Source: a virus
Direction: 5' to 3' (one strand)
IMG/VR virus record: IMGVR_UViG_3300025168_009799
Coordinates: 25,750 to 89,749 of that record
DNA: 64,000 bases
The translations under genes were made by a program, and so were the position numbers. The notes under the pieces are model-generated. The model was not told where the DNA came from and did not search any database. It saw only the letters and a program-made list of their open reading frames with translations. Below, piece by piece: positions 1 to 64,000 of this stretch (positions are counted from its first letter, which is position 1; each line of letters starts with the position of its first letter).

Positions 1-2834
1 CAGCGTCTACAGAAGATATTACAGGATTAGCGGTTGGAACATATAATGTAACTGTCACGGATTCTAATGGATGTGTAGGAACAACAACTGTAGATATTTT
101 ATTAAGTAATGATACATTAGAAAATTTAACTCTAACTGAAATTCTTTCCGCATGCCCAGGAGGATGTGCGGGAGTTGTTGTAGATGTAAATGGAGGAGAC
201 TTTCCTTTATATTTAGAAATTTCTGAAAATTCAGGAGCAACATGGACACGAGTTTCAACTGTAGCAAATACAGGGGCAGCACAGTTTAATGAGAATACTC
301 CAGCACCATTTTTTGGAGCAGGTATAACTATCAATAGTGCAAATTATTTTAAAGAAAATACTCCAAATAGATTTTGTTTTACTAATGGTACTACATATCA
401 ATTTAGAACTCTTAGTGTAGTTAATGGATGTCCTTCATATGTTTCAAACTTTAGCCCAAGCGCTTCTAATTATATTCCTCAAACATTAACTGAAACTTTA
501 ACTCAAGCTACTTGCTGTGCTTGTAATAACTCTTCATGTAATGGAGCTATTAATGTTGTTATTACTAATGGAGTTCCAATTGCTCAAGGAGCTGGAGGTT
601 CTCCAGGAACATTATCATTTGATTGGATACTAAAGAAAGATGGAATTGATATAACGTCAATAGTTACTTATGCAGTTTCTTGTAATGGCGGATGTACTAA
701 TACAGAATATAATGAAATAGACTTTACAGATTTATATCCTGGGGATTATGAATTTATATCTACAGATGATTGTGGAGAAGTTATGACAGAGACTTGGACA
801 ATGATAGATCCTAGAGTTTATATTACAAATATTGTAAGTTCAGATCAATTATGTGCTAATGGATGTGCAGACGGAACAATAACTATAACTGCTACGGGAG
901 GTACAAGCGGTATACTAGAATATTCTATTGATGATGGAATAACGTGGTCTTCATCTAATGTATTTACTGGTGTTGGACAGGGAGTTTGGAGAGTATGGGC
1001 TAGAGATCCTATGTGCGCAACACAAATACTATTTGATCCAACTGATAATGTGTTAACTAACGCTAATGGCTGTTATAGTGATTACATCGCTGGTATATGG
1101 CCAGCAGGAACTTCAATAAGTGTATCGTCTGTATCTGCTTTAGATTTACAACATATTTCAACAACTCATAATTCTTTACCAGGTTCAACAGATGGAGAGA
1201 TAGTAGTAAACATTACAGCAGGTACTGCTCCTTATGAAATTTCTGTAGTTACTGCAGCAACATCTACACCTTTTGATGCTTGTACTGCTCAAACTTCCGG
1301 TGTACTTACACCAGGATTATCACAATATATAAATATAAATGGGGGACCTGTAGATGTTAGTGGTATAACTGTTTTGTCTGCGGGTGGAACTGTTACATTA
1401 GATAACTTATCTGTTGCTCAAAATTGGAATAGCGCTGCTTTAGAAGCTTGGTATAGAATAACTGTAAAAGATTCAACTGGATGTATTTCTTCTATTGAGT
1501 CAATGGTTGATAATGGAACTTTAGGAATCATAGGAATTTATTCAGCTACAGATTGTGATTGTAATTGTCCAGAAGGATACTCTTTAATTACACCTGCACC
1601 AACTCCTCCAGCATTACCTTGTGCAGGGTTAATAGATGTAGCTCCGATAGATCATGGACTAATGGACGCTCCGGGAAGTATACAACAATTTGGAGGTGCT
1701 AATGGATGGACAGCACAATACGGAAATCCTAACGGAGGAGTTTTATATGTTGATAGTGTATCTAATAACGCTACAACTTTTATATCTACAGCTGATACTT
1801 TTTATAAAAGTGTAGGAGCAGGAACGGCTCCATATAATATGCAATTTGCTGGAACTTCTACTGTTTTAATACCAGCACTTGATTCTAACTCAAATGTAGT
1901 ACAATACGGTTCAATATTTAGCACAAGATTATTTGATATAGGAATTTGGTTAAACCAAGGCCAAACAGTTCCTGCCTTACCTATTAATGAGTGGATAGGA
2001 ATACCTATAGAAATAAACTTCGCTAGTCAAGCTAAAGTAATTTTAGGAATAGCAGCTCATGGAAACTATAGAGTTAGTTTAGATTGTGCTTTACTTTTTA
2101 CATCAGAAACGTTAGGAGGAACTCAGTCACCAGCAGTTGATGCTAATAACTACTCAGAGTATTCTATGTTTCCTATAGCTATGTCAGCTGGAAAACATAC
2201 TCTTTTAATTGAAGTTAAAAACTCTACGGTTAATAATGCAAATTATGCTGGCGGAATAGCGTTTGATTTATTCCAAGGTGAACTATCAAATGGTTTATCT
2301 GTAACAAGTGTATTTTCTACTGCTACTGTACAAGCTACTTTAGATCCTTATCTTTTAGCAGATATAAATGGTAACCCAATTACTAGTAGAGATATTAATG
2401 GGGCAATGCATCATCCGTTTCAGTTTGGAATTACTGACGGTTATGAATGTGCGAGCGGATGTGCTAGAATAAATGGAGGAATTATTACTTGTCAAAGTGA
2501 TGATACTGCTACTTGTGATTTACCAATCAATTGTCCAGAGTATTTGATTGACTTAGTAGAATGTGTGGGTACTTTATCAAATGAAGTACACGCAAAAATG
2601 ATCTCTGGATTATTAGGTAATAATCTATCAGTTAAAGAAGTGTGGCTGGTTATGATTATAAAATATTTAATTAATCATCTAAACCCTTGCATATCTATGC
2701 AGGACTTACTATCTTGGACAAAATTTTTAGAAGACATCTGTCCGGACTGTGAATCTAGTACAAACATAACTGAAATACCTGAAGATCAGGGAACTCCGTA
2801 TGGTGGAGGCAACTTAACAGAATTCGATTTTTAA
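1..2834 (+). CDS. Large tail adhesin with SprB-like repeats, 5'-truncated by the window edge
   Basis: The reading frame is open from the first bases (frame beginning at base 3), so the gene starts upstream of the window and at least 944 residues are visible. The first residues match the end of a SprB-type repeat (GLAVGTYNVTVTDSNGC), and further units follow, such as CANGCADGTITITATGGT near base 858 and STDGEIVVNITAGTAPYE near base 1188. SprB repeats are known from the gliding-motility surface adhesin of flavobacteria. The C-terminal half changes to a Cys-containing region (CDCNCPEGYSL, CASGCARINGG) that ends in a predicted helical tail. It lies first in a run of fibre genes, so a receptor-binding tail protein is the best inference. 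An ATG at 783 lies inside the open frame and is not the true start. Confidence 0.75.
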   Translation, partial: ASTEDITGLAVGTYNVTVTDSNGCVGTTTVDILLSNDTLENLTLTEILSACPGGCAGVVVDVNGGDFPLYLEISENSGATWTRVSTVANTGAAQFNENTPAPFFGAGITINSANYFKENTPNRFCFTNGTTYQFRTLSVVNGCPSYVSNFSPSASNYIPQTLTETLTQATCCACNNSSCNGAINVVITNGVPIAQGAGGSPGTLSFDWILKKDGIDITSIVTYAVSCNGGCTNTEYNEIDFTDLYPGDYEFISTDDCGEVMTETWTMIDPRVYITNIVSSDQLCANGCADGTITITATGGTSGILEYSIDDGITWSSSNVFTGVGQGVWRVWARDPMCATQILFDPTDNVLTNANGCYSDYIAGIWPAGTSISVSSVSALDLQHISTTHNSLPGSTDGEIVVNITAGTAPYEISVVTAATSTPFDACTAQTSGVLTPGLSQYININGGPVDVSGITVLSAGGTVTLDNLSVAQNWNSAALEAWYRITVKDSTGCISSIESMVDNGTLGIIGIYSATDCDCNCPEGYSLITPAPTPPALPCAGLIDVAPIDHGLMDAPGSIQQFGGANGWTAQYGNPNGGVLYVDSVSNNATTFISTADTFYKSVGAGTAPYNMQFAGTSTVLIPALDSNSNVVQYGSIFSTRLFDIGIWLNQGQTVPALPINEWIGIPIEINFASQAKVILGIAAHGNYRVSLDCALLFTSETLGGTQSPAVDANNYSEYSMFPIAMSAGKHTLLIEVKNSTVNNANYAGGIAFDLFQGELSNGLSVTSVFSTATVQATLDPYLLADINGNPITSRDINGAMHHPFQFGITDGYECASGCARINGGIITCQSDDTATCDLPINCPEYLIDLVECVGTLSNEVHAKMISGLLGNNLSVKEVWLVMIIKYLINHLNPCISMQDLLSWTKFLEDICPDCESSTNITEIPEDQGTPYGGGNLTEFDF

Positions 2835-2845
2835 AATTATAAACA

Positions 2846-4183
2846 ATGGCAAACATAAGAAAATTAACAAGTAAAAAATTATCAGAATTATCCCTATCGA
2901 ATAATTTTTTATATTTACAGAATACAGCTACAGGGATTGAAAACAAACTCTCACTTAGTGAGCTAGTAAATAAAGCTTTATCGGTAGGAGTTGGAGTACC
3001 TGTTTATACCGGACTTTCTGGGAGTACTCTTAATTTTAGAAGTTTATCAGCATCTTTACCATTAACGGTTGAATCTAGCTCAACTAGTAATGAAATAAAT
3101 ATTGAATTTCTTACCTCTAGTTTAGATTTAGGAGTTTGTGATAATACGTCATCTTTATTTTTATCTACTGTTAATTTAACAACAAATGTTGGTGCAACTA
3201 TTTTACCTGTAGCTAATGGTGGAACAGGGGCTGCAACTTTAACTGATGGAGGTATATTGTTAGGGAGTGGTACAGGCGCTATTACAGCAATGGCAGCTCT
3301 TGCAGCTGGGACTATTATACAAGGAGATGGAACTACGGATCCTACAACTTTAGCGATAGGAACGGCTGGGCACGTATTAACTGTTAATTCAGGAGCAACA
3401 GCAGTAGAATGGACAGCAGCTGGGGTAGCAGATAATTTAGGGAATCATACAGCTACTACTACCCTAAACATGGCTAGTAATAATATTGACTTAGGAACAG
3501 GTGTAATAAACTATACAGGTGCAGATGTTTTAGGGTTATCCTTTGACTCAAATAATAGAGGACATTTTATTCCAACTGGAGCTACAGCTACGGGCGGAAC
3601 AGGAGCTTTAAACTTATCTGGAAGTATGCATTTAAAAGGAGATGTTGCTAGATCAATATCTATGTTAGCACCAGCTTCTGGTACTGGACAAACTTTAGGT
3701 ATTTATGGAGCTACCGCAGGAACAACGTCATCTGACGGAGGTGCGATTGTACTTAAAGCAGGAAATACTACAACTGGTACAGGAGGAGATTTGAAATTAT
3801 ATGGAGGAGACTCAACCGAAGGAAGTAATGGAGATGTTACACTATATACTGGGACTACTGCTGATACTACGTTCCCAATATTAAGAGTGACTCCAACTAA
3901 GAGAGTTTCTATACAAAATAGCGCAGCAGAAGTTGCTCCTACATCATTATTAGATGTAAGACAATTAGAAGCAGCTGGCGCGATTACAACATTAAGACTG
4001 CAACAAGCTGATCAAGATGTGGCATTTGCGCACTTTGAAGGAACATCAGCAGCAGATAGTACAACAAATATTTCTACATCTACAGCTGTAGCGGCTGCTA
4101 AGAGTGGAGCTTTAAAAATAACTTTCAATAATGGAGGTGAAGTAGTAGAGGCATGGTTAAGGACCTATGCATCTGCAGTATAA
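2846..4183 (+). CDS. Tail-fibre-like structural protein
   Basis: 445 aa, starting 11 bases after the adhesin stop with an A-rich leader (aaacaATG). The middle carries glycine-, threonine- and alanine-rich beta-helix-like sequence, with the fibre motifs PVANGGTGAATLTDGGILLG and AIGTAGHVLTVNSGATAVEW at about residues 120-190. This 'GGTG-LTDGG-LGSGTGAI' pattern is widespread in phage fibre and appendage proteins. A later repeat-like stretch (GTGGDLKLYGGDSTEGSNGD) and a compact C-terminal domain follow, the usual fibre layout of stem then tip. No enzymatic motif is visible. Tail fibre or capsid fibre cannot be separated from sequence alone. Confidence 0.7.
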   Translation: MANIRKLTSKKLSELSLSNNFLYLQNTATGIENKLSLSELVNKALSVGVGVPVYTGLSGSTLNFRSLSASLPLTVESSSTSNEINIEFLTSSLDLGVCDNTSSLFLSTVNLTTNVGATILPVANGGTGAATLTDGGILLGSGTGAITAMAALAAGTIIQGDGTTDPTTLAIGTAGHVLTVNSGATAVEWTAAGVADNLGNHTATTTLNMASNNIDLGTGVINYTGADVLGLSFDSNNRGHFIPTGATATGGTGALNLSGSMHLKGDVARSISMLAPASGTGQTLGIYGATAGTTSSDGGAIVLKAGNTTTGTGGDLKLYGGDSTEGSNGDVTLYTGTTADTTFPILRVTPTKRVSIQNSAAEVAPTSLLDVRQLEAAGAITTLRLQQADQDVAFAHFEGTSAADSTTNISTSTAVAAAKSGALKITFNNGGEVVEAWLRTYASAV

Positions 4184-4218
4184 AAGGAAAACTAAATTTT
4201 AATTAAATAATAACAAAC

Positions 4219-4677
4219 ATGACAACAACAATTTTAGAAACACCAAACACAATGAACAAAACGTCTTATACATACACTGATTTAGCAAACTTGTTAACAG
4301 GTTTATCAGAAGTAGAAAATTTAAAAGGAGTTAAATTTGCTTTAAAAGTATCTAAGAATATTAGATTAATTAGAGCTGAGTTAGTTGAATTAGAAGAAGC
4401 AGCTAAACCTTCAGCTGAATTCTTAACGTTAGCGGAGAAGGTTCAAGCAATTGAAGCAGACCCTTCAAAATCTGACGAAGTAAAGAAGTTAGATGTAGGA
4501 AAATTAGAAAAAGATAATAAAGAATTGGTTACAGAAAGAAAAGATCAAATTGCAGAATTTCAAAAAATGATGCAAGATACAACAGATATATCTTTATTTA
4601 AACTTTCAGAAAACCATTTACCTTTAGAAATTACAGCTAAACAATTAAATGATATTAGTTTAATAATAAAAGAATAA
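4219..4677 (+). CDS. Small charged coiled-coil protein
   Basis: 152 aa. I do not recognise a family. The protein is rich in Lys and Glu with heptad-like spacing (about residues 35-120, for example IRAELVELEEAAKPSAEFL), suggesting a helical or coiled-coil protein. There is no signal peptide or membrane segment. It sits between two fibre genes, five bases before the next start. This may mean a fibre chaperone or minor virion component, but that is inference from position only. The ATG at 4219 follows an A-rich leader (aataacaaac), as in its neighbours; a second ATG at residue 12 is possible. Confidence 0.6.
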   Translation: MTTTILETPNTMNKTSYTYTDLANLLTGLSEVENLKGVKFALKVSKNIRLIRAELVELEEAAKPSAEFLTLAEKVQAIEADPSKSDEVKKLDVGKLEKDNKELVTERKDQIAEFQKMMQDTTDISLFKLSENHLPLEITAKQLNDISLIIKE

Positions 4678-4681
4678 TAAT

Positions 4682-5095
4682 ATGAGTGCAAAAGGAAATA
4701 AATTTCCAGATAATTTGGTAAAAAAACCAGATGATATACGAACTAACGAAGAACAGTTATTAAACGCTCCTTATGGACAACAAGGAGCAGTTATTCTTTG
4801 TGAAACTTCTAATGTTTGTGATGGGTTGCAGTCTCAAGTAGTAGGAGATTTTTATTGTATTATAGCAATAAAAGATGATGTAATGTTATATGCTTGTCAA
4901 ACTGAAGTTAATTGGGATCAGAATGAAGATGGAATAGTAATGGGTCAACAACCACAACAGCAACCGAATGGATGGGAGAAAGATTTTATGATGCCTGTAG
5001 GATTACCATTTTATGGGAATTTTACAAAGGTAGGATTAAAAACAGTTGTAGGAGAAGTTGCAGGAGATCCAAAATTAATAGCATATTATAAATAA
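4682..5095 (+). CDS. Hypothetical small structural-region protein
   Basis: 137 aa, unrecognised. The sequence has beta-strand-rich character (GDFYCIIAIKDDVMLYACQTEV) and a short Gln-rich linker (GQQPQQQPNGW, about residues 83-93) before a final compact segment. It has no membrane segment or catalytic motif. The stop overlaps the ATG of the next gene (taATGg), so the two are probably translationally coupled. Its place among fibre genes suggests a small virion or fibre-associated protein. Confidence 0.55.
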   Translation: MSAKGNKFPDNLVKKPDDIRTNEEQLLNAPYGQQGAVILCETSNVCDGLQSQVVGDFYCIIAIKDDVMLYACQTEVNWDQNEDGIVMGQQPQQQPNGWEKDFMMPVGLPFYGNFTKVGLKTVVGEVAGDPKLIAYYK

Positions 5096-5364
5096 TGGGA
5101 ATAACACAAAATGCATTAGGAATAAGTCTTGTAAGGTTGCGCGCACATGTTGTCGCAGCTTTAGGGACATTTCCTCATTATCCTGATTGCTTTTTTGAGC
5201 ATACATTATTAGCAGATGAATTAATGCCTCAATTAACAATTGTAGATTTTTGTGATACTTTTGATTTAGATAGTAATGGAGATATAATGCCAGAAGTTAA
5301 TCCATATCCGTCCGGACATTTTGATACAGATGCTAATGATGATATACAACCAGAACCATATTAA
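5095..5364 (+). CDS. Small hypothetical protein with acidic Asp/Asn repeats at the C-terminus
   Basis: 89 aa. It begins on the last base of the upstream stop codon. The C-terminal half has two similar acidic motifs, DLDSNGDIMPE and DTDANDDIQPE, at about residues 61-87. They resemble degenerate calcium-binding loops (DxDxNGD), though this is suggestive only. No known family was recognised. Metal-binding loops are common in fibre and adhesin proteins, which would fit the neighbourhood. Confidence 0.5.
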   Translation: MGITQNALGISLVRLRAHVVAALGTFPHYPDCFFEHTLLADELMPQLTIVDFCDTFDLDSNGDIMPEVNPYPSGHFDTDANDDIQPEPY

Positions 5365-5375
5365 AATAATAAGAT

Positions 5376-7397
5376 ATGCCAACAAAAAAATTAGTACCAA
5401 GAGATAATAATGAAGGAGGTTTAGGAACTGCCGCTAAAACGTGGGGAGCTTCATGGCTACAAAATCTAGTTATAACTAATCTTCAAACTACTACTTCATT
5501 AAGTGTGCTTGTAGAAACGGCAGGTAATGTAGAAAAAAGAAGTGCCGGCAGTTTATGTACTAATGTTACAGATACAGAGAGTGCTACAACTTGGGTAGGG
5601 TTATATGAAGCAGCTACTGGGTGTTTAATGCCATTTACAGACGAACAATTTCGTTTTGATGCCTCTACAGGTAAACTATATCTTGGGGGAACAGGAGCTC
5701 TTGACTCTTTAATAGTATGGAGTCAGAATATATATTCTCATGCAGACTTTGTAATTGAATCAGGAAATACATCAAGTATTACACTTTCTGCAACTGAGGG
5801 TACTACATTCTTTACCGGTATTGGAGGAGCTGCAACAATGAAGATAAACGGTAACGGTTTATTTATTAATAATATCCCAACTGAAGCTACGCCAACACAT
5901 ATGTTAGTAGATAATACTACTACTGCTGGATTAGTAAGTAAAGCAGCAGTTGGTTCTTTAGGGATTAATGTAGCAGACACGGAAGATACAACTTGTTTTG
6001 TAGGACTTTGGGAGGCTGCTACAGGTACGTTATTACCTAAAACTGATGAGCAATTTCGTTTTGACGCACAAAAAGGAATTCTTTACATAGGAGGAACGGC
6101 ACCTGCTGACTCTTTACTGATACAAAAGCAGCTTATAAAAGCGTATGCAGATACAATTATCGAAGCATCTAACGGATCTTCTATAACTATTGATTCTACA
6201 TTTGGGGAGACGTATTTCTACGGAGGTGTTTTCGGACTACTAGGAAGTATATCAAATACAGGATTATCTATTAGTAACATACCAGTTGAATCTAGCCCAG
6301 TTAATATATTAGTAGATAACGTTGCAGCTCCAGGATTAGTTAGTAAAATGCCATTATCGACATTACCTACAACATTAATAAAAGTTTTAGACACAGAAGT
6401 TACTACATGTTTTGTAGGACTATGGGAAAGCGCTACTGGAAATTTAGCACCTAAAACTGATGAAGGATTAACATATAATGCTCAGACAGGATCTGAAGTT
6501 CTTAGTATTGCAGGAGATATACTAATGGGAGATGGGACACATAATGATCTGGCTACTATCGATGTAAAAGTTGGTAATGCTGGTATTGGTGGTAATCGAC
6601 TTGTGTTAAATGCAGGAGATTCTGGAGCCGGTACAAACCTAACTTGTGGAAATGTACAACTTACTACTGGTTTAGGTACAGGTACAGGTAATAATCCAAT
6701 TATTGATTTCGTTGGGACAAAACAAGTAGCTTCTGGAACAGGTCAACAGGCTACTCAAACTATGGCATATTTTCAACATTTTGGAGATGGAGGCGCTTCG
6801 TCTTATAATCATTTACGAATTGTTAGTCCTCAAGATGGAAACGATTTATTTGATGTTGCTACTTATGCAGACGGAGCTACTGTAATTAAAACACAGGATA
6901 ATGCTGCAGCTGCGGCTCATTTAGTTTTAGATTCAGATGGAGATACAAGTTTTAAGAAAACAGGTACTACATTAGCAACAGTTGAATCTTTAAGAACAGA
7001 GTCATTCTTATTAGCAGCTTCTGATGAAAGTACACTTTTAGTTGCAGGACTTAGAAAAGTTAGATTTAGAATACCTTATGCATTTACATTAACAAATGTA
7101 AGATTAAGTTGTAATGAAGCTCCTACAGGATCGGATATCCTAACAGTAGATATAACTAAGGACGGAGTAAGTATTTTTGATGATGGTACAAATAATGGTG
7201 TTAGACCTACAATAGCTGCTTCTGCATTGACTTCTGTTGGAGGTACTGCACATGTTTTTGCAACAGGTGGTGGAGCAGTTACATCTACAGTTGCTATTGC
7301 AGACGACTCTATTATAGGAGTAGATCTAGATGTAATAGGAAGCACACTTGCAGGAAGAGGATTAAAAGTTACATTAATAGGACATAAAACAGTATAA
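5376..7397 (+). CDS. Repetitive fibre protein (head or tail fibre) with three copies of a conserved unit
   Basis: 673 aa. The N-terminus (LVPRDNNEGGLGTAAKTWG) matches a leader motif I associate with marine phage fibre proteins. The body holds a repeat of about 135 residues with the core DTExxTxxVGLxExATG followed by TDExFxxxA, starting near bases 5562, 5967 and 6382; the third copy is partial. A glycine-rich beta-helix-like stretch and a compact C-terminal domain (about residues 540-673) follow. This layout fits a trimeric fibre with an adaptor N-terminus and a receptor-binding or trimerising tip. It lies just upstream of a lectin-like gene, so host-surface recognition is likely. Confidence 0.7.
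   Translation: MPTKKLVPRDNNEGGLGTAAKTWGASWLQNLVITNLQTTTSLSVLVETAGNVEKRSAGSLCTNVTDTESATTWVGLYEAATGCLMPFTDEQFRFDASTGKLYLGGTGALDSLIVWSQNIYSHADFVIESGNTSSITLSATEGTTFFTGIGGAATMKINGNGLFINNIPTEATPTHMLVDNTTTAGLVSKAAVGSLGINVADTEDTTCFVGLWEAATGTLLPKTDEQFRFDAQKGILYIGGTAPADSLLIQKQLIKAYADTIIEASNGSSITIDSTFGETYFYGGVFGLLGSISNTGLSISNIPVESSPVNILVDNVAAPGLVSKMPLSTLPTTLIKVLDTEVTTCFVGLWESATGNLAPKTDEGLTYNAQTGSEVLSIAGDILMGDGTHNDLATIDVKVGNAGIGGNRLVLNAGDSGAGTNLTCGNVQLTTGLGTGTGNNPIIDFVGTKQVASGTGQQATQTMAYFQHFGDGGASSYNHLRIVSPQDGNDLFDVATYADGATVIKTQDNAAAAAHLVLDSDGDTSFKKTGTTLATVESLRTESFLLAASDESTLLVAGLRKVRFRIPYAFTLTNVRLSCNEAPTGSDILTVDITKDGVSIFDDGTNNGVRPTIAASALTSVGGTAHVFATGGGAVTSTVAIADDSIIGVDLDVIGSTLAGRGLKVTLIGHKTV
5562..6500 (+). 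repeat. Three-copy internal coding repeat in the fibre gene (about 405-415 bp period)
   Basis: Three coding units with the core DTExxTxxVGLxExATG plus TDExFxxxA begin near 5562, 5967 and 6382. Copies one and two are nearly full length and include the segment around LVDN-LVSK. Copy three is cut short, after which the sequence turns into a different glycine-rich stem. Protein similarity is high while the DNA has drifted, so this is an old duplication and not a recent tandem copy. Confidence 0.7.
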
Positions 7398-7399
7398 AT

Positions 7400-8092
7400 A
7401 TGATAAATTCTCATCTACCATATTACGCTCCATTTTTAGAAGGTTCTGATTTAGTGCTTTGGTTAAATTTAGATCCTGATTATAGAACTACAGCTACTAC
7501 TGTAAACGATTGGAAGAATTATAAGAAAGTCTCTGATGTATTTTCTCAATCAAATGCTTCAAGACGTCCTACAGATAACGGTACACATATAACATTTGAT
7601 GGAGGCGATAATTTAGCATGTAATGTAGATAGAGTTTTAGATGTTAGTGCTACAGGATGGACTGTATGTTCGAGATACACAGAAACTGATTGGACATCAA
7701 ATTCTACGCTAGCCTCTGATAACGATACTAATAACTCATTTATAAAAAATGTAGGTAATAGTATTTCAGTAAAAGCAACTGGTACTAGTGGAACACAAAC
7801 AAAGGTTATAAATTTTGATGCTCCTACAAATTTAGTAGATAGTCAAATTTATAATATAGCAGTAACATGTACTACTGCAGGACTGTTAACAGTTTATATA
7901 GACGGAGTAGCACAAGCAGATACTGCTACTTTTGGTGATGATACTTATGATATAACAATGTCAGAAGTAGGAGGAAAAAACGGAAATAGCTGGATGATGG
8001 TAGGAGATATACAAGAAATAATAGTGTATCATCGGCCTTTGTCTCAAGCAAATATTACAGATCTTAACACATATTTAAATAATAAATTTTAA
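7400..8092 (+). CDS. LamG/concanavalin-A-like lectin domain protein
   Basis: 230 aa. The sequence runs through typical LamG-type strands: HITFDGGDNLACN near residue 70, WTVCSRYTETDW near 92, a central GNSISVKATGT stretch, LLTVYIDGVAQADTATFGDD near 155-175, and a closing EIIVYHRPLSQANITDLNTY. The 'VYIDG' and 'G-I-EIIVYxRxLs' elements are characteristic of carbohydrate-binding LamG folds that phages attach to fibres. The start is two bases after the fibre stop. It probably binds glycans on the host surface or decorates the virion. The whole protein is about the size of one jelly-roll domain plus an N-terminal extension. Confidence 0.72.
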   Translation: MINSHLPYYAPFLEGSDLVLWLNLDPDYRTTATTVNDWKNYKKVSDVFSQSNASRRPTDNGTHITFDGGDNLACNVDRVLDVSATGWTVCSRYTETDWTSNSTLASDNDTNNSFIKNVGNSISVKATGTSGTQTKVINFDAPTNLVDSQIYNIAVTCTTAGLLTVYIDGVAQADTATFGDDTYDITMSEVGGKNGNSWMMVGDIQEIIVYHRPLSQANITDLNTYLNNKF

Positions 8093-8111
8093 TAACAATA
8101 AATAAAAAACA

Positions 8112-8552
8112 ATGGCAAATTTAACAGTAAAAACAGTTTTATCTAGTGCAGACCTTCTGGGAATTCCTTTAGATATACACTCTAAAATATCTCTTTCAGG
8201 TAATGGAAAAGGTAAATCGTTTAGTAAATTTACTACACAGACTGCTACGGGCACACCTGTTGCATTACCAGCTAGTGCTTTTTCAAGTACTGATAAAAGA
8301 GTATTTATCTATATAAAAAATAGCGGTGTAGATGCTACCCATTATGTTAATCTTTGGGTTAAAAATACATTATCAGCTGCAACATTAAATGCTACTGATT
8401 GTACTAGTTGTGGAGATTACACTCAGTATATACAGATAGCAGAAATTCCAGCAGGAGGAGTAATTTTATTACCTTTTGCAGGGCATGATTATATATATAT
8501 AGATGCAGCTGCAGGAACTCCAGAAGTAGAATACTTAATAATGGAAGAATAA
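8112..8552 (+). CDS. Small beta-rich virion-type protein
   Basis: 146 aa, with no signal peptide, so probably cytoplasmic or virion-borne. The C-terminal two thirds alternate strands and turns (RVFIYIKNSGVD, YTQYIQIAEIPAGGVILLPF, YIYIDAAAGTPEVEYLIME). This resembles the small immunoglobulin-like or jelly-roll proteins that decorate capsids or fibres. The next gene begins three bases after its stop. It is the last of the fibre block before genes with signal peptides begin. The function is inferred from context. Confidence 0.55.
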   Translation: MANLTVKTVLSSADLLGIPLDIHSKISLSGNGKGKSFSKFTTQTATGTPVALPASAFSSTDKRVFIYIKNSGVDATHYVNLWVKNTLSAATLNATDCTSCGDYTQYIQIAEIPAGGVILLPFAGHDYIYIDAAAGTPEVEYLIMEE

Positions 8553-8555
8553 TAT

Positions 8556-9641
8556 ATGAAGAATTTCTTAATATTTTTATTACTAGTATGTTCAACTAGT
8601 TTATATTCTCAAGATGTAGATTTTAAAGAGCTTATTAAAAAGCAATTGAAATTCTCTACGGTTTATGGGGCTGTAAATGGAGGAACTTCTGTATCAGATG
8701 TTAATAGATTTTCTGTTTTAGATGGGCTACAAACATCTATTATAGAGACTCCTTATGATTACTCTGTTACTTTTGGATTAAGAAAAATAGCAAGATTTGG
8801 TTATGAGAATAAAGCACAAACATTTTATGATGGTACAGAGTCTAATTATAGTGATGCTGCTACAGTAGGAAAAGTAAGAGGATTTGAATATTTATTTGAG
8901 ATAGATTACGCTAGACAACAAGGGGTAGATTATATAGATCAGCATCATTTTATTAGATATAGCTCTGATGATGATTGTGAGGGTCCTTATTGTATAGATC
9001 ATTTTGCAGCTAAAGCAGAGTATTTAAAAGACGGATTTGCTGATATAGAATATTTTGAATTATCAGAAAGGTATAGAATAAAAAGAAATAGAGATTTAGC
9101 AATTAGTATAGGTGTAACACATAGATTAGCAGAACCATATGGGTACAACCCTTTAGATGAATGGATGTTAAGTAATGGTAATTTACACTATACATATTTA
9201 GCTATAGAAGAAGGATATACAATAGATGTACGTGCAAATGAATATAAAGACCCTGATGGGAATGTAGTTGCTAATAGCGCAGAAGTATGGAAGGAAGTAG
9301 TAGTTCCACAAATACTATCTGACTATACTGAAAAGAAAAGAAATGAGTTAAAAAATATTATACAACATTCTCTTGTGATAGGATTTGATTATTATAAATA
9401 TAATAAAAAAACATGGTTACATGCTTGGGGTAATTTAATGCCTTGGCATTATAATGACGGTAACGAATTTTCATACCATAATTATATAACTGACGACCAA
9501 TGGTATGATTATTCTGCTGGACTTATATATGGTATAAAGCATAGTAAAAACTTAGGGTATTTTATTGAAGGAAAATATAATAAGTATTGGAATAGAGAAT
9601 GGTATGATTTTAAATTAGGAATTAATTACGTAATATTTTAA
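8556..9641 (+). CDS. Secreted, probable outer-membrane beta-barrel protein
   Basis: 361 aa. The N-terminus is a clear Sec signal peptide (short positive start, hydrophobic FLIFLLLVCSTSL, likely cleavage after YSQ near residue 19). The mature part has many amphipathic strands with aromatic girdle residues (YDYSVTFGLRKIARFGY, HSLVIGFDYYKYNKKTWL, YSAGLIYGIKH) and ends in a strand with a terminal Phe (FKLGINYVIF), the classic C-terminal signature of outer-membrane barrels. A phage-encoded envelope protein placed next to lysis genes could mask or replace a receptor (superinfection exclusion) or act in lysis. Structural use in the virion is less likely because of the signal peptide. Confidence 0.7.
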   Translation: MKNFLIFLLLVCSTSLYSQDVDFKELIKKQLKFSTVYGAVNGGTSVSDVNRFSVLDGLQTSIIETPYDYSVTFGLRKIARFGYENKAQTFYDGTESNYSDAATVGKVRGFEYLFEIDYARQQGVDYIDQHHFIRYSSDDDCEGPYCIDHFAAKAEYLKDGFADIEYFELSERYRIKRNRDLAISIGVTHRLAEPYGYNPLDEWMLSNGNLHYTYLAIEEGYTIDVRANEYKDPDGNVVANSAEVWKEVVVPQILSDYTEKKRNELKNIIQHSLVIGFDYYKYNKKTWLHAWGNLMPWHYNDGNEFSYHNYITDDQWYDYSAGLIYGIKHSKNLGYFIEGKYNKYWNREWYDFKLGINYVIF

Positions 9642-9652
9642 AAATAAAAAAA

Positions 9653-9757
9653 ATGAAAAAGAAAATTTGTAAATGGGTTCAAGCTATAACATTTGGATTA
9701 ATATGTTTTGGTTGGTGTGTATGTGAGTGTGGTAAAGATAATTGTTGTCAAGCGTAA
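9653..9757 (+). CDS. 34-aa cysteine-rich membrane peptide
   Basis: A short frame with ATG at 9653, preceded by an A-rich leader. It encodes a basic N-terminus (KKKICKW), a hydrophobic segment (AITFGLICFGWCVC) and a cysteine-rich tail (ECGKDNCCQA). The TAA shares its last base with the ATG of the next gene (taATGa), a strong sign of coupled translation, and the frame fills an otherwise empty gap of about 115 bases. It has no proper lipobox, so a spanin or lipoprotein assignment is not supported. It is possibly a small membrane peptide of the lysis or envelope cluster. Confidence 0.5.
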   Translation: MKKKICKWVQAITFGLICFGWCVCECGKDNCCQA

Positions 9758-9999
9758 TGAAAACTAGTGTGAAAGACGAAATAATATTAATGGAACATAG
9801 AATGAATTCAATGGAAGATAAAATGGATAAAATAGATTCTAAGTTGGATATGCTAACTGAAAAATTATTAGACCCAGATTATGGTGTAACAGCTAGAGTA
9901 AACAGAAATACTACTCATCGTAAATTAATGAGTAAGGCTTTATGGGTTATCTATGCTGTAGTAATAGGTGTAGTTATTAAATTGGTATGGAATGGCTAA
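9757..9999 (+). CDS. Small tail-anchored coiled-coil membrane protein
   Basis: 80 aa from the ATG at 9757. A longer TTG start at 9742 is possible, but the taATGa overlap with the upstream gene favours 9757. The N-terminal half is a coiled coil with Met/Asp heptads (MEHRMNSMEDKMDKIDSKLDM; LTEKL), and the C-terminus is one membrane helix (ALWVIYAVVIGVVIKLVW). The gene overlaps the next by 8 bases, and that neighbour has the reverse architecture (membrane helix first, coil second). The two may interact as an envelope complex in lysis, perhaps spanin-like or holin-related, but I do not recognise a family. Confidence 0.6.
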   Translation: MKTSVKDEIILMEHRMNSMEDKMDKIDSKLDMLTEKLLDPDYGVTARVNRNTTHRKLMSKALWVIYAVVIGVVIKLVWNG

Positions 10000-10303
10000 A
10001 GAATTAAACGAAAATACAACATTTAATATGAGTGTGAAAACAATGCTAGCTTTAGGGTTTGGCATTGCTACTTTAATAGCTGGGTGGTATTCATTAATGG
10101 CTGAGATACAAGAAGCTAAAGAAACTCCAACTCCAATTACTATTGAAGAAATAATTAAGGAGATACCAGAGGCTGAAATAACTAGAATGGAGTTTGATAT
10201 GAAAGATCAGATGATTAGACAAACTATTATGACAACTCAATCTGATGTCGAAGAAATGAAAAAAACTCTTGAAAAGATAGAGGATAAACTTTATAATAGA
10301 TGA
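9992..10303 (+). CDS. Membrane-anchored coiled-coil protein
   Basis: 103 aa. A transmembrane helix near the N-terminus (MLALGFGIATLIAGWYSLMA, about residues 18-37) is followed by a Pro-rich joint (ETPTPITIEEI) and a C-terminal coiled coil (about residues 65-103, VEEMKKTLEKIEDKL). No lipobox or signal cleavage site is apparent. It overlaps the upstream gene by 8 bases and the downstream gene by 4 (ATGA). The coil could pair with that of its upstream neighbour. An inner-membrane spanin-like role is possible, given the holin and lysin genes 3 kb downstream. Confidence 0.6.
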   Translation: MAKELNENTTFNMSVKTMLALGFGIATLIAGWYSLMAEIQEAKETPTPITIEEIIKEIPEAEITRMEFDMKDQMIRQTIMTTQSDVEEMKKTLEKIEDKLYNR

Positions 10304-10659
10304 AAGACAAGATTACATGGAAGATGTTTACTCTGTATATGTTAATTATTGCTTTCATGTTAGTATGTAGCGGAGCGTTTGCTCAAGTTCAAGTAGCATA
10401 TTTTAATGCTAGTTGGAATAACGCTAATGATGTTAAATGGGTAAATAAGTTAACTGATGTAAAAACTTTTAACTTTATAGATATAAGTAACGATACAGAA
10501 CTACAGAAGAAGCATAAAATAGCAGTTGTACCTACTATTATAGTATTTAAAGATAATGTAGAAGTTGTTAGGTTTCAAGCTGATTTAAGTTTTAAAATGG
10601 TAGCAACAAGAGAAGAAGTACAAGAAGAAATAGATAACCAATTAATGAGTGATTTTTAA
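10300..10659 (+). CDS. Exported thioredoxin-fold protein lacking the CXXC active site
   Basis: 119 aa. A Sec signal peptide (MFTLYMLIIAFMLVCSGAFA, cleavage about residue 28) precedes a thioredoxin-like core. It has the strand VAYFNASWNNANDVKWV where thioredoxins have F-A-W-C-x-x-C, a middle strand FNFIDISNDTELQKKHKI, and the cis-proline motif VVPTIIVFKDNVEVVRFQ. The catalytic CxxC is replaced by N-N-A-N, so redox activity is not expected. It would act in the periplasm, perhaps as a binding or chaperone domain. The ATGA overlap with the upstream gene and immediate abutment on the T9SS-type gene place it in an envelope-directed operon. Confidence 0.65.
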   Translation: MKDKITWKMFTLYMLIIAFMLVCSGAFAQVQVAYFNASWNNANDVKWVNKLTDVKTFNFIDISNDTELQKKHKIAVVPTIIVFKDNVEVVRFQADLSFKMVATREEVQEEIDNQLMSDF

Positions 10660-13020
10660 ATGAGAAAAATATTATTATTATTATTATTACCTATAATAAC
10701 TTTTGCACAAAAAGAAGTTGTTATACATGTAACAACAGATAATTATCCATCTGAAACAAGGTGGGTATTACATGCTGATAGTTTTCAAGGTCCTATACTA
10801 GATGAAGTAGCTTATGGATATTATGATTCTTCTAGTACTACTTATACGGATACAGTTTATATCCCAGATAGTATAACTAATATTTCTTGGGTTATATACG
10901 ATCAATATGGCGATGGTATGCCAGGAGGGAGTTATTATGTTTCTATATGTGGAGATACTATAGTTAATTATCCTGTACCTACATTTACAAATGGGTTAAT
11001 ACACAATAGAGTAGTTCCTCAATGTATGCCTAATCCACCACCGTGTGTACCAGCTAAGGTTATAATTAACTTAGATCAATATCAAAGTGAGACATCTTGG
11101 GACATAAAAGACACAAATGGGATAATTTATGCAGAATCAGTTACATACGCAGGAAATCCTGACTATGCTACTATTATAATACCTGTATGTGTACCTAAAG
11201 GAGACTTAATTTTTACTATATATGATAGCTATGGTGATGGGTTAAATGGTTCTTTATGGCAAGGGCAAGACGGTTCTTATTATTTAACACAATGTAATGA
11301 CACATTAATATATGGTACAGATCCAGCATTTGGTTCTGATACAACGCATGTATTTGCATCTGATTCATGCCCTCCTATATTAGGATGTACTGATCCAGCT
11401 TATACAGAGTTTAATCCATTTGCTAATTTAGATGATGGGTCTTGTTCTATATTAAAGATATTTGGATGTATTGATATATCAATGTACAATTTTGATCCTA
11501 CTGCTAATACAATGGATATGATTGATAGTTGTGATTACACATTAGTATTACACGATTTAATGGGTAATGGATGGGTTGGTTCTTCTTTAAAGATATATGC
11601 TGATGACACAACAGAATATTACAATGCTGGTGGATTTGATGATATTTACAGCGTTAGTTTAAGGGCTCCGGAATTAATAAGTATACAATTTTTTATTAGT
11701 TCTCAAGCAGCTTTAACAACAATAGAATGTGGTTTTACTTTAATTAATCCAGAAGGTGATACATTAATAAGTGTTCTACCTCCATTCATACAACCTTTAT
11801 TTGTTTATAATGTAATAACAGATTGTGGTAATACTTGTATCGAAAAGATATATGGGTGTACAATCTTAACAGCAGTAAATTATGATCCACTTGCAAATAC
11901 AGACGATGTAAGTTGTTATTATGATCCTGGATGTACTAGCCCTGCATTTTTAGAATATTATACTCAAGGGTTTGTAGCTGATTACGACGATGGTTCCTGT
12001 GCTACACAAGCTGTTTGGGGTTGTATTGACAGTACAGCATTTAACTACGACCCATTAGCTAATATAAGTAATGGAGGATGTGTACCTGTTATTATAGGGT
12101 GCATGCAACCTTTAGCATTTAATTATAATCCTAATGCTAATACTTCTGGGCCTTGTACTCCTATTATATATGGATGTATGAGCCAATTAGCTATTAATTA
12201 CGACTCATTAGCTAATACAGATGATGGAAGTTGTATAGGAATAGTGTATGGATGTACAGATACTTTAGCTTTTAATTGGGACCCTAATGCTAATGTAGAT
12301 GATAGCTCATGTGTGCCTGTTATATATGGGTGTATAAATCCAACTATGTTTAACTATTGTGATAGTTGTAATACTAACGATGGAAGTTGTATAGAAATAT
12401 TATATGGGTGCACTGATAGTACAATGTTTAATTATAATTCTTTAGCTAATGTTGATAACAGTTCTTGCATACCTTATATTTACGGTTGTACTGATCCTAG
12501 CATGCTTAACTATGAACCAACTGCTAATACAGAAGACTTTAATTGTATTCCTTTTGTTTATGGGTGTATGGATAATACTGCTATTAACTATGATACGTTA
12601 GCTAATACTGACAATGGTTCTTGTATTGAAGCGATTGCAGGATGTAGAGATCCAAATGCGTACAATTATAATCCTCTAGCAAATATATTAGCACATGACT
12701 CTTTAGGGTGTTTATATGCCGCGGATTGGTGCATAAATGGATCTGGTAACCCTTTCTTTTTAAACGACGAGTGTTATGCTTGGGTAATATCAGTAGATGA
12801 TTATTGTTGTGAAAATGAATGGGATAGTATCTGTCAATTAACTTATAATCATTGTGATGATAATTGGACAGGGTCTATACCTTCTAGATTAATGGTTACA
12901 AGTAAACGTACTTTAATAACTATTGTAGATGTTTTAGGTAGAGAAATAAAAGAAGAAACTAATCAGCTTCTATTCTATATATATGATGATGGAAGTGTAG
13001 ATAAAATAATAAAAGAATGA
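10660..13020 (+). CDS. Secreted Cys-repeat surface protein with a T9SS-like C-terminal sorting signal
   Basis: 786 aa. The signal peptide is a very Leu-rich MRKILLLLLLPIITFAQ. Next come three beta-sandwich-like domains marked by YDQYGDGMPGGSYY, YDSYGDGLNGS and HDLMGNGWVGSS. About thirteen units of a roughly 25-residue repeat follow, with the pattern GCtDxxAxNYxPxANxDdGSC, from near 11380 to 12715. Such repeats are common in secreted flavobacterial proteins. The C-terminus (ITIVDVLGREIKEE, then LLFYIYDDGSVDKIIKE) closely resembles the type A sorting domain that directs cargo through T9SS to the cell surface. It probably coats or modifies the infected cell surface. The stop overlaps the endolysin ATG (ATGA). 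Confidence 0.75.
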   Translation: MRKILLLLLLPIITFAQKEVVIHVTTDNYPSETRWVLHADSFQGPILDEVAYGYYDSSSTTYTDTVYIPDSITNISWVIYDQYGDGMPGGSYYVSICGDTIVNYPVPTFTNGLIHNRVVPQCMPNPPPCVPAKVIINLDQYQSETSWDIKDTNGIIYAESVTYAGNPDYATIIIPVCVPKGDLIFTIYDSYGDGLNGSLWQGQDGSYYLTQCNDTLIYGTDPAFGSDTTHVFASDSCPPILGCTDPAYTEFNPFANLDDGSCSILKIFGCIDISMYNFDPTANTMDMIDSCDYTLVLHDLMGNGWVGSSLKIYADDTTEYYNAGGFDDIYSVSLRAPELISIQFFISSQAALTTIECGFTLINPEGDTLISVLPPFIQPLFVYNVITDCGNTCIEKIYGCTILTAVNYDPLANTDDVSCYYDPGCTSPAFLEYYTQGFVADYDDGSCATQAVWGCIDSTAFNYDPLANISNGGCVPVIIGCMQPLAFNYNPNANTSGPCTPIIYGCMSQLAINYDSLANTDDGSCIGIVYGCTDTLAFNWDPNANVDDSSCVPVIYGCINPTMFNYCDSCNTNDGSCIEILYGCTDSTMFNYNSLANVDNSSCIPYIYGCTDPSMLNYEPTANTEDFNCIPFVYGCMDNTAINYDTLANTDNGSCIEAIAGCRDPNAYNYNPLANILAHDSLGCLYAADWCINGSGNPFFLNDECYAWVISVDDYCCENEWDSICQLTYNHCDDNWTGSIPSRLMVTSKRTLITIVDVLGREIKEETNQLLFYIYDDGSVDKIIKE
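11380..12715 (+). repeat. Thirteen tandem Cys-containing protein repeats (about 75-120 bp each)
   Basis: Each unit begins with a GC pair and ends with (D)GSC or a close variant; clear examples are YGCMSQLAINYDSLANTDDG and YGCTDTLAFNWDPNANVDDS. Two cysteines per unit at fixed spacing suggest one disulfide per repeat after export. Some units are degenerate, for example the one near 12340 with FNYCDSCNTNDGSC. The units diverge in DNA sequence, arguing for an old expansion or acquisition of an already repetitive host gene. Confidence 0.75.
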
Positions 13021-13628
13021 AATATTATAGAGAACAGATTCAAAAAGTAATGTTAGAGAAAGGATACAAATATTTTACAAATGATAACTATGATGTAAAT
13101 ATTATAGGTATTAGGAATTCTGATACCCACGGTAAAGTTACAAATGCATTTGATGATATAATAACTATAACATTTAAAGATGAAGAGGGTAAATGGCATT
13201 ATAATGAATATGAGTGTACTACAGATCCTGGTACCTCTTATATGGATAATCCAATATTAGAAAATACAGGATGTGCAATATTAAAACCGGGGCAATATAG
13301 AGGATCTCATAAATTAAGATTGCATGCAGGTAAATATTTAGCATTAGGTCAAAAGAAAAATGTTACAGTGTATAGAGATAATGATAGAGACGATAAGTAT
13401 GATCTAAATGAATCTAATACTGACACAGGATTATTTGGCATAAACATACACAGAGCAACTGGCAGATCTGGCAAGACCTCTACTTATGTAAACAAGTGGA
13501 GTGCAGGGTGTCAAGTAATAGCAAGTAATGATGATTGGCATGAATTCTTAGATATATGCCAAACAGCTAGAGAAGTGTGGGGAAATAGTTTCTCTTATAC
13601 ATTATTAGAAAGTAAAGACATTATATAA
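13017..13628 (+). CDS. Putative endolysin with L,D-transpeptidase-like (YkuD-like) catalytic motif
   Basis: 203 aa, no signal peptide. A His motif FGINIHRATG (about residues 141-150) is followed 17 residues later by KWSAGCQVIAS. This order, a His then S-x-G-C, is that of the YkuD L,D-transpeptidase catalytic site (HxG ... S-H-G-C-h-N), with Cys as nucleophile. Stand-alone phage versions are thought to cleave or remodel peptidoglycan. Upstream residues GSHKLRLHAGKYLALGQKK form the expected beta scaffold. It is followed 15 bases later by a holin-type gene, and the pair looks like a lysis cassette. The divergence from true YkuD domains is large, so the exact reaction is uncertain. Confidence 0.65.
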   Translation: MKYYREQIQKVMLEKGYKYFTNDNYDVNIIGIRNSDTHGKVTNAFDDIITITFKDEEGKWHYNEYECTTDPGTSYMDNPILENTGCAILKPGQYRGSHKLRLHAGKYLALGQKKNVTVYRDNDRDDKYDLNESNTDTGLFGINIHRATGRSGKTSTYVNKWSAGCQVIASNDDWHEFLDICQTAREVWGNSFSYTLLESKDII

Positions 13629-13643
13629 ATTAAAAATAAAATT

Positions 13644-14036
13644 ATGAGTATATTAACAAAAATATTTAGTGGTGGTGCAACAGAACTAGTAAAAGGTGTA
13701 GGCGGTGTAATAGATAATTTACATACATCTAAAGAAGAGAAGCTTGCTGCTACACAAAAAATACAAGAGCTTGTAGCTAGCTATGAGACTCAGATGGAAA
13801 AAGAAATCTCATCAAGGTGGAGCGCAGACATGAAGTCTGACTCTTGGTTGAGTAAGAATGTTAGACCTTTAGTTTTAGTATTCTTAGTTGTATGTACAGT
13901 ATTAATGATATTTATTGATGCTGGATCTATTAAATTTGTAGTAGAGCCTAAATGGACTGACCTATTACAATTAGTATTAATAACTGTGATCGGTGCCTAT
14001 TTTGGAGGTAGATCGCTAGAGAAGACAAAAAAATAA
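13644..14036 (+). CDS. Holin, 3TM-type gene-transfer-release family-like
   Basis: 130 aa. The N-terminal third is an amphipathic helix with a coiled coil (LHTSKEEKLAATQKIQELVA), then the motif RPLVLVFLVVCTVLMIFIDA forms one membrane helix at about residues 73-92. A second helix, LLQLVLITVIGAYFGGRSLE, lies near the C-terminus, which is basic (KTKK). The 'SWLSKNVRPL' entry and 'GAYFGGRSLEK' ending are typical of small phage holins of the 3TM gene-transfer-agent release type (PF11351-like). It would form inner-membrane lesions that release the neighbouring endolysin. It is the last lysis gene before the connector proteins begin. Confidence 0.75.
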   Translation: MSILTKIFSGGATELVKGVGGVIDNLHTSKEEKLAATQKIQELVASYETQMEKEISSRWSADMKSDSWLSKNVRPLVLVFLVVCTVLMIFIDAGSIKFVVEPKWTDLLQLVLITVIGAYFGGRSLEKTKK

Positions 14037-14042
14037 AAAACT

Positions 14043-14357
14043 ATGGGATTAACAGGGACAATAACACCAGAAATGGGTATAGCTATTGATGGCGCATTCG
14101 TACAATTACGAGATATATATGTAAACAAAGCACTAACGGCTTCTTGTACAGCAGATATTTTTAAAGATTCTGAAACGGCAGCAACTCCATCGAGATTAAT
14201 AGAAACAATAAAATTTTCTTTTACATATAATAAAGCAGGAGAAACTAATTTAATTGCACAAGCACAAACTGCTTTAAAAGCGTTGACTTCAGTAACACTA
14301 GTAGATGGTACTGTAAGAAGTTATAATCTTACTGGATTTGAAGAGAGTGCAGCTTAA
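14043..14357 (+). CDS. Small virion-type protein
   Basis: 104 aa, unrecognised. It begins seven bases after the holin stop. The sequence (GAFVQLRDIYVNKALTASCT; LIETIKFSFTYNKAGETNL; VTLVDGTVRSYNLTGFEE) alternates beta strands and contains no membrane segment or catalytic motif. In overall composition it resembles short beta-rich phage virion proteins. Being directly upstream of conserved connector-type genes, it is probably a minor virion component. There is no evidence for a specific role. Confidence 0.55.
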   Translation: MGLTGTITPEMGIAIDGAFVQLRDIYVNKALTASCTADIFKDSETAATPSRLIETIKFSFTYNKAGETNLIAQAQTALKALTSVTLVDGTVRSYNLTGFEESAA

Positions 14358-14375
14358 CTATTAAAATATTAAACT

Positions 14376-15065
14376 ATGACACTTAATGAAATAGCGTATA
14401 ACTTACTAAATTTAATCCGAGGGGGTAAATCTCATCATCATGAGGATATCTCTTTAGAACAAATAAAATTTAATATACGTTATTATAGAGCTATGTTAAT
14501 CAGAAGAGATTATGCTAAAAATGGAAATATTACTAGGCATTTAGAACAAGATCTTGGATGTCTTAATTTAGAGATAGTTAACGGGTCTAAATGTTGTGGG
14601 TTAGAGATTGATTGTGAAGTAGCTAGAACGGTTCTAACAATACCAAAAACAGTTAGGTTCAATTTTGAAGACGCAATTACTTTTGTAGGAGCAGGAGATG
14701 GATTAACTAGAATTCCTTTAATCAGTCCTCAAATAGCTAAATTTGCTCAATATGAAAAGTATACATCACAAAATCAGAAAGCATATATGATCGAGGATTA
14801 TTTATATATTATGAATCCAAAAGGTCTTGAGTTTGTAAATGTGCGAGGGGTCTTTGAAAATCCTGAAGATGTTGCTAAATACGAGTGCCCGTCTGGAATA
14901 TGTTATGATTCAAATTCAGAATATCCTATCCCTATGGATATGGTAGAAGCTTTAACAAAAGGTGTATTAGGCGGAGAGTTACAATTGCTAGTACAAACAA
15001 TTAATGATTCAGAGAACAATGCAGTGCAAGACGAACAAGCAGCTCCAAGACAGTCAAGAGAATAA
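14376..15065 (+). CDS. Head-tail connector / tail-ring protein, crAss-like type
   Basis: 229 aa. The N-terminal helices (MTLNEIAYNLLNLIRGG ... LEQIKFNIRYYRAMLIRRDY) and the later IEDYLYIMNPKGLEFVNVRGVFENP are of a type I associate with conserved neck or ring proteins in Crassvirales and related Bacteroidota phages. Position supports this: it is followed by two further small proteins and then the giant tail protein, the usual order of ring proteins before the muzzle. The C-terminus has a Gln/Glu-rich tail. The stop shares a base with the next ATG (taATGg). Which ring it would form cannot be told from sequence. Confidence 0.6.
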   Translation: MTLNEIAYNLLNLIRGGKSHHHEDISLEQIKFNIRYYRAMLIRRDYAKNGNITRHLEQDLGCLNLEIVNGSKCCGLEIDCEVARTVLTIPKTVRFNFEDAITFVGAGDGLTRIPLISPQIAKFAQYEKYTSQNQKAYMIEDYLYIMNPKGLEFVNVRGVFENPEDVAKYECPSGICYDSNSEYPIPMDMVEALTKGVLGGELQLLVQTINDSENNAVQDEQAAPRQSRE

Positions 15066-15538
15066 TGGAATATACGATAACAAATATATATAACGACTAT
15101 ATAAATAATCATGAGAATATTGATAAGAAACTATTTATTGATATTTGCTCTGATTTTAATATACTAGTTGTAGAACATTTACTTGAAGGTAGAAAACTTA
15201 AATTAGGAAATAACTTATCCTATATACAAATTGTACGAATGGACAGAGATCCTAGATCCCCTAGAGTAGATTGGGTAGAAAGTAACAATTATAAAAAAGA
15301 ACTTATAGATAAATCTATTAAGTTATATGATAAAGAAACAGGAGAGGGCCAGAAATGGCAAATTTATTATACAGATGAGTATTATTTTAAATATTATTGG
15401 AACAAAGGAAGTTGTAGAGTACCTAATAAATCTGTATATAAATTTACAGCTACTAGGGGATTAAAAGGGAATAAAGAAAAGTTAACTAATCTTTTGAAGT
15501 CTGATGATTTAGCATATTTAAAATTTAAAAAATTATAG
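15065..15538 (+). CDS. Connector-region protein, possibly with an IHF/HU-like fold
   Basis: 157 aa. It overlaps the upstream stop by one base. The segment LFIDICSDFNILVVEHLLEG followed by KLKLGNNLSYIQIVRMDRDP resembles the helix-helix-strand layout of HU/IHF-type domains ('I-x-x-I-L-x-G-k-x-v-x-L-x-x-L-G'). IHF-like members have been described in the structural block of crAss-like phages. The C-terminal half is basic and aromatic (YYTDEYYFKYYWNKGSCRV). A role in the neck or tail is inferred from flanking genes. The fold call is tentative. Confidence 0.5.
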   Translation: MEYTITNIYNDYINNHENIDKKLFIDICSDFNILVVEHLLEGRKLKLGNNLSYIQIVRMDRDPRSPRVDWVESNNYKKELIDKSIKLYDKETGEGQKWQIYYTDEYYFKYYWNKGSCRVPNKSVYKFTATRGLKGNKEKLTNLLKSDDLAYLKFKKL

Positions 15539-15542
15539 AAAT

Positions 15543-16412
15543 ATGGCAATATATAAACACGTATCAAGTAAAACAATAATAAGAAAAATCTTTAGAGATT
15601 TAAATGTATCTGGTGATAATTGGATAGAGGATTCTATTGAATGGATGGGAGAAGCTTTAGAACATATTGGAGCTAGTCCTCAGTTATGTCAGAAAGGTAC
15701 TACAATATCTATAGCAGATTATACTGGAGCATTGCCATCTGACTTATACTATATAAACCAAGTGGCTGTAAATAATACTGTAGGGTCTGCTACGAAGTCT
15801 GAACTAACAGATGTATTAGCTAAGATTAAAGTTATAGAAAATAAACTATCGGCAGATCCTAATCAAAATTTTTCTACAGATTTAAGAAAATTAAATGAAA
15901 GAATGTTAGTACTGCAAAATATTTATCTAACTGGCAGTCAAGGAAGTTTAGTACCTATGGCTTATTCAACAGATACATTTCCTACAGCATTACATTGTGA
16001 CGATTGTGTAAATGAAAAAGCTATAAGTGATGATACATATTTTATTAACTCTGGGCATATAAAAACGTCTTTTGAAAAAGGAACAGTTTGTTTAAGTTAT
16101 ACAGCTTTTCCAATAGATGATGATTGCTATCCTATGGTTCCAGATGACATTAGTTTTAAAGAAGCTTTATTTTGGTATATAGTTAAAAAATTAGTATTGA
16201 GAGGTACGAGACTACCAACCCAATTAGGGTATGAAATGGCAGAAGGGCAGTGGAAGTATTACTGTTCTCAAGCAAGGAATGCAGCTAACTATCCAGATAT
16301 AGATAGAATGGAATCATTTATGAATCAATGGGTTAGATTAATCCCAGAAATTAGTCGTGCAGATAATGGATTTAAACATTTAAATGTACGAGAAAGTTTA
16401 GATAGAAGCTAA
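15543..16412 (+). CDS. Tail tubular / connector protein, crAss-like type
   Basis: 289 aa. The N-terminus (TIIRKIFRDLNVSGDNWIED, then SIEWMGEALEHIGA) and the following GTTISIADYTGALPSDLYYI match my picture of the tail-tubular or adaptor proteins that precede the large tail protein in crAss-like and other podoviruses. The middle carries a helical spacer (about residues 85-125), and the C-terminus has conserved aromatic helices (FKEALFWYIVKKLVLRGTRL, and AEGQWKYYCSQARNAANYP). The stop abuts the next gene (TAATG overlap). It likely forms a ring between portal and tail nozzle. No catalytic motif is seen. Confidence 0.65.
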   Translation: MAIYKHVSSKTIIRKIFRDLNVSGDNWIEDSIEWMGEALEHIGASPQLCQKGTTISIADYTGALPSDLYYINQVAVNNTVGSATKSELTDVLAKIKVIENKLSADPNQNFSTDLRKLNERMLVLQNIYLTGSQGSLVPMAYSTDTFPTALHCDDCVNEKAISDDTYFINSGHIKTSFEKGTVCLSYTAFPIDDDCYPMVPDDISFKEALFWYIVKKLVLRGTRLPTQLGYEMAEGQWKYYCSQARNAANYPDIDRMESFMNQWVRLIPEISRADNGFKHLNVRESLDRS

Positions 16413-19400
16413 TGAAATATCTTAAGGGAATAAATAGAGACGTAGGACCTACAGCCCAACCAGAGGGAACTTATAGATTTGCTAATAATGCAGTTCTTAA
16501 AAAAGATTATGGCGCTATAGCTAATGAAAGTGGTACAAATGAATTTCCTTCGACAGTTTATATTATTGGAGAATGTAGTTTAGATAATGGAGATTTTATA
16601 TTATTTGAAGCAGACCAAGATCCTACTGGAGATCATTATATAAATAGATATGATAAAAATGGAGTTTTTTTAAATACAGTACTGCATAGGAATGATTTAA
16701 ACTTTTCTACTCTGTTTCCTATTAAAGCTGTTTCTAAAAGAGTTGCAGATGAGTATATTGTTTATTGGACAGATAATAATAATAAACCTGCAGTTTTAAA
16801 TATAGCTAGGCAAGAGACTGCAAATACTACAGTTCCTTTTAATGATTCATTAATATACGGAAGTATTATTAAGGATATTAATAATTTATCTTTAATGAGC
16901 TATTCAGGTTCGGTTCCAGTTATTACAAGCGCAACTGTGGAAGAAGGAGGTAATTTACAAACAGGTACATATTATTTAGCATTAGCTTATATGGGATTAG
17001 ACCGGGTTACTACAAATTATGTAACTATTTCTAATGCTGTATATGTACCAGGATCAAAAGATACTTATGCATGGACAAATATAGTAGGATCCCCAAGTGG
17101 TATTCCTTCTAACAAACAGATAGTTTTTCATGTGGGTAATTTAAATACAACCTTTGAGTTTCTACAACCGGTCATATTAAGACGAGCAGGGGGTGGATAT
17201 GATGCGTTTAAACTAACAGTACAAACAATTGAGGCAGCCGTAGATATAGTTACTTTTTCAGGATCTGAAAATTACTCTACAGCATCTCCAGCAGAAGTCA
17301 TTATAGATTATCCAGTATATGATAAAGCAAAAGCGTTAGAGATTGTTGACAGTGTTTTATATCTAGGAAATTTAGAAGGCTCTTTAGACGTTGGGTATCA
17401 ACCATATGCAAACGCAATTGAATTAGAAGCTACAACTAAGATTATTCACAATTACGAGGACATAGATTTTGTTGAATCTACCTTAGAAGATAATGTAGTT
17501 AAACCTTTAAATAAAAATTCTTATCGTCACGCTCATATGAGTTATATGTATAAAGGTTATACTAGAGAGGAGGTATATGCTTTTTATATTGTATGGGTTT
17601 TAAAAGACGGAAGAGAGACCTATGGGTATCATATACCTGGTAGAACATCATCAAATAATGATAATGAGTTAGACTTAGTAACCAACCCTACAACTGTATT
17701 AGAAAAACAAGTTCCTAATGTTTTTAATTTCCATATGAATTCTTGGATAGATAATAGTAATTATGTTAATAATATGGGATATTGGGAAAATCAAGATGAA
17801 CGGTATCCTATTTCTGATAATTATGAAACTTTGGATGTAAGTGTTGTTGGTAATCCAATTGCTTCATCTAAACCAGATTTAGCAGGAGAGGCAGTTAGAC
17901 ATCATCATTTTCCAAGTAATAATACGTGTGACGATAATACAAATGATTTAAATCCTATTATATCTAATAGTGTTTCTAGTTCATTCACAACAGGTGTAGA
18001 TATTGTAGATGAAGTAGCGCCTGTAAATTGGAATTATGCAGCAGACCCAACAAATATAGACGTAAGAGATTCATTTGGACAAACTCCTCCAATGGGTAAT
18101 AGAATAGAAATATCTACACTTGATGGATTAATATTTTTTGAGCCCAGAAATATTGCAGACGATGCTACAGGAGCAACGCCTTATTATAGCGGTCCACAAC
18201 TTCCTCCAGGATCTTCAACTGATTGGGGTACCAGATTAGCTGGACAAGATTGGATAGAATTTTTTGATTGGCAAACGGGTAATGCAAGTCCTACAGCAGA
18301 TGAAACAAATTTTTTGAATGCAATGAATGCAGTTGGCCCTTTTCATTACGGAGGATTAAGTGGGAGCACTCCTCCTGGAAGTGGTCCTTTGCAATGTAAT
18401 TCTTTTGTACATGGGTGGACTGATCCTTATGGATTTATGTATTCAGCACCAGGTACAACACCAGCTCAAATTGTAGCTAATCCACAGCCTCACCACTGGG
18501 CATTGAATGCATTGGGATCTGCTTCTTGGTGTGCTCCTGGTGCTTGGGGTGTTCATACTCAAGGGTTTGCGTATAAACCAGGAGTAAATGATCATAATAC
18601 TTGTAGTTGGGGAGGTGGAACTATGAATGGCCTTTGGCCCTATGGTGTCCCTAGTTGCCCAGTTGTTTCAGCTCCGCCGTGTGCTTGTGGGTCTCCTACT
18701 AGTGGTACTCCATACCATGGAAGAAAAGAAAAAGCAATATATTATAAACAGTGGTATAATGGACCAATGCCTAATTATCTACAATATGATATTTCATTTA
18801 AAATTAGATGGGTAGGGTCTGGGGTAGCGCAAACATCTACTACTTACACTAGTCCTGGACCAGCTCCTTCGGATTTAAATATCTTAGGATTTCATTTGAA
18901 TAACGTTAAAGTGCCTTCAGATATTGCAGATACTGTTCAAGGGTTTAGAGTTTATAGAGCAGAAAGAGATTGGAAAAACAAACGAGTATGGGGACAAAGC
19001 CCTGCTATTTCGATGAGAGCAGTAGGAGGGTATGACCCTAATCAAGGTGGTGGTAGTAATGTAGGAGTAGTATCACCCTGGCCAAAAGATGAAACGCAGA
19101 CAGATTTCATTCCTAGCGCTGCTGGAGGAAATACGATGTTGCCATATAAGACTTCAGGTTCACCGCCTAAAGGAGCCGAGTATGGAGATATGAGAACAGT
19201 TTGGGTTAGAACAGCTAATCCTGAAAGTCTTGAACAAACGTATCAATCAGATAAAGGGAATCCTACATTCTTTGGTGACCCTGCACAGTATGATATAAAA
19301 TATCCTAACGCTGGATTTGCATTATATGATTTTACATTATTAAGACAATTAAAAAATATTAGACCTGTAAGTTATTTAAGTCTTGTACATTATACCAGGA

Positions 19401-21775
19401 ACCAAGTATTTTCTACTATGCATAATTTAGGGGTTGTACATAATACTGCCCACTGTGCTATGGAATTTATTCCATCTGAAGAAAATAGAATGATTAGAAA
19501 TAGGGCTATTACTTATCAGGGAGCCGCTGATTTAATAGGAGCTAAAGGACTAGGATTTACACAAGAAGATATTATAGGTAGTGGATTTGATAATGAAGCT
19601 ATGGGTAAAACAAATGCTGGTTATACTTCTATAACTTGTCAAATTTCTCCGAATGGTACAGAAAATTCTGGGTCCGAAATTTATTTTACACATCCTTCTA
19701 CGGGCCAGTGTAAAGGTTGGGAAGAACATCCAAGTTATAATCAGGATTGGTTAGCTTACAATACATGGAGTTTTGATCCTTATACTAGAAATTATCCAAT
19801 GATGTTTTCACAAACGCTTCAAGCAAATGGTGCTGAATCTATGACTCCAATAGTTAATCTATCTAGTTTAAAATATAATGTTTATTCAAGATGGAATACG
19901 CAAAAATTAATTCAGACTGGATATTATTGCCCTATAGATAATTTTGATCCTAGAAATCCTACAGCTACATTTAGTACGAAAGATATTTATCCAGACGGTA
20001 TATTTGGAGGAGACACATTTATATGTAGAGTTGGGTATAGAGCAGGACATATGGATAATTATGGAGAGGCATACGCAAGAACTACCGGTTCTAATGTTAT
20101 TAGAACTAACATCTACTCTTCTTTTTCTGCTTCACATAAGAGAGATAATCCACCTCCTTTACAATATAAGGCATTATACTGTACTATGGCTGAAAGTACG
20201 GATAATATCAATTTTAGATATGAGCATTATGATAACTCTAATAACTTATATAAAGCTTGGCCTGCAAGTTCTGCCCAAGCGGTAGTGAATCAGCCTTTAA
20301 CTTTTGATTTAAATAATCAAGTAGGACATGCTTATGATGAAGTTTATTCAGCAGATAATGATGTAAGGTATGCGATAGCGTTTCCATTTATAGATGATAC
20401 AATGGATAAGTTCCCAAACAGAATTATCAAATCAAATGTTGATGCTCAAACTAAAATAGACGCTAATAGAGTATTCTTAGCGAATGATTATAAAGATATT
20501 AGTACTAGTAAAGGTCCTATTAATGAGCTTTTAAATTTATCTAATTTGTTATATATACATTGTGATAGAAGTTTATTTGCAACTAAAGGTAAACAGACGG
20601 TTCAGCTTACTGATACTTCAGAAGCATTTATTGGAAGTGGTGATATTTTTCAACAAGAGCCTCAAGAAGTAATATCTGTTGATCATGGATATGGAGGAAG
20701 ACAATCTATTTTTGGAGGAGTCTCTACACGTTATGGATATTTCTTTATGGATAAAGAAGCTGGAAAAGTATTTCAGTTTGATGGAGAGTTAAATGAGATT
20801 AGTAAATTAGGATTAGAAAAAACATTTAAGGAATTAGCAGGAAGTCCTTTATCTGTTTATGGAGTTCCAGCAGATAGTCCTCTTAGGGGCTTTGGAGTTT
20901 CTTTAGGATGGGATCCTAAATATGATAGACTTTTAGTTACTATAAATACCGTGTCTCCTACTGCAACATTTCTTACTGGCATATCATATAATGGACCTCT
21001 TGGTCCTAATAATGGAGACGGCGCTATAGCCTATTATCCTCCCACTGGGTACTTTCGTGTATTTAGGAATGATGGTGGAGTTCCTAATTGGATTACTTTA
21101 GAATATTCTAATACTGGATATTTTAATCAAGATCATATAACAATCTCTTATTATCCAGAATTTAAAATGTGGGGATCTTTTCATGATTACCATCCTTTTA
21201 TGTATTTTAATAACTACACAAAATTCTTTAGTCATCCTGGAGTATCTGGATCGTTCTTTGATCATTTAGCTGATACTATCCCTGGAAACTTTTATGCAGG
21301 ACAAACACCTGCTGTTCAAGGAATATTTGAGTTTGAATATGTAGTTAATCCACAACCAGAACAGAGTAAATTATTTTATAATGTGCATTATGATGTACAA
21401 GTAAAAAATTCAGCAAATAATCCTGAACATGATTCTGGATTTGACAGTTATTATGTTTATAATTCTAAACAAATCTGTCAGGAGACACAAATTTTACACT
21501 TAGTAAATGCTAGAGTTGTAGACACTTCTGTTATATTAAATCAGTTGAGAGATGATACTGATTTTACTACTGGAAATCTACCAAATTTTACCATGTTTAC
21601 TAATAATTTAACTGGAGCTATAAACAATTCTTATATAGATGCAGCCAAAACAGATCTTAATCGTAGTCGTTTTGTAGATAAATATTTAATTATACGATTA
21701 AAATATAGTAATTCTACAAATAATTTATTAAATTTGTACTCTGCAAATGCAGGGTATCGTCAAAATCACAGATAA
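16412..21775 (+). CDS. Giant tail protein, muzzle/nozzle-like (1787 aa)
   Basis: 1787 aa and overlapping the tubular protein by one base. The N-terminus (MKYLKGINRDVGPTAQPEGT then YRFANNAVL) and repeated beta-rich propeller-like segments (GSIIKDINNLSLMSYSG; VFHVGNLNTTFEFLQPVIL; LLYIHCDRSLFATKGKQTVQ; FMDKEAGKVFQFDGELNEIS) fit the large beta-propeller tail proteins that close the tail tube in podoviruses (muzzle in crAss-like phages). A Gly/Pro/Trp-rich insertion with many histidines (about residues 560-770) lies in the middle and looks like an exposed or host-facing region. The residues after it return to the beta-rich pattern. It is probably the distal tail tube component through which DNA and cargo leave. 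Confidence 0.65.
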   Translation: MKYLKGINRDVGPTAQPEGTYRFANNAVLKKDYGAIANESGTNEFPSTVYIIGECSLDNGDFILFEADQDPTGDHYINRYDKNGVFLNTVLHRNDLNFSTLFPIKAVSKRVADEYIVYWTDNNNKPAVLNIARQETANTTVPFNDSLIYGSIIKDINNLSLMSYSGSVPVITSATVEEGGNLQTGTYYLALAYMGLDRVTTNYVTISNAVYVPGSKDTYAWTNIVGSPSGIPSNKQIVFHVGNLNTTFEFLQPVILRRAGGGYDAFKLTVQTIEAAVDIVTFSGSENYSTASPAEVIIDYPVYDKAKALEIVDSVLYLGNLEGSLDVGYQPYANAIELEATTKIIHNYEDIDFVESTLEDNVVKPLNKNSYRHAHMSYMYKGYTREEVYAFYIVWVLKDGRETYGYHIPGRTSSNNDNELDLVTNPTTVLEKQVPNVFNFHMNSWIDNSNYVNNMGYWENQDERYPISDNYETLDVSVVGNPIASSKPDLAGEAVRHHHFPSNNTCDDNTNDLNPIISNSVSSSFTTGVDIVDEVAPVNWNYAADPTNIDVRDSFGQTPPMGNRIEISTLDGLIFFEPRNIADDATGATPYYSGPQLPPGSSTDWGTRLAGQDWIEFFDWQTGNASPTADETNFLNAMNAVGPFHYGGLSGSTPPGSGPLQCNSFVHGWTDPYGFMYSAPGTTPAQIVANPQPHHWALNALGSASWCAPGAWGVHTQGFAYKPGVNDHNTCSWGGGTMNGLWPYGVPSCPVVSAPPCACGSPTSGTPYHGRKEKAIYYKQWYNGPMPNYLQYDISFKIRWVGSGVAQTSTTYTSPGPAPSDLNILGFHLNNVKVPSDIADTVQGFRVYRAERDWKNKRVWGQSPAISMRAVGGYDPNQGGGSNVGVVSPWPKDETQTDFIPSAAGGNTMLPYKTSGSPPKGAEYGDMRTVWVRTANPESLEQTYQSDKGNPTFFGDPAQYDIKYPNAGFALYDFTLLRQLKNIRPVSYLSLVHYTRNQVFSTMHNLGVVHNTAHCAMEFIPSEENRMIRNRAITYQGAADLIGAKGLGFTQEDIIGSGFDNEAMGKTNAGYTSITCQISPNGTENSGSEIYFTHPSTGQCKGWEEHPSYNQDWLAYNTWSFDPYTRNYPMMFSQTLQANGAESMTPIVNLSSLKYNVYSRWNTQKLIQTGYYCPIDNFDPRNPTATFSTKDIYPDGIFGGDTFICRVGYRAGHMDNYGEAYARTTGSNVIRTNIYSSFSASHKRDNPPPLQYKALYCTMAESTDNINFRYEHYDNSNNLYKAWPASSAQAVVNQPLTFDLNNQVGHAYDEVYSADNDVRYAIAFPFIDDTMDKFPNRIIKSNVDAQTKIDANRVFLANDYKDISTSKGPINELLNLSNLLYIHCDRSLFATKGKQTVQLTDTSEAFIGSGDIFQQEPQEVISVDHGYGGRQSIFGGVSTRYGYFFMDKEAGKVFQFDGELNEISKLGLEKTFKELAGSPLSVYGVPADSPLRGFGVSLGWDPKYDRLLVTINTVSPTATFLTGISYNGPLGPNNGDGAIAYYPPTGYFRVFRNDGGVPNWITLEYSNTGYFNQDHITISYYPEFKMWGSFHDYHPFMYFNNYTKFFSHPGVSGSFFDHLADTIPGNFYAGQTPAVQGIFEFEYVVNPQPEQSKLFYNVHYDVQVKNSANNPEHDSGFDSYYVYNSKQICQETQILHLVNARVVDTSVILNQLRDDTDFTTGNLPNFTMFTNNLTGAINNSYIDAAKTDLNRSRFVDKYLIIRLKYSNSTNNLLNLYSANAGYRQNHR

Positions 21776-21776
21776 T

Positions 21777-23153
21777 ATGAAAACAAAAAACTTTAAATAT
21801 GAAAAAGGAGGCGCAGGTGCAAGCATGTCTAGATATAAGAAACCTAAAAAATATCAGACTGCTGGAGTATATGGCCAATCTCAACTAAATCTAAACCCTA
21901 ATAACGCTGGTACTCAACAGTTTAGGTATACTTCTCAAGATCCCAATGCTATGGCTCTTGCACAACAAGGAGCCGATCAAGCAGGTCAAGACTATGATCA
22001 AGGTATCCAAGAGCATGATATGCAAATGGAGCTAGACGCAAAGAAATCTCAGATGGCTAATACAGCTGTTGGTACTGGATTAACCTTGGCAAATAAAGGA
22101 AATATGACAGCTAATTTTGCTGCTCAGAAGGCTTTTAAACAGCAAGTTTCTGATCAAATGGCTACAGGAATGTCAAAAAAGATGGCAACTGACGCTGTAC
22201 TACAAAGCGGTGCAACAAAACCAATGGCTCAAGGACTATTAGGTACAGGAACAGCTACAGTAGGTATGTCTAATGCTATTAATGTAGGTTCTTTAATTGG
22301 ATCTGTAGGAGGAAACTACTTAGAAGGAGCTTGGTCAGATGATGATGCTACTACTTATACTACAAAAGAAGGTATAGCAGGAGCTATAAAGACTGGATCT
22401 ACTTGGGCTGGATACGGTAATATGATATTACCAGGAGTAGGAGGACTAGTTGGAGGTGTAGCAGGAGTTGTGTCTAGTATCTTTACTGGTAAAAGTAAAG
22501 CAAGAAAAGCTAAAAAAGAGCGTAAAAGACTAGAACGAGAGTTTAAAGATAGACAAGGGCAATTTACGCAGAGGATAGGACAACTTAGATCTCAGGGTCA
22601 GCAGCAAGTTGGAGCTATGATGGGTAATAAATTAGGAGGTCCTAGACAATACGCTCATGGAGGACGTAGATTATATGGAAATGGAGGACCACCAATGGTA
22701 TATGGAAAGGGAGGAATGCAAATGGTATATGGAGATGGAGGACCCCCAATTGATCCACCACCAATGGAGCAAGATACCACTCGTGTTGAATTAACAGCAC
22801 AGCAAGAATATCAGCGATGGTTAGAAATGCAAAGACAGTTAGAGATGCAAAAATATATGGAATCAACAATGAGGCAGACTGCTGATAACGAAAGGCTAAT
22901 GCCAATGCCAATGCCTCCTCCTGCTGCCGCAGATAATACTTATGTACCACCATCAGCTGAGGAGTTAATGGAGCTGCAAAAGTTGTATCAGATGCAAAAG
23001 ACGACGGGTCAGTCAGGTAAGATGCAACTTGGAGGAATTCAAGCTATACCTGAAGAACAAATGGTTACAATGCAGCAATATCAACAACCTATGCAAGGTA
23101 TGCAACCAATGAATACTATGCCTTTTCTTAGAGGAGGATTTAAAAGATATTAA
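21777..23153 (+). CDS. Gly/Gln/Met-rich virion protein
   Basis: 458 aa from the ATG at 21777. An upstream in-frame ATG at 21747 would overlap the tail gene by 29 bases, so the downstream start, one base after that stop, is preferred. The central part carries small-residue hydrophobic stretches (MILPGVGGLVGGVAGVVSSI, about residues 218-237) like a glycine-zipper membrane segment. A Lys/Arg helix (KARKAKKERKRLEREFKDRQ) follows, then a low-complexity Gly/Pro/Met/Gln tail (YGNGGPPMVYGKGG). Such internal virion proteins are often ejected and can insert in membranes. It precedes the row of giant cargo candidates, consistent with an ejected role. Confidence 0.55.
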   Translation: MKTKNFKYEKGGAGASMSRYKKPKKYQTAGVYGQSQLNLNPNNAGTQQFRYTSQDPNAMALAQQGADQAGQDYDQGIQEHDMQMELDAKKSQMANTAVGTGLTLANKGNMTANFAAQKAFKQQVSDQMATGMSKKMATDAVLQSGATKPMAQGLLGTGTATVGMSNAINVGSLIGSVGGNYLEGAWSDDDATTYTTKEGIAGAIKTGSTWAGYGNMILPGVGGLVGGVAGVVSSIFTGKSKARKAKKERKRLEREFKDRQGQFTQRIGQLRSQGQQQVGAMMGNKLGGPRQYAHGGRRLYGNGGPPMVYGKGGMQMVYGDGGPPIDPPPMEQDTTRVELTAQQEYQRWLEMQRQLEMQKYMESTMRQTADNERLMPMPMPPPAAADNTYVPPSAEELMELQKLYQMQKTTGQSGKMQLGGIQAIPEEQMVTMQQYQQPMQGMQPMNTMPFLRGGFKRY

Positions 23154-23154
23154 T

Positions 23155-25779
23155 ATGAATACTAAAGCATTACTAAAAATACTAGAGAAAAGACTTAAAG
23201 AGAAAGAAGTTACTAAACTTCCTGGAGGAGAAATGAAAACGATTCCTGGTTCAGACGCTGTAGAGTTTAAAGGACAATCACATGAGCAGGGGGGTATTAA
23301 ATTAGACAAACTTACTGAAGTAGAAGGAGGAGAAACTATGGATAAAGTAGTTTTAAAAGATGGTGTTCCTAATGACTATTTCTTTTCAAAACATTTAAAA
23401 CATAACGGTAAGAGCTTTGCTCAATTACATAAAGAGATTTTAAAGTTTGGAGGTGCAAAATCACAGCAAAAGATTCAAAATTTAGCTAGGCTTCAAGAGC
23501 AGAGAGCGGGCCGAGATGTGAATATAGTTTTAGGTGATAAAGTTATGTATGGTAATGATGCAGGAAAGTATATGAGTAATTATGTAGCACGAAAAGGAGG
23601 AGTAAGAAAATACCATATGGGAGGTAAAAAAGAACATGGGGTGAATACACCTATGCCTCTACTTCAACACACGCATACAAGTTATAATAAGAATCAGACA
23701 GACACAGAATGGGAAGAAGGGTCATCTCTTTATAATGGAGAATCAGCAACAGAATCTATTATTCTTTCTAGACCGGTATCTATAGATGATTTACAAAAGT
23801 TTTCAGAGGCAGAACTAAATGAATTTATAGAAAAGGAAGGTAAGTGGGTTCCAAAAAGATTTGAAGCAAAGTACCCAGAACTTACTCAAAAAATATTAGA
23901 CGGAAAAAGAAAAGCTCGACAGGATGCAATAGACTATAATTTTAATCAGGATATGCAAAGAACTCAAGCAATGAGTGTAGCGCAAACAGATAATACTACA
24001 GTGGTTAATAATCAACTTTATCCGGATGGTCAGGGTGGTTATACTAGCATGAATGACGACTATGAGGAGCCGTCTTATAATCATATAGAAATTCCTCATC
24101 AAAATGTAGATCTAGATTACAATCCACTGCAAAATGCTACTCTTGTACTAAAGAATGCTCAAATTAGAAATAATAATATTAATAATAAGAATAATACTAC
24201 AAAAAAGAAAAATTCTGGAAGTGGAAGTGGGAGCGGAAGTGGAAGTGGAAGTGGAAGTAATAATAACTCTACTAAGAAACAGGATTATAAATATACAGGA
24301 TTTGAGAATAGAGCTGATGGTAATAGATTTAGAAACTGGTTAAATTTAAATTATCCAGAATTTGCTTCAGAAATTGATTTAGATAAAAAAGGAAGTCATA
24401 CTAATAAGTATATTAAAAAGGGTTTAGAAAAATATGGAGATGAGTATACTGCATATTTATCTAACGAAGATAATTATGGAGGAGATACTTTTGATGTAGA
24501 TGAAAATAGAGACGGAGATGATCTTAAGGTTAATCAGTTTGGATATACTCAAGACGAGTGGTATAACTTACCTATGGCAGAAAAAAATGCATACTTCGCT
24601 GGAATAGATAATGAAAGGGTTGCAGAAGATGAAAACTATATAGAAGATGCTAATAAAGCTTACCACTTAGATAAGTTTGATCAACAATCTAATTTATCTA
24701 ATGATTGGGTAGACGTTGTAATGAAAGACGGTAGAAAAGTTAGAGTCCCTCGAGATAAGAAAGATGCTTATGTAGGTAATGATAATTATGATGAGGCTGC
24801 TTCACATTGGACTGATAACTTATCACAAAGAGAATCGGTCACTGGATTAGGTGAAGGGAGTTACACAGATGACGAAGGAAACTTGTGGGAGAAAGACAAA
24901 GCAGGTAGATGGAGAGTGAAGTATTCAAAACCAGGTACTGAGTTTGGAGACGATGAAAAAGTTTTAGATGATGACTGGACAACACTGGAAGCTAGAAATT
25001 ATCCAGGAGAAATGAATTTAACTCCTATGGGAGATCAAACTGATGGTACAAATGATAAAAAGGGTAAAAATAGTATGTGGCAAAAAACTAAAAACTTTGT
25101 TGGTAATACAGATATAAAAGGTTTATTAGTTGATTTAGCACAATTCTTACCAGTACATATGGCAATGAAAGATAAGCCAGGGCATATGAAACAATATGCT
25201 CCAATGCCTGAAGTAAGACTAAATAGAGTTAAATTTAATGAAGCTAGATCTAAGAACTCTGCAGATTTTAATGCATTAAATTTAGGTATAGATAATGCAG
25301 GACATGATCCTAGTTCTTTTGCTAAAAAGATGGCCTTATATGGTAAATCACAACAAGCTGATTTAGCTATTGATGGGACAGAAGCTAGAGAGAATGCAAA
25401 AATAGACGCAGCTGAAGCAGGAACAAACGTCGGTATTAGATCAGAAAATCTTAAAAATAGATTATATGTAGACGAGTTTAACTTGGCTTCTGACTCTGCT
25501 ACATTTGATAGAAAGTTAAATGCTATGAGCTCAGCAGTTCAGAATTTAGGATTGCTAAGAGAAAGAGCGTTACAATATAAAGGACAAAAATTAATGGCGG
25601 ATGCTGTTGGTAGAGACGGTATTAATACAAGACAAAACTTACGTGGAGACATGTTAACTAAATATTCACATAGAACTATTAATGGTATGAAATTCTCTGA
25701 GATGAATGACGCTGATCAAAGTTCTTTTATTGCTAATGTAACTAACAATAATCTGAATGTAATGGATTTGTTCGATTGA
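23155..25779 (+). CDS. Cargo-type internal virion protein with a Gly-Ser linker (874 aa)
   Basis: The N-terminal region (about residues 18-60) includes LPGGEMKTIPGSDAVEFKG then SHEQGGIKLDKLTEVEGGET, a motif I recognise from virion proteins of crAss-like and other large Bacteroidota phages. A helical section (residues 75-160) with a conserved GNDAGKYMSNYVARKGG follows. At about residues 340-370 lies an Asn-rich tract and a (Gly-Ser)n linker encoded by seven ggaagt-type hexamers. The C-terminal half is acidic and helical. There are no catalytic motifs. Placed between the tail and RNA polymerase genes, it is likely packaged and ejected with the vRNAP. Confidence 0.6.
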   Translation: MNTKALLKILEKRLKEKEVTKLPGGEMKTIPGSDAVEFKGQSHEQGGIKLDKLTEVEGGETMDKVVLKDGVPNDYFFSKHLKHNGKSFAQLHKEILKFGGAKSQQKIQNLARLQEQRAGRDVNIVLGDKVMYGNDAGKYMSNYVARKGGVRKYHMGGKKEHGVNTPMPLLQHTHTSYNKNQTDTEWEEGSSLYNGESATESIILSRPVSIDDLQKFSEAELNEFIEKEGKWVPKRFEAKYPELTQKILDGKRKARQDAIDYNFNQDMQRTQAMSVAQTDNTTVVNNQLYPDGQGGYTSMNDDYEEPSYNHIEIPHQNVDLDYNPLQNATLVLKNAQIRNNNINNKNNTTKKKNSGSGSGSGSGSGSGSNNNSTKKQDYKYTGFENRADGNRFRNWLNLNYPEFASEIDLDKKGSHTNKYIKKGLEKYGDEYTAYLSNEDNYGGDTFDVDENRDGDDLKVNQFGYTQDEWYNLPMAEKNAYFAGIDNERVAEDENYIEDANKAYHLDKFDQQSNLSNDWVDVVMKDGRKVRVPRDKKDAYVGNDNYDEAASHWTDNLSQRESVTGLGEGSYTDDEGNLWEKDKAGRWRVKYSKPGTEFGDDEKVLDDDWTTLEARNYPGEMNLTPMGDQTDGTNDKKGKNSMWQKTKNFVGNTDIKGLLVDLAQFLPVHMAMKDKPGHMKQYAPMPEVRLNRVKFNEARSKNSADFNALNLGIDNAGHDPSSFAKKMALYGKSQQADLAIDGTEARENAKIDAAEAGTNVGIRSENLKNRLYVDEFNLASDSATFDRKLNAMSSAVQNLGLLRERALQYKGQKLMADAVGRDGINTRQNLRGDMLTKYSHRTINGMKFSEMNDADQSSFIANVTNNNLNVMDLFD
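24217..24258 (+). repeat. Hexamer microsatellite coding for a Gly-Ser linker
   Basis: Seven hexamers in frame, six ggaagt and one ggg-agc variant, encode alternating Gly and Ser. Asn-rich stretches flank both sides (24164-24200 and 24259-24270). A pure hexamer run can change copy number by slippage without breaking the frame, so linker length may vary between isolates. Confidence 0.85.
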
Positions 25780-25793
25780 TAAAATAATTAAAT

Positions 25794-28376
25794 ATGGCAA
25801 CTAAATATAGTAAAATAGGTATAGTAAAACCTTATGTTCCTCGATTTGTAGATGACGGGTCTGTAAAGATAAACACGTTATTATCAGAAAGATATGACAA
25901 TGCAATTGCAAATGAAAGTCTTTTAGAAGACGCTTATAATCAAATGCAAGTGGCAGACTTTGAGGGCGATCAAGAACTAGCAGGAGAACTAAGAACTAGA
26001 GTAGATAAAGAATTAAATTCATATAAAAGCCGAGGTGATTATGAAAATTTAGGTAGAGCAGTAAACAGGTCTGTTCAAAATTTTAAAACAGATTATAAAC
26101 CTTTAATGGATAATTATAGTGCTTGGTCTGGATATAAACAAGAGTTACAAGGAAGAGAAGATTTAACTCCAGCTCAGAAAAGTAAACGAGTACAAGCTGC
26201 TAAAGACGTGTATAGTAAAACTGATGGTTTAAAAAAAGATAAAGACACTGGTTTATGGGAAGGATTCTTTAGTGGTAGACAATGGGCTAAAGGGTTAGAG
26301 CTTACAGAAATGGCTGGTGATATTGCTAAAGATTTAAAAACAGAGTTAGTAGCTAGCGAAGGTTTTACAGAAGACCCTGCTACAGGCATTCTTATGAAAG
26401 TAGGTACTAGTAATGAATACTTAACTCCTCAGATGATTTATGATAGAGCTATGATTATGTTATCTGGTAGAGAAGATGTTAAAGCATTCTTACAAGATGA
26501 AGCATATATAACTTCTTCAGAATATACTCCAGATATGAAAGATGCTTTTGAAGGAGAGTCTTTAACAGACTTTAATAGCACAGTAGCACAATTAATGGAG
26601 AATGGAACATTTGAAGATCAGACTGAAGCAGAGGCAGCTGTATACGGACAATTAGCTTCACAAGGAATGTTAGACACAGCACTAAGAGCTGCAGGTGAGG
26701 TATACCAAGTTAAGAAGTTTAAACAAAGTATAGACGCACTTCCAGAATATATGCAATATGCTCATAATAGTAAATACGCTCAAAGTAGAAATGTTATCTC
26801 AGCTACTACAATATCTCAAGATGAATTTGTAGATTTAGGATTAATACAAGCTGCTAATAGTGAGTCTATGGATTTAGCGGAGAATACAGGAAATATTTTA
26901 AATTTAGCATTAGAGGAGTTTGGAAAAGATACAGGCTTAGATGCAGGTACTGCTAGATTAGTTTTAGAGAATTATAATCAACTAATGATGAGTAATCCTG
27001 AGTATACTACAGCGCCTCCAGAGGAGATAGCTGGAGTTATAGGAGTTACACCTCAACAAGTGTATCGTATACAAGAGTATGCTCCAGACATAAATAGATT
27101 GATTAATGATCACGCAACGTATCAAAAAAATGCATCTCAAGGTAGTAACTATCAAAATGAGTTATTTACTTTAGCTAAAGAGAATGGATTTGATATAGAC
27201 GGTTACATACAAGAAATGTGGGACAGTACACCATCTACTTGGACATCAAATGTGTTTGGAGAATCGAACAGTAGTGGTTTTGATATGCGTAAAGCAGAAG
27301 GAGCTGATATAGGGTGGTTAGGTACATCTATGCCTTGGAACTGGGACGAGTTAGAAAAGATGGAGTATGAAGATTTTAGAGAAATAGTTCTAACTGGAAA
27401 GTTACAAGATGGTCATGATTTAGGAGATGGAGGGTGGAATGAAGGAGACTTAGGTATGCTTAATCAGAAACTAACTACAGGTGAGGGAGTTGCTAGAGAT
27501 ATTAGATATAGATTAATGAATAAAGTTAATGAGATAGTACAAGCTAATCCAGACGCTTTATCAGGATCTGTGATTACTAATGCAGATAAGAAATCTCCTC
27601 TTAATAAACTTAATGTAGATATAACTACAGCTTTTAATGCTAATAAAAATGGATATACAGTTAAAGATATATACGGTAAAGATATTACTTTTGCAGATCA
27701 CTTAGTAGAGAATGGAGTATTAAACGATTATGGAGATATTAATAAGTGGGATATGGAAGAAGCATGGCCTGCTACTGGAGGATTTGTAAGTGATAATCCT
27801 TTAATGATGGTAAAGCTGAAAAATAATGAGAATGGAGAAACCATGACTACTACTATGCCTATGCAGCAATTACAAACTGAAACTTATAAAAGTGCAATGA
27901 TTACAGCATTAGATCATGAGAGTAATCCTGTAAGCAGACAACGTATGTTACAATCTTATGGACATAACATGGTTAATGTAGGAGGACAAAATGATTTTAA
28001 TAATAGTAATAAATTAAATATTAGTACTTTCTTTAATAGCGCTTTTCAACCAGATGTAGGAATTCAAAATGAAGTGGGCGTAACTTCTGAGCGAGCTTTA
28101 AAAATTGATTTACCTATATTTAATGGTGGAGCAAGTTTAAGAGTAGGTAAAAGGAAAATGCAATCAGGTCAGATGTATTATGATATTAAGGTAGCAGATC
28201 ATAATACGGGAGAGTTTTATGATCTAGGAGATCAAAGTGCTTTAGGCCCGGAAATAGTACAGTCATTACAGATGTTAGATAATAGACTATTAAGTAAGTC
28301 GTATAACAATGAAGCAATGTTATATGAGTTAGTTGGAGCATTAAATTATATTTCTGATAAAGGAATAATTAGATAA
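25794..28376 (+). CDS. Large helical cargo protein (860 aa)
   Basis: Unrecognised by family. It is almost wholly predicted helical, with acidic composition and Gln/Asp/Glu-rich stretches (LLEDAYNQMQVADFEGDQEL, and the repeated 'EDQTEAEAAVYGQLASQG' style). A conserved-looking terminus (GNMLEL-like LQSLQMLDNRLLSKSYNNEA) ends the protein. No membrane segment or enzyme motif was found. Its position between the 874-aa protein and the 1800-aa protein, with gaps of only 14 and 5 bases, marks it as a member of the late cargo operon. Crassvirales virions carry several such helical proteins in the capsid interior, which is the best supported analogy. Confidence 0.55.
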   Translation: MATKYSKIGIVKPYVPRFVDDGSVKINTLLSERYDNAIANESLLEDAYNQMQVADFEGDQELAGELRTRVDKELNSYKSRGDYENLGRAVNRSVQNFKTDYKPLMDNYSAWSGYKQELQGREDLTPAQKSKRVQAAKDVYSKTDGLKKDKDTGLWEGFFSGRQWAKGLELTEMAGDIAKDLKTELVASEGFTEDPATGILMKVGTSNEYLTPQMIYDRAMIMLSGREDVKAFLQDEAYITSSEYTPDMKDAFEGESLTDFNSTVAQLMENGTFEDQTEAEAAVYGQLASQGMLDTALRAAGEVYQVKKFKQSIDALPEYMQYAHNSKYAQSRNVISATTISQDEFVDLGLIQAANSESMDLAENTGNILNLALEEFGKDTGLDAGTARLVLENYNQLMMSNPEYTTAPPEEIAGVIGVTPQQVYRIQEYAPDINRLINDHATYQKNASQGSNYQNELFTLAKENGFDIDGYIQEMWDSTPSTWTSNVFGESNSSGFDMRKAEGADIGWLGTSMPWNWDELEKMEYEDFREIVLTGKLQDGHDLGDGGWNEGDLGMLNQKLTTGEGVARDIRYRLMNKVNEIVQANPDALSGSVITNADKKSPLNKLNVDITTAFNANKNGYTVKDIYGKDITFADHLVENGVLNDYGDINKWDMEEAWPATGGFVSDNPLMMVKLKNNENGETMTTTMPMQQLQTETYKSAMITALDHESNPVSRQRMLQSYGHNMVNVGGQNDFNNSNKLNISTFFNSAFQPDVGIQNEVGVTSERALKIDLPIFNGGASLRVGKRKMQSGQMYYDIKVADHNTGEFYDLGDQSALGPEIVQSLQMLDNRLLSKSYNNEAMLYELVGALNYISDKGIIR

Positions 28377-28381
28377 TAGAT

Positions 28382-31300
28382 ATGAGTAAAATAGATTTAC
28401 TAGGAAATGTAGATAATACTGCTGAGTTAGTATCATCTGCTACTAAGAATAATTCAACAACCCCTAAAGGACCTAAGATGGACTTATTTGGGGGCGTTAA
28501 ATCTGCATCTAAAGCAGCTGAGTTAGGAGAGCTTCCTACTTGGGATGCTTCTGGAGATTTATTTAAACGATATAATAATTTAGATTTAGATAATTACAAA
28601 AAATATTTTACAGTTGATGGGCAAGTAGAAATTCCTGCAGTTAATTTAGACGCTTTAAATGAAGGACGAGCTCGACATCAAAGTACGTTGGCTCAAATTG
28701 GTAATGGTCTAGGTAAAGCAGGGGTTACTTTTGTATCTGCTGTAGGAGAAAATACAGTAGGATTAGTTAATGGTACTTTATCAGCTCTGTATAACTGGGA
28801 TATAAGTAAACTTTATGATAATAATGTAAGTAATGTATTTCAGGGTATGCAAGACTGGGCTCAAGAATCAATGCCTAATTATAATACTCGAGAAATGGAA
28901 CATGCTAATTTCTTTGAGCAGATGTATAATCCAGGTAAAGGAGTTGCTAACTTTTGGGCAGATAAGTTTGCTAATGGATTTGCCTATACATTAGCTTCTG
29001 TAGCTACTATTATAGCTACTGGAGGATATGGGTCTATAGGAGTTGCAGGAAGTTTAGGTAGAATGGGATTACAAGCAGCAGCTCAAGGAGGTAAAAAATT
29101 ATTATTTCAAGCCGCTAAAGATGCTACTAAGAAGACTGTTAAAAAAGGTATAAGAACTATGTTTAAAGAAGGTATGAAACGTAGTGGATCTAGTATTAAT
29201 AGTGTTAGGCAGGGAGTACAAAATATAGCTAAAGGTAATGTAAATGCACAAGCTTTAAAAACTTTAGACGCTGGAATGTCAATGGCTTGGGCAGAATCTT
29301 CGATTGAGGCTAGAGATACTTATGACACAGCTTACGGTTCATTAGTTCAGCAGTATATGGATGAGAATGGATTTGTTGATGAAAGGCAAGTACCAGAACA
29401 AATTAAAGAAAAACTTAGCGGAGAAGCTCAGGCAGCTTCGAATGTAAATTTTGCTGCGAATTTAGCTATTGTAGGTACTACTGATGTTTTAATGTTTGGT
29501 AGAATGATTAATGGTTATAAACCTAAAATTAAATTCAATCCTCTTTCTGGGACAGGTAAAGCTGCTGTAGATGCTACTCTAATAGAAGGTAGTAAATTAT
29601 CTAAAATGAGAAGGATATGGAGAAATACTAAAGCTTATTCAGCAGCTGCGGGTACTGAAATGACCCAAGAGGGTCTGCAATATGTATCTAATAACTTTGT
29701 AACAGATTATTATTTAGATAAGAATTCTGATTCTGGACAAGCTGATATGGTAAATTCATTAGGAAATGCTTTCACTGATTTATTTGGCACTAAAGAGGGT
29801 AAGGAATCTATGTTACTTGGATTTTTAACAGGAGGAGTATCTACTATTAAAGGTACGAGTAAAGCATTGGCAGAGCAAGATGCTAATACTGAAAGTTTAA
29901 TAAACAGAGTTCATACAGGATTTTTAAGTGAAACAAGAGCAAAATTGGAGAAGAAAGAAGCTAGTGGTAGATATACATATTTAATGCAGCAAGCAGAACA
30001 AGAAGGAGATTTAGAAGCTTTTGAAGAAGCTCATCAGGCTTTAATACAAAATGAAGTAATGGCTTCAATTCAAGAAGGTACTCTAGAGGAGTTTAAAGAA
30101 AGAGTCGCAGACGCAGCAGAAATGTCAGATGAAGAATTTTCTGAAACGTTTGGAATTGATTTAGATGCTGTAAAAATAGATAAATCTAGCTATATAACTA
30201 AGCTTCTTAAAAAGGCTGAAAGAATAGAAGCTGTATATCAAGAAGCTTCCCAAGCATTTCAAGTTCAAGAACGTAAAGGTTTATATAGATGGGCAACTGA
30301 GAAAATGGCACCTGAAGAGTTAAAGACGATGGAGGTAAGAAATGAGAATATGAATATTTTCAGATCTCAGTATTTTAACTCTGTTATGCAAATGGATAAT
30401 CTTGATGCTAAAGAAAAAGAGAATGCAGATTTATTGTCAGACTTAACTAATGGAGAAGTTAACTATACAGGTATGAGAGACCTTATAGAAACTACTGAAC
30501 AAGAAGAAGCACTTGATGATCGTCAAATGGACCTTAAGAGACGTATAAACGAAAATTTAGATGATACTGGACAACCTAAAGATCCAGCATTACATGGACA
30601 GCTTGTAATGGAATCAGAGCAGTTAAACATACAACGTGCAAACTTACTAGATAAATTGTCTGAGCAGCATGAAAAAACATTAAAAGGAGAATTTGATAAA
30701 CAATTCTCAGCGTGGTCAACTAAAGTTCAAAAACAAAAAGGTAGAGTAGATCTTATCGACAAAGCTTCTAAAGCTAAGATAGAACTTGATTATGCTAGGG
30801 GCCTTAGAAACCAAGCTGTTCAAGCATTTAATGCGTTAAAAACAGAAGATGGAAGAACGGCACTACTTGAAGATATAGGTAGAATAGAAAAGCTTAGAAG
30901 AAACGATAGGCATAGTGGTGTTCTTATGAGAGAGGCACAAGAGATGGGTATGTCAGAATATACTTATGCAAAGCTTTATGCAATGTCTCAAATGCCAGGG
31001 TTAAACGACAAAGCACGTAAAGCTATACGTAAGAAACAAGCTGATTTAATGAAGATGGAAAAGAGATATAGAACTATGTTCCGTAATATGTCTGATGAAC
31101 AATTAGCAGAAGCATTAATAAAATATAATAATAATTTTATTGTAGGGCTTGTAGGGGAGGAGCTTCTGACCAGATCTGAACAAAAAAGAGTGGATCTAGA
31201 TGAGGAACGTCAACGTATAGAAGAAGAGCAAGAGAAACAAAAAGAACAGGATGAGAAAGTTAAAAGGGACGAAGAGGAAAGGCAAAATGATATATTAGAT

Positions 31301-33784
31301 AAAGAGAAACAGTTAAGGGATAAGCCTGAAACTGAAGAGAATATAGATGATATACAAGTTATAAACCACACTGACTCTAAGTTAATAAAGATTGACCAGA
31401 AGATAGCAGAATTAGAAAGGGAAATTGCAGCTCAAAAACTAATTGTAACTCCTGAAGTTGATAGAATAACAGCTTTAGATAAAACTCTAGATGAGTCAGG
31501 TAGGGCTTTTGTAGATCTCATGAGAGAGAAAGGCAAGGATCAGGGTATGATTGACGCTAAGATAAAAACTGAAGCTAGAAAAACTGCAGCAGGGAATCAA
31601 TTACTAACAAAATATAAAGCTGAAGATACATTACAAAATCCAGAAGGAAAGAAATTAGCTAAACTAGTTGCTGCATATAGTTTATTATACACAGATAGAT
31701 ATATACCAGAAACTACAGTTAATAATACTTTATATTCATCTCCTGATTTAAGAACTCAAAATTTAGGCAATACTGCTTCAAATTACGGAGTTCAACAAGC
31801 TCTCCTTGGTTATGAGGCGTGGGCGGAAAGAGGTGAGACTCTCTCTAATCTTAAAGGGCAAAGAATAGGAATCATAGCTCAAAACAAAAGTAAGACAGAG
31901 GCTGTACCTAAGAATCCTAGTAATGAAACAGGTAGGAAACAAGGACAAGTTATTAGTAGAAATGGACAATATATAAACGAAGATCCTCAAGATAGGTCTC
32001 CAAAGTTTGATGAAAATTTTAATCCAACTAACCATAGATCTAGTGTTACTGTTAACGGGCAAGAGATTAAAATACATAGAGAGCTGTTAACTGATCCTGA
32101 TCTAGCTTCAATGGATACAGAGGTTACGTTAAGAGTGTTACCTACAGATGAGTGGGTTAAATTAGCAGCTGATCCTGGAGCTCCAGAAAAAAAATACCCA
32201 GACTATTCAACTATTCCAGTAGGAATATTTTTGGAGATAGAGAATTATGACGTTCTTGTAGGAACTTTAGGATATCATCAAGGTAATGCAGAATTTACTG
32301 TTGAAAGACAACGTATCTATAATAATTGGAAGAAGGGAAAAGATACTAGAGCTGTTATTAAAAGATATGAAACTGATAATATAGGAATTGATTCTGCTCC
32401 AGGATACAGCAGTAGTAAACTTACTAGTAATGGAGATATTCAAAATTATAGAGATAAGGACGGACTAGGAGTACAGAAATCTGTTTCAGAGATTTTTGCG
32501 TTATCGGAACAAGGCTATGGGCAGCCCGTTATTGCGGTAGTTGCAGGTAGTCAATTTTCTCCGGAAGGTCTTAATATTACTCTTGGATTAAATGCTCCTG
32601 AATTAGACTTAGATAATATACCTGTTCCAAAGTCTCAGATAGCAGGGTCAGTAGGTATGATTGTTCAGGACCCAAATGGTTATGATTTGTTCATACCTTT
32701 ACAAACTAGATTCTTAGGAGAGAACGCTATTAATACAATAATAACGAATGCTGTAGCTAATAACGTAAAAGATATTGAACAGACTACTTATGCTGATTAT
32801 TCGTTACAGGATTTAGAAGATTGGGGATATAGAGGAAGTAGTGTACCTGTAGATTCTAGCTCAGGGTTAGCAAATAATTTTTATAAAATTTTAGCTAAAA
32901 AAGATTCAGAGGATAACTTCTTAGACAGTACACATCTTTTTTACACTCCTTATAAAGATAGTATGGTTCTAGTAGGAGCATCTAACAAGGCTCTTAAAAA
33001 TCAAGGACCAGTTAAAATGTATGAAATAACTGAACAGGGTCTGAAAGTTGTACCGCAAGATAAACAACCGTCTGGATTACCAGATGCTGAGACAGCGATG
33101 AGAGACATGCTATCTAGAAAAAGATATCAAGTAGATGCTAGTAAATTTAATAATACTAATCTTCAATATAAAAGTCCTGTAACTGGTATAACGCACCGTA
33201 ATTACCAAGAATATTTGATGTCTGAGCAAGAGGCTAAGACTGAAGGAGGGGAGGTTCAAGAAAGACGTAATGGTGCTCCAGGAAGTAGCTCTGCTATTAT
33301 CGCTTCAGATGTATATGTAAGAAGAATGGAGAGACCTCTCGCGGGCCCTCATCGTAGTATACATGCGAATGTAAATATTGCTATGAGAATTCCTGAGTTA
33401 GATAATTTTAAAGGTCAGGAGTCTAACACAGATTTAGCTGATCCTATTACTCATAGCGAGGTAATTATAGAGCAACAAGAAAAATTATTAGAACAACAGG
33501 TTGCAGATATGTTAAATATTCCTAACTTTGACCCCTCTCAAATAGACTTCACTGGCGGAGTGATCCCAGGTGCTAGTGATTTAAATAAAATTGAGGAAGA
33601 TATAGTTAATAAAGAGGCTAAAAGATTTAAGAATGAACAAGAAAATAAGGAGGTAGATCCTATAAAAACTAATGAAACAAAGTCTGAAACTTCCACAGAG
33701 GAATTATTAGATAATAGTGACGAGGATATTCCTGATACAGATGCAGAAGATGATGGTATTGTTGGTAACGAAAAAGAATGTTAA
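28382..33784 (+). CDS. Giant internal virion (cargo) protein, 1800 aa, upstream of the virion RNA polymerase
   Basis: 1800 aa. A short N-terminal repeat-like element occurs twice (KIDLLGNV near residue 3; KMDLFGGV near residue 34). Around residues 195-235 is a small-residue hydrophobic stretch (YTLASVATIIATGGYGSIGV), glycine-zipper-like, followed by basic helices. The middle is strongly coiled-coil (about residues 935-1060, EERQRIEEEQEKQKEQDEK). The C-terminal third is beta-rich with a Gly/Asp-containing domain (VTLRVLPTDEWVKL). The order 1800-aa cargo then polymerase fits a Crassvirales cargo gene. The hydrophobic segment could insert into the host membrane during ejection. No enzyme motif recognised. 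Confidence 0.6.
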   Translation: MSKIDLLGNVDNTAELVSSATKNNSTTPKGPKMDLFGGVKSASKAAELGELPTWDASGDLFKRYNNLDLDNYKKYFTVDGQVEIPAVNLDALNEGRARHQSTLAQIGNGLGKAGVTFVSAVGENTVGLVNGTLSALYNWDISKLYDNNVSNVFQGMQDWAQESMPNYNTREMEHANFFEQMYNPGKGVANFWADKFANGFAYTLASVATIIATGGYGSIGVAGSLGRMGLQAAAQGGKKLLFQAAKDATKKTVKKGIRTMFKEGMKRSGSSINSVRQGVQNIAKGNVNAQALKTLDAGMSMAWAESSIEARDTYDTAYGSLVQQYMDENGFVDERQVPEQIKEKLSGEAQAASNVNFAANLAIVGTTDVLMFGRMINGYKPKIKFNPLSGTGKAAVDATLIEGSKLSKMRRIWRNTKAYSAAAGTEMTQEGLQYVSNNFVTDYYLDKNSDSGQADMVNSLGNAFTDLFGTKEGKESMLLGFLTGGVSTIKGTSKALAEQDANTESLINRVHTGFLSETRAKLEKKEASGRYTYLMQQAEQEGDLEAFEEAHQALIQNEVMASIQEGTLEEFKERVADAAEMSDEEFSETFGIDLDAVKIDKSSYITKLLKKAERIEAVYQEASQAFQVQERKGLYRWATEKMAPEELKTMEVRNENMNIFRSQYFNSVMQMDNLDAKEKENADLLSDLTNGEVNYTGMRDLIETTEQEEALDDRQMDLKRRINENLDDTGQPKDPALHGQLVMESEQLNIQRANLLDKLSEQHEKTLKGEFDKQFSAWSTKVQKQKGRVDLIDKASKAKIELDYARGLRNQAVQAFNALKTEDGRTALLEDIGRIEKLRRNDRHSGVLMREAQEMGMSEYTYAKLYAMSQMPGLNDKARKAIRKKQADLMKMEKRYRTMFRNMSDEQLAEALIKYNNNFIVGLVGEELLTRSEQKRVDLDEERQRIEEEQEKQKEQDEKVKRDEEERQNDILDKEKQLRDKPETEENIDDIQVINHTDSKLIKIDQKIAELEREIAAQKLIVTPEVDRITALDKTLDESGRAFVDLMREKGKDQGMIDAKIKTEARKTAAGNQLLTKYKAEDTLQNPEGKKLAKLVAAYSLLYTDRYIPETTVNNTLYSSPDLRTQNLGNTASNYGVQQALLGYEAWAERGETLSNLKGQRIGIIAQNKSKTEAVPKNPSNETGRKQGQVISRNGQYINEDPQDRSPKFDENFNPTNHRSSVTVNGQEIKIHRELLTDPDLASMDTEVTLRVLPTDEWVKLAADPGAPEKKYPDYSTIPVGIFLEIENYDVLVGTLGYHQGNAEFTVERQRIYNNWKKGKDTRAVIKRYETDNIGIDSAPGYSSSKLTSNGDIQNYRDKDGLGVQKSVSEIFALSEQGYGQPVIAVVAGSQFSPEGLNITLGLNAPELDLDNIPVPKSQIAGSVGMIVQDPNGYDLFIPLQTRFLGENAINTIITNAVANNVKDIEQTTYADYSLQDLEDWGYRGSSVPVDSSSGLANNFYKILAKKDSEDNFLDSTHLFYTPYKDSMVLVGASNKALKNQGPVKMYEITEQGLKVVPQDKQPSGLPDAETAMRDMLSRKRYQVDASKFNNTNLQYKSPVTGITHRNYQEYLMSEQEAKTEGGEVQERRNGAPGSSSAIIASDVYVRRMERPLAGPHRSIHANVNIAMRIPELDNFKGQESNTDLADPITHSEVIIEQQEKLLEQQVADMLNIPNFDPSQIDFTGGVIPGASDLNKIEEDIVNKEAKRFKNEQENKEVDPIKTNETKSETSTEELLDNSDEDIPDTDAEDDGIVGNEKEC

Positions 33785-36700
33785 ATGGCGAATTGTATAA
33801 ATAGTATAGATAGTTTAGTTGAAAGAAGGGTACAAATGTTATCCTATATTCAAAACAGATTTGGTAAAGATGTTTCTGTTACTATCAATAATTATGTTAA
33901 AAGGGTGGGTAATGAGAATGTACATGGTATGTTTAAAAACATGGCATTTACTTTATCTACTTTAGGTGAACCAGGTGTAGAGTATCATGAAGCTTTTCAT
34001 GGATTCTTTACTATGTATTTAACAGATGGACAGCGCGCGTCTTTATTAAAACAGGCAGCACAAAGATATGGAGAGCCTAGCCAAGTAGAGCTAGACGCTG
34101 TAAATGGAGTAAGAGAATTAGCTCTAGAAGAAAAAATGTCAAATGCATTTCAAGAGTATTCATTAACTGAAGACCCTAAAGGTATACCTGCTAAGATAGC
34201 TAAGTTTTTTAAAGACTTATGGAATTTAATTAAGAGTATGATTTCTGATTCTATAGGAATTAATCAAGCATTTTCTATATTAGAATCAAATAATATTCCT
34301 ATGAAGTTCAAACGGAATATGCACATGTTTAGAGGAGGGAAGCCTGCTATGTACTTAAAGAAACGTGTGGATTATACAACACAAGAAACTAAGGATACAA
34401 CTTTATTTATTAGATCTAGATTTATGAATTTCTGGAGGTCATACCAACAACAGGCTAAGCAGGATCCATTTAAGGTAGCTATTAATAGACAAATGGATAA
34501 AGTTAGAACAGCATTTCCTGCTATGACTAGATCAGAATCTTTAGTTAAAGTTTTAACGTCTCATACTAAGAATACGTTTTTAAGAAACGCTTGGTCATAT
34601 ACTGAGAAAGCTGAAGGAAAAGATGCTGGAACTAAAATTGATTTAAAGCAAGCAAGAGAATTACACGGACTAAGAAGAGAAGGAAAGACGGATGAGTATA
34701 TGAATAAACTTTCAGAATATGGAATTCAAGAGCGTGCAGCATTTGGGTGGTCTCCTAACCCAGGTAATAGAGTTAGAATGGATAAGACTACTACTAATTT
34801 TCAACACTTTATTGATATATATGAAAATTGGGGAGATACTATTCAGACCGCTGAAATTACAGATGATAACGGAAAGAAGAAAGAAGTTAAGATTAATACT
34901 ATAGACCAAGGATGGTGGACTGGGGTAGAAGAACTCTTACCAGATGTAGGATTAAAGATTAGACATAGAGAAGTAACTGAGGGATTAGAAGAACTACCAT
35001 TGGACCCAACTGAGACAGACTCTCCTAGTCCTGAAGGAGGAGAAAGGATTTATGAATTAAGCCATTATGAACAAGATAGTTGGAAAGGTATGTCAAAAGA
35101 GTTACGTATGTACTTTGAAGATATATTAGATTACTCATCAGAGATTCCAAACCATTTACAAGTACATAGACCTCATGGAGGTAAACATGTATATGAAGTA
35201 TTAAAATTAGCTTTATCAAATACTACAAGTTTTACACAAATGAAAGACGTGCTAAAAGAGAAAGCTACATTACATGGTCCTAATAGTATTTATGGTATAA
35301 TGTTTTCTCGTGTTACTGGCATAGGATTAGAAGGACGAGTAGAGAATATTACTATGCAGCTTCCTGCTACATTAGTATCAGATTTTCATGGATTATTTAG
35401 AAATACTACTAAAGAATTTAAATCGGTAAAGGTAAATAGAAGTAAGCGTAAAGACGCGCAAGGCATGTTGCCTGCACCTGAAGTAGTAGTTTATAACCCA
35501 GATCAGAATTCAATTATTAATAATTTAGTTAATAATCAATATAGAAAAAATATTATTGATGTAACTGGAGTTAAAACTGAAAGAGCTTTATACAATAAGG
35601 CTGTTACTGTAGAGCCTGGAACCAAAGATCAGAGTATAGAATATATACCTATTAGAGAGAATCTACAAGACTTTCAAGCCCACGTTAAAGATTTAAATTC
35701 TTTAACTTCAATGCGAGGAGAGCTTAATGAGTCCGAGCTGGTTGAGGCTACAAGAGCCTTTAGAAAAATAGTAACTTATTTAGGAGTTGATTTACCAGGT
35801 ATATCTCCACAAGACCAAGATACTGTTCTTTACGATATAGTAAATCAAGGGGTATCTATACCAAATAGATTTGGTAAGTATACTACATATCAAGGCAAAA
35901 ACTTTTTTAGATATTTTTTAAAAGGAAGCAAGACAAAATCAAAATCTAATTTATTAACTGTAAGTGCGCAGATTATAGATCAAAAAGGCGAACCTAAGAA
36001 GCCTACGTTTGAGCCATTTTCTAAAGGAGCCTCAAGAGGACTCTTAATGAATTTAGCAGCTTTTCAAAAAGCTTTAGGTATAAATGGAGAACCTAATTAT
36101 GTTAATGAGTTTGGTAAATCTATTTATAAAATTAACATGCCTACTGCTTTTGATAATACTGTGAATAGAATTAAGAGTGGTAAAATATTTGATGCAGACC
36201 CTAACAATATAGAATATGGTAATTTAGACAAAGATCCTTTGTTCGTACCAGTGCAAAAACCGGTTGACGGTACAAGCTCTTGGGCTAATTATGTAAGCCC
36301 TTTATATATGTCTATGATTAATAACACTGACGGTTTAAGAGAGAAGTTAAGTCTAGAAAATATTAGTGCTTTTACTTTAGATTCAAATAGAGGATATAGT
36401 GATTTTGGCCAGATGAGTGAGAGCGATGAATATTTATTACGTTTATTTCTATTTCAAAAAGGTACTCATTCGGATAACTTAACTAATATGATGATCGATA
36501 CTCAAGGGGATAGAGGAGTATCTAGTACTATGGGATTACCTAGAGTAATATTAGAAGGGGAAGGGACTAGAAGCCTTGATAATTCTATGTACGGCTCTAA
36601 TGGATTTAAAACTCTAACAGATTTTAGTAATGCTTATATTATTCAGGATATCGTTAAGATGCAACAAGCTGACTCGCATGTAGAACTTGCGGAAGATGGC

Positions 36701-39700
36701 GAATCTTTATTTGATACTTATCATTATACTAACCCTAGTGATAAAAAAGCTAAAGATGGTAAAGCATTTAAATTTACGCAATTGCCTTTTGCACAAGACA
36801 TGCTAGAGCGTGGGGACTTAGACTTATCTCCAGGTATAAACTTAACACAAATTAATGTAGAAGATTTTGTTAACGGTGAACAGAGTATTAGAACTAATAA
36901 CTATATAGAAACTGAACAAGAAACTGTTAGCAGAGATAAAGTTATAGCATTGCTAGATAAAATATCAATGGAGTTTGGAAAAAACATAGATAGGTATACA
37001 GATCAATGGGTGTCTGATATGAAAAAGATGAAAGTCTGGGATAATAATATATGGGTAGATACTGATTTTCTAAAAAAGATACACGGAGGAAATGCAGCGA
37101 TCAATGACATAACAAAGAAATATCTAATTAAAAATTATATCGTTAATGATGTAATTAATAGATTAGAAATGAAAAAGATATTACGTATTACAGATGATTT
37201 CACAAACAATACGGAGATAGCAGCTAAGAGATTTGGACTTGGATCTACTCCAGGACTACAATTATTAATGAAAGGTCAAAATTTAGCGGACCCTTCTTGG
37301 GGAATGACTCCTACATTTAGTGAATTAATAATTGAAGATTTATATAATATACAAGCAGATAGTGGAAGACATGAAAGGTTTGCAGAATCTCTTAATACGT
37401 TAGGGGTACCTTTAAAGTTAATTAATCAATTTGCTTCTCAATATAGACCAGGACAATCTAATAAGACAGACGCTTCTGGATGGATGTCAGTACATGCTTG
37501 GCGTAACAGATTACAAGGCCAACCTAATGGATGGACTAATGCACATGAGAAAGCATATAACAATTATAAGCAGTCTGGCGTATGGGGATTTTATAAAAAT
37601 ATTTATAATTTTAAAGAAGGTAAAACAGAACAAATTCTAGTACGTCCTCCTGTATTACCTATTAAAGAGTATTATGAATCACATGAATTGTATCAAGGTA
37701 ATACTTTAGCAGTTAATAATACTAAGAACTCTTATTTACCTTTATTAAAAGAGACAACAGACATAGCTGGTCAAGGCCTAGAGCTTATTAGATTAAGATT
37801 AGAAGGGAAGGAATTAAACGCTGCGGATAAAGCGGCAGGGAAAACTCAATTTGCTACACATACTCCTATAGATGTAGCTAATACAGTAAGCGCTAAAAAA
37901 CTTGCTAGACTTAACGTTATAAAATTTCAAAATAATGATGGTACTTTTAATATATCAGGATTAGTTACTGCTAAACCTGTTGTTTTAAATTCTAATGGAA
38001 TAAAGATTCCACAAATTAAACCTTCTACAGCAACTAAGAAATTTACTATTTGGGGCACACAAGTGAAGAGAAATGCAATTGCTAATGTACAAGATGATAC
38101 TCAATATACTCTTCCTCAAGGTAATAAATTATCTGGAAGTATGGTAAAATCTTTATATCATAAAGCTGCTCAAGCGAATATGGATACTAGTATTGAGAAG
38201 TTAGAGAAAGCTTTTGGATTTTCAAGATTGAAAGGTTTAAAACTTGGAGACAACGGTTATGATAACGCCAAACTTCAGCATTTAAAATACATTAGAGATT
38301 TAATTCAAAGAGAAGTTATAGAAAGAGGGTTACCACAAAGTTATATAGATTCTTTAGAAATAGTTAAAGATACAAAACAAGGATGGAAGTTTCAAATACC
38401 TTTAGATTTTCCAGTGTACCAGAGAAGATTTCAAAATATATTATATTCATCTTTTAGAAAAACAGCTTTAAGACAAAAGATAAACGGCCTACAGGTTGTA
38501 CAGATGGCTGATGTAGGAGGAAGAGATACTCAAACTTTAACATCTACAGATCTTAAATTTATTGATATAAATAACGGAAAAATAACTAAAGCAGAGATTT
38601 TAATATCTGAAGATATAGCAGCTAGATTTGGATTAAAGAAAGGAGAGTCATTAGAGATGGCTGATCCTGAATTATTAGATATGATAGGATATAGAATTCC
38701 TAATCAAGGTAAAAACTCTATATTAGCTTTAACAGTAAAAGGTATACTACCGGGACATGAAGCAACAGTAGTTGTGCCAGGAGAGATTACCACTCAGATG
38801 GGATCTGACTTTGATATTGATGCTTTATTTTTAATGATTAAAAATGGACAACGTAATAGCCAAGAAGCAATTGATAGAGGTGAACCTGTTGTTAATAAAG
38901 TTAGCTATCCTTTAGAAGAGATGACAGGAAAAGCAGTAGCTAATAAAAGTTTAACTGCTTATTCTAAACCGCAATTAGATAATTTAATTATTGATTTAAC
39001 ACAAGCTATTGTTACAAACGTAAATCATTTACAAGAAACTATTACTCCATTAGATCCTGCTGAATTTAATATGGGAGATCCAAATTCTTTTATTAATAAA
39101 GTTATTAATATAATGGGTACTGCAGAACAGTTAGATAAGTTAAATCCTAAGAGTCAAATTGAGTTATTAATGCGTAATAAAAACGGGGCTACAGGTATTG
39201 GAGTATATGCAAATACTTTATCTGTACGAAATGTATTATCTGCTCTTGACTTACCAGTAGCTAAAAAATATCAAATTAAACTAATTATAGATAAGTTAGG
39301 AGAAAATTTAGATCGTCAAGGTAATCCAGAGGTAGTTCAAGAAGAAGTAATTTTAAACAATTTTAATGTTATAAAAGATGCTTATGGAGAAGAGACTGTT
39401 GATGTGCATGCCTCTAAACATGTATCATTAGCTGTGGATAATGCTAAAGATCCTAGAATGTATTATTTAAATGATAATCCTTTAACTTGGACTGCAACTT
39501 CTTACATGTTAAGTATGGGGATGACGGCTAGAGACGCAGCTGTATTAAGATTACAACCTATGGTATGGGAAGTGGTTCAAGAAACATTAAGAACAGGTGG
39601 GTCTGTATTTGACTTAAAAACTGCGGCTGTTGAGAAAGCTAAATCGTATGCTTTAAAAAACGGTATTGATATATTAAGTGCGACGGATGAAAAGATGATT

Positions 39701-42175
39701 GGATTTAGAGATTCTTTCTTTAATAATTTAGGGTCAAGAGTAGTGAAGTTTCAAGTTGAATTAGCAGCATCTCAAATAGGCTCTACTTTAGAAAATCAAA
39801 ATAATCCTAACAAAGCTTATGGGTATTTATTAGGCCAAATGGTAGCTATCAACAATCTTCTAGCTATGAACAATGCTGGTCGAGATTTACAGACGTTAGC
39901 TAGAATAGTAGTTCCAGACAGTAAAGCAGAATTAAGTACAGCTGAATCAGCTAATGAATTTTTTGATGCTAAATATTTTTTAGAACAAAATGATTTAGAC
40001 ACATTCTCTGTTAATGCTCCAGACTTTGTTGCATTATTAGATGGTTCTAAATATCAAATGGTAAAAGGTATGCACGATGTTCTTACATCAACCGTAAATA
40101 ATATGTCTACTTTATTCAGACAGGGTAGTCCGTTATTATCACCTATGAGAGTTGCATCTGCTAATATGGATTTTGGACGACAATTCTTTGATAAACAAGG
40201 ACAACAAGCATTATCAGCATTCTTGTTATATAATGCTATGACTTCTCCTGGTAGTCCTATTAGAAATCTCGTTACTGAAGAAAATATAGAACGTTTATTA
40301 GTATCTAAAGAAACAAATTTTGCGAAAACATTAGAAGAAACTAAACTAACTAATCAAGAAGTTGCTACTAATTTATTTTTTAGTAGATTATCTACATCAG
40401 AAAGAATTTCTAAATTAGATAAGCAAATATTTTTATTGGATTTTAATCAAAATTTTATAGAAGGTAAAATTTCTAAAGACGCTGTAATTCAGGCTTTAGA
40501 GTCTGCATTAAACAGTGTAAATCCTAGTATTAGAGCTCTTGCTAAAGATGCTATTACTGTACAATTATTATCTAGTGGAATGGATAGTATAGGATTTAAT
40601 AATTTTATTGAATTTGTTCCTCCATCTTTTTGGACAGGATTAAAGTTTACTGAGAATTATGGTACTCAACAACAAGTAGAAACAGATGTAGAATCTTTTA
40701 TTGCGTCTAGATTACAAGAGCTTACAACTAGTGGGCTATCAGCGATACCTTCAGGAGGTATGGATAATTTTGTTAGGATTTATGGGCCTAGAGTTAAGAG
40801 TTTACTTAAACATATACCTTTAAAAACATTACCTAAGAAAAAAGGAATACGAGCTGGTATGCAACCGTCATATGAAATTGGAGTATTAGATGATGCTGCA
40901 GGTAGAGTTGTTTTTAACAAGATTCCAATTACATATTTTAAAACCACAAATAAGAGTGGGGAATTAGAAATGTATAAATTCAATATGGGTAAATCTAATG
41001 AAACTGTGTTGTTTTATGAGAAGCTTAATATGACTGATGATTTTAAATTTTTATACTTACATAATGTTTTAGACTCTAATGGAAGGCAAGTAGAGGAATC
41101 TGTATTACCTGATAGAAGCGCTCCAGGCCCTATGAGCCCGTTTACTCAAGCTAGTCCAGAGCAGTTACAAGCACAGTACGATCAAATGACTGAGAGTACG
41201 TTAAACCAATACGATAGACAAGCTCAGTCTTTTATGAATATGTTAACTAATGAGTCTGATTCAATTGATAGTACACCTATTATTGGAAAATCAGTTTCAA
41301 AACCTCTCAAAAAAGGTCTACCAGGAGTTTTTAATGAAGAACTACAACAAATAGGAACAGAAGACCAATACTCTGAGTATTTAGATACTGTATTTCCTAA
41401 TAGTAAAGTAAAAGAGATTGTTTATAGAGGAGTAGCAAAAACTAGACAACAAAAAGCCGCTGCTAATTTAGGTAAAGGTGTTTATTTTGCAATGGAAAAA
41501 GAGAAAGCTGAAAGATACGGAGACGTTACTGCTTCAATTGTTAATGTTCAAGATCCTTTAATAGTTAATATAACTAAGAATGATAACAGGGGGTTTGATC
41601 CAGGAAATGTAAGTGTTAAGAAAGCAACAACTAATGCTGAAAACCCAAGCGGTAAAGACGCAATGGTAAATTATGAATACTTAGCTAAAAATGATTATCA
41701 AGAGTATAATCAATATACTGGTTATTATGTAGGACCTTTAAATGTAGATGGGTCGCCTGCACAAAATGAATTTAAACAGACTCCTTATGCTACAGAATTA
41801 GCTGTTCAGTCAGACGCTCAAGTACTTGAATTAGGATCTAAAAAAGATATAGAAGGATTTAAGAAGTTTGTATCTAAACCAACATCTACTGTTACTGTTG
41901 GATCTGAACAAGCGCCTCCAAGTAATGCTATTCCTAAAGGAGCTATAAACTTTGGAGAGAGTGTATTTGGTAAAACAGATGAGAATTTAGATTTATTACC
42001 TAAAGAAGATTTAATAGAGATTCTTAAAGGATTAACAAATAATATGGCCGAAGTTAATAAAGAAGCTATCATGGCTGAGGCTGAAGGTATGAGTCAAAAA
42101 GATCTAGCTAAAATGGTCGAAGACATGAAAAAGGATGAAGATATTACTGAAGATGATTGTAATAGTCCACTATAA
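33785..42175 (+). CDS. Virion RNA polymerase polyprotein: HExxH zincin, DFDID RNA polymerase, ADP-ribosyltransferase-like domain
   Basis: 2796 aa. At residues 68-72 there is HEAFH, a zincin HExxH, followed by a helix with EEKMSNAF that could supply a third ligand. The central part holds the RNA polymerase catalytic loop TTQMGSDFDIDALFLM: the DxDxD triad is D1675, D1677, D1679, as in the crAss-like vRNAP of phage phi14:2. The C-terminal part (about residues 2540-2690) carries EIVYRGVAKT (R2548), GKGVYFAMEKEKAERYGD (Y2567), PLIVNI and ATELAVQ (E2671), which is the R/H-Y-E layout of ADP-ribosyltransferase domains of polyvalent proteins. The gene starts right after the previous stop. It is probably packaged and ejected, then transcribes early genes; the flanking domains could process it or modify host targets. 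Confidence 0.8.
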   Translation: MANCINSIDSLVERRVQMLSYIQNRFGKDVSVTINNYVKRVGNENVHGMFKNMAFTLSTLGEPGVEYHEAFHGFFTMYLTDGQRASLLKQAAQRYGEPSQVELDAVNGVRELALEEKMSNAFQEYSLTEDPKGIPAKIAKFFKDLWNLIKSMISDSIGINQAFSILESNNIPMKFKRNMHMFRGGKPAMYLKKRVDYTTQETKDTTLFIRSRFMNFWRSYQQQAKQDPFKVAINRQMDKVRTAFPAMTRSESLVKVLTSHTKNTFLRNAWSYTEKAEGKDAGTKIDLKQARELHGLRREGKTDEYMNKLSEYGIQERAAFGWSPNPGNRVRMDKTTTNFQHFIDIYENWGDTIQTAEITDDNGKKKEVKINTIDQGWWTGVEELLPDVGLKIRHREVTEGLEELPLDPTETDSPSPEGGERIYELSHYEQDSWKGMSKELRMYFEDILDYSSEIPNHLQVHRPHGGKHVYEVLKLALSNTTSFTQMKDVLKEKATLHGPNSIYGIMFSRVTGIGLEGRVENITMQLPATLVSDFHGLFRNTTKEFKSVKVNRSKRKDAQGMLPAPEVVVYNPDQNSIINNLVNNQYRKNIIDVTGVKTERALYNKAVTVEPGTKDQSIEYIPIRENLQDFQAHVKDLNSLTSMRGELNESELVEATRAFRKIVTYLGVDLPGISPQDQDTVLYDIVNQGVSIPNRFGKYTTYQGKNFFRYFLKGSKTKSKSNLLTVSAQIIDQKGEPKKPTFEPFSKGASRGLLMNLAAFQKALGINGEPNYVNEFGKSIYKINMPTAFDNTVNRIKSGKIFDADPNNIEYGNLDKDPLFVPVQKPVDGTSSWANYVSPLYMSMINNTDGLREKLSLENISAFTLDSNRGYSDFGQMSESDEYLLRLFLFQKGTHSDNLTNMMIDTQGDRGVSSTMGLPRVILEGEGTRSLDNSMYGSNGFKTLTDFSNAYIIQDIVKMQQADSHVELAEDGESLFDTYHYTNPSDKKAKDGKAFKFTQLPFAQDMLERGDLDLSPGINLTQINVEDFVNGEQSIRTNNYIETEQETVSRDKVIALLDKISMEFGKNIDRYTDQWVSDMKKMKVWDNNIWVDTDFLKKIHGGNAAINDITKKYLIKNYIVNDVINRLEMKKILRITDDFTNNTEIAAKRFGLGSTPGLQLLMKGQNLADPSWGMTPTFSELIIEDLYNIQADSGRHERFAESLNTLGVPLKLINQFASQYRPGQSNKTDASGWMSVHAWRNRLQGQPNGWTNAHEKAYNNYKQSGVWGFYKNIYNFKEGKTEQILVRPPVLPIKEYYESHELYQGNTLAVNNTKNSYLPLLKETTDIAGQGLELIRLRLEGKELNAADKAAGKTQFATHTPIDVANTVSAKKLARLNVIKFQNNDGTFNISGLVTAKPVVLNSNGIKIPQIKPSTATKKFTIWGTQVKRNAIANVQDDTQYTLPQGNKLSGSMVKSLYHKAAQANMDTSIEKLEKAFGFSRLKGLKLGDNGYDNAKLQHLKYIRDLIQREVIERGLPQSYIDSLEIVKDTKQGWKFQIPLDFPVYQRRFQNILYSSFRKTALRQKINGLQVVQMADVGGRDTQTLTSTDLKFIDINNGKITKAEILISEDIAARFGLKKGESLEMADPELLDMIGYRIPNQGKNSILALTVKGILPGHEATVVVPGEITTQMGSDFDIDALFLMIKNGQRNSQEAIDRGEPVVNKVSYPLEEMTGKAVANKSLTAYSKPQLDNLIIDLTQAIVTNVNHLQETITPLDPAEFNMGDPNSFINKVINIMGTAEQLDKLNPKSQIELLMRNKNGATGIGVYANTLSVRNVLSALDLPVAKKYQIKLIIDKLGENLDRQGNPEVVQEEVILNNFNVIKDAYGEETVDVHASKHVSLAVDNAKDPRMYYLNDNPLTWTATSYMLSMGMTARDAAVLRLQPMVWEVVQETLRTGGSVFDLKTAAVEKAKSYALKNGIDILSATDEKMIGFRDSFFNNLGSRVVKFQVELAASQIGSTLENQNNPNKAYGYLLGQMVAINNLLAMNNAGRDLQTLARIVVPDSKAELSTAESANEFFDAKYFLEQNDLDTFSVNAPDFVALLDGSKYQMVKGMHDVLTSTVNNMSTLFRQGSPLLSPMRVASANMDFGRQFFDKQGQQALSAFLLYNAMTSPGSPIRNLVTEENIERLLVSKETNFAKTLEETKLTNQEVATNLFFSRLSTSERISKLDKQIFLLDFNQNFIEGKISKDAVIQALESALNSVNPSIRALAKDAITVQLLSSGMDSIGFNNFIEFVPPSFWTGLKFTENYGTQQQVETDVESFIASRLQELTTSGLSAIPSGGMDNFVRIYGPRVKSLLKHIPLKTLPKKKGIRAGMQPSYEIGVLDDAAGRVVFNKIPITYFKTTNKSGELEMYKFNMGKSNETVLFYEKLNMTDDFKFLYLHNVLDSNGRQVEESVLPDRSAPGPMSPFTQASPEQLQAQYDQMTESTLNQYDRQAQSFMNMLTNESDSIDSTPIIGKSVSKPLKKGLPGVFNEELQQIGTEDQYSEYLDTVFPNSKVKEIVYRGVAKTRQQKAAANLGKGVYFAMEKEKAERYGDVTASIVNVQDPLIVNITKNDNRGFDPGNVSVKKATTNAENPSGKDAMVNYEYLAKNDYQEYNQYTGYYVGPLNVDGSPAQNEFKQTPYATELAVQSDAQVLELGSKKDIEGFKKFVSKPTSTVTVGSEQAPPSNAIPKGAINFGESVFGKTDENLDLLPKEDLIEILKGLTNNMAEVNKEAIMAEAEGMSQKDLAKMVEDMKKDEDITEDDCNSPL

Positions 42176-42187
42176 TTAATATATTTG
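42157..42187 (+). promoter_or_regulatory. Candidate Bacteroidota-type promoter for the 1458-aa zincin gene
   Basis: TTG at 42157-42159, a 20-base spacer, and TATATTTG at 42180-42187 match the Bacteroidota promoter pattern (TTTG near -33, TAnnTTTG near -7). The ATG lies only four bases past the -7 element, so the transcript would be nearly or fully leaderless. The spot is the end of the 2796-aa gene plus a 16-base gap, the most natural place for an internal promoter in this late block. Chance matches are likely in such AT-rich DNA, so this is moderate evidence. Confidence 0.45.
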
Positions 42188-42191
42188 CAAT

Positions 42192-45100
42192 ATGGCATGT
42201 AGAATAAATAGAGACGCAAGTGATAATATACTAGAGGTACTAACTTCTAGAGGAGTTCCTTCGCAATTATATGAAGATATAGTAAAAGATCTTACAGTTA
42301 ATCAGAATAAGAGGTTAGCTGCTTTGAAAGACCCGTTTGTAGCATCAAGATTATCTAAAGGTAATGTAAGGAATACAACAGCTGAAGAAGTAGCATTTGG
42401 TATTTATGCTAAAGTATCAACTTCTGAATTTCAAAATCAAGTACAAAAAAATTCATATAGAGATTTAAATAATGAGATTTCTGTTACAGATCCTTCAATT
42501 CAAAAGTTATATCAAGTTCCTACATCTAATACTGTAGAAGGTAACATGGATATACGAAACCAACAAACAGCAAATATTTTAAGTGCCTCATTTGCTAAAG
42601 CTGGTATTAAAACTCATATAAAGATTAATAATAATTTATCAGATGCTGCACGATTAATGCCACAAGCTGCTGATGGGACTTTTGTTATTCAGATTAATCC
42701 AAATAAACTTCCAGGTGATGCTGTTTTTCATGAATTTGGCCATATCTATATAGACTTATTAGGATTAGAACACCCTGTTATTAAACAAGCTGTAGAAGCT
42801 TTTAAATATTCTAGGTTATGGAAATTTATAGAAAGAGAGTATCCAGGGTTAACATATGAACAATTACAAAAAGAAGTTTTAGCAACAGCTATAGGATTTG
42901 AAGGTGAAAGAATAATCAAAACAGAAGAAAGCTCTACTGTATTAGAACGAGTTATTAGAAATATCTTAGATGCAATTGGAAAATTATTCTCTATTACATT
43001 TGTAGGTAAAAATTATAGAAATTCAGCTAGAATGTTAGCTCAAGAATTATATACAGGTAATGTTAGAACTGATATCAATTCAGTTAGTGCTGTAGATTAT
43101 ATACAACGACGAAAAGATTATAATGAATTAGATGCTTTAGTACAAAATACAGAAATTGCACTTAAAGAAAATATAAACTCATTACGTAGTAAAGGGTTCG
43201 AAGTTAAAGCAGAAATACTAGAAGATAACTTAAAGAAATTAAGAAAAGCTAAAACAAGAGCTAATACAATAAGACAATTAATTAAATATGCTCAGGTTGT
43301 ATCTTCTCAAACACAAAATATGATTAATTCTATTAATCAGTTAGAAGTGCTGCATGAGAATAATGATCCTACTATAAGTAAATACTCTAAAAATATTGCT
43401 AGTATTTATCAATATATACATTCTCATGACCATTTAGAACAAATACAAGACTTTTTAAATAAAGAAAATTTATCTCCAGAAGAAGCAAAATTACTAAGCA
43501 CTCATAATATTCCTCAAGTTGTACAAGATTTACGAGATGCTTCTAGTAAATTTAGAGAGATAGAAAGAAAGTATAATTATATAGCTCCTTATATCTTAGC
43601 AGACCAATTATTAGATTATCATAATCAGGACATTGACTCAGAGCTAGAGAAACATTTAGCTACAATGGCAAAGAATAAAGAGGATGGTAGATTTTTTACT
43701 ATACAATTAGATAAAAAAGATCCAGATTATGTTACTTTAAAACAACAAGAGACGGACGGTATATTAACTCCGGAAGCTTTTAATGAGAAAGTAATGCAAT
43801 TAAATATAGAGCAGTTAAAAAATAAATTTACTGTAGGTAGAACTCAATTAGTGGAGACTTTAAGAAAGAGTATACGTGATAAAAGTGGAATTTCTATGTG
43901 GTTAGATCCTTTTGTACACTCAACTGATGTTAGTTTTCAACTATTTGCTAAAAAAGTTAAACATGCTTTTGATAGAGCGGATGTAGTTAGTACTCATAGT
44001 AGAAACTTTTTAGGAAATGAATTGGGTAGATACTTAAAAGCAACTGGTCAAAGTTCTTTTAGACCTGAAAAATTAAATGCGCCTTTTGTTGAAGTTATAG
44101 ATATGTTACAATATAATCCTAATACTGGTGCATATGAATTAAGAAAACATAAAGCTTTTGTACAAGAGTATGATGTAAGTAAATTCTATGAAAAGAAAAA
44201 GAAATTTATTGATGAATTATATGAACGGTTAGAATATCCTAAGAACGGTACTGAACAAGACATAGCGAACTGGATGGATACACATACTAAGCAAGTTACT
44301 CAAGAACTTAAAAAATGGGATACTGAAAATACTGTACCTATTGAAGGCGCTGATCAAACTATTAAATCTAAATTAGCAGAATTAAATAAAGCTTATAAAC
44401 TTCGTAAAGAAGCTGAAAAAAGTAAAAGGTTAGATTTAGCGGCTGCAGCAGAGCATGAAGAAAAAAGAGTTAGAATGTGGTTAAATAAAAATACTAGATA
44501 TGCTGATGGTAAGTATACTGCTATTGGATTGTTAGCTAGGCCTACTGATAACTATAAAAATCCTAAATATAATAAGATACAAGCTGATTCTGCAAAGAAA
44601 AGATATTATAACGCTCTTCGAAAAGTACATGAGGCTTCTCAAGATAAAATTGGAGAGTTTAAATTAAGAAGAAAAAGAAATTCTTGGAATAACCATAGTT
44701 ATATTTTACCTTCTGTAAGAAAACAAAAAAGAGACATGCTGTTTGAAAACGGTATGCTTAAAGTAATAAAAGAAGCAAGTCAAAGTCTAAATGTACAAAA
44801 AGGGGATGATATTTATAATTCTAGTATTGTTCATACAGAGGATGAAACGAAAAAGATTCCTATTTATTATACAGAAGACATGGTACCTGAAGATGTGAGT
44901 GTTGACTTAGCTAATTCTTTACTAAGTTTTGATCATATGGCTAACTTGTTTCAAAGTAAATCTGAAATTCAAGATACAGTTCTTATGATGGAAGCTCAAA
45001 TTTCAAATAGAGATCAAGTATCTACTGCACCAGACGGACAGCCTTTAATGAAAAGGTTAGCTAAAACTTTAGGATATAATGTACATTCTACTAAGAAAGC

Positions 45101-46568
45101 AGCAAATAATAATAATTTAAAAGCTTTACGTAACTTCATTGATATGAATTTTTATGGAGAACAAAATGTAAAATCACAAGTTGTTGTTCCTCTATTAAAT
45201 AAACAAATAGAAATGAATAAGGTAAGTAGTACTCTTATTGCATATACCGCAATGAACGCTTTATCTTTTAACTTGCTACAAGCTACAAATCAAGTTGTTC
45301 TTGATGATCTTATGAATTATGGAGAAGCTATGGGTGGAAAATATTATAATAGAAAACAATACTTTGCAGCTAAGAAAGAATATACTAAATATGGTATGTC
45401 TATGAAAGATTTAGCAGCTGGACGAGCTGTTACTAAATTAGGAGCTGCAATTGAGATGTTTGATCCTCTACAAGGAGAAATGAGTAGTAAATTAACCGGG
45501 AGATCTTTAGGTAGTAAAAGTAAACGAATGATGACTTCAGATTTTACCACGTTCTTACAACACGGCGCTGAACATGAAGTTGCTGTAACAAGAATGATAG
45601 CTCGTTTAATGAATATAAAACCTAAGAACGATAAGGGTAAATATATTAATAGACAAGGTAAAGAAACTGATATAAAGTCTCAAGGTGCTAGTTTGTGGAA
45701 TATGATCCAACAAGGAGATGTTAGACAAGAAAATGGTAATTTAGTACTTAAGAATGGTATTACTATTACTGATATAGAAATTAATAATATTAAAAATCAA
45801 TTACATGGTTTAACTAAATTATTAAATGGTGTTTATAATCAATTTGATAAAGCTGAGCTTAAAAGGCATTGGTGGGGAAAACCTTTCTTATTATTTAGAA
45901 GTTGGATGATGCCTGGTGTACGTAAAAGATATGGCCGAGAAGCTGGTTTAGGTATGCATATTGATGAAGAGTTAGGTACGTTAGGTGAAGGGTCTTATGT
46001 ATCCTTTGTTAGAGCCTTAAGGAATATGGTAATGGAAGCTAAAACAGGAGACTATTCTGAAGCTATGAAGATATTAGCAGGTAAAAGTGATACTTTAACC
46101 GATATGGAAAAATTAAATGTTTCTAGAACATTAAATGAAGTAATATCTATTGGGGTAACAATGATCTTATTTGCAGGATTAATGTCTATGATAGATGATG
46201 ATGACGATGAAATAGGATATGGTATGAATTTTACATTATATCAAGCTAAAAGATTACAAACAGAATTAAGAGCTTTTGTTCCGCTTCCTATGCTTGGTAT
46301 GACAGAGTTTTTACGTTTATTAGAATCTCCTACAGCTACATATAGCTCACTTGATAAGTTTGATGGCCTTTTAAAAGAGCTATTAACGCTTGGAGGTGAT
46401 ATGTTAGATGGAGAGTTAGAGGAGGGTAGAAGGTATAAGAGAAAAACTAGCGGCTATGAGAAAGGTACTCTTAAACTTAAAAAGAAATTTTGGGATGTAG
46501 TACCTATTATAAGAGGTCTTGAAAAAACTAAGACTCCTGAAGACGCTCTTAAGTGGTTTCTTCTTTAA
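42192..46568 (+). CDS. Large polyvalent virion protein with HExxH zincin motif (1458 aa)
   Basis: 1458 aa. HEFGH at residues 180-184 (in GDAVFHEFGHIYIDLLG) is a zinc metalloprotease HExxH preceded by a beta strand and followed by helices, and nearby residues LQKEVLATAIGFEGE could contribute a third ligand. Most of the protein is long, basic, alpha-helical sequence. The C-terminal third contains one hydrophobic helix (VISIGVTMILFAGLMSMI, about residues 1316-1333) next to a run of Asp residues, and FVPLPMLGM-type segments typical of polyvalent phage proteins. It ends by overlapping the leftward gene by 20 bases. It is likely packaged cargo, possibly a protease maturing other cargo or cutting host proteins after ejection. 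Confidence 0.65.
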   Translation: MACRINRDASDNILEVLTSRGVPSQLYEDIVKDLTVNQNKRLAALKDPFVASRLSKGNVRNTTAEEVAFGIYAKVSTSEFQNQVQKNSYRDLNNEISVTDPSIQKLYQVPTSNTVEGNMDIRNQQTANILSASFAKAGIKTHIKINNNLSDAARLMPQAADGTFVIQINPNKLPGDAVFHEFGHIYIDLLGLEHPVIKQAVEAFKYSRLWKFIEREYPGLTYEQLQKEVLATAIGFEGERIIKTEESSTVLERVIRNILDAIGKLFSITFVGKNYRNSARMLAQELYTGNVRTDINSVSAVDYIQRRKDYNELDALVQNTEIALKENINSLRSKGFEVKAEILEDNLKKLRKAKTRANTIRQLIKYAQVVSSQTQNMINSINQLEVLHENNDPTISKYSKNIASIYQYIHSHDHLEQIQDFLNKENLSPEEAKLLSTHNIPQVVQDLRDASSKFREIERKYNYIAPYILADQLLDYHNQDIDSELEKHLATMAKNKEDGRFFTIQLDKKDPDYVTLKQQETDGILTPEAFNEKVMQLNIEQLKNKFTVGRTQLVETLRKSIRDKSGISMWLDPFVHSTDVSFQLFAKKVKHAFDRADVVSTHSRNFLGNELGRYLKATGQSSFRPEKLNAPFVEVIDMLQYNPNTGAYELRKHKAFVQEYDVSKFYEKKKKFIDELYERLEYPKNGTEQDIANWMDTHTKQVTQELKKWDTENTVPIEGADQTIKSKLAELNKAYKLRKEAEKSKRLDLAAAAEHEEKRVRMWLNKNTRYADGKYTAIGLLARPTDNYKNPKYNKIQADSAKKRYYNALRKVHEASQDKIGEFKLRRKRNSWNNHSYILPSVRKQKRDMLFENGMLKVIKEASQSLNVQKGDDIYNSSIVHTEDETKKIPIYYTEDMVPEDVSVDLANSLLSFDHMANLFQSKSEIQDTVLMMEAQISNRDQVSTAPDGQPLMKRLAKTLGYNVHSTKKAANNNNLKALRNFIDMNFYGEQNVKSQVVVPLLNKQIEMNKVSSTLIAYTAMNALSFNLLQATNQVVLDDLMNYGEAMGGKYYNRKQYFAAKKEYTKYGMSMKDLAAGRAVTKLGAAIEMFDPLQGEMSSKLTGRSLGSKSKRMMTSDFTTFLQHGAEHEVAVTRMIARLMNIKPKNDKGKYINRQGKETDIKSQGASLWNMIQQGDVRQENGNLVLKNGITITDIEINNIKNQLHGLTKLLNGVYNQFDKAELKRHWWGKPFLLFRSWMMPGVRKRYGREAGLGMHIDEELGTLGEGSYVSFVRALRNMVMEAKTGDYSEAMKILAGKSDTLTDMEKLNVSRTLNEVISIGVTMILFAGLMSMIDDDDDEIGYGMNFTLYQAKRLQTELRAFVPLPMLGMTEFLRLLESPTATYSSLDKFDGLLKELLTLGGDMLDGELEEGRRYKRKTSGYEKGTLKLKKKFWDVVPIIRGLEKTKTPEDALKWFLL

Positions 46569-47133
46569 AATGTCTATCATAAAAAGAATCTTTAGTCCAT
46601 TCAAAAGTTATATCTACACCGTTCTCTCTAAGCCTTTTAAATTGACCTAAAAGCCATTCACTAGCTATAAGTAGAAGTTTATATGCATTATTACCTAGAG
46701 AAATATGTTTATGACCAATAAGATCCATACCATATACTTTAATATATGTTGCACCTAATCTAAACGCAAAAACAATTCCTACAAAAGTAGATGTCTTAGA
46801 GGTTGGAAAAATATTAGCATTGTCTATTGTATTTGATTGGATATCTGATTTAATTGCATAAGGCAAAAGCATTTCAGTAGGATTTTGCAATTTAATAGGA
46901 TTAAACTCATCATAATAACTAGTATTAAAAGTTACTAAGTTTTTTCTAGGTTTAGAATTTTTAATAGTAGATAGTCTATCTTTTGTAAAATTTTCAGGGG
47001 GATCCAGTACTAGTAAGTAATCGACTGTAATATTATATTTTTCAATATCATTTACACCTATTACTACATCGTAATTAGAAGATTCTTTATAATCTTTAAG
47101 AGAAGGGCCTAATCCTAAGACTGCAACTCGCAT
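46549..47133 (-). CDS. MptE-like/DUF115-type Rossmann protein
   Basis: 194 aa. The N-terminus MRVAVLGLGPSLKDYKES followed by YDVVIGVNDIEKYNITVDYL reads as a Rossmann nucleotide-binding start (GxGPSL) and 'GVND' motif, as in MptE-like (6-hydroxymethylpterin pyrophosphokinase-like) and DUF115 proteins, some of which act with glycan or sugar-nucleotide metabolism. A later IKVYGMDLIGH is consistent with that fold. The C-terminus overlaps the convergent rightward gene by 20 bases, and the start overlaps the SET gene stop by 19. It is the last leftward gene. A role in modifying surface glycans or a nucleotide is possible but not shown. Confidence 0.6.
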   Translation of the reverse strand: MRVAVLGLGPSLKDYKESSNYDVVIGVNDIEKYNITVDYLLVLDPPENFTKDRLSTIKNSKPRKNLVTFNTSYYDEFNPIKLQNPTEMLLPYAIKSDIQSNTIDNANIFPTSKTSTFVGIVFAFRLGATYIKVYGMDLIGHKHISLGNNAYKLLLIASEWLLGQFKRLRENGVDITFEWTKDSFYDRHFKEETT

Positions 47134-47441
47134 AAGTTATATAAACTATATTTTAAAGTTAATTCTTTTCCTTCTTCTATTTTTTTAATAGTTTTTAATC
47201 GTTTATATTCATCGTTTTCGTCTTCAATTAATTCACAATTAGGAGTATCGTTATGATTTATAAAGCCTCCTAAAGGAGTTCTAATCCAATCATGTTGAAA
47301 GTTTGGGTCATAGACATGACTTATACCAATGATAACACCTTGCGGTACATCTTCATTTGCAAAGATGCCCGCTCCGTGTATATCAGATGGTCCTATTGAT
47401 AAATAGTCAGGTAATGGTTTATAAGGTTTTTTATTTATCAT
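47115..47441 (-). CDS. Minimal SET-domain protein
   Basis: 108 aa, about the size of a bare SET core. It has the three recognisable signature regions in order: SDIHGAGIFANEDVPQGVII (the 'GxG' cofactor-binding start, residues about 19-38), GGFINHNDTPNCELI (the NHSxxPNC knot motif) and KIEEGKELTLKYSLYNL (the 'GEELTxxY' catalytic Tyr segment). SET proteins transfer methyl groups from S-adenosylmethionine to lysine. A phage version may methylate host or phage proteins, or bind them. It overlaps both neighbours by 11-19 bases in the leftward operon. Pre-SET and Cys-rich post-SET zinc motifs are absent. Confidence 0.75.
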   Translation of the reverse strand: MINKKPYKPLPDYLSIGPSDIHGAGIFANEDVPQGVIIGISHVYDPNFQHDWIRTPLGGFINHNDTPNCELIEDENDEYKRLKTIKKIEEGKELTLKYSLYNLCELQS

Positions 47442-47844
47442 TTTCTAATTCTTTTTGTAAATTAGCCAATGCTCTCCAAGCAACCTTAGCAGAATGTCTT
47501 ATACCATCAGTATCTAACGTTCCTGCATCAATCAAATGTCTAGATAAGGAGTCTAATTCATCAGTAGACTTATTACGGTCCCAATGTAGAGGCTTTTCTG
47601 GATGATGTTGATTATTTCCTGCTAGAGACACTTTTGATACTTCTTTTATAGCATCAGGAAAGTATTGTAAAACCCCACTAAAAACAGGAGTCTTTTTTCT
47701 GTCTTCTGCTTCTTTAAAAGGATCTCTATTTCTCTCAGTGTCCCAATAAAGGGCATTATGAGTGCTACTCATAGTATAAGGAGTATCAAATTCTATACCT
47801 TCTGGTACAGACATTTTTACTTCTTTTTTCTTTTTTATAGCCAT
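47431..47844 (-). CDS. dATP/dGTP diphosphohydrolase-domain-like protein (DUF5664-like)
   Basis: 137 aa. The sequence VFSGVLQYFPDAIKEVSKVS, the segment EKPLHWDRNKSTDELDSLSR, RHLIDAGTLDTDGIRHSAKV and AWRALANLQKELE follow the helical HxxxxD pattern of the phage DUF5664 family (PF18909, dATP/dGTP diphosphohydrolase N-terminal), related in function to MazG-type pyrophosphohydrolases. The Lys-rich N-terminus (MAIKKKKEVKM) precedes this domain. Such proteins adjust the dNTP pool during phage replication. The ending overlaps the SET start by 11 bases. I am fairly sure of the fold type but not of the substrate. Confidence 0.55.
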   Translation of the reverse strand: MAIKKKKEVKMSVPEGIEFDTPYTMSSTHNALYWDTERNRDPFKEAEDRKKTPVFSGVLQYFPDAIKEVSKVSLAGNNQHHPEKPLHWDRNKSTDELDSLSRHLIDAGTLDTDGIRHSAKVAWRALANLQKELENDK

Positions 47845-47978
47845 GCGTAAAAGTAAGTAATTACTTTAATAAATAAGGCCAGAAAGAAGGCTGTTGATAA
47901 AAAAGCAAATGCTGCCCAGACAAATATTAGACCTGAGCCTGCTAAATTGTCTTTGATAAGTTGAATCATAGTTTTCAT
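47835..47978 (-). CDS. 47-aa single-span membrane peptide
   Basis: A short frame with ATG at 47976-47978 and TAA at 47835-47837. It encodes a basic/amphipathic N-terminus (MKTMIQLIKDNLAGSG) and one hydrophobic stretch (LIFVWAAFAFLSTAFFLALF, about residues 18-37), ending in aromatic residues. The gene ends 10 bases inside the next start, in keeping with the overlapping style of this operon, and fills most of the 148-base gap between the two longer genes. It probably inserts in the host inner membrane. No function known. Confidence 0.6.
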   Translation of the reverse strand: MKTMIQLIKDNLAGSGLIFVWAAFAFLSTAFFLALFIKVITYFYAWL

Positions 47979-47992
47979 AGTTTAAATTTTAG

Positions 47993-48730
47993 TTAAAAAT
48001 AATGTTTAGTATTTAGTGTTTCTTCTTCTAAGGTGGGTACACTAAGAACCTCTGAATCCTCTGGTAATTCTGCTCCTAATTTCGCTTCTAATATATTTCT
48101 ACGCACTGACGATTTAAATAATACTTGCCCTACAAATCCTTTTAGGGACTGTTTATGGAAAGCTAATATTCTAGATTTATAAAAATCTGTTAATTTAGAA
48201 TATTGTCCTTTTAAAAAGAGGTTTAACATGTCTTTAAATTTTATAGGAATTTTAAATATAAATACTATATGAGAATCTGTAGGTTTATAAGACTCTACAT
48301 AAGTAGGTAAATTTGCTAATATTCCTTTAAATTTTTTAAAGTCTGCTGTGCTCATATCATGATATAATAAAGTAATATAATAATTACTTTTATGAGGCAC
48401 TTTTATAAATACATTTAATAATAAAGTATCGTAAAAGAATGTCTTTTTAGTTTTACCTAACATAGGCAATATAAATATAGACGCTTTAGTCTTTCTCGCA
48501 GTTTGTAGATCATAATATGTATAAGTATTTTTACTTACTGCTTTAATACTATTTATCTTAAAATTGAGAGAATTTACAATTACTGTATCTCCTAACTTAA
48601 TAAGAGTTTTGTCTCCCAAAGTAAGGCCGGTAATTACACCAGAAATTTGATGAGTTTTTTTAACATTTAAAGCTCTAACTGTTAAAGAGTCTATAGGGAC
48701 TAGATGCATATATTGTTTTTCTATGACCAT
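47993..48730 (-). CDS. Hypothetical leftward-operon protein
   Basis: 245 aa, unrecognised. The first half is beta-rich with Lys/Thr-containing strands (TLGDKTLIKLGDTVIVNSLN; FKINSIKAVSKNTYTYYDLQ), reminiscent of small nucleic-acid or nucleotide-handling barrels. The second half is helical and basic (FKIPIKFKDMLNLFLKGQYS; KLTDFYKSRILAF). An acidic tail follows (ELPEDSEVLSVPTLEEE). It overlaps the exonuclease gene by 10 bases, suggesting a DNA-related role shared with it. No catalytic motif is visible and I would not assign a function. Confidence 0.5.
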   Translation of the reverse strand: MVIEKQYMHLVPIDSLTVRALNVKKTHQISGVITGLTLGDKTLIKLGDTVIVNSLNFKINSIKAVSKNTYTYYDLQTARKTKASIFILPMLGKTKKTFFYDTLLLNVFIKVPHKSNYYITLLYHDMSTADFKKFKGILANLPTYVESYKPTDSHIVFIFKIPIKFKDMLNLFLKGQYSKLTDFYKSRILAFHKQSLKGFVGQVLFKSSVRRNILEAKLGAELPEDSEVLSVPTLEEETLNTKHYF

Positions 48731-49479
48731 AATTCATCGGTTTTATCTTCTAAATTTATCTCATGAACTGCTAGTTCTGGCAATACTACACCAGTCTCTA
48801 ATAATGCTTCTTCTTTAGTTTTTAGAATATAAACTAATTTAAAAGTCTCTGCAAATCTATGAATTCCTTCGTGAATACCAAACTTTTCTATGTATTTATT
48901 TAATACCATGGCAGGCATATCATCAAATTGAACGTTATTCATAAGCTTTATTGCAGTTTTAGGTCCTAATTTAGGTATTCCTTGAATTCCATCAGTAGGA
49001 TCTCCCATTAACATTTGTTTCCATAAAAATAATCCTGCTTCTGTAGGTGTTGTATGTATCATCTCTGCAGTTCTATAATTAAAATGTTCTCCCTCTACTT
49101 GATGTAAAACATCTTTATCAGGACTACAAATCATAGTATTTCCATTTAAACCTTCACCGTAAATACTTACTAAATCATCTGCTTCTAATTCTGTTATATA
49201 TGTAAAATTCCAGTTCTGCTTTAAATATTCTTTTATTGCAGGGAATATAATTGGTTTATTTCCGTGTTTTCTATTTCCTTTATATTTTTTTGTAGTTGCT
49301 CTGTTATATCTAAAACATTTTCCTACTGTTAAAAATCCAGCATATTTATTCGTCTCGGCTTTCTCTAACATTGTCTGTATTCTATCATCTATTCCTAGTA
49401 AAGCTTCTTCTAAAGTGGGTTTGCCCATTTCAAAATAAATTAGGCTGTCCCCATCTATTAAGACTGTTGTTTTTTTCAT
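48721..49479 (-). CDS. 5'-3' exonuclease / flap endonuclease
   Basis: 252 aa. Motifs in order: LIDGDSLIYFE (residues 7-17, metal-binding DxD), ELEADDLVSIYGE (acidic pair), CSPDKDVLHQV (SxDKD), and GDPTDGIQGIPKLGPKTAIK, the metal-binding GDxxDGIxGIPxxGPKTA helix-3-turn-helix loop. These are the hallmarks of the PIN-like 5' nuclease family (T5 D15, T7 gp6, PolA 5' domain). It removes RNA primers and flaps during phage DNA replication. It is followed by a 10-base overlap with a hypothetical protein and preceded by a hairpin terminator (49501-49526). The start is the ATG at 49477-49479 after a long A-rich leader. Confidence 0.85.
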   Translation of the reverse strand: MKKTTVLIDGDSLIYFEMGKPTLEEALLGIDDRIQTMLEKAETNKYAGFLTVGKCFRYNRATTKKYKGNRKHGNKPIIFPAIKEYLKQNWNFTYITELEADDLVSIYGEGLNGNTMICSPDKDVLHQVEGEHFNYRTAEMIHTTPTEAGLFLWKQMLMGDPTDGIQGIPKLGPKTAIKLMNNVQFDDMPAMVLNKYIEKFGIHEGIHRFAETFKLVYILKTKEEALLETGVVLPELAVHEINLEDKTDELWS

Positions 49480-49500
49480 ATTTTTAAATTTTTAAATTAA

Positions 49501-49526
49501 TATAAGGGGGCGCTAACCCCCTTATA
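49501..49526 (-). terminator. Perfect 10-bp hairpin, likely intrinsic terminator between rIIB and the exonuclease
   Basis: TATAAGGGGG and CCCCCTTATA are exact reverse complements separated by the six-base loop CGCTAA. On the leftward strand the stem is followed by TTAATTTAAAAATTT, an AT-rich stretch with short T runs, which is weak for a classical U-tract, so partial termination or mRNA stabilisation is as likely. It fills most of the 65-base gap downstream of the rIIB-like gene (stop at 49545). Confidence 0.65.
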
Positions 49527-49544
49527 ATACCAATTAAACACTAG

Positions 49545-50711
49545 CTACAGCGCATTCAGCTCTGCAACTTGCCTGTCGCATTCAGCTTTCTTTTCAGATT
49601 TTTCTTGAACCGCTATAGCTCTCATTTCGTCCCACTCTGCATCTGTTTTAGCTGCATAAGTAGAACTGTGGTAAATAGACCCATTCACACCAGCTAAGGA
49701 TGAATGAACAAAATATTGCTTACATCTAATAGCACCATCTTCATCACAAGGTACTGCACCTATATGCATAGGATCTACAAATACATTATGAATCTCACCA
49801 CTATAATAAGCAATGTACTTAAGACCACCAAGATGTAGACCTTTAACACATGATACAGTATCATTAACGTTAACTTGATCCCATTTTTCTAGTCTATGAG
49901 TACATCCAACTTTGATAAAATGTCCTGGATTATTAAAACCATTAGGCCCTTCGCAAAAGAAAGCATCGCCGCTTCCACCCATTATAGCTGGCTCAAACAA
50001 TCTGTCTTCTACATGCTCTGGTAATCCATCGCCTTCTATCTCACCAGTGTCAGGATTGAAAGTACGTTTGTACCTATCAACTTTTTCACCGGTTTCTTGG
50101 TCAAACTTATGAAGCACTTCACTAGAGACTTTGTAACCATTTAGTAATCCCTCATGGGTGATTTTCATTTGGTACATCATTGCTCTTTTGGAAGCTGCTT
50201 CATCAGTAAGACCTTGTTCTACAAGCTCTTCTTTAAACTTTGGATGCTCATACTGCAAGTTCACAAAGTTAAAGAATCTCTCACAGAAATCGTTTCCGTA
50301 ACCTTGCTTCATTTTTCTCCACAAAATTGGGTTACGCAACCATCTAGTCCACATTTTAACTAAAGGCATAAAGTCTATCTCTTTATCAATAGATTCAAAG
50401 ATTCTGTCTACTAACGCTTGAGGCATAGGTATCGTAGATACTACACCTTCGTGTTTAAGAAAGAATTCTCCGGTTCCTTTATTAACGTGAATGTATTCAC
50501 ATTGTGTTTCAATAGTTTTAGTATAATCTACAACACATAAAGGAGCAAATTCTTCCATTACTTCGTTGTATTCTTCTACTGTAGTTACACCTTGAGCCTT
50601 ATGGTCAAGTTGTTTCATTCTTTCGTATAGTTCTTTACTATACTCAACTGTAAAAGCGTTGTCTCCATAGCTTCCACAGATTTTGTCATCAATGACATTG
50701 ATTGTAATCAT
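49545..50711 (-). CDS. rIIB: rIIB-like protein
   Basis: 388 aa. The N-terminal half is helical. The C-terminal domain contains GHFIKVGCTHRLEKWDQVNV, then SCVKGLHLGGLKYIAYYSGE and HNVFVDPMHIGAVPCDED, which follows the 'C-x-x-GLHxG-xxY ... VxPxxxxAVP' pattern of T4 rIIB-type proteins. T4 rIIB acts with rIIA at the membrane in lysis control and in resistance to the Rex abortive-infection system. The partner rIIA-like gene is two genes upstream, with a radical SAM gene between. The gene-symbol use is by analogy. Confidence 0.7.
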   Translation of the reverse strand: MITINVIDDKICGSYGDNAFTVEYSKELYERMKQLDHKAQGVTTVEEYNEVMEEFAPLCVVDYTKTIETQCEYIHVNKGTGEFFLKHEGVVSTIPMPQALVDRIFESIDKEIDFMPLVKMWTRWLRNPILWRKMKQGYGNDFCERFFNFVNLQYEHPKFKEELVEQGLTDEAASKRAMMYQMKITHEGLLNGYKVSSEVLHKFDQETGEKVDRYKRTFNPDTGEIEGDGLPEHVEDRLFEPAIMGGSGDAFFCEGPNGFNNPGHFIKVGCTHRLEKWDQVNVNDTVSCVKGLHLGGLKYIAYYSGEIHNVFVDPMHIGAVPCDEDGAIRCKQYFVHSSLAGVNGSIYHSSTYAAKTDAEWDEMRAIAVQEKSEKKAECDRQVAELNAL

Positions 50712-50729
50712 AATTAAATATTTAATTGG

Positions 50730-51590
50730 TTAAAAAATATACCGTATTTTATTCCACGGTATTTTGGAATTGTGTAAATTTATAAATCTTTTAATAAACT
50801 CAGACTTATGTCCTAGTTTATATCTAATATTCTCTCCCCCATATTGCGAAGTTTTTGTTTCCTGTATTGCAGGCATCCAAAGATCTTCTTCAGTTTCCGG
50901 GTGGGCATTCATATTATCTGTGTGTTTTTTAAAATTGTGCGTTAAAAATATACATTCTGAAAACACTGTCTCTTGGTTTCTTACATAAACATTTAGCAAT
51001 TCAAATAAGTGATTGTAATCATCTAGCCATCCATCATATACAATAATAGGACTAAAATTTACATGTACATCGTATCCTGCTTCTACAAATCTATCAATAG
51101 CTTGTACTCTCTCTAATATAAGAGAAGTATTAGGTTCGTGTAGATTTGCTTTATTTTGAGGCATTAGACTAAATCTAATTCTTATTTTACCGTTAGGGTT
51201 AAATTTAAGTAGATTTTTATTTACATATTTAGTTGCAAAAGAACCCATAGCTATTGGGTGATCTCTAAAGAATTCAAATATTCTTTCCCAATCATGATGT
51301 TTAGCGTGTAATGCAAAATCTTCATTACAGCTTATATCATATGTTGTGAATTCAGGATGTGTTTGATTAGGCTTTTCCACTGGTGTGAAATACGCATGAT
51401 TATTAACCGCAGTTAATATATCACCCGTATTCACAGCAATAGATAATCCCTGATCTTTATGGCGTTTCATATAACAATAAGAGCAATTATATAAACAACC
51501 AAATCCAAAGCTTGGACTTATAAAATCTGTGGACCTACCAGAAGGACGTATTTTAAACGTCTTTCTAGTGTCCTTAGTTATGAGTCCCAA
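50730..51590 (-). CDS. Radical SAM enzyme, spore-photoproduct-lyase-like (SplB type)
   Basis: 286 aa. The iron-sulfur motif GFGCLYNCSYCYMKRH has Cys at residues 32, 36 and 39 (CxxxCxxC), the radical SAM signature, and the surrounding SPSFGFGCLYNCSYC is close to the spore photoproduct lyase-like subgroup. Downstream segments LLKFNPNGKIRIRFSLMPQN (strand with Arg cluster) and VHVNFSPIIVYDGWLDDYNH fit the TIM-barrel core. It overlaps the rIIA gene by 13 bases. Possible roles are repair or modification of DNA, or RNA modification. The substrate cannot be told from sequence. Confidence 0.75.
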   Translation of the reverse strand: MGLITKDTRKTFKIRPSGRSTDFISPSFGFGCLYNCSYCYMKRHKDQGLSIAVNTGDILTAVNNHAYFTPVEKPNQTHPEFTTYDISCNEDFALHAKHHDWERIFEFFRDHPIAMGSFATKYVNKNLLKFNPNGKIRIRFSLMPQNKANLHEPNTSLILERVQAIDRFVEAGYDVHVNFSPIIVYDGWLDDYNHLFELLNVYVRNQETVFSECIFLTHNFKKHTDNMNAHPETEEDLWMPAIQETKTSQYGGENIRYKLGHKSEFIKRFINLHNSKIPWNKIRYIF

Positions 51591-54325
51591 ACTTCACGGG
51601 CTTTAGCTCGTAGGTAGATTCTGAGTTCTTTTTCTAAGTTAGGTGGCATATCGCACTCTCTTTTGTTAAGACACTCTAGCTCATCCAGGAGCGGTTTTAC
51701 TTCTTCTGCAAATTCAACTATATTCTCATATTTAGCTAATATATCTAAGTCTGCAGCTCTCGCATTACTAATATCAGACAAGACAAACATTTCTTTCGAC
51801 TTTTCTTGCATTAGTTCTGCATCATCACATTCATTACAAAACTTTTGGAACTCATATAGTTTATCCATGTGTTCAGTTATAGCTGGTGCTACATCTCTCA
51901 CACGTCTATACTCATACTCAGAATAAAAATCATTCCTCATATCTTGTAGCTCACAATAATCTTTTTGTAATTGATCATGTATACATCCTAAACCTTGCAT
52001 AAATTTAAATTGATTTATTTTTTCTAATTTATGTGCGGTATAGTAATTTACTAGTGTTTCATCCATATTATATTCATTATTATTGTTAGTTTGTAAAAAG
52101 AAATCATCAATGTGTTTGACATTAGGGTTTTGTTTAATAAACTTAACCTTATTTTCACTCACACGTATAAATTGAGGCGCGTCCCACCCTTGAACAGGAG
52201 TAGCCCAGCTTTCATACTCTTCTCCACTATATTTCATATAACGAACAGGAGGATTATCAAACCAGAAAACAGGCCAGTTATATTCTTTATCCCAGTTATT
52301 CATAGGCCCATTTGTATATACTTTTTTGTATGAAGGTTGAATATTCTTAAGAAGAAGAGCAGCTTTTTTCATCTTACCTTCATCTTCCTTAGTACAATAA
52401 TAAGTACGATACTTACTATTCATAAGATCAATTGTTTTAGGTTCAATCTTATCCATAGTAAAGGAATCATCTTTTTTATCATCATATCTAATAGTGTAGG
52501 CAACTATTCTCTTTTCTATCTCTCTCCGTTCAGAAGGAGATAAATCAGTAAATTTAGATTTCTCTTCTTCAATAGCTATCTCTTCTTTATGTCGAGTCAA
52601 CCATTCTTCAGGAACTTCAAGCTCATCATAAGATTGGTACCATTCAGATGTTTCAATCAGTTTAACAATAGCATTACGTTTAGCTGTAACTCTAGTTTTT
52701 TGTTTCATGATTTTCTGAATAGCATCAGCATTACCTGAAGCTTTTTTAAGAGCATTATCAAACTTCTCATTTAAATCTTCAATAGTATAAGTAGCAACAT
52801 GATTTTTATGATAAGAGTCTTCTTGGCCTTTATCCATAAGATATATATCTTTGTACTTAGACCATTTACCTTCTCTTTCATAGAAATGCTTAGCATCAAA
52901 ACCGTTCCAATCTTTAATTGGTTCTCTTTTAATACCATCATGGCGATCTTCATAAGGCTTCATAATAGTCAAACCTTCAAATAATTTATTAGCTGGACCA
53001 TACTTAATTCTAGGGTCAGGTTTAAATTTAGGTTTCATATCGTCAGTATTTATAATACGTGATAATTTATTAAGAATTCTGTTCTCACTACTGTTACCAG
53101 TAATAATAGATCTACAAGCATCAACCCACTTAAGAAAGTCAGTTTCTTGTAATTCTTCTTCTATAATGTCACTAGCTTCTTGAGCAGCTGACATGATTAC
53201 ACTTTTAATGTATTTCTTAGTAGCCTCATTCCATATAACTTTCTCACGAGATGGAGTAACATCTACACCGTCTTGTAATACAACTTCTCTACCTTCATTA
53301 TCCATAACAACTTGTCTTGCAGGGCATTTGAATGCAATAGAACCATACATCTGCTCCATTTCTAGCTCACGAAAGTCAATATAACCATAGTTAATACCTG
53401 TAGTAGCATTTTCATCTTTAACAAGTACAATGTGCGGCTTGTTAAAATAGTAAGAATCAGATATTATAAGGTTTTTAGAGTTGTAAATAACTTCAGCTTG
53501 AAACTCAACTTTTCTTTCTTTCTCATACTCATCTTCAGGATCTAGAATTGTAAAGTTAACATTATCAAAGTACATTAACTGCTCTTCAATAGCTTCTTCA
53601 AACTTACTACGATTGTGCTTCTTAACGCCAAATGATACAGTAGTTTGATTAGTAGCCTCAGTAGGAACATAATATACTTTAGACCCATCACTAAATGTAA
53701 CAAAAGGATTCTGTTGTCCAGTCTCTACATTAAATGCAGGTATAATAAAATCAGTCTTGTAGTTAAAACAGTTACATTTAAACCTCATACCATTGTAAAC
53801 AGTTTCTATAGTATAAAAGTCTACACCTGTTGATAGCGCAGCTTTTGCACCAAGACCAAAGGCACCGAAATTTTCACTAGTATTTCTTTTCGTAGAATAA
53901 CCTAGTTCCAATATACCTTCTAAACGTCTTGCTCCAATACCTACTCCAAAATCAGTAACTGCAAATGTATCACAATAACCTACACCCTCATTTTTAGTAT
54001 ACATCAACTCTATCTCAGATGCAACATCTAAATGATCCCTATTATAATAACTTATATCAAAGTTACTATCTTCATATTGAGCACCGTGGCGTTCAATATA
54101 ATAGTCTTCAACTTTCTTTGTCCCCATTAATATTTCTATAGCTATTTCTTTCTCACGTTGAGAGTCACATGCATTTGTAACTAACTCTCTAACTGTAGAT
54201 TGAACAGGCATAGAATACTGTGTGGATTGAAGAATGTCAAATACCATTTTCTCAGCGCCTTTGTTAATTTTCTTAGCTATGCCGGCGCTGCCCTGCATAG
54301 GTTTATCAATTGTTTTAATACTCAT
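51578..54325 (-). CDS. rIIA: rIIA-like GHKL ATPase
   Basis: 915 aa, close to the T4 rIIA size. The GHKL fold motifs are in order: RELVTNACDSQ (E47, N51, D54, N box), TDFGVGIG (residues 124-131, G1 box) and FGAFGLGAKAALS (153-165, G2 box with the lid Gly). After this comes a transducer-like beta/alpha region and a long helical C-terminus. rIIA pairs with rIIB in phage lysis timing and exclusion resistance. It overlaps the radical SAM gene by 13 bases and the upstream gene by 11, giving an rIIA - radical SAM - rIIB order. Confidence 0.8.
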   Translation of the reverse strand: MSIKTIDKPMQGSAGIAKKINKGAEKMVFDILQSTQYSMPVQSTVRELVTNACDSQREKEIAIEILMGTKKVEDYYIERHGAQYEDSNFDISYYNRDHLDVASEIELMYTKNEGVGYCDTFAVTDFGVGIGARRLEGILELGYSTKRNTSENFGAFGLGAKAALSTGVDFYTIETVYNGMRFKCNCFNYKTDFIIPAFNVETGQQNPFVTFSDGSKVYYVPTEATNQTTVSFGVKKHNRSKFEEAIEEQLMYFDNVNFTILDPEDEYEKERKVEFQAEVIYNSKNLIISDSYYFNKPHIVLVKDENATTGINYGYIDFRELEMEQMYGSIAFKCPARQVVMDNEGREVVLQDGVDVTPSREKVIWNEATKKYIKSVIMSAAQEASDIIEEELQETDFLKWVDACRSIITGNSSENRILNKLSRIINTDDMKPKFKPDPRIKYGPANKLFEGLTIMKPYEDRHDGIKREPIKDWNGFDAKHFYEREGKWSKYKDIYLMDKGQEDSYHKNHVATYTIEDLNEKFDNALKKASGNADAIQKIMKQKTRVTAKRNAIVKLIETSEWYQSYDELEVPEEWLTRHKEEIAIEEEKSKFTDLSPSERREIEKRIVAYTIRYDDKKDDSFTMDKIEPKTIDLMNSKYRTYYCTKEDEGKMKKAALLLKNIQPSYKKVYTNGPMNNWDKEYNWPVFWFDNPPVRYMKYSGEEYESWATPVQGWDAPQFIRVSENKVKFIKQNPNVKHIDDFFLQTNNNNEYNMDETLVNYYTAHKLEKINQFKFMQGLGCIHDQLQKDYCELQDMRNDFYSEYEYRRVRDVAPAITEHMDKLYEFQKFCNECDDAELMQEKSKEMFVLSDISNARAADLDILAKYENIVEFAEEVKPLLDELECLNKRECDMPPNLEKELRIYLRAKAREVWDS

Positions 54326-54713
54326 ATCCTTTTATAGTGTTAATTAGTTTTATAAATTTAATTTGGTTTTTTGTTAAAAATTTTTTTGGAAATGTAAAAT
54401 ATCGTTCTTCTGCATTTGCATTAATTACATTTACGTCAAAATGTCTAGATTTAGCTCCATGTTTTTTTAACTCCCCCATTGTTGTCTTCCATTGCTCATC
54501 AGACGCTGCTTGAGGATCATCTTCTTGCCTATGCCAGTAATGATTTTTATTCCAATCAGGAATATATAAATGTTGTGATCTGTATCCGTTGCTAGAACTG
54601 TCCCCATTCCATGAAAGAAATATTACAGGACAGCTGTGTTGGCCATTTAAGTATAATACAAGATCCCCTTCTTTTAGAGACTGTACCCAGTCTTGATAGT
54701 TAGGACTATTCAT
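54315..54713 (-). CDS. Hypothetical small protein upstream of rIIA
   Basis: 132 aa. It starts LKEGDLVLYLNGQHSCPVIF with beta-strand segments typical of a small barrel, followed by a helical C-terminal half (FLTKNQIKFIKLINTIKGY). Trp- and His-rich stretches (HYWHRQEDDP) stand out. It overlaps the zinc-ribbon gene by four bases (ATGA) and the rIIA start by 11, so it is in the same transcript. No family or function recognised. Confidence 0.5.
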   Translation of the reverse strand: MNSPNYQDWVQSLKEGDLVLYLNGQHSCPVIFLSWNGDSSSNGYRSQHLYIPDWNKNHYWHRQEDDPQAASDEQWKTTMGELKKHGAKSRHFDVNVINANAEERYFTFPKKFLTKNQIKFIKLINTIKGYEY

Positions 54714-54925
54714 CGGTCCAATCTTTCTTCGTCCATTTTATCTTCAAGATATGCATCTCTACTTTTTTGGTCGTATTCATAATCTTCCATAGGTTCACAA
54801 TGTTCTTTGCAGTCATAACAAAGACCTTGGTCTTCATCCATTCTTGCTCCGCAACAATCGCTTACTACAGTGTATCCATATCCATCATCAATAGGATTGG
54901 ATAACTTCCAGTTATCATAATTCAT
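54710..54925 (-). CDS. Small zinc-ribbon protein
   Basis: 71 aa. The sequence SDCCGARMDEDQGLCYDCKE has two Cys clusters (CCG and CxxC) that, with HCEP, make a compact zinc-ribbon knuckle, as in small phage zinc proteins annotated as transcriptional or RNA-polymerase-associated. The rest is acidic and ends in KMDEERLDR. It is the first gene after the structured 156-base gap and its candidate promoter, so it is the leader gene of the rII-type operon. DNA or protein binding is likely; the target is unknown. Confidence 0.55.
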   Translation of the reverse strand: MNYDNWKLSNPIDDGYGYTVVSDCCGARMDEDQGLCYDCKEHCEPMEDYEYDQKSRDAYLEDKMDEERLDR

Positions 54926-54942
54926 AATTTTTTGTTTAATTG

Positions 54943-55050
54943 GTTAATAAAAAAGGAAAGAAAGGAGGAATTGTAATAGTTTCACAAAGTATAACCGCTG
55001 AGTTATATTGGGCAATAGCGCCCTTTAAATTACTAACCTCCTTTCTAACC
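54943..55050 (-). other. Structured 108-base leftward intergenic element: long stem, two hairpins and T-tract
   Basis: On the + strand AGAAAGGAGG (54959-54968) pairs exactly with CCTCCTTTCT (55037-55046). A second stem pairs GTAAT (54973-54977) with ATTAC (55029-55033). Inside are TATAAC-CGCTGA-GTTATA (54990-55007, extendable by a G-U and an A-U pair) and GGGC-AATAGC-GCCC (55010-55023), giving a three-way junction. On the leftward strand the outer stem is followed by TTCCTTTTTTA, so readthrough from upstream could terminate here. The ten-base arms equal the Bacteroidota 16S 3' tail and its complement. The gap of 156 bases is the longest in the window and holds no gene. Confidence 0.55.
54985..55015 (-). 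promoter_or_regulatory. Candidate leftward Bacteroidota promoter inside the structured gap
   Basis: Reading leftward, TTG (from ATTG, 55013-55015) is followed by a 19-base spacer and TATACTTTG (54985-54993), which is TAnnnTTTG, one base longer than the consensus TAnnTTTG. Transcription would start near 54978 and give a leader of about 53 bases before the zinc-ribbon ATG, beginning soon after with the anti-Shine-Dalgarno-like CCTCCTTTCT. The promoter sits within the hairpins described for this gap, so termination and re-initiation could be linked. Confidence 0.45.
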
Positions 55051-55081
55051 TATGATTGTTAAATTACAAGAAAGAGAATTC

Positions 55082-55516
55082 TTATAATTGTTTGATAAGT
55101 TCAACAACTTCATCTACTTGCTTTTTATTTCTTGGCATAAAAAGCACATATTGTTGTTTTGTATCTTTAAGATGTTTTTTAAACAACTTCCACCTTAAAG
55201 GGAAAGACTCATTTGCATAGCCTTTAGTTTCTATAATAAATTTACCTTTAGGATCTACAAAATCAGGCGTATAAGTAATTGGTCTTATCTTACTGCCTTT
55301 ATTGTATAATTTTCTAACGGTTCCTTCATAACATGCTTGAGGATACACTAAACCATCAAAAATAGTATATGTATCTTCTTCATATTTAATATCTATTTCA
55401 GCTTTTTCAAGTTCTTTATAACAATAAAGTTCTAATCTAGATTGAAATGTAATACCTTTATATGTAGATTTTTTAGCATTCTTAACTTTCTGAGATCTTT
55501 TCTTATATTTTGTCAT
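55082..55516 (-). CDS. DUF1064-type endonuclease-fold protein
   Basis: 144 aa. A conserved N-terminal GITFQSRLELYCYKELEKAE is followed by TPDFVDPKGKFIIETKG, the PD-(D/E)xK-type core with D, E and K in the right order and spacing, then a helix (RWKLFKKHLKDTK). This matches DUF1064, a family of small phage proteins related to Holliday-junction resolvases and restriction-type nucleases. It could process branched DNA or degrade host DNA. It overlaps the metallophosphoesterase gene by 14 bases, in a DNA-metabolism neighbourhood. Its stop lies beside the structured gap. Confidence 0.75.
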   Translation of the reverse strand: MTKYKKRSQKVKNAKKSTYKGITFQSRLELYCYKELEKAEIDIKYEEDTYTIFDGLVYPQACYEGTVRKLYNKGSKIRPITYTPDFVDPKGKFIIETKGYANESFPLRWKLFKKHLKDTKQQYVLFMPRNKKQVDEVVELIKQL

Positions 55517-56663
55517 AATTCATAATATTAGTTTGTAAATAACCTTCTAATCCTCTGTTCTTGTTCCAAATATAAGCTTGTCCACATCGTAATGTGCCAA
55601 CATAACCTTGGGTTTTATGCCAAGCATCGTTTGCACATATACTAGGTATAAATCTAACTTTAGTTCCCATATACTCGTTAAGCATTTCTTTATGTTTATG
55701 TCCACAATGTACTTCCCTAACTCTACATCTACTCCACATTTCTGGTTGTTCTGTAGCAATTAGCAAAGGTAGCTCTTGAGGTTTTTCTTTATCCCCGTGT
55801 GTAAACATAATCATATTAGTTCCATACTCGTAATATTTTCTAGAGTCTAAACTATTATCTATATGCACATTTTTATTCTTATGGTATAAAGCATCTAAAA
55901 CTTCGCCTACATAAAACATTCTTTCAAAGTCATGATTACCTTGTATTACTACAACATCTACTGGTGCAAACCCTGATAAATAATCTATAGCTTTAGTAAC
56001 TAAATGCCAATAACCTCTAAAAGATTGACGCCAACGCATACTATCTTGTTGAGGTGTGCCTTTAGTTGTAGCTCTACTCATACCTTCTGAATTAAGCCCG
56101 TCATTACCTACAGGTAAAAGAAACCTTTCAATTTCTAATCCATCAGCTTTTCTATGTAAATCTTGAATAGCTTTTATATAGTTTATTTCTAAAGTTTTTG
56201 AAGGCTCATCAGTTATTTTACCGTAATGTATATCTGGTAAAGATATTTCATAGCAAATAGGGTCTTTTGGTTTTTTGTATTTAATTTTTGGAACTTTAAT
56301 AGATCTAGCTTTTATATAATTTAATAACTCATCTTTAACTTGAGGCTGTTCGTGCCATTGGTTATGTGTTACTATACTATATCTTTGCTCACCCATCATG
56401 TTTTGCCAAAATTTAACTGACTTAACATCTGCCATAGTTAATCCATTGTCGAGTAAATGCTTAGAAAATGCCTGACTTTGACTTAAGTCGTGACCATTGT
56501 CATTGTTCATTCTTTCTTGTACCCACTCTTCAGAAGTTACAAGTTTCTTACAATCTCTAATAATTGCTATGTCTACGTCCCATTTATCTGCTAACCATTC
56601 TGCTCCTTTTTTTAAAAATCCTTTCTTTGTTCTTAGTTTCTCAATAATTTCGTCTCTGTTCAT
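55503..56663 (-). CDS. Calcineurin-like metallophosphoesterase (phage DNA exonuclease-type)
   Basis: 386 aa. Metal-binding motifs in order: SLPDIHYGKI (Asp-x-His), PVGNDGLNSEG (the GD/GND block), VIQGNHDFERM (GNHD), MFTHGDKE (H) and HCGHKHKE (GHxH), the full signature of metallophosphoesterases. The N-terminal ~100 residues (KLRTKKGFLKKGAEWLADKW) are helical and HTH-like and could mediate DNA binding. It overlaps the primase-like gene by 23 bases and the DUF1064 gene by 14, so it is part of the replication transcript. Likely a nuclease or phosphodiesterase in phage DNA metabolism. Confidence 0.75.
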   Translation of the reverse strand: MNRDEIIEKLRTKKGFLKKGAEWLADKWDVDIAIIRDCKKLVTSEEWVQERMNNDNGHDLSQSQAFSKHLLDNGLTMADVKSVKFWQNMMGEQRYSIVTHNQWHEQPQVKDELLNYIKARSIKVPKIKYKKPKDPICYEISLPDIHYGKITDEPSKTLEINYIKAIQDLHRKADGLEIERFLLPVGNDGLNSEGMSRATTKGTPQQDSMRWRQSFRGYWHLVTKAIDYLSGFAPVDVVVIQGNHDFERMFYVGEVLDALYHKNKNVHIDNSLDSRKYYEYGTNMIMFTHGDKEKPQELPLLIATEQPEMWSRCRVREVHCGHKHKEMLNEYMGTKVRFIPSICANDAWHKTQGYVGTLRCGQAYIWNKNRGLEGYLQTNIMNYDKI

Positions 56664-57651
56664 TTAATATGTTTTTAAGTTCATTAAAATTGCCTTCTCT
56701 GCTAATTAAATCTGATGGATCTTTAGATTCTAGTTCGCTAGGGATGCAAATGTTATTAAACCCATATAAGTCACATAGTTGAGTAGCTACTCGTTGTCCA
56801 GGATTATCTGCTTTATGAAAATCGTTGTCATATAAAACATCTATTGTATTAAATCTGTTTTTTAGCTCACTTATTAAAGCCTCATGTGGTATTTGCATTT
56901 CGCTTTGCATTGCAATAGCATTGTAACCTGCTGCATATAAACACATGACATCTTTAAGTGAAGAAGTAATGATAAGTTTCTCACCTTTTTTCGGGAGTTG
57001 GTTGTACCCTTGTACATCCGTTTTCTTTGTATTACTTAACCATTTATTTTCTTCTTCGTAAGGAGAATAGATTTTATATCGACTATTAAATTTAAAAGCG
57101 TATGTTACTGAATTACACGTAAATCTACTATTATTCACCCAAAAATGACTTATTGGTTCGACGGCAAACATACTAAGTATTTTTTTACTAACCAAATATT
57201 TAGACCAAAACTTCGCATCGTCTTTATTCCAAAGTCGCTTTTTCTTTTGTATTAATACTGGGGGTTTTGTAAATTTAGGAGTTTTTTGAGTATGTCCCAT
57301 ATAACCCATAGTAAAGTTAATAACGTCTTGTTTCACTGAATGTAATCCTAATTTAAAATCACAATCTATAATTCGCAAACAATCAAAAAAAGAACAATTG
57401 TATTTAAACCGAACATAATTAAAACAGTCAAACGTATGTTCAGTATTTCCAAAATCTTTATATAATAATTTACCGTTATAAGGTATTATAGAAACTGTAG
57501 GACTTTTATCTTGTCGAATATCACTTTTGAATTTCTTTCCTAATTCATTAAAACTATTACAATAATACATAAAAATGTCATACTCAGTAATTTTACTAAG
57601 TATGACATCTGTATGTAAGTGATCTTCACTTTTCCTACTTTGAATTGCCAT
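56641..57651 (-). CDS. DnaG-type primase-like protein with altered TOPRIM Glu
   Basis: 336 aa. The N-terminus has KKFKSDIRQDKSPTVSIIPY with GKLLYKDFGNTEHTFDCFNY, the 'RxDKSPSfxI ... DFG...G.v..fv' layout of DnaG-type primase N-domains, though no CHC2 cysteine set is visible. The TOPRIM core is KLIITSSLKDVMCLYAAGYN, then AIAMQSEMQIP, and VLYDNDFHKADNPGQ (DxD). In canonical TOPRIM the first motif ends in ITEGxxD; here the Glu is Ser. It overlaps the phosphoesterase start by 23 bases and the SSB candidate's stop by one. It would supply primers or be a degenerate TOPRIM protein. Confidence 0.7.
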   Translation of the reverse strand: MAIQSRKSEDHLHTDVILSKITEYDIFMYYCNSFNELGKKFKSDIRQDKSPTVSIIPYNGKLLYKDFGNTEHTFDCFNYVRFKYNCSFFDCLRIIDCDFKLGLHSVKQDVINFTMGYMGHTQKTPKFTKPPVLIQKKKRLWNKDDAKFWSKYLVSKKILSMFAVEPISHFWVNNSRFTCNSVTYAFKFNSRYKIYSPYEEENKWLSNTKKTDVQGYNQLPKKGEKLIITSSLKDVMCLYAAGYNAIAMQSEMQIPHEALISELKNRFNTIDVLYDNDFHKADNPGQRVATQLCDLYGFNNICIPSELESKDPSDLISREGNFNELKNILNEQRRNY

Positions 57652-58436
57652 TAGAAAGGCGCTTCAACAGTTTCTTTAACTCCATTTTGAGGTTTATCAG
57701 GCATTGTCCAATCTTCATCTTCGTTAATAGTATCTGGAGATACTAAAGAAGCTGTTGATACATGAGAACCCCATTTTAAATCTACATTGAAGTCTGCATT
57801 AAATGATCCATACTCGTCGTTAAGAGAAGTAACAAAATGATCATCTCTTTGTGGTTTAACTCTACCAAAGTGTTTTACATAAGTTGTTTGATATTTACTA
57901 TCTTTAACACCTACTAATAACCTAACTTCATTATTAGCTAATGCATGAACTAAAGCTTTAATTTCTGCTACAGCTCCAGTAACAATAGCAGGCATAGTAT
58001 CATAAGATACTTCATCTCCTCCTGCTACATTAGCCCAAGATTTTGTAAAATTAATTAATGTTTCTTCACCTACAAATGCAGGACGTTGATTTTCTGGTTT
58101 CCACCAATCATATGTTGGAGCTGCTTCAGACCAGGTAGTTTGACCAACAGAGTTTATCCATTGTAATTTACCTGATTGAGATTTTCTTTCATGAGGCTGC
58201 ATTAAAATCTCTACTTTAACTGTAGTGTCTTCATTCTTTACCCAAAATATAATTTTGTTATATTCTTGATCAGAAAAGGATACTCTATAATTAGGTTCTG
58301 TTTTTACAGGAATACCTAAATCATGTAGTTCTGTCATAGTAGGATTAACTGCTATAACTTTAAAATTGGAAATACCAGAGTAAAGTTTTACTCCACCTGC
58401 TACTTCTTGTGTGCTGTCATTGCTTTTTATTGCCAT
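57651..58436 (-). CDS. Candidate single-stranded DNA-binding protein
   Basis: 261 aa. The N-terminal and middle parts are beta-rich (GVKLYSGISNFKVIAVNPTM; YRVSFSDQEYNKIIFWV; VRLLVGVKDSKYQTTYVKHF), compatible with an OB-type barrel. The C-terminus is acidic and ends in an aromatic (EDEDWTMPDKPQN ... VEAPF), similar in type to the C-terminal tip of phage and bacterial SSBs that recruit partners. It sits between the primase-like gene and a Sak4-like ATPase, with an ATG/stop overlap on the downstream side. Assignment rests on this tail and gene order rather than a family motif. Confidence 0.5.
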   Translation of the reverse strand: MAIKSNDSTQEVAGGVKLYSGISNFKVIAVNPTMTELHDLGIPVKTEPNYRVSFSDQEYNKIIFWVKNEDTTVKVEILMQPHERKSQSGKLQWINSVGQTTWSEAAPTYDWWKPENQRPAFVGEETLINFTKSWANVAGGDEVSYDTMPAIVTGAVAEIKALVHALANNEVRLLVGVKDSKYQTTYVKHFGRVKPQRDDHFVTSLNDEYGSFNADFNVDLKWGSHVSTASLVSPDTINEDEDWTMPDKPQNGVKETVEAPF

Positions 58437-58457
58437 GTTTTATTTAGTTTTTAATTA

Positions 58458-58844
58458 TTAATATTCGAATTCATTAGTATCATTACCAACTACTTCTGAC
58501 GTTGTCATATCATAGTCATCTTCATTTTCATCTTCAAAAGAGTCAACATGATTTTCTGTTAATTCTTCTTCTACAGGGATACTAGTTTGGTTAGGATCTA
58601 CCGCATTTTCAGTGTCATCTACAAATTCAAAAGATAATTTTCTAACTTTCTTAGCTTTCTTACCTTTTAATGTAGGATGTTGAAATATTTGAGTTACTTC
58701 CCAAGTTTCTAATCCATATTTAGTTTTAATTCCGTCTCTGTTGATTCCATTCTCTAAATCTGTTATAATTTGTGTAGTAGTAATCTTTGCAGGCGTTGCT
58801 TGTTTTACAACTGTACCTTCAGTTGGTTCTTTTGCTTCAATCAT
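58458..58844 (-). CDS. Acidic small protein of the replication operon
   Basis: 128 aa. The N-terminal part (VKQATPAKITTTQIITDLEN, then GINRDGIKTKYGLETWEVTQ) reads as a small helical domain. The last third is very acidic (EELTENHVDSFEDENEDDYD), ending in NEFEY. Such tails often imitate DNA or bind SSB- or Sak-type partners. It is placed between the SSB candidate and the Sak4-like ATPase genes, 20-21 bases from each. No family recognised, and a DNA-mimic or partner-binding role is speculation. Confidence 0.5.
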   Translation of the reverse strand: MIEAKEPTEGTVVKQATPAKITTTQIITDLENGINRDGIKTKYGLETWEVTQIFQHPTLKGKKAKKVRKLSFEFVDDTENAVDPNQTSIPVEEELTENHVDSFEDENEDDYDMTTSEVVGNDTNEFEY

Positions 58845-58863
58845 TTTTAATCTGTTTAATTAG

Positions 58864-59562
58864 TTAATCAATAAATATATCTGACCAATTCATAGGCATG
58901 GTCTTTCCTTTCAAATGCTCACATCTAGATCCTGCAACTATATCATCCATAGAATTAAATGAAACCATAGTTTCTTCTCCTTCTCTGTATATATAACCAA
59001 CAGCATCAGCGTTAGCACATGTAATCTGCTTAATTTTACCAGTTAAATCAAGGTCCTTAACTGCAACCTCTTTACCTTTCTTTTCAAGCATTTTATCCTT
59101 TAAGTGTCCAACTAAGATAATATGATCCGCTAGTTTGTTCAAGTTATCTATCCATTTTTTGTAGGCCATTCTTAAATATAAGTAGCCAGCGCCATTAGGC
59201 AGTGATAGTATCGACATACCAGGATTCTTAGTTTCAAAGTTTTTACCCATAGGAGTCTTCATATAAATTTTCTTACCTTCTTCTTCACACCATTCTTCTA
59301 ATTTAGAAATAGTGTCAATAGCAATATATTTATATGGTTTTTCTTGTTTGAATATTTCTCTACCAACATCAGCAAGTTCTTTAAGATTAGATACTTTAAT
59401 TTTTAAAGCATCAATCATATCTGAACCGTCTTCTAAGTCAATAATTAAACAATCTTCAAGCTGTGATAATATAGTGGTTTTTCCAATTTTAGGAGCTCCA
59501 TATATTATCATGTTCTTAGGCGATTTACGGCTAGCCTTAACCTTTGTTTTTGGTAACTCCAT
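58864..59562 (-). CDS. Sak4-like RecA-fold ATPase (AAA_24 phage nucleotide-binding protein)
   Basis: 232 aa. The Walker A is IIYGAPKIGKTTILSQL (residues 19-35), followed by LIIDLEDGSDMIDA. Walker B lies in YKYIAIDTISKLEEW, and a later strand is DHIILVGHLKDKM, typical of the PF13479 phage family. Sak4-type proteins are RecA-fold ATPases that support single-strand annealing in phage recombination, usually with an SSB. Neighbouring SSB-candidate and nuclease genes support this. The length is standard for the family. The start (ATG at 59560-59562) is preceded by a small basic gene, four bases upstream. Confidence 0.8.
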   Translation of the reverse strand: MELPKTKVKASRKSPKNMIIYGAPKIGKTTILSQLEDCLIIDLEDGSDMIDALKIKVSNLKELADVGREIFKQEKPYKYIAIDTISKLEEWCEEEGKKIYMKTPMGKNFETKNPGMSILSLPNGAGYLYLRMAYKKWIDNLNKLADHIILVGHLKDKMLEKKGKEVAVKDLDLTGKIKQITCANADAVGYIYREGEETMVSFNSMDDIVAGSRCEHLKGKTMPMNWSDIFID

Positions 59563-59565
59563 AAT

Positions 59566-59709
59566 TTAATCATTTTCATACCACACACCATAAACTTTTA
59601 CATTATGAGGCGCAGTACACATTAATACTTTTTTTTTAATTTTTGGCCCTTCTTTTTGTTGTTTTGACCAGTACTTTGGATTCTTGCTGTTTAGCTTTCT
59701 TTTTTTCAT
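59566..59709 (-). CDS. 47-aa basic peptide before the Sak4 gene
   Basis: ATG at 59707-59709, stop at 59566-59568, ending just before the Sak4 start. It encodes MKKRKLNSKNPKYWSKQQKE, a very basic front half, then KKKVLMCTAPHNVKVYG and an acidic end (VWYEND). The mix of basic and structured residues looks protein-like, and the codon choice is normal. It overlaps another short frame (59636-59755) in a different register, and probably only one of the two is real over the shared part. No function assigned. Confidence 0.45.
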   Translation of the reverse strand: MKKRKLNSKNPKYWSKQQKEGPKIKKKVLMCTAPHNVKVYGVWYEND

Positions 59710-59755
59710 CTAATTTTCTTATATTTTCTATTAATTTATTGTTTTGTTTTCCCAT
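59636..59755 (-). CDS. Possible 39-aa Lys-rich peptide
   Basis: ATG at 59753-59755, TAA at 59636-59638. It encodes MGKQNNKLIENIRKLDEKKK then AKQQESKVLVKTTKRRAKN, a highly basic helix-like peptide. Its start overlaps the end of the upstream 55-aa gene by 20 bases, matching the overlap style of this operon. However, it shares 74 bases with the 47-aa frame downstream, and low-complexity Lys-rich frames arise easily in A-rich DNA. It is kept as a possible gene only. Confidence 0.3.
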   Translation of the reverse strand: MGKQNNKLIENIRKLDEKKKAKQQESKVLVKTTKRRAKN

Positions 59756-59903
59756 ATTCTTTAAGTTGTTTATTTTTACAATCAAGCTCAAGTAATAAGT
59801 TTTGTTCTGAATTATACATTAGTATAAACATAAGATATGCTCCACAAAATAATCCCATTGATAAAGTAACAGTTATTGCTGTTAAGTTAGTTAGTATTTC
59901 CAT
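59736..59903 (-). CDS. 55-aa membrane peptide
   Basis: ATG at 59901-59903, TAA at 59736-59738. It encodes MEILTNLTAITVTLSMGLFC then GAYLMFILMYN, a hydrophobic N-terminal half likely to span the membrane once, and a charged C-terminal half (LELDCKNKQLKEYGKTKQ). It overlaps the upstream gene by 17 bases and its sequence is continuous with the local gene chain. A small inner-membrane host-interaction peptide is likely. Confidence 0.55.
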   Translation of the reverse strand: MEILTNLTAITVTLSMGLFCGAYLMFILMYNSEQNLLLELDCKNKQLKEYGKTKQ

Positions 59904-60081
59904 TTAATTGATATTTAGTTATTAATTCAGTTCTTTTTTTCTTTAAATCATAAATTTTTGCTCGTGGAGGTCTAGCAATAGAACATTCACTTTCAACTGT
60001 ATTAATTCTATTTGCTTTTTCCATCTTTTTAATAGTAGCGTTAAGATTCATAATGATCTCTTTTGCTTTATCTTCACCCAT
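59887..60081 (-). CDS. Small coiled-coil protein coupled to the collagen-like gene
   Basis: 64 aa from the ATG at 60079-60081; an upstream ATG at 60097-60099 would add six residues. The chosen start overlaps the collagen-like gene stop in a TAATG arrangement, typical of coupled translation. The sequence (KAKEIIMNLNATIKKMEKAN; IYDLKKKRTELITKYQL) is predicted helical and basic. It may assist the collagen-like protein or be independent. No family recognised. Confidence 0.5.
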   Translation of the reverse strand: MGEDKAKEIIMNLNATIKKMEKANRINTVESECSIARPPRAKIYDLKKKRTELITKYQLNGNTN

Positions 60082-60626
60082 TATTCTGCTCTTCTCCAAT
60101 TACCAACTCCTCCACCTAATCTATCTTCAGGTCTTAGATCTTCTTCTTCTCCAAGTAAATGTCTTATGTAAGAATTAGCCATTTCTAATTTATCAATTCT
60201 TAATTCTAAGTTTTTTACTTCACCTGCAGCTCCTGCTGGACCAGCGTCACCTTTTTCTCCTTTATGTCCATCAGCACCTTTTTCTCCTGTAGCGCCTTTA
60301 GGACCTCTAGGACCTGTTTCACCGGTTGCTCCATCAAGACCGTCTGTACCATCTTTACCTGCTTTAGCTACAATACCGTCTTTACCATCTAGACCATCTT
60401 TACCGTTAAGTCCATTTTCTCCGTCTTTACCGTCGTCGCCATTTCTACCAGGTAAGCCAGTATCGCCTATAGTACCTTTCTCTCCTTGAGGGCCTTGGTC
60501 CCCTTTTTTAAGTTTAAAGTTACTATTTGCTATTTTTGTTACAATTCTACTCTCAATTTGTGACGCAATGTACATACCTGCAGCTATGCCTACGCCTAGC
60601 ACAGTACATAAAATTATTATTTCCAT
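60081..60626 (-). CDS. Membrane-anchored collagen-like (Gly-X-Y) protein
   Basis: 181 aa. The N-terminal helix IIILCTVLGVGIAAGMYIAS spans the membrane once, with no lipobox. It is followed by a charged linker and then about 30 Gly-X-Y triplets (from residue about 42 to 134, for example GPQGEKGTIGDTGLPG), rich in Asp and Lys. A C-terminal helical segment (KNLELRIDKLEMANSYIRHL) may trimerise. Collagen-like triplets form a rod. A membrane anchor and a place among early replication genes are unusual, since most phage collagen-like proteins are fibre parts. It starts 20 bases after the DnaB-like stop. Confidence 0.75.
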   Translation of the reverse strand: MEIIILCTVLGVGIAAGMYIASQIESRIVTKIANSNFKLKKGDQGPQGEKGTIGDTGLPGRNGDDGKDGENGLNGKDGLDGKDGIVAKAGKDGTDGLDGATGETGPRGPKGATGEKGADGHKGEKGDAGPAGAAGEVKNLELRIDKLEMANSYIRHLLGEEEDLRPEDRLGGGVGNWRRAE

Positions 60627-60646
60627 AATTATTATTTTTTTAGTTA

Positions 60647-61600
60647 TTATTTTTTGTTTCTTTCATTAATAGTAAATGTTGACATTTCTGCCTCGAAAGG
60701 AATTATCCCTAACATACCATCCCTATTCTTTTCTATATGTATGGCTAGTAATCCCATAGGATCTTCACCGCAATAAGTATCTGTAATACCATATAAATCA
60801 TGTGGTCTTTGCAACATCATAACAACATGTGCATCCTGACCAATACTATCACCACCAAATAAATCTGTTAGTAATGGTTGGTACTGATTTTTAGCACGAT
60901 GCTCTTGTTCTATGTTACGATTCAATTGAGATATTAAAATATTAATAGTCCCCATTTTAGCTTGTAGCCACATACAACCTTTAGATACTTCATTTAGTTT
61001 TTGTAATTCATTTTCTTTATCACTTAATATGAGTCTAGAATGATCAAATACATTAACTATAGTGTAATCTGGTCGTTTATTGGTTATATCTACATTAGCC
61101 TCTTTAATAAATTCCATATTTCTAGGTATATTATTAAAATAAATAGGATAATGTGCGTATTTAAGAACTTCAGCTTTGAATGCCTCATAAGCATCTTTTT
61201 CTAACTTTCGTTCTACAGATAATAGTTCAGCAACTTCTTTATTAGTTCCTTTAGCTCCTGCACGCATGATCTGCTGATGTCCTGGCATCTCAAAACTCCA
61301 GTATAAAACTAATAGTTTTTTACCTTTATTATTATCTAGTAAATCAAATATAAGTTGATTACTAAATGCTGATTTACCTACACCTGGTCGTCCTGCAATT
61401 ACATACATTTTACCTGGTTGTAATCCTCCGAGTAAATTTCTATTTAATCTTGCCCATTTACTAGGATATACAAGACGTTGTCCTTTAATACCGCTTTCTA
61501 CTTGATACAAAGAAGCGCTAATAGATTTGTTGATACTTTTAAACCCTCTGTCTTTAAAGGGATCTAGTGATTCTTTTCTGATCGGTTGTTGTTTCATCAT
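60647..61600 (-). CDS. DnaB-like replicative helicase
   Basis: 317 aa, shorter than cellular DnaB and lacking its N-terminal domain. The Walker A is KMYVIAGRPGVGKSAFSNQL, with YWSFEMP (motif H1a), and the later strand INILISQLNRNIEQE with LLTDLFGGDSIGQDAHVVMM matches RecA-fold motifs H2-H4 of the DnaB family. The 'GLQPGKMYVIAGRPGVGKS' lead-in is diagnostic. It overlaps the upstream gene by 47 bases. It drives unwinding at the fork, with the primase-like gene 3 kb downstream in the same transcript. Confidence 0.85.
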   Translation of the reverse strand: MMKQQPIRKESLDPFKDRGFKSINKSISASLYQVESGIKGQRLVYPSKWARLNRNLLGGLQPGKMYVIAGRPGVGKSAFSNQLIFDLLDNNKGKKLLVLYWSFEMPGHQQIMRAGAKGTNKEVAELLSVERKLEKDAYEAFKAEVLKYAHYPIYFNNIPRNMEFIKEANVDITNKRPDYTIVNVFDHSRLILSDKENELQKLNEVSKGCMWLQAKMGTINILISQLNRNIEQEHRAKNQYQPLLTDLFGGDSIGQDAHVVMMLQRPHDLYGITDTYCGEDPMGLLAIHIEKNRDGMLGIIPFEAEMSTFTINERNKK

Positions 61601-62087
61601 TTGTTATGTTTTCATATTTTTCCCAAGTATAATTATTTAACCATGTTTCTAAATTTTGCATGTATGATATGTCATCTCCTAGAATCTTTAATTGTTCATT
61701 TAGACATTCTATGATATAAGTATGTATAGATGTTCGACCTTTAGTGACTGCAAAGTATCTCTTTTTAGCTTTCTTATTTGAGTTAGCTTTTGGATCTTTT
61801 GCTCTTAACACTCTGACTCCTTGTGCTGTTCTTACTTTCCAAGGATACAATTCACATAGTTCTGTGAACATAGCATCAAAGTCTGTTAAGAAAAAGCCTG
61901 GAAACTTTTGTGTTATAAAATCATCTGTCATTAAAAATCCTTTAGTAGTCAATGAATATTTATTGGGTGAAAGAGATAATATATCTCTTAACTCAAGTTC
62001 TTGTTTAAATGTTAAATAAAGCCAAGTATAATCGTCAAGGCTTAATTCGTATTCTCTTAATATGTCTGTATCTATAGGTATTTCCAT
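61554..62087 (-). CDS. Hypothetical protein overlapping the DnaB-like gene (possible helicase partner)
   Basis: 177 aa. No recognisable family. Helical front (LSLDDYTWLYLTFKQELELR) with a winged-helix-like middle (SPNKYSLTTKGFLMTDDFIT), then a Lys-rich stretch (ANSNKKAKKRYFAV) and a helical end. The long 47-base overlap with the DnaB-like start suggests tight coupling, so a loader or partner role is reasonable to infer. Sequence alone does not prove it. Confidence 0.5.
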   Translation of the reverse strand: MEIPIDTDILREYELSLDDYTWLYLTFKQELELRDILSLSPNKYSLTTKGFLMTDDFITQKFPGFFLTDFDAMFTELCELYPWKVRTAQGVRVLRAKDPKANSNKKAKKRYFAVTKGRTSIHTYIIECLNEQLKILGDDISYMQNLETWLNNYTWEKYENITNDETTTDQKRITRSL

Positions 62088-62263
62088 AATTGTATTAATC
62101 TGTAGTGTGTATCTATTCTATAACCGTCCTCATCTAATATACTAGTTTTCCAACTGAGTACCATATAGAGTCCCGTTTTGTCGTTTGTAAATTTTATATA
62201 ATCTTGTGAAATTAAGATATAAAAAAGGATTACAAATATAATCATATCAATCATTAGTTCCAA
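62072..62263 (-). CDS. Small membrane protein
   Basis: 63 aa. A hydrophobic N-terminal segment (MIDMIIFVILFYILISQDY) would be one membrane span, followed by a soluble part (DKTGLYMVLSWKTSILDEDG). It overlaps the next gene by 16 bases and the previous by 17. Internal ATGs at residues 4 and 7 are alternative starts. No homology recognised. It belongs to the set of tiny envelope peptides seeded through the leftward operon. Confidence 0.5.
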   Translation of the reverse strand: MELMIDMIIFVILFYILISQDYIKFTNDKTGLYMVLSWKTSILDEDGYRIDTHYRLIQLWKYL

Positions 62264-62474
62264 ATTTTTTAGGGGTTATTATAAAGTCTGATGTAACATT
62301 TTCTATTACTTCCTGTACATCTTCAGGAGTGCAACTACAATCGAATGAGTTGCTAATTCTTTGTGAATATTCTTGGTAACTATCTGGAGCATGCTTGTCT
62401 GTAACTAGTTGAACAGCTACAGAAAGCAACGCTCTAGACAATTTCTTTGGTTCACATTTTATTGGGTTAGCCAT
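62247..62474 (-). CDS. Small protein between the two helicase genes
   Basis: 75 aa from the ATG at 62472-62474, chosen because the longer frame (62513) overlaps the helicase end by 55 bases while this start overlaps only 16. The sequence MANPIKCEPKKLSRALLSVA and the C-terminal CSCTPEDVQEVIENV are helical with a Cys cluster. No motif recognised. The start fits the local overlap pattern. Confidence 0.5.
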   Translation of the reverse strand: MANPIKCEPKKLSRALLSVAVQLVTDKHAPDSYQEYSQRISNSFDCSCTPEDVQEVIENVTSDFIITPKKFGTND

Positions 62475-63640
62475 TTTATATTTTTTAAGGTTTTTACTGA
62501 GCTTTTCAGCCATTTCTCTTCTTGAGAATCCTTAACATATATAATATAAACCTTACCAACCTTGCCTTCTTCATATCTAATTAATCTTCCTACTCTTTGT
62601 ATCATTGAAAGAGATTTAGAAGTTAACCCACATATGATACCGATGCTGGCACCTGGAGCATCAAAGCCTTGGTTTAAAGATTTAGTAGAACATAATACGT
62701 TAATTTTTCCGTCTGTAAATCTTTTTAAGGCTTCCTTTCTTTTCTTAGGTGTGACTCCACTGTGATATGCAGCAGCATATGGGTTGACACTTTCAGCAAG
62801 TTGACTAGTAAAAGAATTTTTACCTCCAAAAGATATGATCTTCTTATTTAAATTGGTATAAACTATGTCTTTAAATTTTTCTATCTTATTATCTGCGGTA
62901 TCTACTATGCTTTTTCTGTCTCTTATTGCTTTATAAAATCCTGCAGCATGCATCCTATCTAATGGATGTGCACTGTTATTTCCTATACATGCCTTTGCTA
63001 TATTAAAGGCATCAGGTCCTAAATGAATTTTATGTCTTACAAAATCTTGATTAATTGTATTGTAATTTACTCTTTCCTGTTCTGTTAGTTCTATTGGTAT
63101 ACAATATATTTCATACGGTGCTACTAGTCCCATGTCTACGCACTGATCTAAAGTGATCGAGTAAACTGTTGGAGCTAGTGACTGTAATTTCAAATTGTAT
63201 TCTACCTCTTCAGGTAAAGTTGCTGTCATACATAACAATCTTTCATAGATATTCTGTTCAAAGAATTTTCTGTACTCTGGACTTAATCCTAAATGTATTT
63301 CATCACATACTACTATAGTATATTGCTCATGCAATAATTTATAGGCACTGTGATAACACATAATTTCTACTCTATCTAAAACAGATTCAAAGTTCCATTT
63401 ATAAAACTCTTCTATAAATTGATCTTTTAATTGTGTTGTAGGTACTAAGAGAAGTCCGGTTGCTTGTAAGTCATTGCTAAGAGTATGATGTATAGCAGCT
63501 ACGCCACATCTACTCTTACCAAATCCTGTCCCTGCAATAATACTACCAACGTATCCGGCTTTAGCCCAAGAGTTCAAAGCTTTTCTTTGTTCTTGCGTTT
63601 TGTTATTATCTGTCTTCATTATTTTTTGTGTTGTTACCAT
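62459..63640 (-). CDS. SF2 DNA helicase (UvsW/DEAD-like)
   Basis: 393 aa. Motifs in order: IIAGTGFGKSRCGV (Walker A), VLLVPTTQLKDQF-like block, YTIVVCDEIHLGLS (DEIH), LLCMTATLPEE (motif III, TAT), SFGGKNSFTSQL, VLCSTKSLNQGFDAPGA (motif V) and MIQRVGRLIRYEEG (motif VI, QRxGRxxR). This is the full helicase superfamily 2 set, close to T4 UvsW and other phage helicases that remodel forks and R-loops. Position early in the leftward operon, just after the HTH gene, suits early expression. It starts at the ATG at 63638-63640. Confidence 0.85.
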   Translation of the reverse strand: MVTTQKIMKTDNNKTQEQRKALNSWAKAGYVGSIIAGTGFGKSRCGVAAIHHTLSNDLQATGLLLVPTTQLKDQFIEEFYKWNFESVLDRVEIMCYHSAYKLLHEQYTIVVCDEIHLGLSPEYRKFFEQNIYERLLCMTATLPEEVEYNLKLQSLAPTVYSITLDQCVDMGLVAPYEIYCIPIELTEQERVNYNTINQDFVRHKIHLGPDAFNIAKACIGNNSAHPLDRMHAAGFYKAIRDRKSIVDTADNKIEKFKDIVYTNLNKKIISFGGKNSFTSQLAESVNPYAAAYHSGVTPKKRKEALKRFTDGKINVLCSTKSLNQGFDAPGASIGIICGLTSKSLSMIQRVGRLIRYEEGKVGKVYIIYVKDSQEEKWLKSSVKTLKNIKWLTQ

Positions 63641-64000
63641 GATCCTCTATCTAAATTTCTATTCATTACTTTAATGACTTTAGCTTTATTTACTCCTAAT
63701 TCTTCAGCCATTTTCTCCATAGTTTGATTAGGATTCCTATAAAAATAATCGATAATCAAAGAGTCTTCTTTATTTACTACAGTATAAATGTGCTTATCTT
63801 TCACTTTCTGTGACAAATAGGCAAGTCTTAAGTCTCTTCGATGTGCTTCTCCAATACCCACAGTAGGATCAACATCGTCTATAGTTTTGGTACTTCGTTT
63901 AAAATAATTTTCAAATTCTATTGTATTCCTCTTAAATAGTTCTTTCAAGAAATTACGCTGTTTTACTTCAGCTACGAAGTTTCTAATTAAATCTTTATCT
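63634..64000 (-). CDS. HTH DNA-binding protein, 5'-truncated by the window edge
   Basis: The leftward frame stays open from the right edge, so the gene begins beyond 64000; about 121 residues are visible. The C-terminus holds a clear HTH: DSLIIDYFYRNPNQTMEKMA then EELGVNKAKVIKVMNRNLD, where the second part is the recognition helix (the 'T-x-x-x-x-A-x-x-x-G-V-x-x-x-x-V' pattern). A TTG at 63946-63948 could be read as a start but the frame continues past it. It overlaps the SF2 helicase start by 7 bases. It is likely an early regulator or a nuclease-associated HTH. Confidence 0.6.
   Translation of the reverse strand, partial: DKDLIRNFVAEVKQRNFLKELFKRNTIEFENYFKRSTKTIDDVDPTVGIGEAHRRDLRLAYLSQKVKDKHIYTVVNKEDSLIIDYFYRNPNQTMEKMAEELGVNKAKVIKVMNRNLDRGSW

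What the first reader, a model, noticed from the sequence alone, without database searches (positions are those of the whole stretch)
33785..42175. One virion RNA polymerase polypeptide carries a zincin and an ADP-ribosyltransferase-like domain
The 2796-aa protein joins HEAFH at residues 68-72, the RNA polymerase DFDID loop (D1675, D1677, D1679) and, near the C-terminus, a stretch with the R/H-Y-E layout of ART-PolyVal domains (R2548, Y2567, E2671). crAss-like vRNAPs are known to be packaged and ejected (phi14:2). T4 Alt, another ejected protein, ADP-ribosylates host RNA polymerase. A vRNAP that carries its own ART could silence host transcription as it starts phage transcription. The zincin may cleave the polyprotein to separate the modules, which is inference.
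Basis: partly seen in the sequence, partly recalled or inferred. Interest (0 to 1): 0.9.

Follow-up and report, generated by a model that had tools for sequence, protein, structure and literature searches.

The report
Phage polymerase cargo with capped ends
A crAss-like phage carries into its host a giant RNA polymerase that also bears a protease-like and an ADP-ribosyltransferase-like domain, and its only two cysteines sit at its two ends, facing single cysteines on its neighbours, as if the packaged proteins were hooked together in a chain.

Summary
The 2796-aa protein carries HEAFH, DFDID and the R-Y-E layout at the stated places. Residues 1226-1944 are a crAss-like virion RNA polymerase (relative of phi14:2 gp66, PDB 6VR4). 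Residues 22-154 are a zincin conserved across crAss-like phages. Residues 2509-2704 are an ART-PolyVal/PARP-like domain: a profile built without the window finds only this place (E 6e-35), and the 50 best fold matches listed are all PARP ART domains. The fusion recurs: 65 of 80 relatives of this ART lie beside a crAss-like polymerase, 31 in the same reading frame. The zincin is not specific to the polymerase; it marks the junction with the upstream cargo gene. Zincin plus ART fused to a virion polymerase, with the Alt-like idea, was published for the unrelated N4 polymerases (Iyer 2017), so that part is a convergent variant. Catalysis and target are untested, and many relatives lack the catalytic Glu. 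Following the anatomy gave something I found nowhere in the papers searched: the cargo proteins are almost cysteine-free, with single cysteines only at termini facing the next link. Middle links have two, fully fused versions none. I infer a disulfide-linked chain of ejected proteins.

The parts
33785..42175 (+). crAss-like virion RNA polymerase polypeptide, 2796 aa (equivalent of phi14:2 gp66 / crAss001 gp50)
33848..34246 (+). zincin domain (residues 22-154)
   Evidence: leave-window-out HMM E 1e-35; AF2 pLDDT 84; homologous to crAss001 gp47 C-terminus
33986..34000 (+). HEAFH, residues 68-72 (H68, E69 in 51/51 sequences, H72 in 44/51)
34130..34132 (+). E116, invariant in 51/51, candidate third zinc ligand
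37460..39616 (+). RNA polymerase region homologous to phi14:2 gp66 (residues 1226-1944)
38807..38821 (+). DFDID catalytic loop, residues 1675-1679
41309..41896 (+). ART-PolyVal/PARP-like ADP-ribosyltransferase domain (residues 2509-2704)
41426..41428 (+). R2548 (first ART position, His in most relatives)
41483..41485 (+). Y2567 (second ART position)
41795..41797 (+). E2671 (third ART position)
33794..33796 (+). C4 of vRNAP, one of only two cysteines, faces upstream gp47
42158..42160 (+). C2792 of vRNAP, the other cysteine, faces downstream gp49
28382..33784 (+). gp47-like cargo protein, 1800 aa, first link; only cysteine is its last residue
33779..33781 (+). C1800, sole cysteine of gp47-like protein
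42192..46568 (+). gp49-like cargo protein, 1458 aa, last link; only cysteine is C3
42198..42200 (+). C3, sole cysteine of gp49-like protein
42657..43148 (+). second zincin-like domain (residues 156-319, HEFGH 180-184 at 42729-42743)
21747..28376 (+). three upstream genes at the cargo-gene position (468, 874, 860 aa), no cysteine in 2202 residues

Best explanation
This is the middle cargo protein of a crAss-like phage's packaged transcription set (gp47-like, vRNAP, gp49-like). It consists of a zincin, a crAss-type RNA polymerase and an ART-PolyVal-type ADP-ribosyltransferase. By homology it is packed in the head, threaded into the cell with its two partners, refolds, and starts early transcription; the ART most likely modifies a host molecule in the same first minutes, and the zincin probably cuts cargo near the gp47/RNAP junction. 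The cargo proteins are almost free of cysteine except single ones at the facing ends (gp47 C-end; vRNAP both ends; gp49 N-end). The best reading is that disulfides join the split proteins head to tail in the virion into one string, standing in for the peptide bonds of relatives that encode the set as one polypeptide, and that the host cytoplasm reduces them after entry. Shown: domain homology, recurrence, the cysteine pattern. Inferred: packaging of this protein, ART activity and target, zincin substrate, disulfide formation.
For: vRNAP: tblastn to phi14:2 gp66 and crAss001 gp50, PDB 6VR4 E 6e-18; homologous gp47, gp49 and gp50 were found in crAss001 virions by MS (PMC10172136) and g065-g067 are annotated from MS/MS proteomics in phi14:2. 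Zincin. ART: L007 ART vs window E 3e-13; relative L060 PF18760 E 1.9e-13, above cut-off; fold search all PARP ART. Association: 65/80 ART loci have the vRNAP core in the fetched locus (up to 10 kb each side), 31 on the same ORF; ART seen before, inside and after the polymerase. Cysteine pattern: window trio has 4 cysteines in 6054 aa, all at facing ends; in 103 representatives RNAP C-end 89/93, gp49 N-end 73/73, gp47 C-end 26/28, gp49 C-end 1/66, other ORFs about 15%; N-end cysteine 37/38 when split from gp47, 1/19 when fused, p 1e-12; six ORFs fusing polymerase and gp49 (4000-5600 aa) have none; nine extra middle links each have exactly two, one per end; holds in crAss001-type genomes where gp47 is on the other strand.
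Against: No experiment here. The window ART scores below the PF18760 cut-off alone (15.4 vs 31.2 bits); R replaces His; 48 of 79 sequences lack the Glu, so some of these ARTs may be inactive. The zincin fold search gave no significant PDB match (best E 0.22). Terminal cysteines could bind metal or serve docking without a disulfide. ART and RNAP distances are uncorrelated, so the pairing is exchanged rather than a fixed partnership.
Confidence: 0.65

Rival explanations
1. The ART domain is a degenerate or non-catalytic module retained as a folded spacer or docking domain in the cargo string.
For: Catalytic Glu present in only 31/79 sequences and E/D/Q in 46/79, while flanking motifs (KDIVYHG, QIHILG..D..GF) are nearly invariant.
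Against: The window copy keeps Y and E in predicted strands with the PARP fold; PF18760 matches all six tested members at E<=1; the low Glu count may partly be misalignment in a highly variable middle.
Confidence: 0.3
2. The terminal cysteines are docking or metal-binding residues, or hold cargo to the portal or to ejection proteins, rather than forming disulfides between neighbours.
For: Positions vary by a few residues (mostly 0-4 from the end, 3-6 from Met); one cysteine per end could coordinate a shared metal in a multimer.
Against: Cysteines occur only at ends that face another link, vanish on gene fusion, and appear in pairs on newly split links; tail assemblies of crAss001 are stabilised by disulfides (PMC10172136), so the virion environment permits them.
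Confidence: 0.3
3. The terminal TGT codons are a DNA or RNA signal at gene junctions (re-initiation, recombination), not a protein feature.
For: In the window the junction reads TGT-TAA-ATG-GCG-AAT-TGT.
Against: Spacing varies, both TGT and TGC are used (184 vs 20), and cysteines remain where gp47 lies on the opposite strand.
Confidence: 0.03
4. The ART acts like T4 Alt specifically on host RNA polymerase.
For: Co-delivery with a phage polymerase; the same proposal exists for N4-like vRNAP-ART fusions (PMC5512222).
Against: No target evidence; ART-PolyVal belongs to the Tox-ART-HYD2/PARP-like clade, distinct from the R-S-E clade of Alt (PMC5512222). Anti-defence or translation targets are equally open.
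Confidence: 0.25

Closest known systems
N4-like virion RNA polymerases with MPTase (zincin) and ART domains, Iyer et al. 2017 (PMC5512222)
   Same: Giant packaged polymerase polypeptide carrying a zincin and sometimes a polyvalent-protein ART; N4 gp50 is also cysteine-free (0 in 3500 aa).
   Different: N4 polymerase is a T7-type single-subunit enzyme; the crAss enzyme is unrelated (two double-psi barrels, PMC7886860). N4 has one polymerase polypeptide and no terminal cysteines.
crAss-like vRNAP cargo set: phi14:2 g065-g067, crAss001 gp47/gp49/gp50, p-crAssphage gp44-gp45
   Same: Same three modules, a zincin at the gp47/RNAP junction (except phi14:2, where no HExxH was found in g067), same facing terminal cysteines.
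   Different: No match to this ART in the searches of named phage records that would link it to these phages; in the split crAss001-type sets the zincin sits in the upstream gene rather than at the polymerase N-terminus.
T4 Alt
   Same: Injected phage ART; functional analogy only.
   Different: Different ART clade, separate protein, not fused to a polymerase.
T7 gp15/gp16 ejection proteins
   Same: Large ejected proteins without cysteine.
   Different: No terminal cysteines, no enzyme set like this.

Membership tests
crAss-like virion RNA polymerase | DxDxD catalytic loop in a large protein homologous to phi14:2 gp66 | tested here: met
crAss-like virion RNA polymerase | Flanked by gp47-like and gp49-like cargo genes | tested here: met
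   blastp of both neighbours to crAss001, phi14:2 and Dulem proteins
crAss-like virion RNA polymerase | Present in the virion and active in early transcription | not testable with these tools
   shown for relatives only (PMC10172136, PMC7886860)
Zincin metallopeptidase | HExxH plus a third conserved ligand | tested here: met
   H68, E69, E116 51/51; H72 44/51
Zincin metallopeptidase | Zincin fold | tested here: inconclusive
   confident model but best PDB matches are weak, PprI/MATCAP/abylysin E>=0.2; profile to Zmp1 E 0.009
ART-PolyVal (PF18760) | Pfam profile above curated cut-off | tested here: not met
   window piece 15.4 bits vs 31.2; relative L060 51.8 bits
ART-PolyVal (PF18760) | H-Y-[DE] active site in strands 1, 2 and 5 | tested here: inconclusive
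   window has R-Y-E; R in 6/79 sequences
ART superfamily | ART fold | tested here: met
   Foldseek: the 50 best PDB matches listed are all PARP ART domains, best E 2.6e-4, prob 1.00; TM only about 0.35, the model having low-confidence loops
Polyvalent protein (Iyer 2017) | Several enzymatic domains in one virion-delivered polypeptide | tested here: met
   zincin, RNAP and ART in one ORF; delivery inferred from relatives

The most novel reading that the evidence does not exclude
Across Crassvirales the ejected transcription cargo travels as a covalent string: otherwise cysteine-free proteins are joined head to tail by single disulfides at their ends, in the virion, and released by reduction in the host cytoplasm; effector domains such as ART and PD-(D/E)XK nuclease are beads added to this string, either fused (this window) or as separate two-cysteine links (L114, L139, L133).
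Probability: 0.55. Interest if true: 0.93.

Novelty: new variant of a known kind. Interest (0 to 1): 0.82.

Why it matters
If the terminal cysteines join the cargo proteins, it would be a way (not described in any paper I found) to deliver several large proteins in order through a narrow tail, and would explain why these giant proteins avoid cysteine. It can be tested in existing cultured phages (phi14:2, crAss001) with a non-reducing gel. The ART result shows that two unrelated packaged RNA polymerases independently acquired the same kind of effector, which points to selection for modifying the host while phage transcription starts, and gives a family of ARTs to assay.

Tried and rejected
Direct Pfam and PHROGs scans of the full protein gave nothing; tblastn of the ART piece in phage records gave nothing; a full-length scan of IMG/VR found no close relative. 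PHROGs on window neighbours was mostly uninformative apart from virion structural and lysis hits. I considered that the zincin was specific to this polymerase (rejected), that R-Y-E was chance (rejected), that terminal cysteines are a junction signal in DNA (rejected: opposite-strand cases), and that ART is inherited with its polymerase (no correlation; ART distances are near saturation, so the test is weak).

Full report
1. Observation. The window is part of an 89,749-base virus record. No Pfam or PHROGs family matches the whole protein, so identity had to be built from relatives.

2. Polymerase. Residues 1226-1944 match crAss-like virion polymerases at about 22% identity (E about 1e-20 to 1e-22), including phi14:2 gp66; the core region alone has one PDB match, 6VR4, E 6e-18. 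The neighbours 28382-33784 and 42192-46568 match crAss001 gp47 and gp49 and their phi14:2 and Dulem counterparts. gp47, gp49 and gp50 were detected in crAss001 virions by mass spectrometry (PMC10172136). The crAss polymerase is a virion component delivered with the DNA (PMC7886860).

3. Zincin. Residues 22-154 match a domain that in crAss001 and Dulem virus 41 is the C-terminus of the upstream protein, and in cr53_1 and cr108_1 lies inside a fused protein. A scan with the polymerase core gave 80 IMG/VR loci; in 43 of them the zincin is on the same ORF as the polymerase, always upstream of the core. Gene boundaries often fall just before it (window, L015, L016, L019-L024, L031, L034) or just after it (crAss001, Dulem, L051), so it marks the gp47/RNAP junction. 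H68, E69 and E116 are invariant in 51 sequences and H72 is kept in 44. The AF2 model is good (pLDDT 84), but PDB fold matches are weak, although zincins are among the top names; a profile search puts Zmp1 at E 0.009. A second zincin-like domain lies in the gp49-like protein. p-crAssphage gp45 is already annotated as fused to a zincin protease, so this part is known.

4. ART. A standalone 206-aa ART in L007 matches residues 2514-2697 at E 3e-13 and PF18760 at 2.5e-6, just below its cut-off. The window piece alone is weaker (0.034), but relative L060 is above the cut-off (1.9e-13). A profile made without the window hits residues 2509-2704 (E 6e-35) and nothing else in the window below E 0.1. The AF2 model (pLDDT 76) places R2548, Y2567 and E2671 in strands, and the 50 best fold matches are PARP ART domains. 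In 79 sequences the first position is His in 71 and Arg in 6, the second Tyr or Phe in 66, the third Glu in 31. So the fold is secure; activity is likely but not certain.

5. Recurrence. An ART scan gave 80 loci: 31 carry the ART on the same ORF as the polymerase core, 34 on another ORF of the same locus, and 15 have no core in reach. The ART lies before the zincin, between matches to the polymerase core (L128, L154), after the core, or near the start of the gp49-like protein. The closest relative by polymerase core, L008, is colinear with the window but lacks the ART: the window has an added ART module ahead of a kept C-terminal tail. ART and polymerase distances do not correlate (r -0.03, p 0.66, 59 pairs), as expected for an exchanged module, with the caveat of saturation. 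In the RNAP-based scan only 6 of 80 loci have the ART, so it is optional.

6. Cysteines. The three window proteins have 1, 2 and 1 cysteines in 1800, 2796 and 1458 aa: C1800 (last residue), C4 and C2792, and C3. phi14:2 shows the same: C1797 of 1797; C3 and C2179 of 2180; C3. In 103 representatives (under 70% core identity) the polymerase has a cysteine in its last 12 residues in 89/93, the gp49-like protein in its first 10 in 73/73, the gp47-like protein in its last 12 in 26/28; the outward ends mostly lack it (gp49 C-end 1/66; gp47 N-end 3/19); other ORFs show 15%. Internal cysteines in complete polymerase ORFs run at 0.54 per 1000, against 13.4 in other ORFs. Polymerases split from gp47 have an N-end cysteine in 37/38, fused ones in 1/19 (p 1e-12; the split exception has a cysteine after a later Met). 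Six ORFs that fuse the polymerase and gp49 regions (L032, L036, L038, L039, L041, L042; two of them complete at both ends) contain no cysteine. Where the set is divided further, each of nine extra links has exactly two cysteines, one per end; in L114 and L139 such a link is the ART, in L164 it carries the ART, and in L133 it holds ART and a PD-(D/E)XK nuclease. Five interposed ORFs that break the rule were tested: three homing endonucleases and two ferritin-like proteins. The rule holds in Steigviridae, Intestiviridae and Suoliviridae members; in some gut phages internal cysteines are present yet the terminal ones remain. crAss002 gp33 has its first cysteine at residue 35, possibly a start-site question. 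It is not a DNA signal: crAss001 gp47 lies on the opposite strand. Ejected proteins T7 gp15 and gp16 and the N4 virion polymerase are also cysteine-free, which suggests that transit disfavours cysteine and makes the terminal ones stand out. Disulfides stabilise the crAss001 tail (PMC10172136), so the virion permits them; a text search of that paper found no mention of cysteine.

7. Mechanism. Best reading: a string gp47-SS-vRNAP-SS-gp49, threaded in order, opened by reduction in the cytoplasm, with the zincin trimming cargo near the first junction and the ART modifying a host molecule. Only homology, recurrence and the cysteine pattern are shown. The Alt-like idea for an ART on a virion polymerase was published for N4-like phages (PMC5512222).

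8. Limits. Relatives come from metagenome contigs, many incomplete; my gene calling was crude, and the split/fused classes rest on length cut-offs. Three literature searches for cysteine or disulfide in this cargo found no description of it, but the phi14:2 structure paper and Yutin 2018 were not held, so prior mention there cannot be excluded.

Noticed in passing
28382-46568 and nearly all crAss-like loci examined: Terminal-cysteine grammar of the transcription cargo proteins: single cysteines at ends facing the next link, almost none elsewhere.
   Followed up: yes
21747-28376: Three genes at the position of the ejection-type cargo (468, 874 and 860 aa) contain no cysteine at all.
   Followed up: partly
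gp47 and RNAP C-termini of many loci (e.g. L055, L067, L097): C-terminal tails resemble each other (E-x-W-N-x-L-S-x-E-E ... C), and N-termini share short modules (MxxCPN...W...; MACK...G..S.L), which may be docking elements.
   Followed up: no
L030:12884-13372, L070:8017-8517: Ferritin-like genes (PF00210) sit between the polymerase and gp49 genes in two loci tested; similar-sized ORFs occupy the same place in a few others.
   Followed up: no
L128:2-3235, L154:9563-10729: ART domain lies between two matches to the polymerase core profile, as if inserted inside the polymerase.
   Followed up: no
L172:24366-25633 (p-crAssphage), L174:23818-24093: Thioredoxin-like genes lie near the transcription block; possibly related to a redox step, not tested.
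   Followed up: no
42192-46568: Second zincin-like domain (HEFGH) in the gp49-like protein; in several crAss-like relatives the corresponding domain has no HExxH.
   Followed up: partly

Follow-up and report, generated by a model that had tools for sequence, protein, structure and literature searches.

In textbooks, SET enzymes are the proteins that write histone marks. Closest in predicted fold to the protein described here is vSET of Paramecium bursaria chlorella virus 1 (A612L; PDB: 1N3J/3KMA), likewise a stand-alone, single-domain viral SET protein (~110–120 amino acids), described as a homodimer that acts on a histone tail; closest by sequence profile is the SET domain of MLL1/KMT2A. A further point of reference is BurB, a small bacterial SET-fold SAM enzyme of 172 amino acids that forms a tetramer and S-methylates free methionine (PMC12542666), which we compare by its published description.

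Within the window (the whole 64,000-nucleotide stretch of viral DNA analysed), we find the gene for a compact, 108-amino acid SET-fold protein, here called mini-SET, assigned from its open reading frame, Pfam and PHROG matches and predicted fold. The frame runs exactly from 47115 to 47441 on the minus strand, from an ATG start. That start overlaps the stop of an upstream gene of 137 amino acids (47431–47844, minus strand), and the mini-SET gene also overlaps the start of a downstream gene of 194 amino acids (46549–47133, minus strand; weakly MptE-like, below cut-off), placing it inside a tightly packed leftward operon. From its upstream end, the operon reads rIIA (51578–54325; E=2e-16), rIIB (49545–50711; E=1.7e-8), a 5′-3′ exonuclease (48721–49479), a 245-amino acid protein with no assigned function (47993–48730), the 137-amino acid gene and then SET, all on the minus strand; the adjacent rII block proposed by an earlier, sequence-only reading of this DNA is therefore real. 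Two related phages, L005 and L270, carry SET in the same operon order, with syntenic counterparts of the RIIA, RIIB, exonuclease and 245-amino acid genes; the 194-amino acid gene has no counterpart at the equivalent place in either. The 137-amino acid gene is a mosaic, its N-terminal part common to the syntenic gene of L005 and L270, its C-terminal half matching the N-terminal domain of dATP/dGTP diphosphohydrolases, with up to 64% identity to other phage proteins. Between rIIA and rIIB of the window lies a radical SAM gene of the spore photoproduct lyase family (50730–51590, minus strand; TIGR03886, E 6e-93, below its cut-off), where in L005 and L270 the two rII genes adjoin directly; similar lyase-like genes are also seen near SET genes in L059 and L078.

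The three signatures first noticed in the letters (IHGAGIFA, GGFINHNDTPNC and EEGKELTLKY) are present, in that order. Mini-SET scores 39 bits with the Pfam SET family (PF00856; cut-off 22.4; E=1.1e-9), and the same family is matched by all 68 of the aligned relatives (E≤0.01). Searched against solved SET enzymes, the family profile places MLL1 first (E 2e-9), with vSET at E 5e-7; SxIHGxGLF, FINHSxxPNC and GEELTxxY are common to MLL1 and mini-SET. An AlphaFold2 model built on the 68-row alignment adopts a SET fold (pLDDT 87.9, pTM 0.76), and a Foldseek search of the PDB with this model returns vSET at the top (E 4.9e-6; TM 0.69/0.71; 20% identity), followed by the SET domains of MLL and SUV420; 212 PDB entries match at E≤0.001, the best 50 of which were listed and are all SET structures. 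Over 380 pairs of SET genes from the window's clade the median dN/dS is 0.17, and the clade evolves under purifying selection. We conclude that the window encodes a real SET-fold protein, a stand-alone minimal SET in a phage, as the sequence-only reading had it, on the combined grounds of sequence, fold, conservation and synteny; a chance reading frame is rejected on the E-values, dN/dS and synteny. An NCBIfam match to AnkI/LegAS4 falls far below cut-off (19.9 against 550 bits) and does not make mini-SET a member of that family.

The closest family entry is PHROG 28741, which matches mini-SET over nearly its full length (residues 7–103 to profile positions 3–98 of 100; E 8e-25) and is labelled ‘unknown function’. 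Copies found by tblastn in the Prochlorococcus cyanophages P-RSM6 and P-SSM7, Pelagibacter phage Kolga EXVC016S and marine virus AG-345-P14 (44–47% identity over almost the full protein length) belong to the same family and share its invariants, but sit in other phage groups and among other gene neighbours than those of the window; they are entered as ‘hypothetical protein’ or lie in an unannotated record, bearing out the suspicion that such a gene is easily overlooked. SET proteins in phages are already known to databases: the Foldseek matches in a viral library include uncultured-phage proteins named ‘SET domain containing protein’. Our literature search turned up no publication on SET proteins of phages, functional or otherwise. 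A second family, PHROG 34170 (e.g. in podovirus ctfPj964), is related through its C-terminal SET region (E 6e-6) but is longer (~294 amino acids) owing to an additional N-terminal half that matches tail-associated families; one such protein (L012:3440-4324, 294 amino acids), with a tail-associated N-terminal domain followed by SET, is unannotated in its podovirus record.

Residue conservation was scored over 87 sequences, 50 viral and 37 bacterial, and the motif positions that follow (all minus strand) are taken from the alignment. Motif I is an invariant, SAM-binding G23-x-G25 (47367–47375). At the canonical position of motif II the family has an invariant of its own, His42 (47316–47318), within GI[ST]H. 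Motif III, IRTPLGGFINHNDTPN (residues 53–68; 47238–47285), holds the invariant R54, G58 and F60 and the N62-H63 pair, and motif IV, ELTLKY (residues 93–98; 47148–47165), ends in the presumed catalytic Tyr98. G23, G25, G39, H42, R54, G58, F60, N62, H63 and E93 are identical in 87/87 sequences; Y98 is found in every row but one, a bacterial sequence gapped there because its reading frame is incomplete. An N-terminal Y.PLP, GI[ST]H and IRTPLGGF[IFY]NH serve as signatures of the subfamily, and the motifs do not vary among homologues, whether syntenic or not. Neither outcome that the sequence-only reading had named as refuting it, a fold other than SET or motif loss in syntenic homologues, was seen. 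By alignment, then, mini-SET keeps the GxG and NH motifs, as SAM binding would require, and a putative catalytic tyrosine. Some SET proteins are non-catalytic, and the loss of the canonical motif II would suit a dead fold retained as a binding protein; the invariance of the catalytic Tyr, GxG and NH motifs across viral and bacterial members argues against this reading, which we regard as highly improbable.

The canonical motif-II tyrosine (xxYxG) is absent in 68/68 aligned members, column 40 holding I, V or T, and none of the 68 has an aromatic residue at the Phe/Tyr switch (column 96: L, V, C, T, I, S or A). Where MLL1 has 40 residues between the aligned anchors, the family has 13; its SET-I region, some 27 residues shorter, is all but lost and contains no helix in our AlphaFold2 model; unlike MLL1, mini-SET also has no post-SET cysteines. 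From vSET it differs in sequence (~20% identity), in length (over the aligned stretch the family falls ~15 residues short of vSET), in its own invariants, His42 and Arg54, and in setting, the phages concerned infecting bacteria, hosts without histone H3. Judged by alignment, mini-SET thus departs from the canonical lysine methyltransferase in its motif-II and switch aromatics and its SET-I insert and, with these absent or cut down, neither a classical lysine channel nor a peptide groove is evident. Methylation of host or phage proteins, as the sequence-only reading had suggested, is therefore a candidate rather than an established activity, canonical motif II and SET-I being missing and BurB acting on a free amino acid.

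We nevertheless think it probable, from the conserved residues and their distribution, that mini-SET is a compact, catalytically competent methyltransferase that depends on SAM and belongs to a separate marine subfamily, the phage having it as an auxiliary version of an enzyme of host type, with a substrate that phage and host have in common. Such a protein would methylate some substrate; to a lysine side chain, in a protein of either the cell or the phage, as for stand-alone vSET, we would give about an even chance, and it is the vSET precedent that makes a protein lysine appear more likely than a small molecule.

The main rival, on account of BurB and of the strongly reduced peptide groove, is that mini-SET methylates a small molecule (an amino acid or other metabolite) and serves the phage as a metabolic auxiliary gene. 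The missing motif-II and switch aromatics and the shortened SET-I would suit this, as would some bacterial gene neighbourhoods, with names read from sequence: in Marinimicrobia SET adjoins genes resembling SAM synthetase (metK) and SAH hydrolase (ahcY), in SAR11 apparent methyl-donor or methyl-metabolism-like genes, and in one Bacteroidota MAG it lies within an arginine/proline gene cluster. In several Flavobacteriaceae SET lies near a thioesterase-like gene (likewise named from sequence), and the flavobacterial copies, having no evident metabolic partner, count against the idea. BurB itself cuts both ways. Its short His72–His93 spacing equals that of His42–His63 in the family (21), a match drawn from published residue numbering only, but it is the longer protein, and as a candidate homologue (9L4T/9L4V) it was, over several queries, not among the matches listed, whether for an N-terminal profile at E up to 10 or in the Foldseek top 50, the presence of these entries in the databases being unconfirmed. 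On balance we consider a small-molecule substrate rather unlikely.

A genome scan for bacterial relatives yielded 187 encoding stretches, of which 80 were kept for study; these derive mostly from single-cell genomes of SAR11 and Marinimicrobia, with Flavobacteriales, SAR86 and others besides. Some stretches look like phage contigs (e.g. in a Synechococcus bin), and many lie on long chromosomal contigs of up to 1.46 Mb. Among other genomes sampled, a SET relative occurs in 20/117 of the SAR11 family and 13/300 of Flavobacteriaceae; a search of plasmids with a SAR86 member as query found no copy. Together with at least 585 stretches encoding relatives in IMG/VR, scanned with the family alignment, these data describe a widespread compact SET family, present in many marine phages and on the chromosomes of SAR11, Marinimicrobia and Flavobacteriaceae, ‘marine’ here resting on the named phages and bacteria. 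The minimal phage SET of the first interpretation stands, but not as an isolated oddity, given hundreds of viral copies and chromosomal relatives in bacteria.

In the tree, the crAss-like SETs form one clade (SH-aLRT 100), while viral branches are intermixed with bacterial ones at low support, the alignment having too few columns to settle their order; with phage and bacterial sequences so poorly resolved, a host origin of the gene is not provable. That the two versions would share a substrate, or have similar ones, is suggested by the non-canonical polar invariants, His42 and Arg54, being identical in both, and also by the lack of any phage partner gene shared across lineages: clustering of the neighbours of SET loci found none in common. 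For the phage it would be an auxiliary enzyme of host type and not a component tied to a single phage gene.

The carrier phage appears, from its terminase (TerL; ~40% identical over 97% of its length to those of crAss-like phages), to be crAss-like. In the window's record terminase adjoins portal with no SET between them, as is also the case at this junction in L005 and L270 (terminases 79–83% identical to the window's). Across 75 classifiable relatives with terminases at least 78% identical, 52 have SET precisely at the junction of terminase and portal; the remaining 23 have no SET at the junction but, IMG/VR contigs being fragments, may carry the gene elsewhere in the genome. In L025 and L034 the gene occupies a third place, near ribonucleotide reductase-like genes; here the SET proteins are 73–77% identical to the window's and the terminases only 24–25%, a disparity that points to transfer between distant crAss-like phages. 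A single SET copy is found in each of the ten matching viral records searched. SET has at least three locations, of which the rII neighbourhood is one, and this neighbourhood is uninformative about function, contrary to its earlier use as a clue; with location specific to the lineage, the gene is mobile and not tied to the rII block, and an rII-linked function is rejected.

The packaging junction invites another reading, a special case of protein methylation: modification of a virion, packaging or DNA-binding protein (terminase, portal or an HU/IHF-like protein), bearing on head filling or assembly. Beyond the 52 junction copies, SET directly precedes what look like terminase or portal genes in other lineages (L057, L082 group) and lies beside gp25 in cyanomyovirus P-RSM6, a podovirus has it fused to a tail-like domain, and the phage has an HU/IHF-like gene (L014:7016-7246; Pfam E 5e-5). 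Against this, structural genes make up a large share of phage genomes, so that such neighbours are expected by chance; many bacterial chromosomes have SET without any phage module; and other copies lie instead in the rII/exonuclease operon (window, L005 and L270) or near ribonucleotide reductase-like genes (L025 and L034). Phage gene order is a guide to expression timing, and a gene that varies between packaging junction and rII/exonuclease operon speaks against a virion role with strict timing. We take a virion or packaging target to be unlikely.

The same mobility, and the non-structural operon of the window, might instead suit an action on a host defence or regulatory protein, as counter-defence or in host take-over. 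The closeness of homologues that are ordinary chromosomal genes of marine bacteria speaks against it, as does PADLOC, which matched neither mini-SET nor its two neighbours; we consider it very unlikely. The lack of a PADLOC match likewise led us to reject a defence gene identity for mini-SET itself.

Our preferred reading of a host-type auxiliary methyltransferase leaves room for a bolder one, which we put forward tentatively and regard as doubtful: that the compact clan of SAR11, Marinimicrobia, flavobacteria and marine phages, with its non-canonical active site, might carry out a methylation new to SET enzymes, of a protein residue or a metabolite, portable across unrelated phage lineages. 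A stripped-down SET protein, labelled hypothetical or of unknown function, is found on hundreds of marine phage contigs and in streamlined ocean bacteria. Were it active, marine phages would be making recurrent use of protein (or metabolite) methylation, and the 108-amino acid protein would be a small, testable model of a SET core that dispenses with SET-I and post-SET parts.

Elsewhere in the window, a gene at 8556–9641 (plus strand) has an NCBIfam metallo-beta-lactamase match over its first 87 residues, far below cut-off and presumably a chance similarity. At 10660–13020 (plus strand), a protein of 786 amino acids with a signal-like start and repeats of a Cys-containing unit gives no Pfam or NCBIfam match; its C-terminus resembles the sorting tail of proteins secreted by Bacteroidota, which would be consistent with a host from that phylum. 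In the replication-side operon, a collagen-like triple-helix repeat protein is encoded at 60081–60626 (minus strand; PF01391, E 3e-16).
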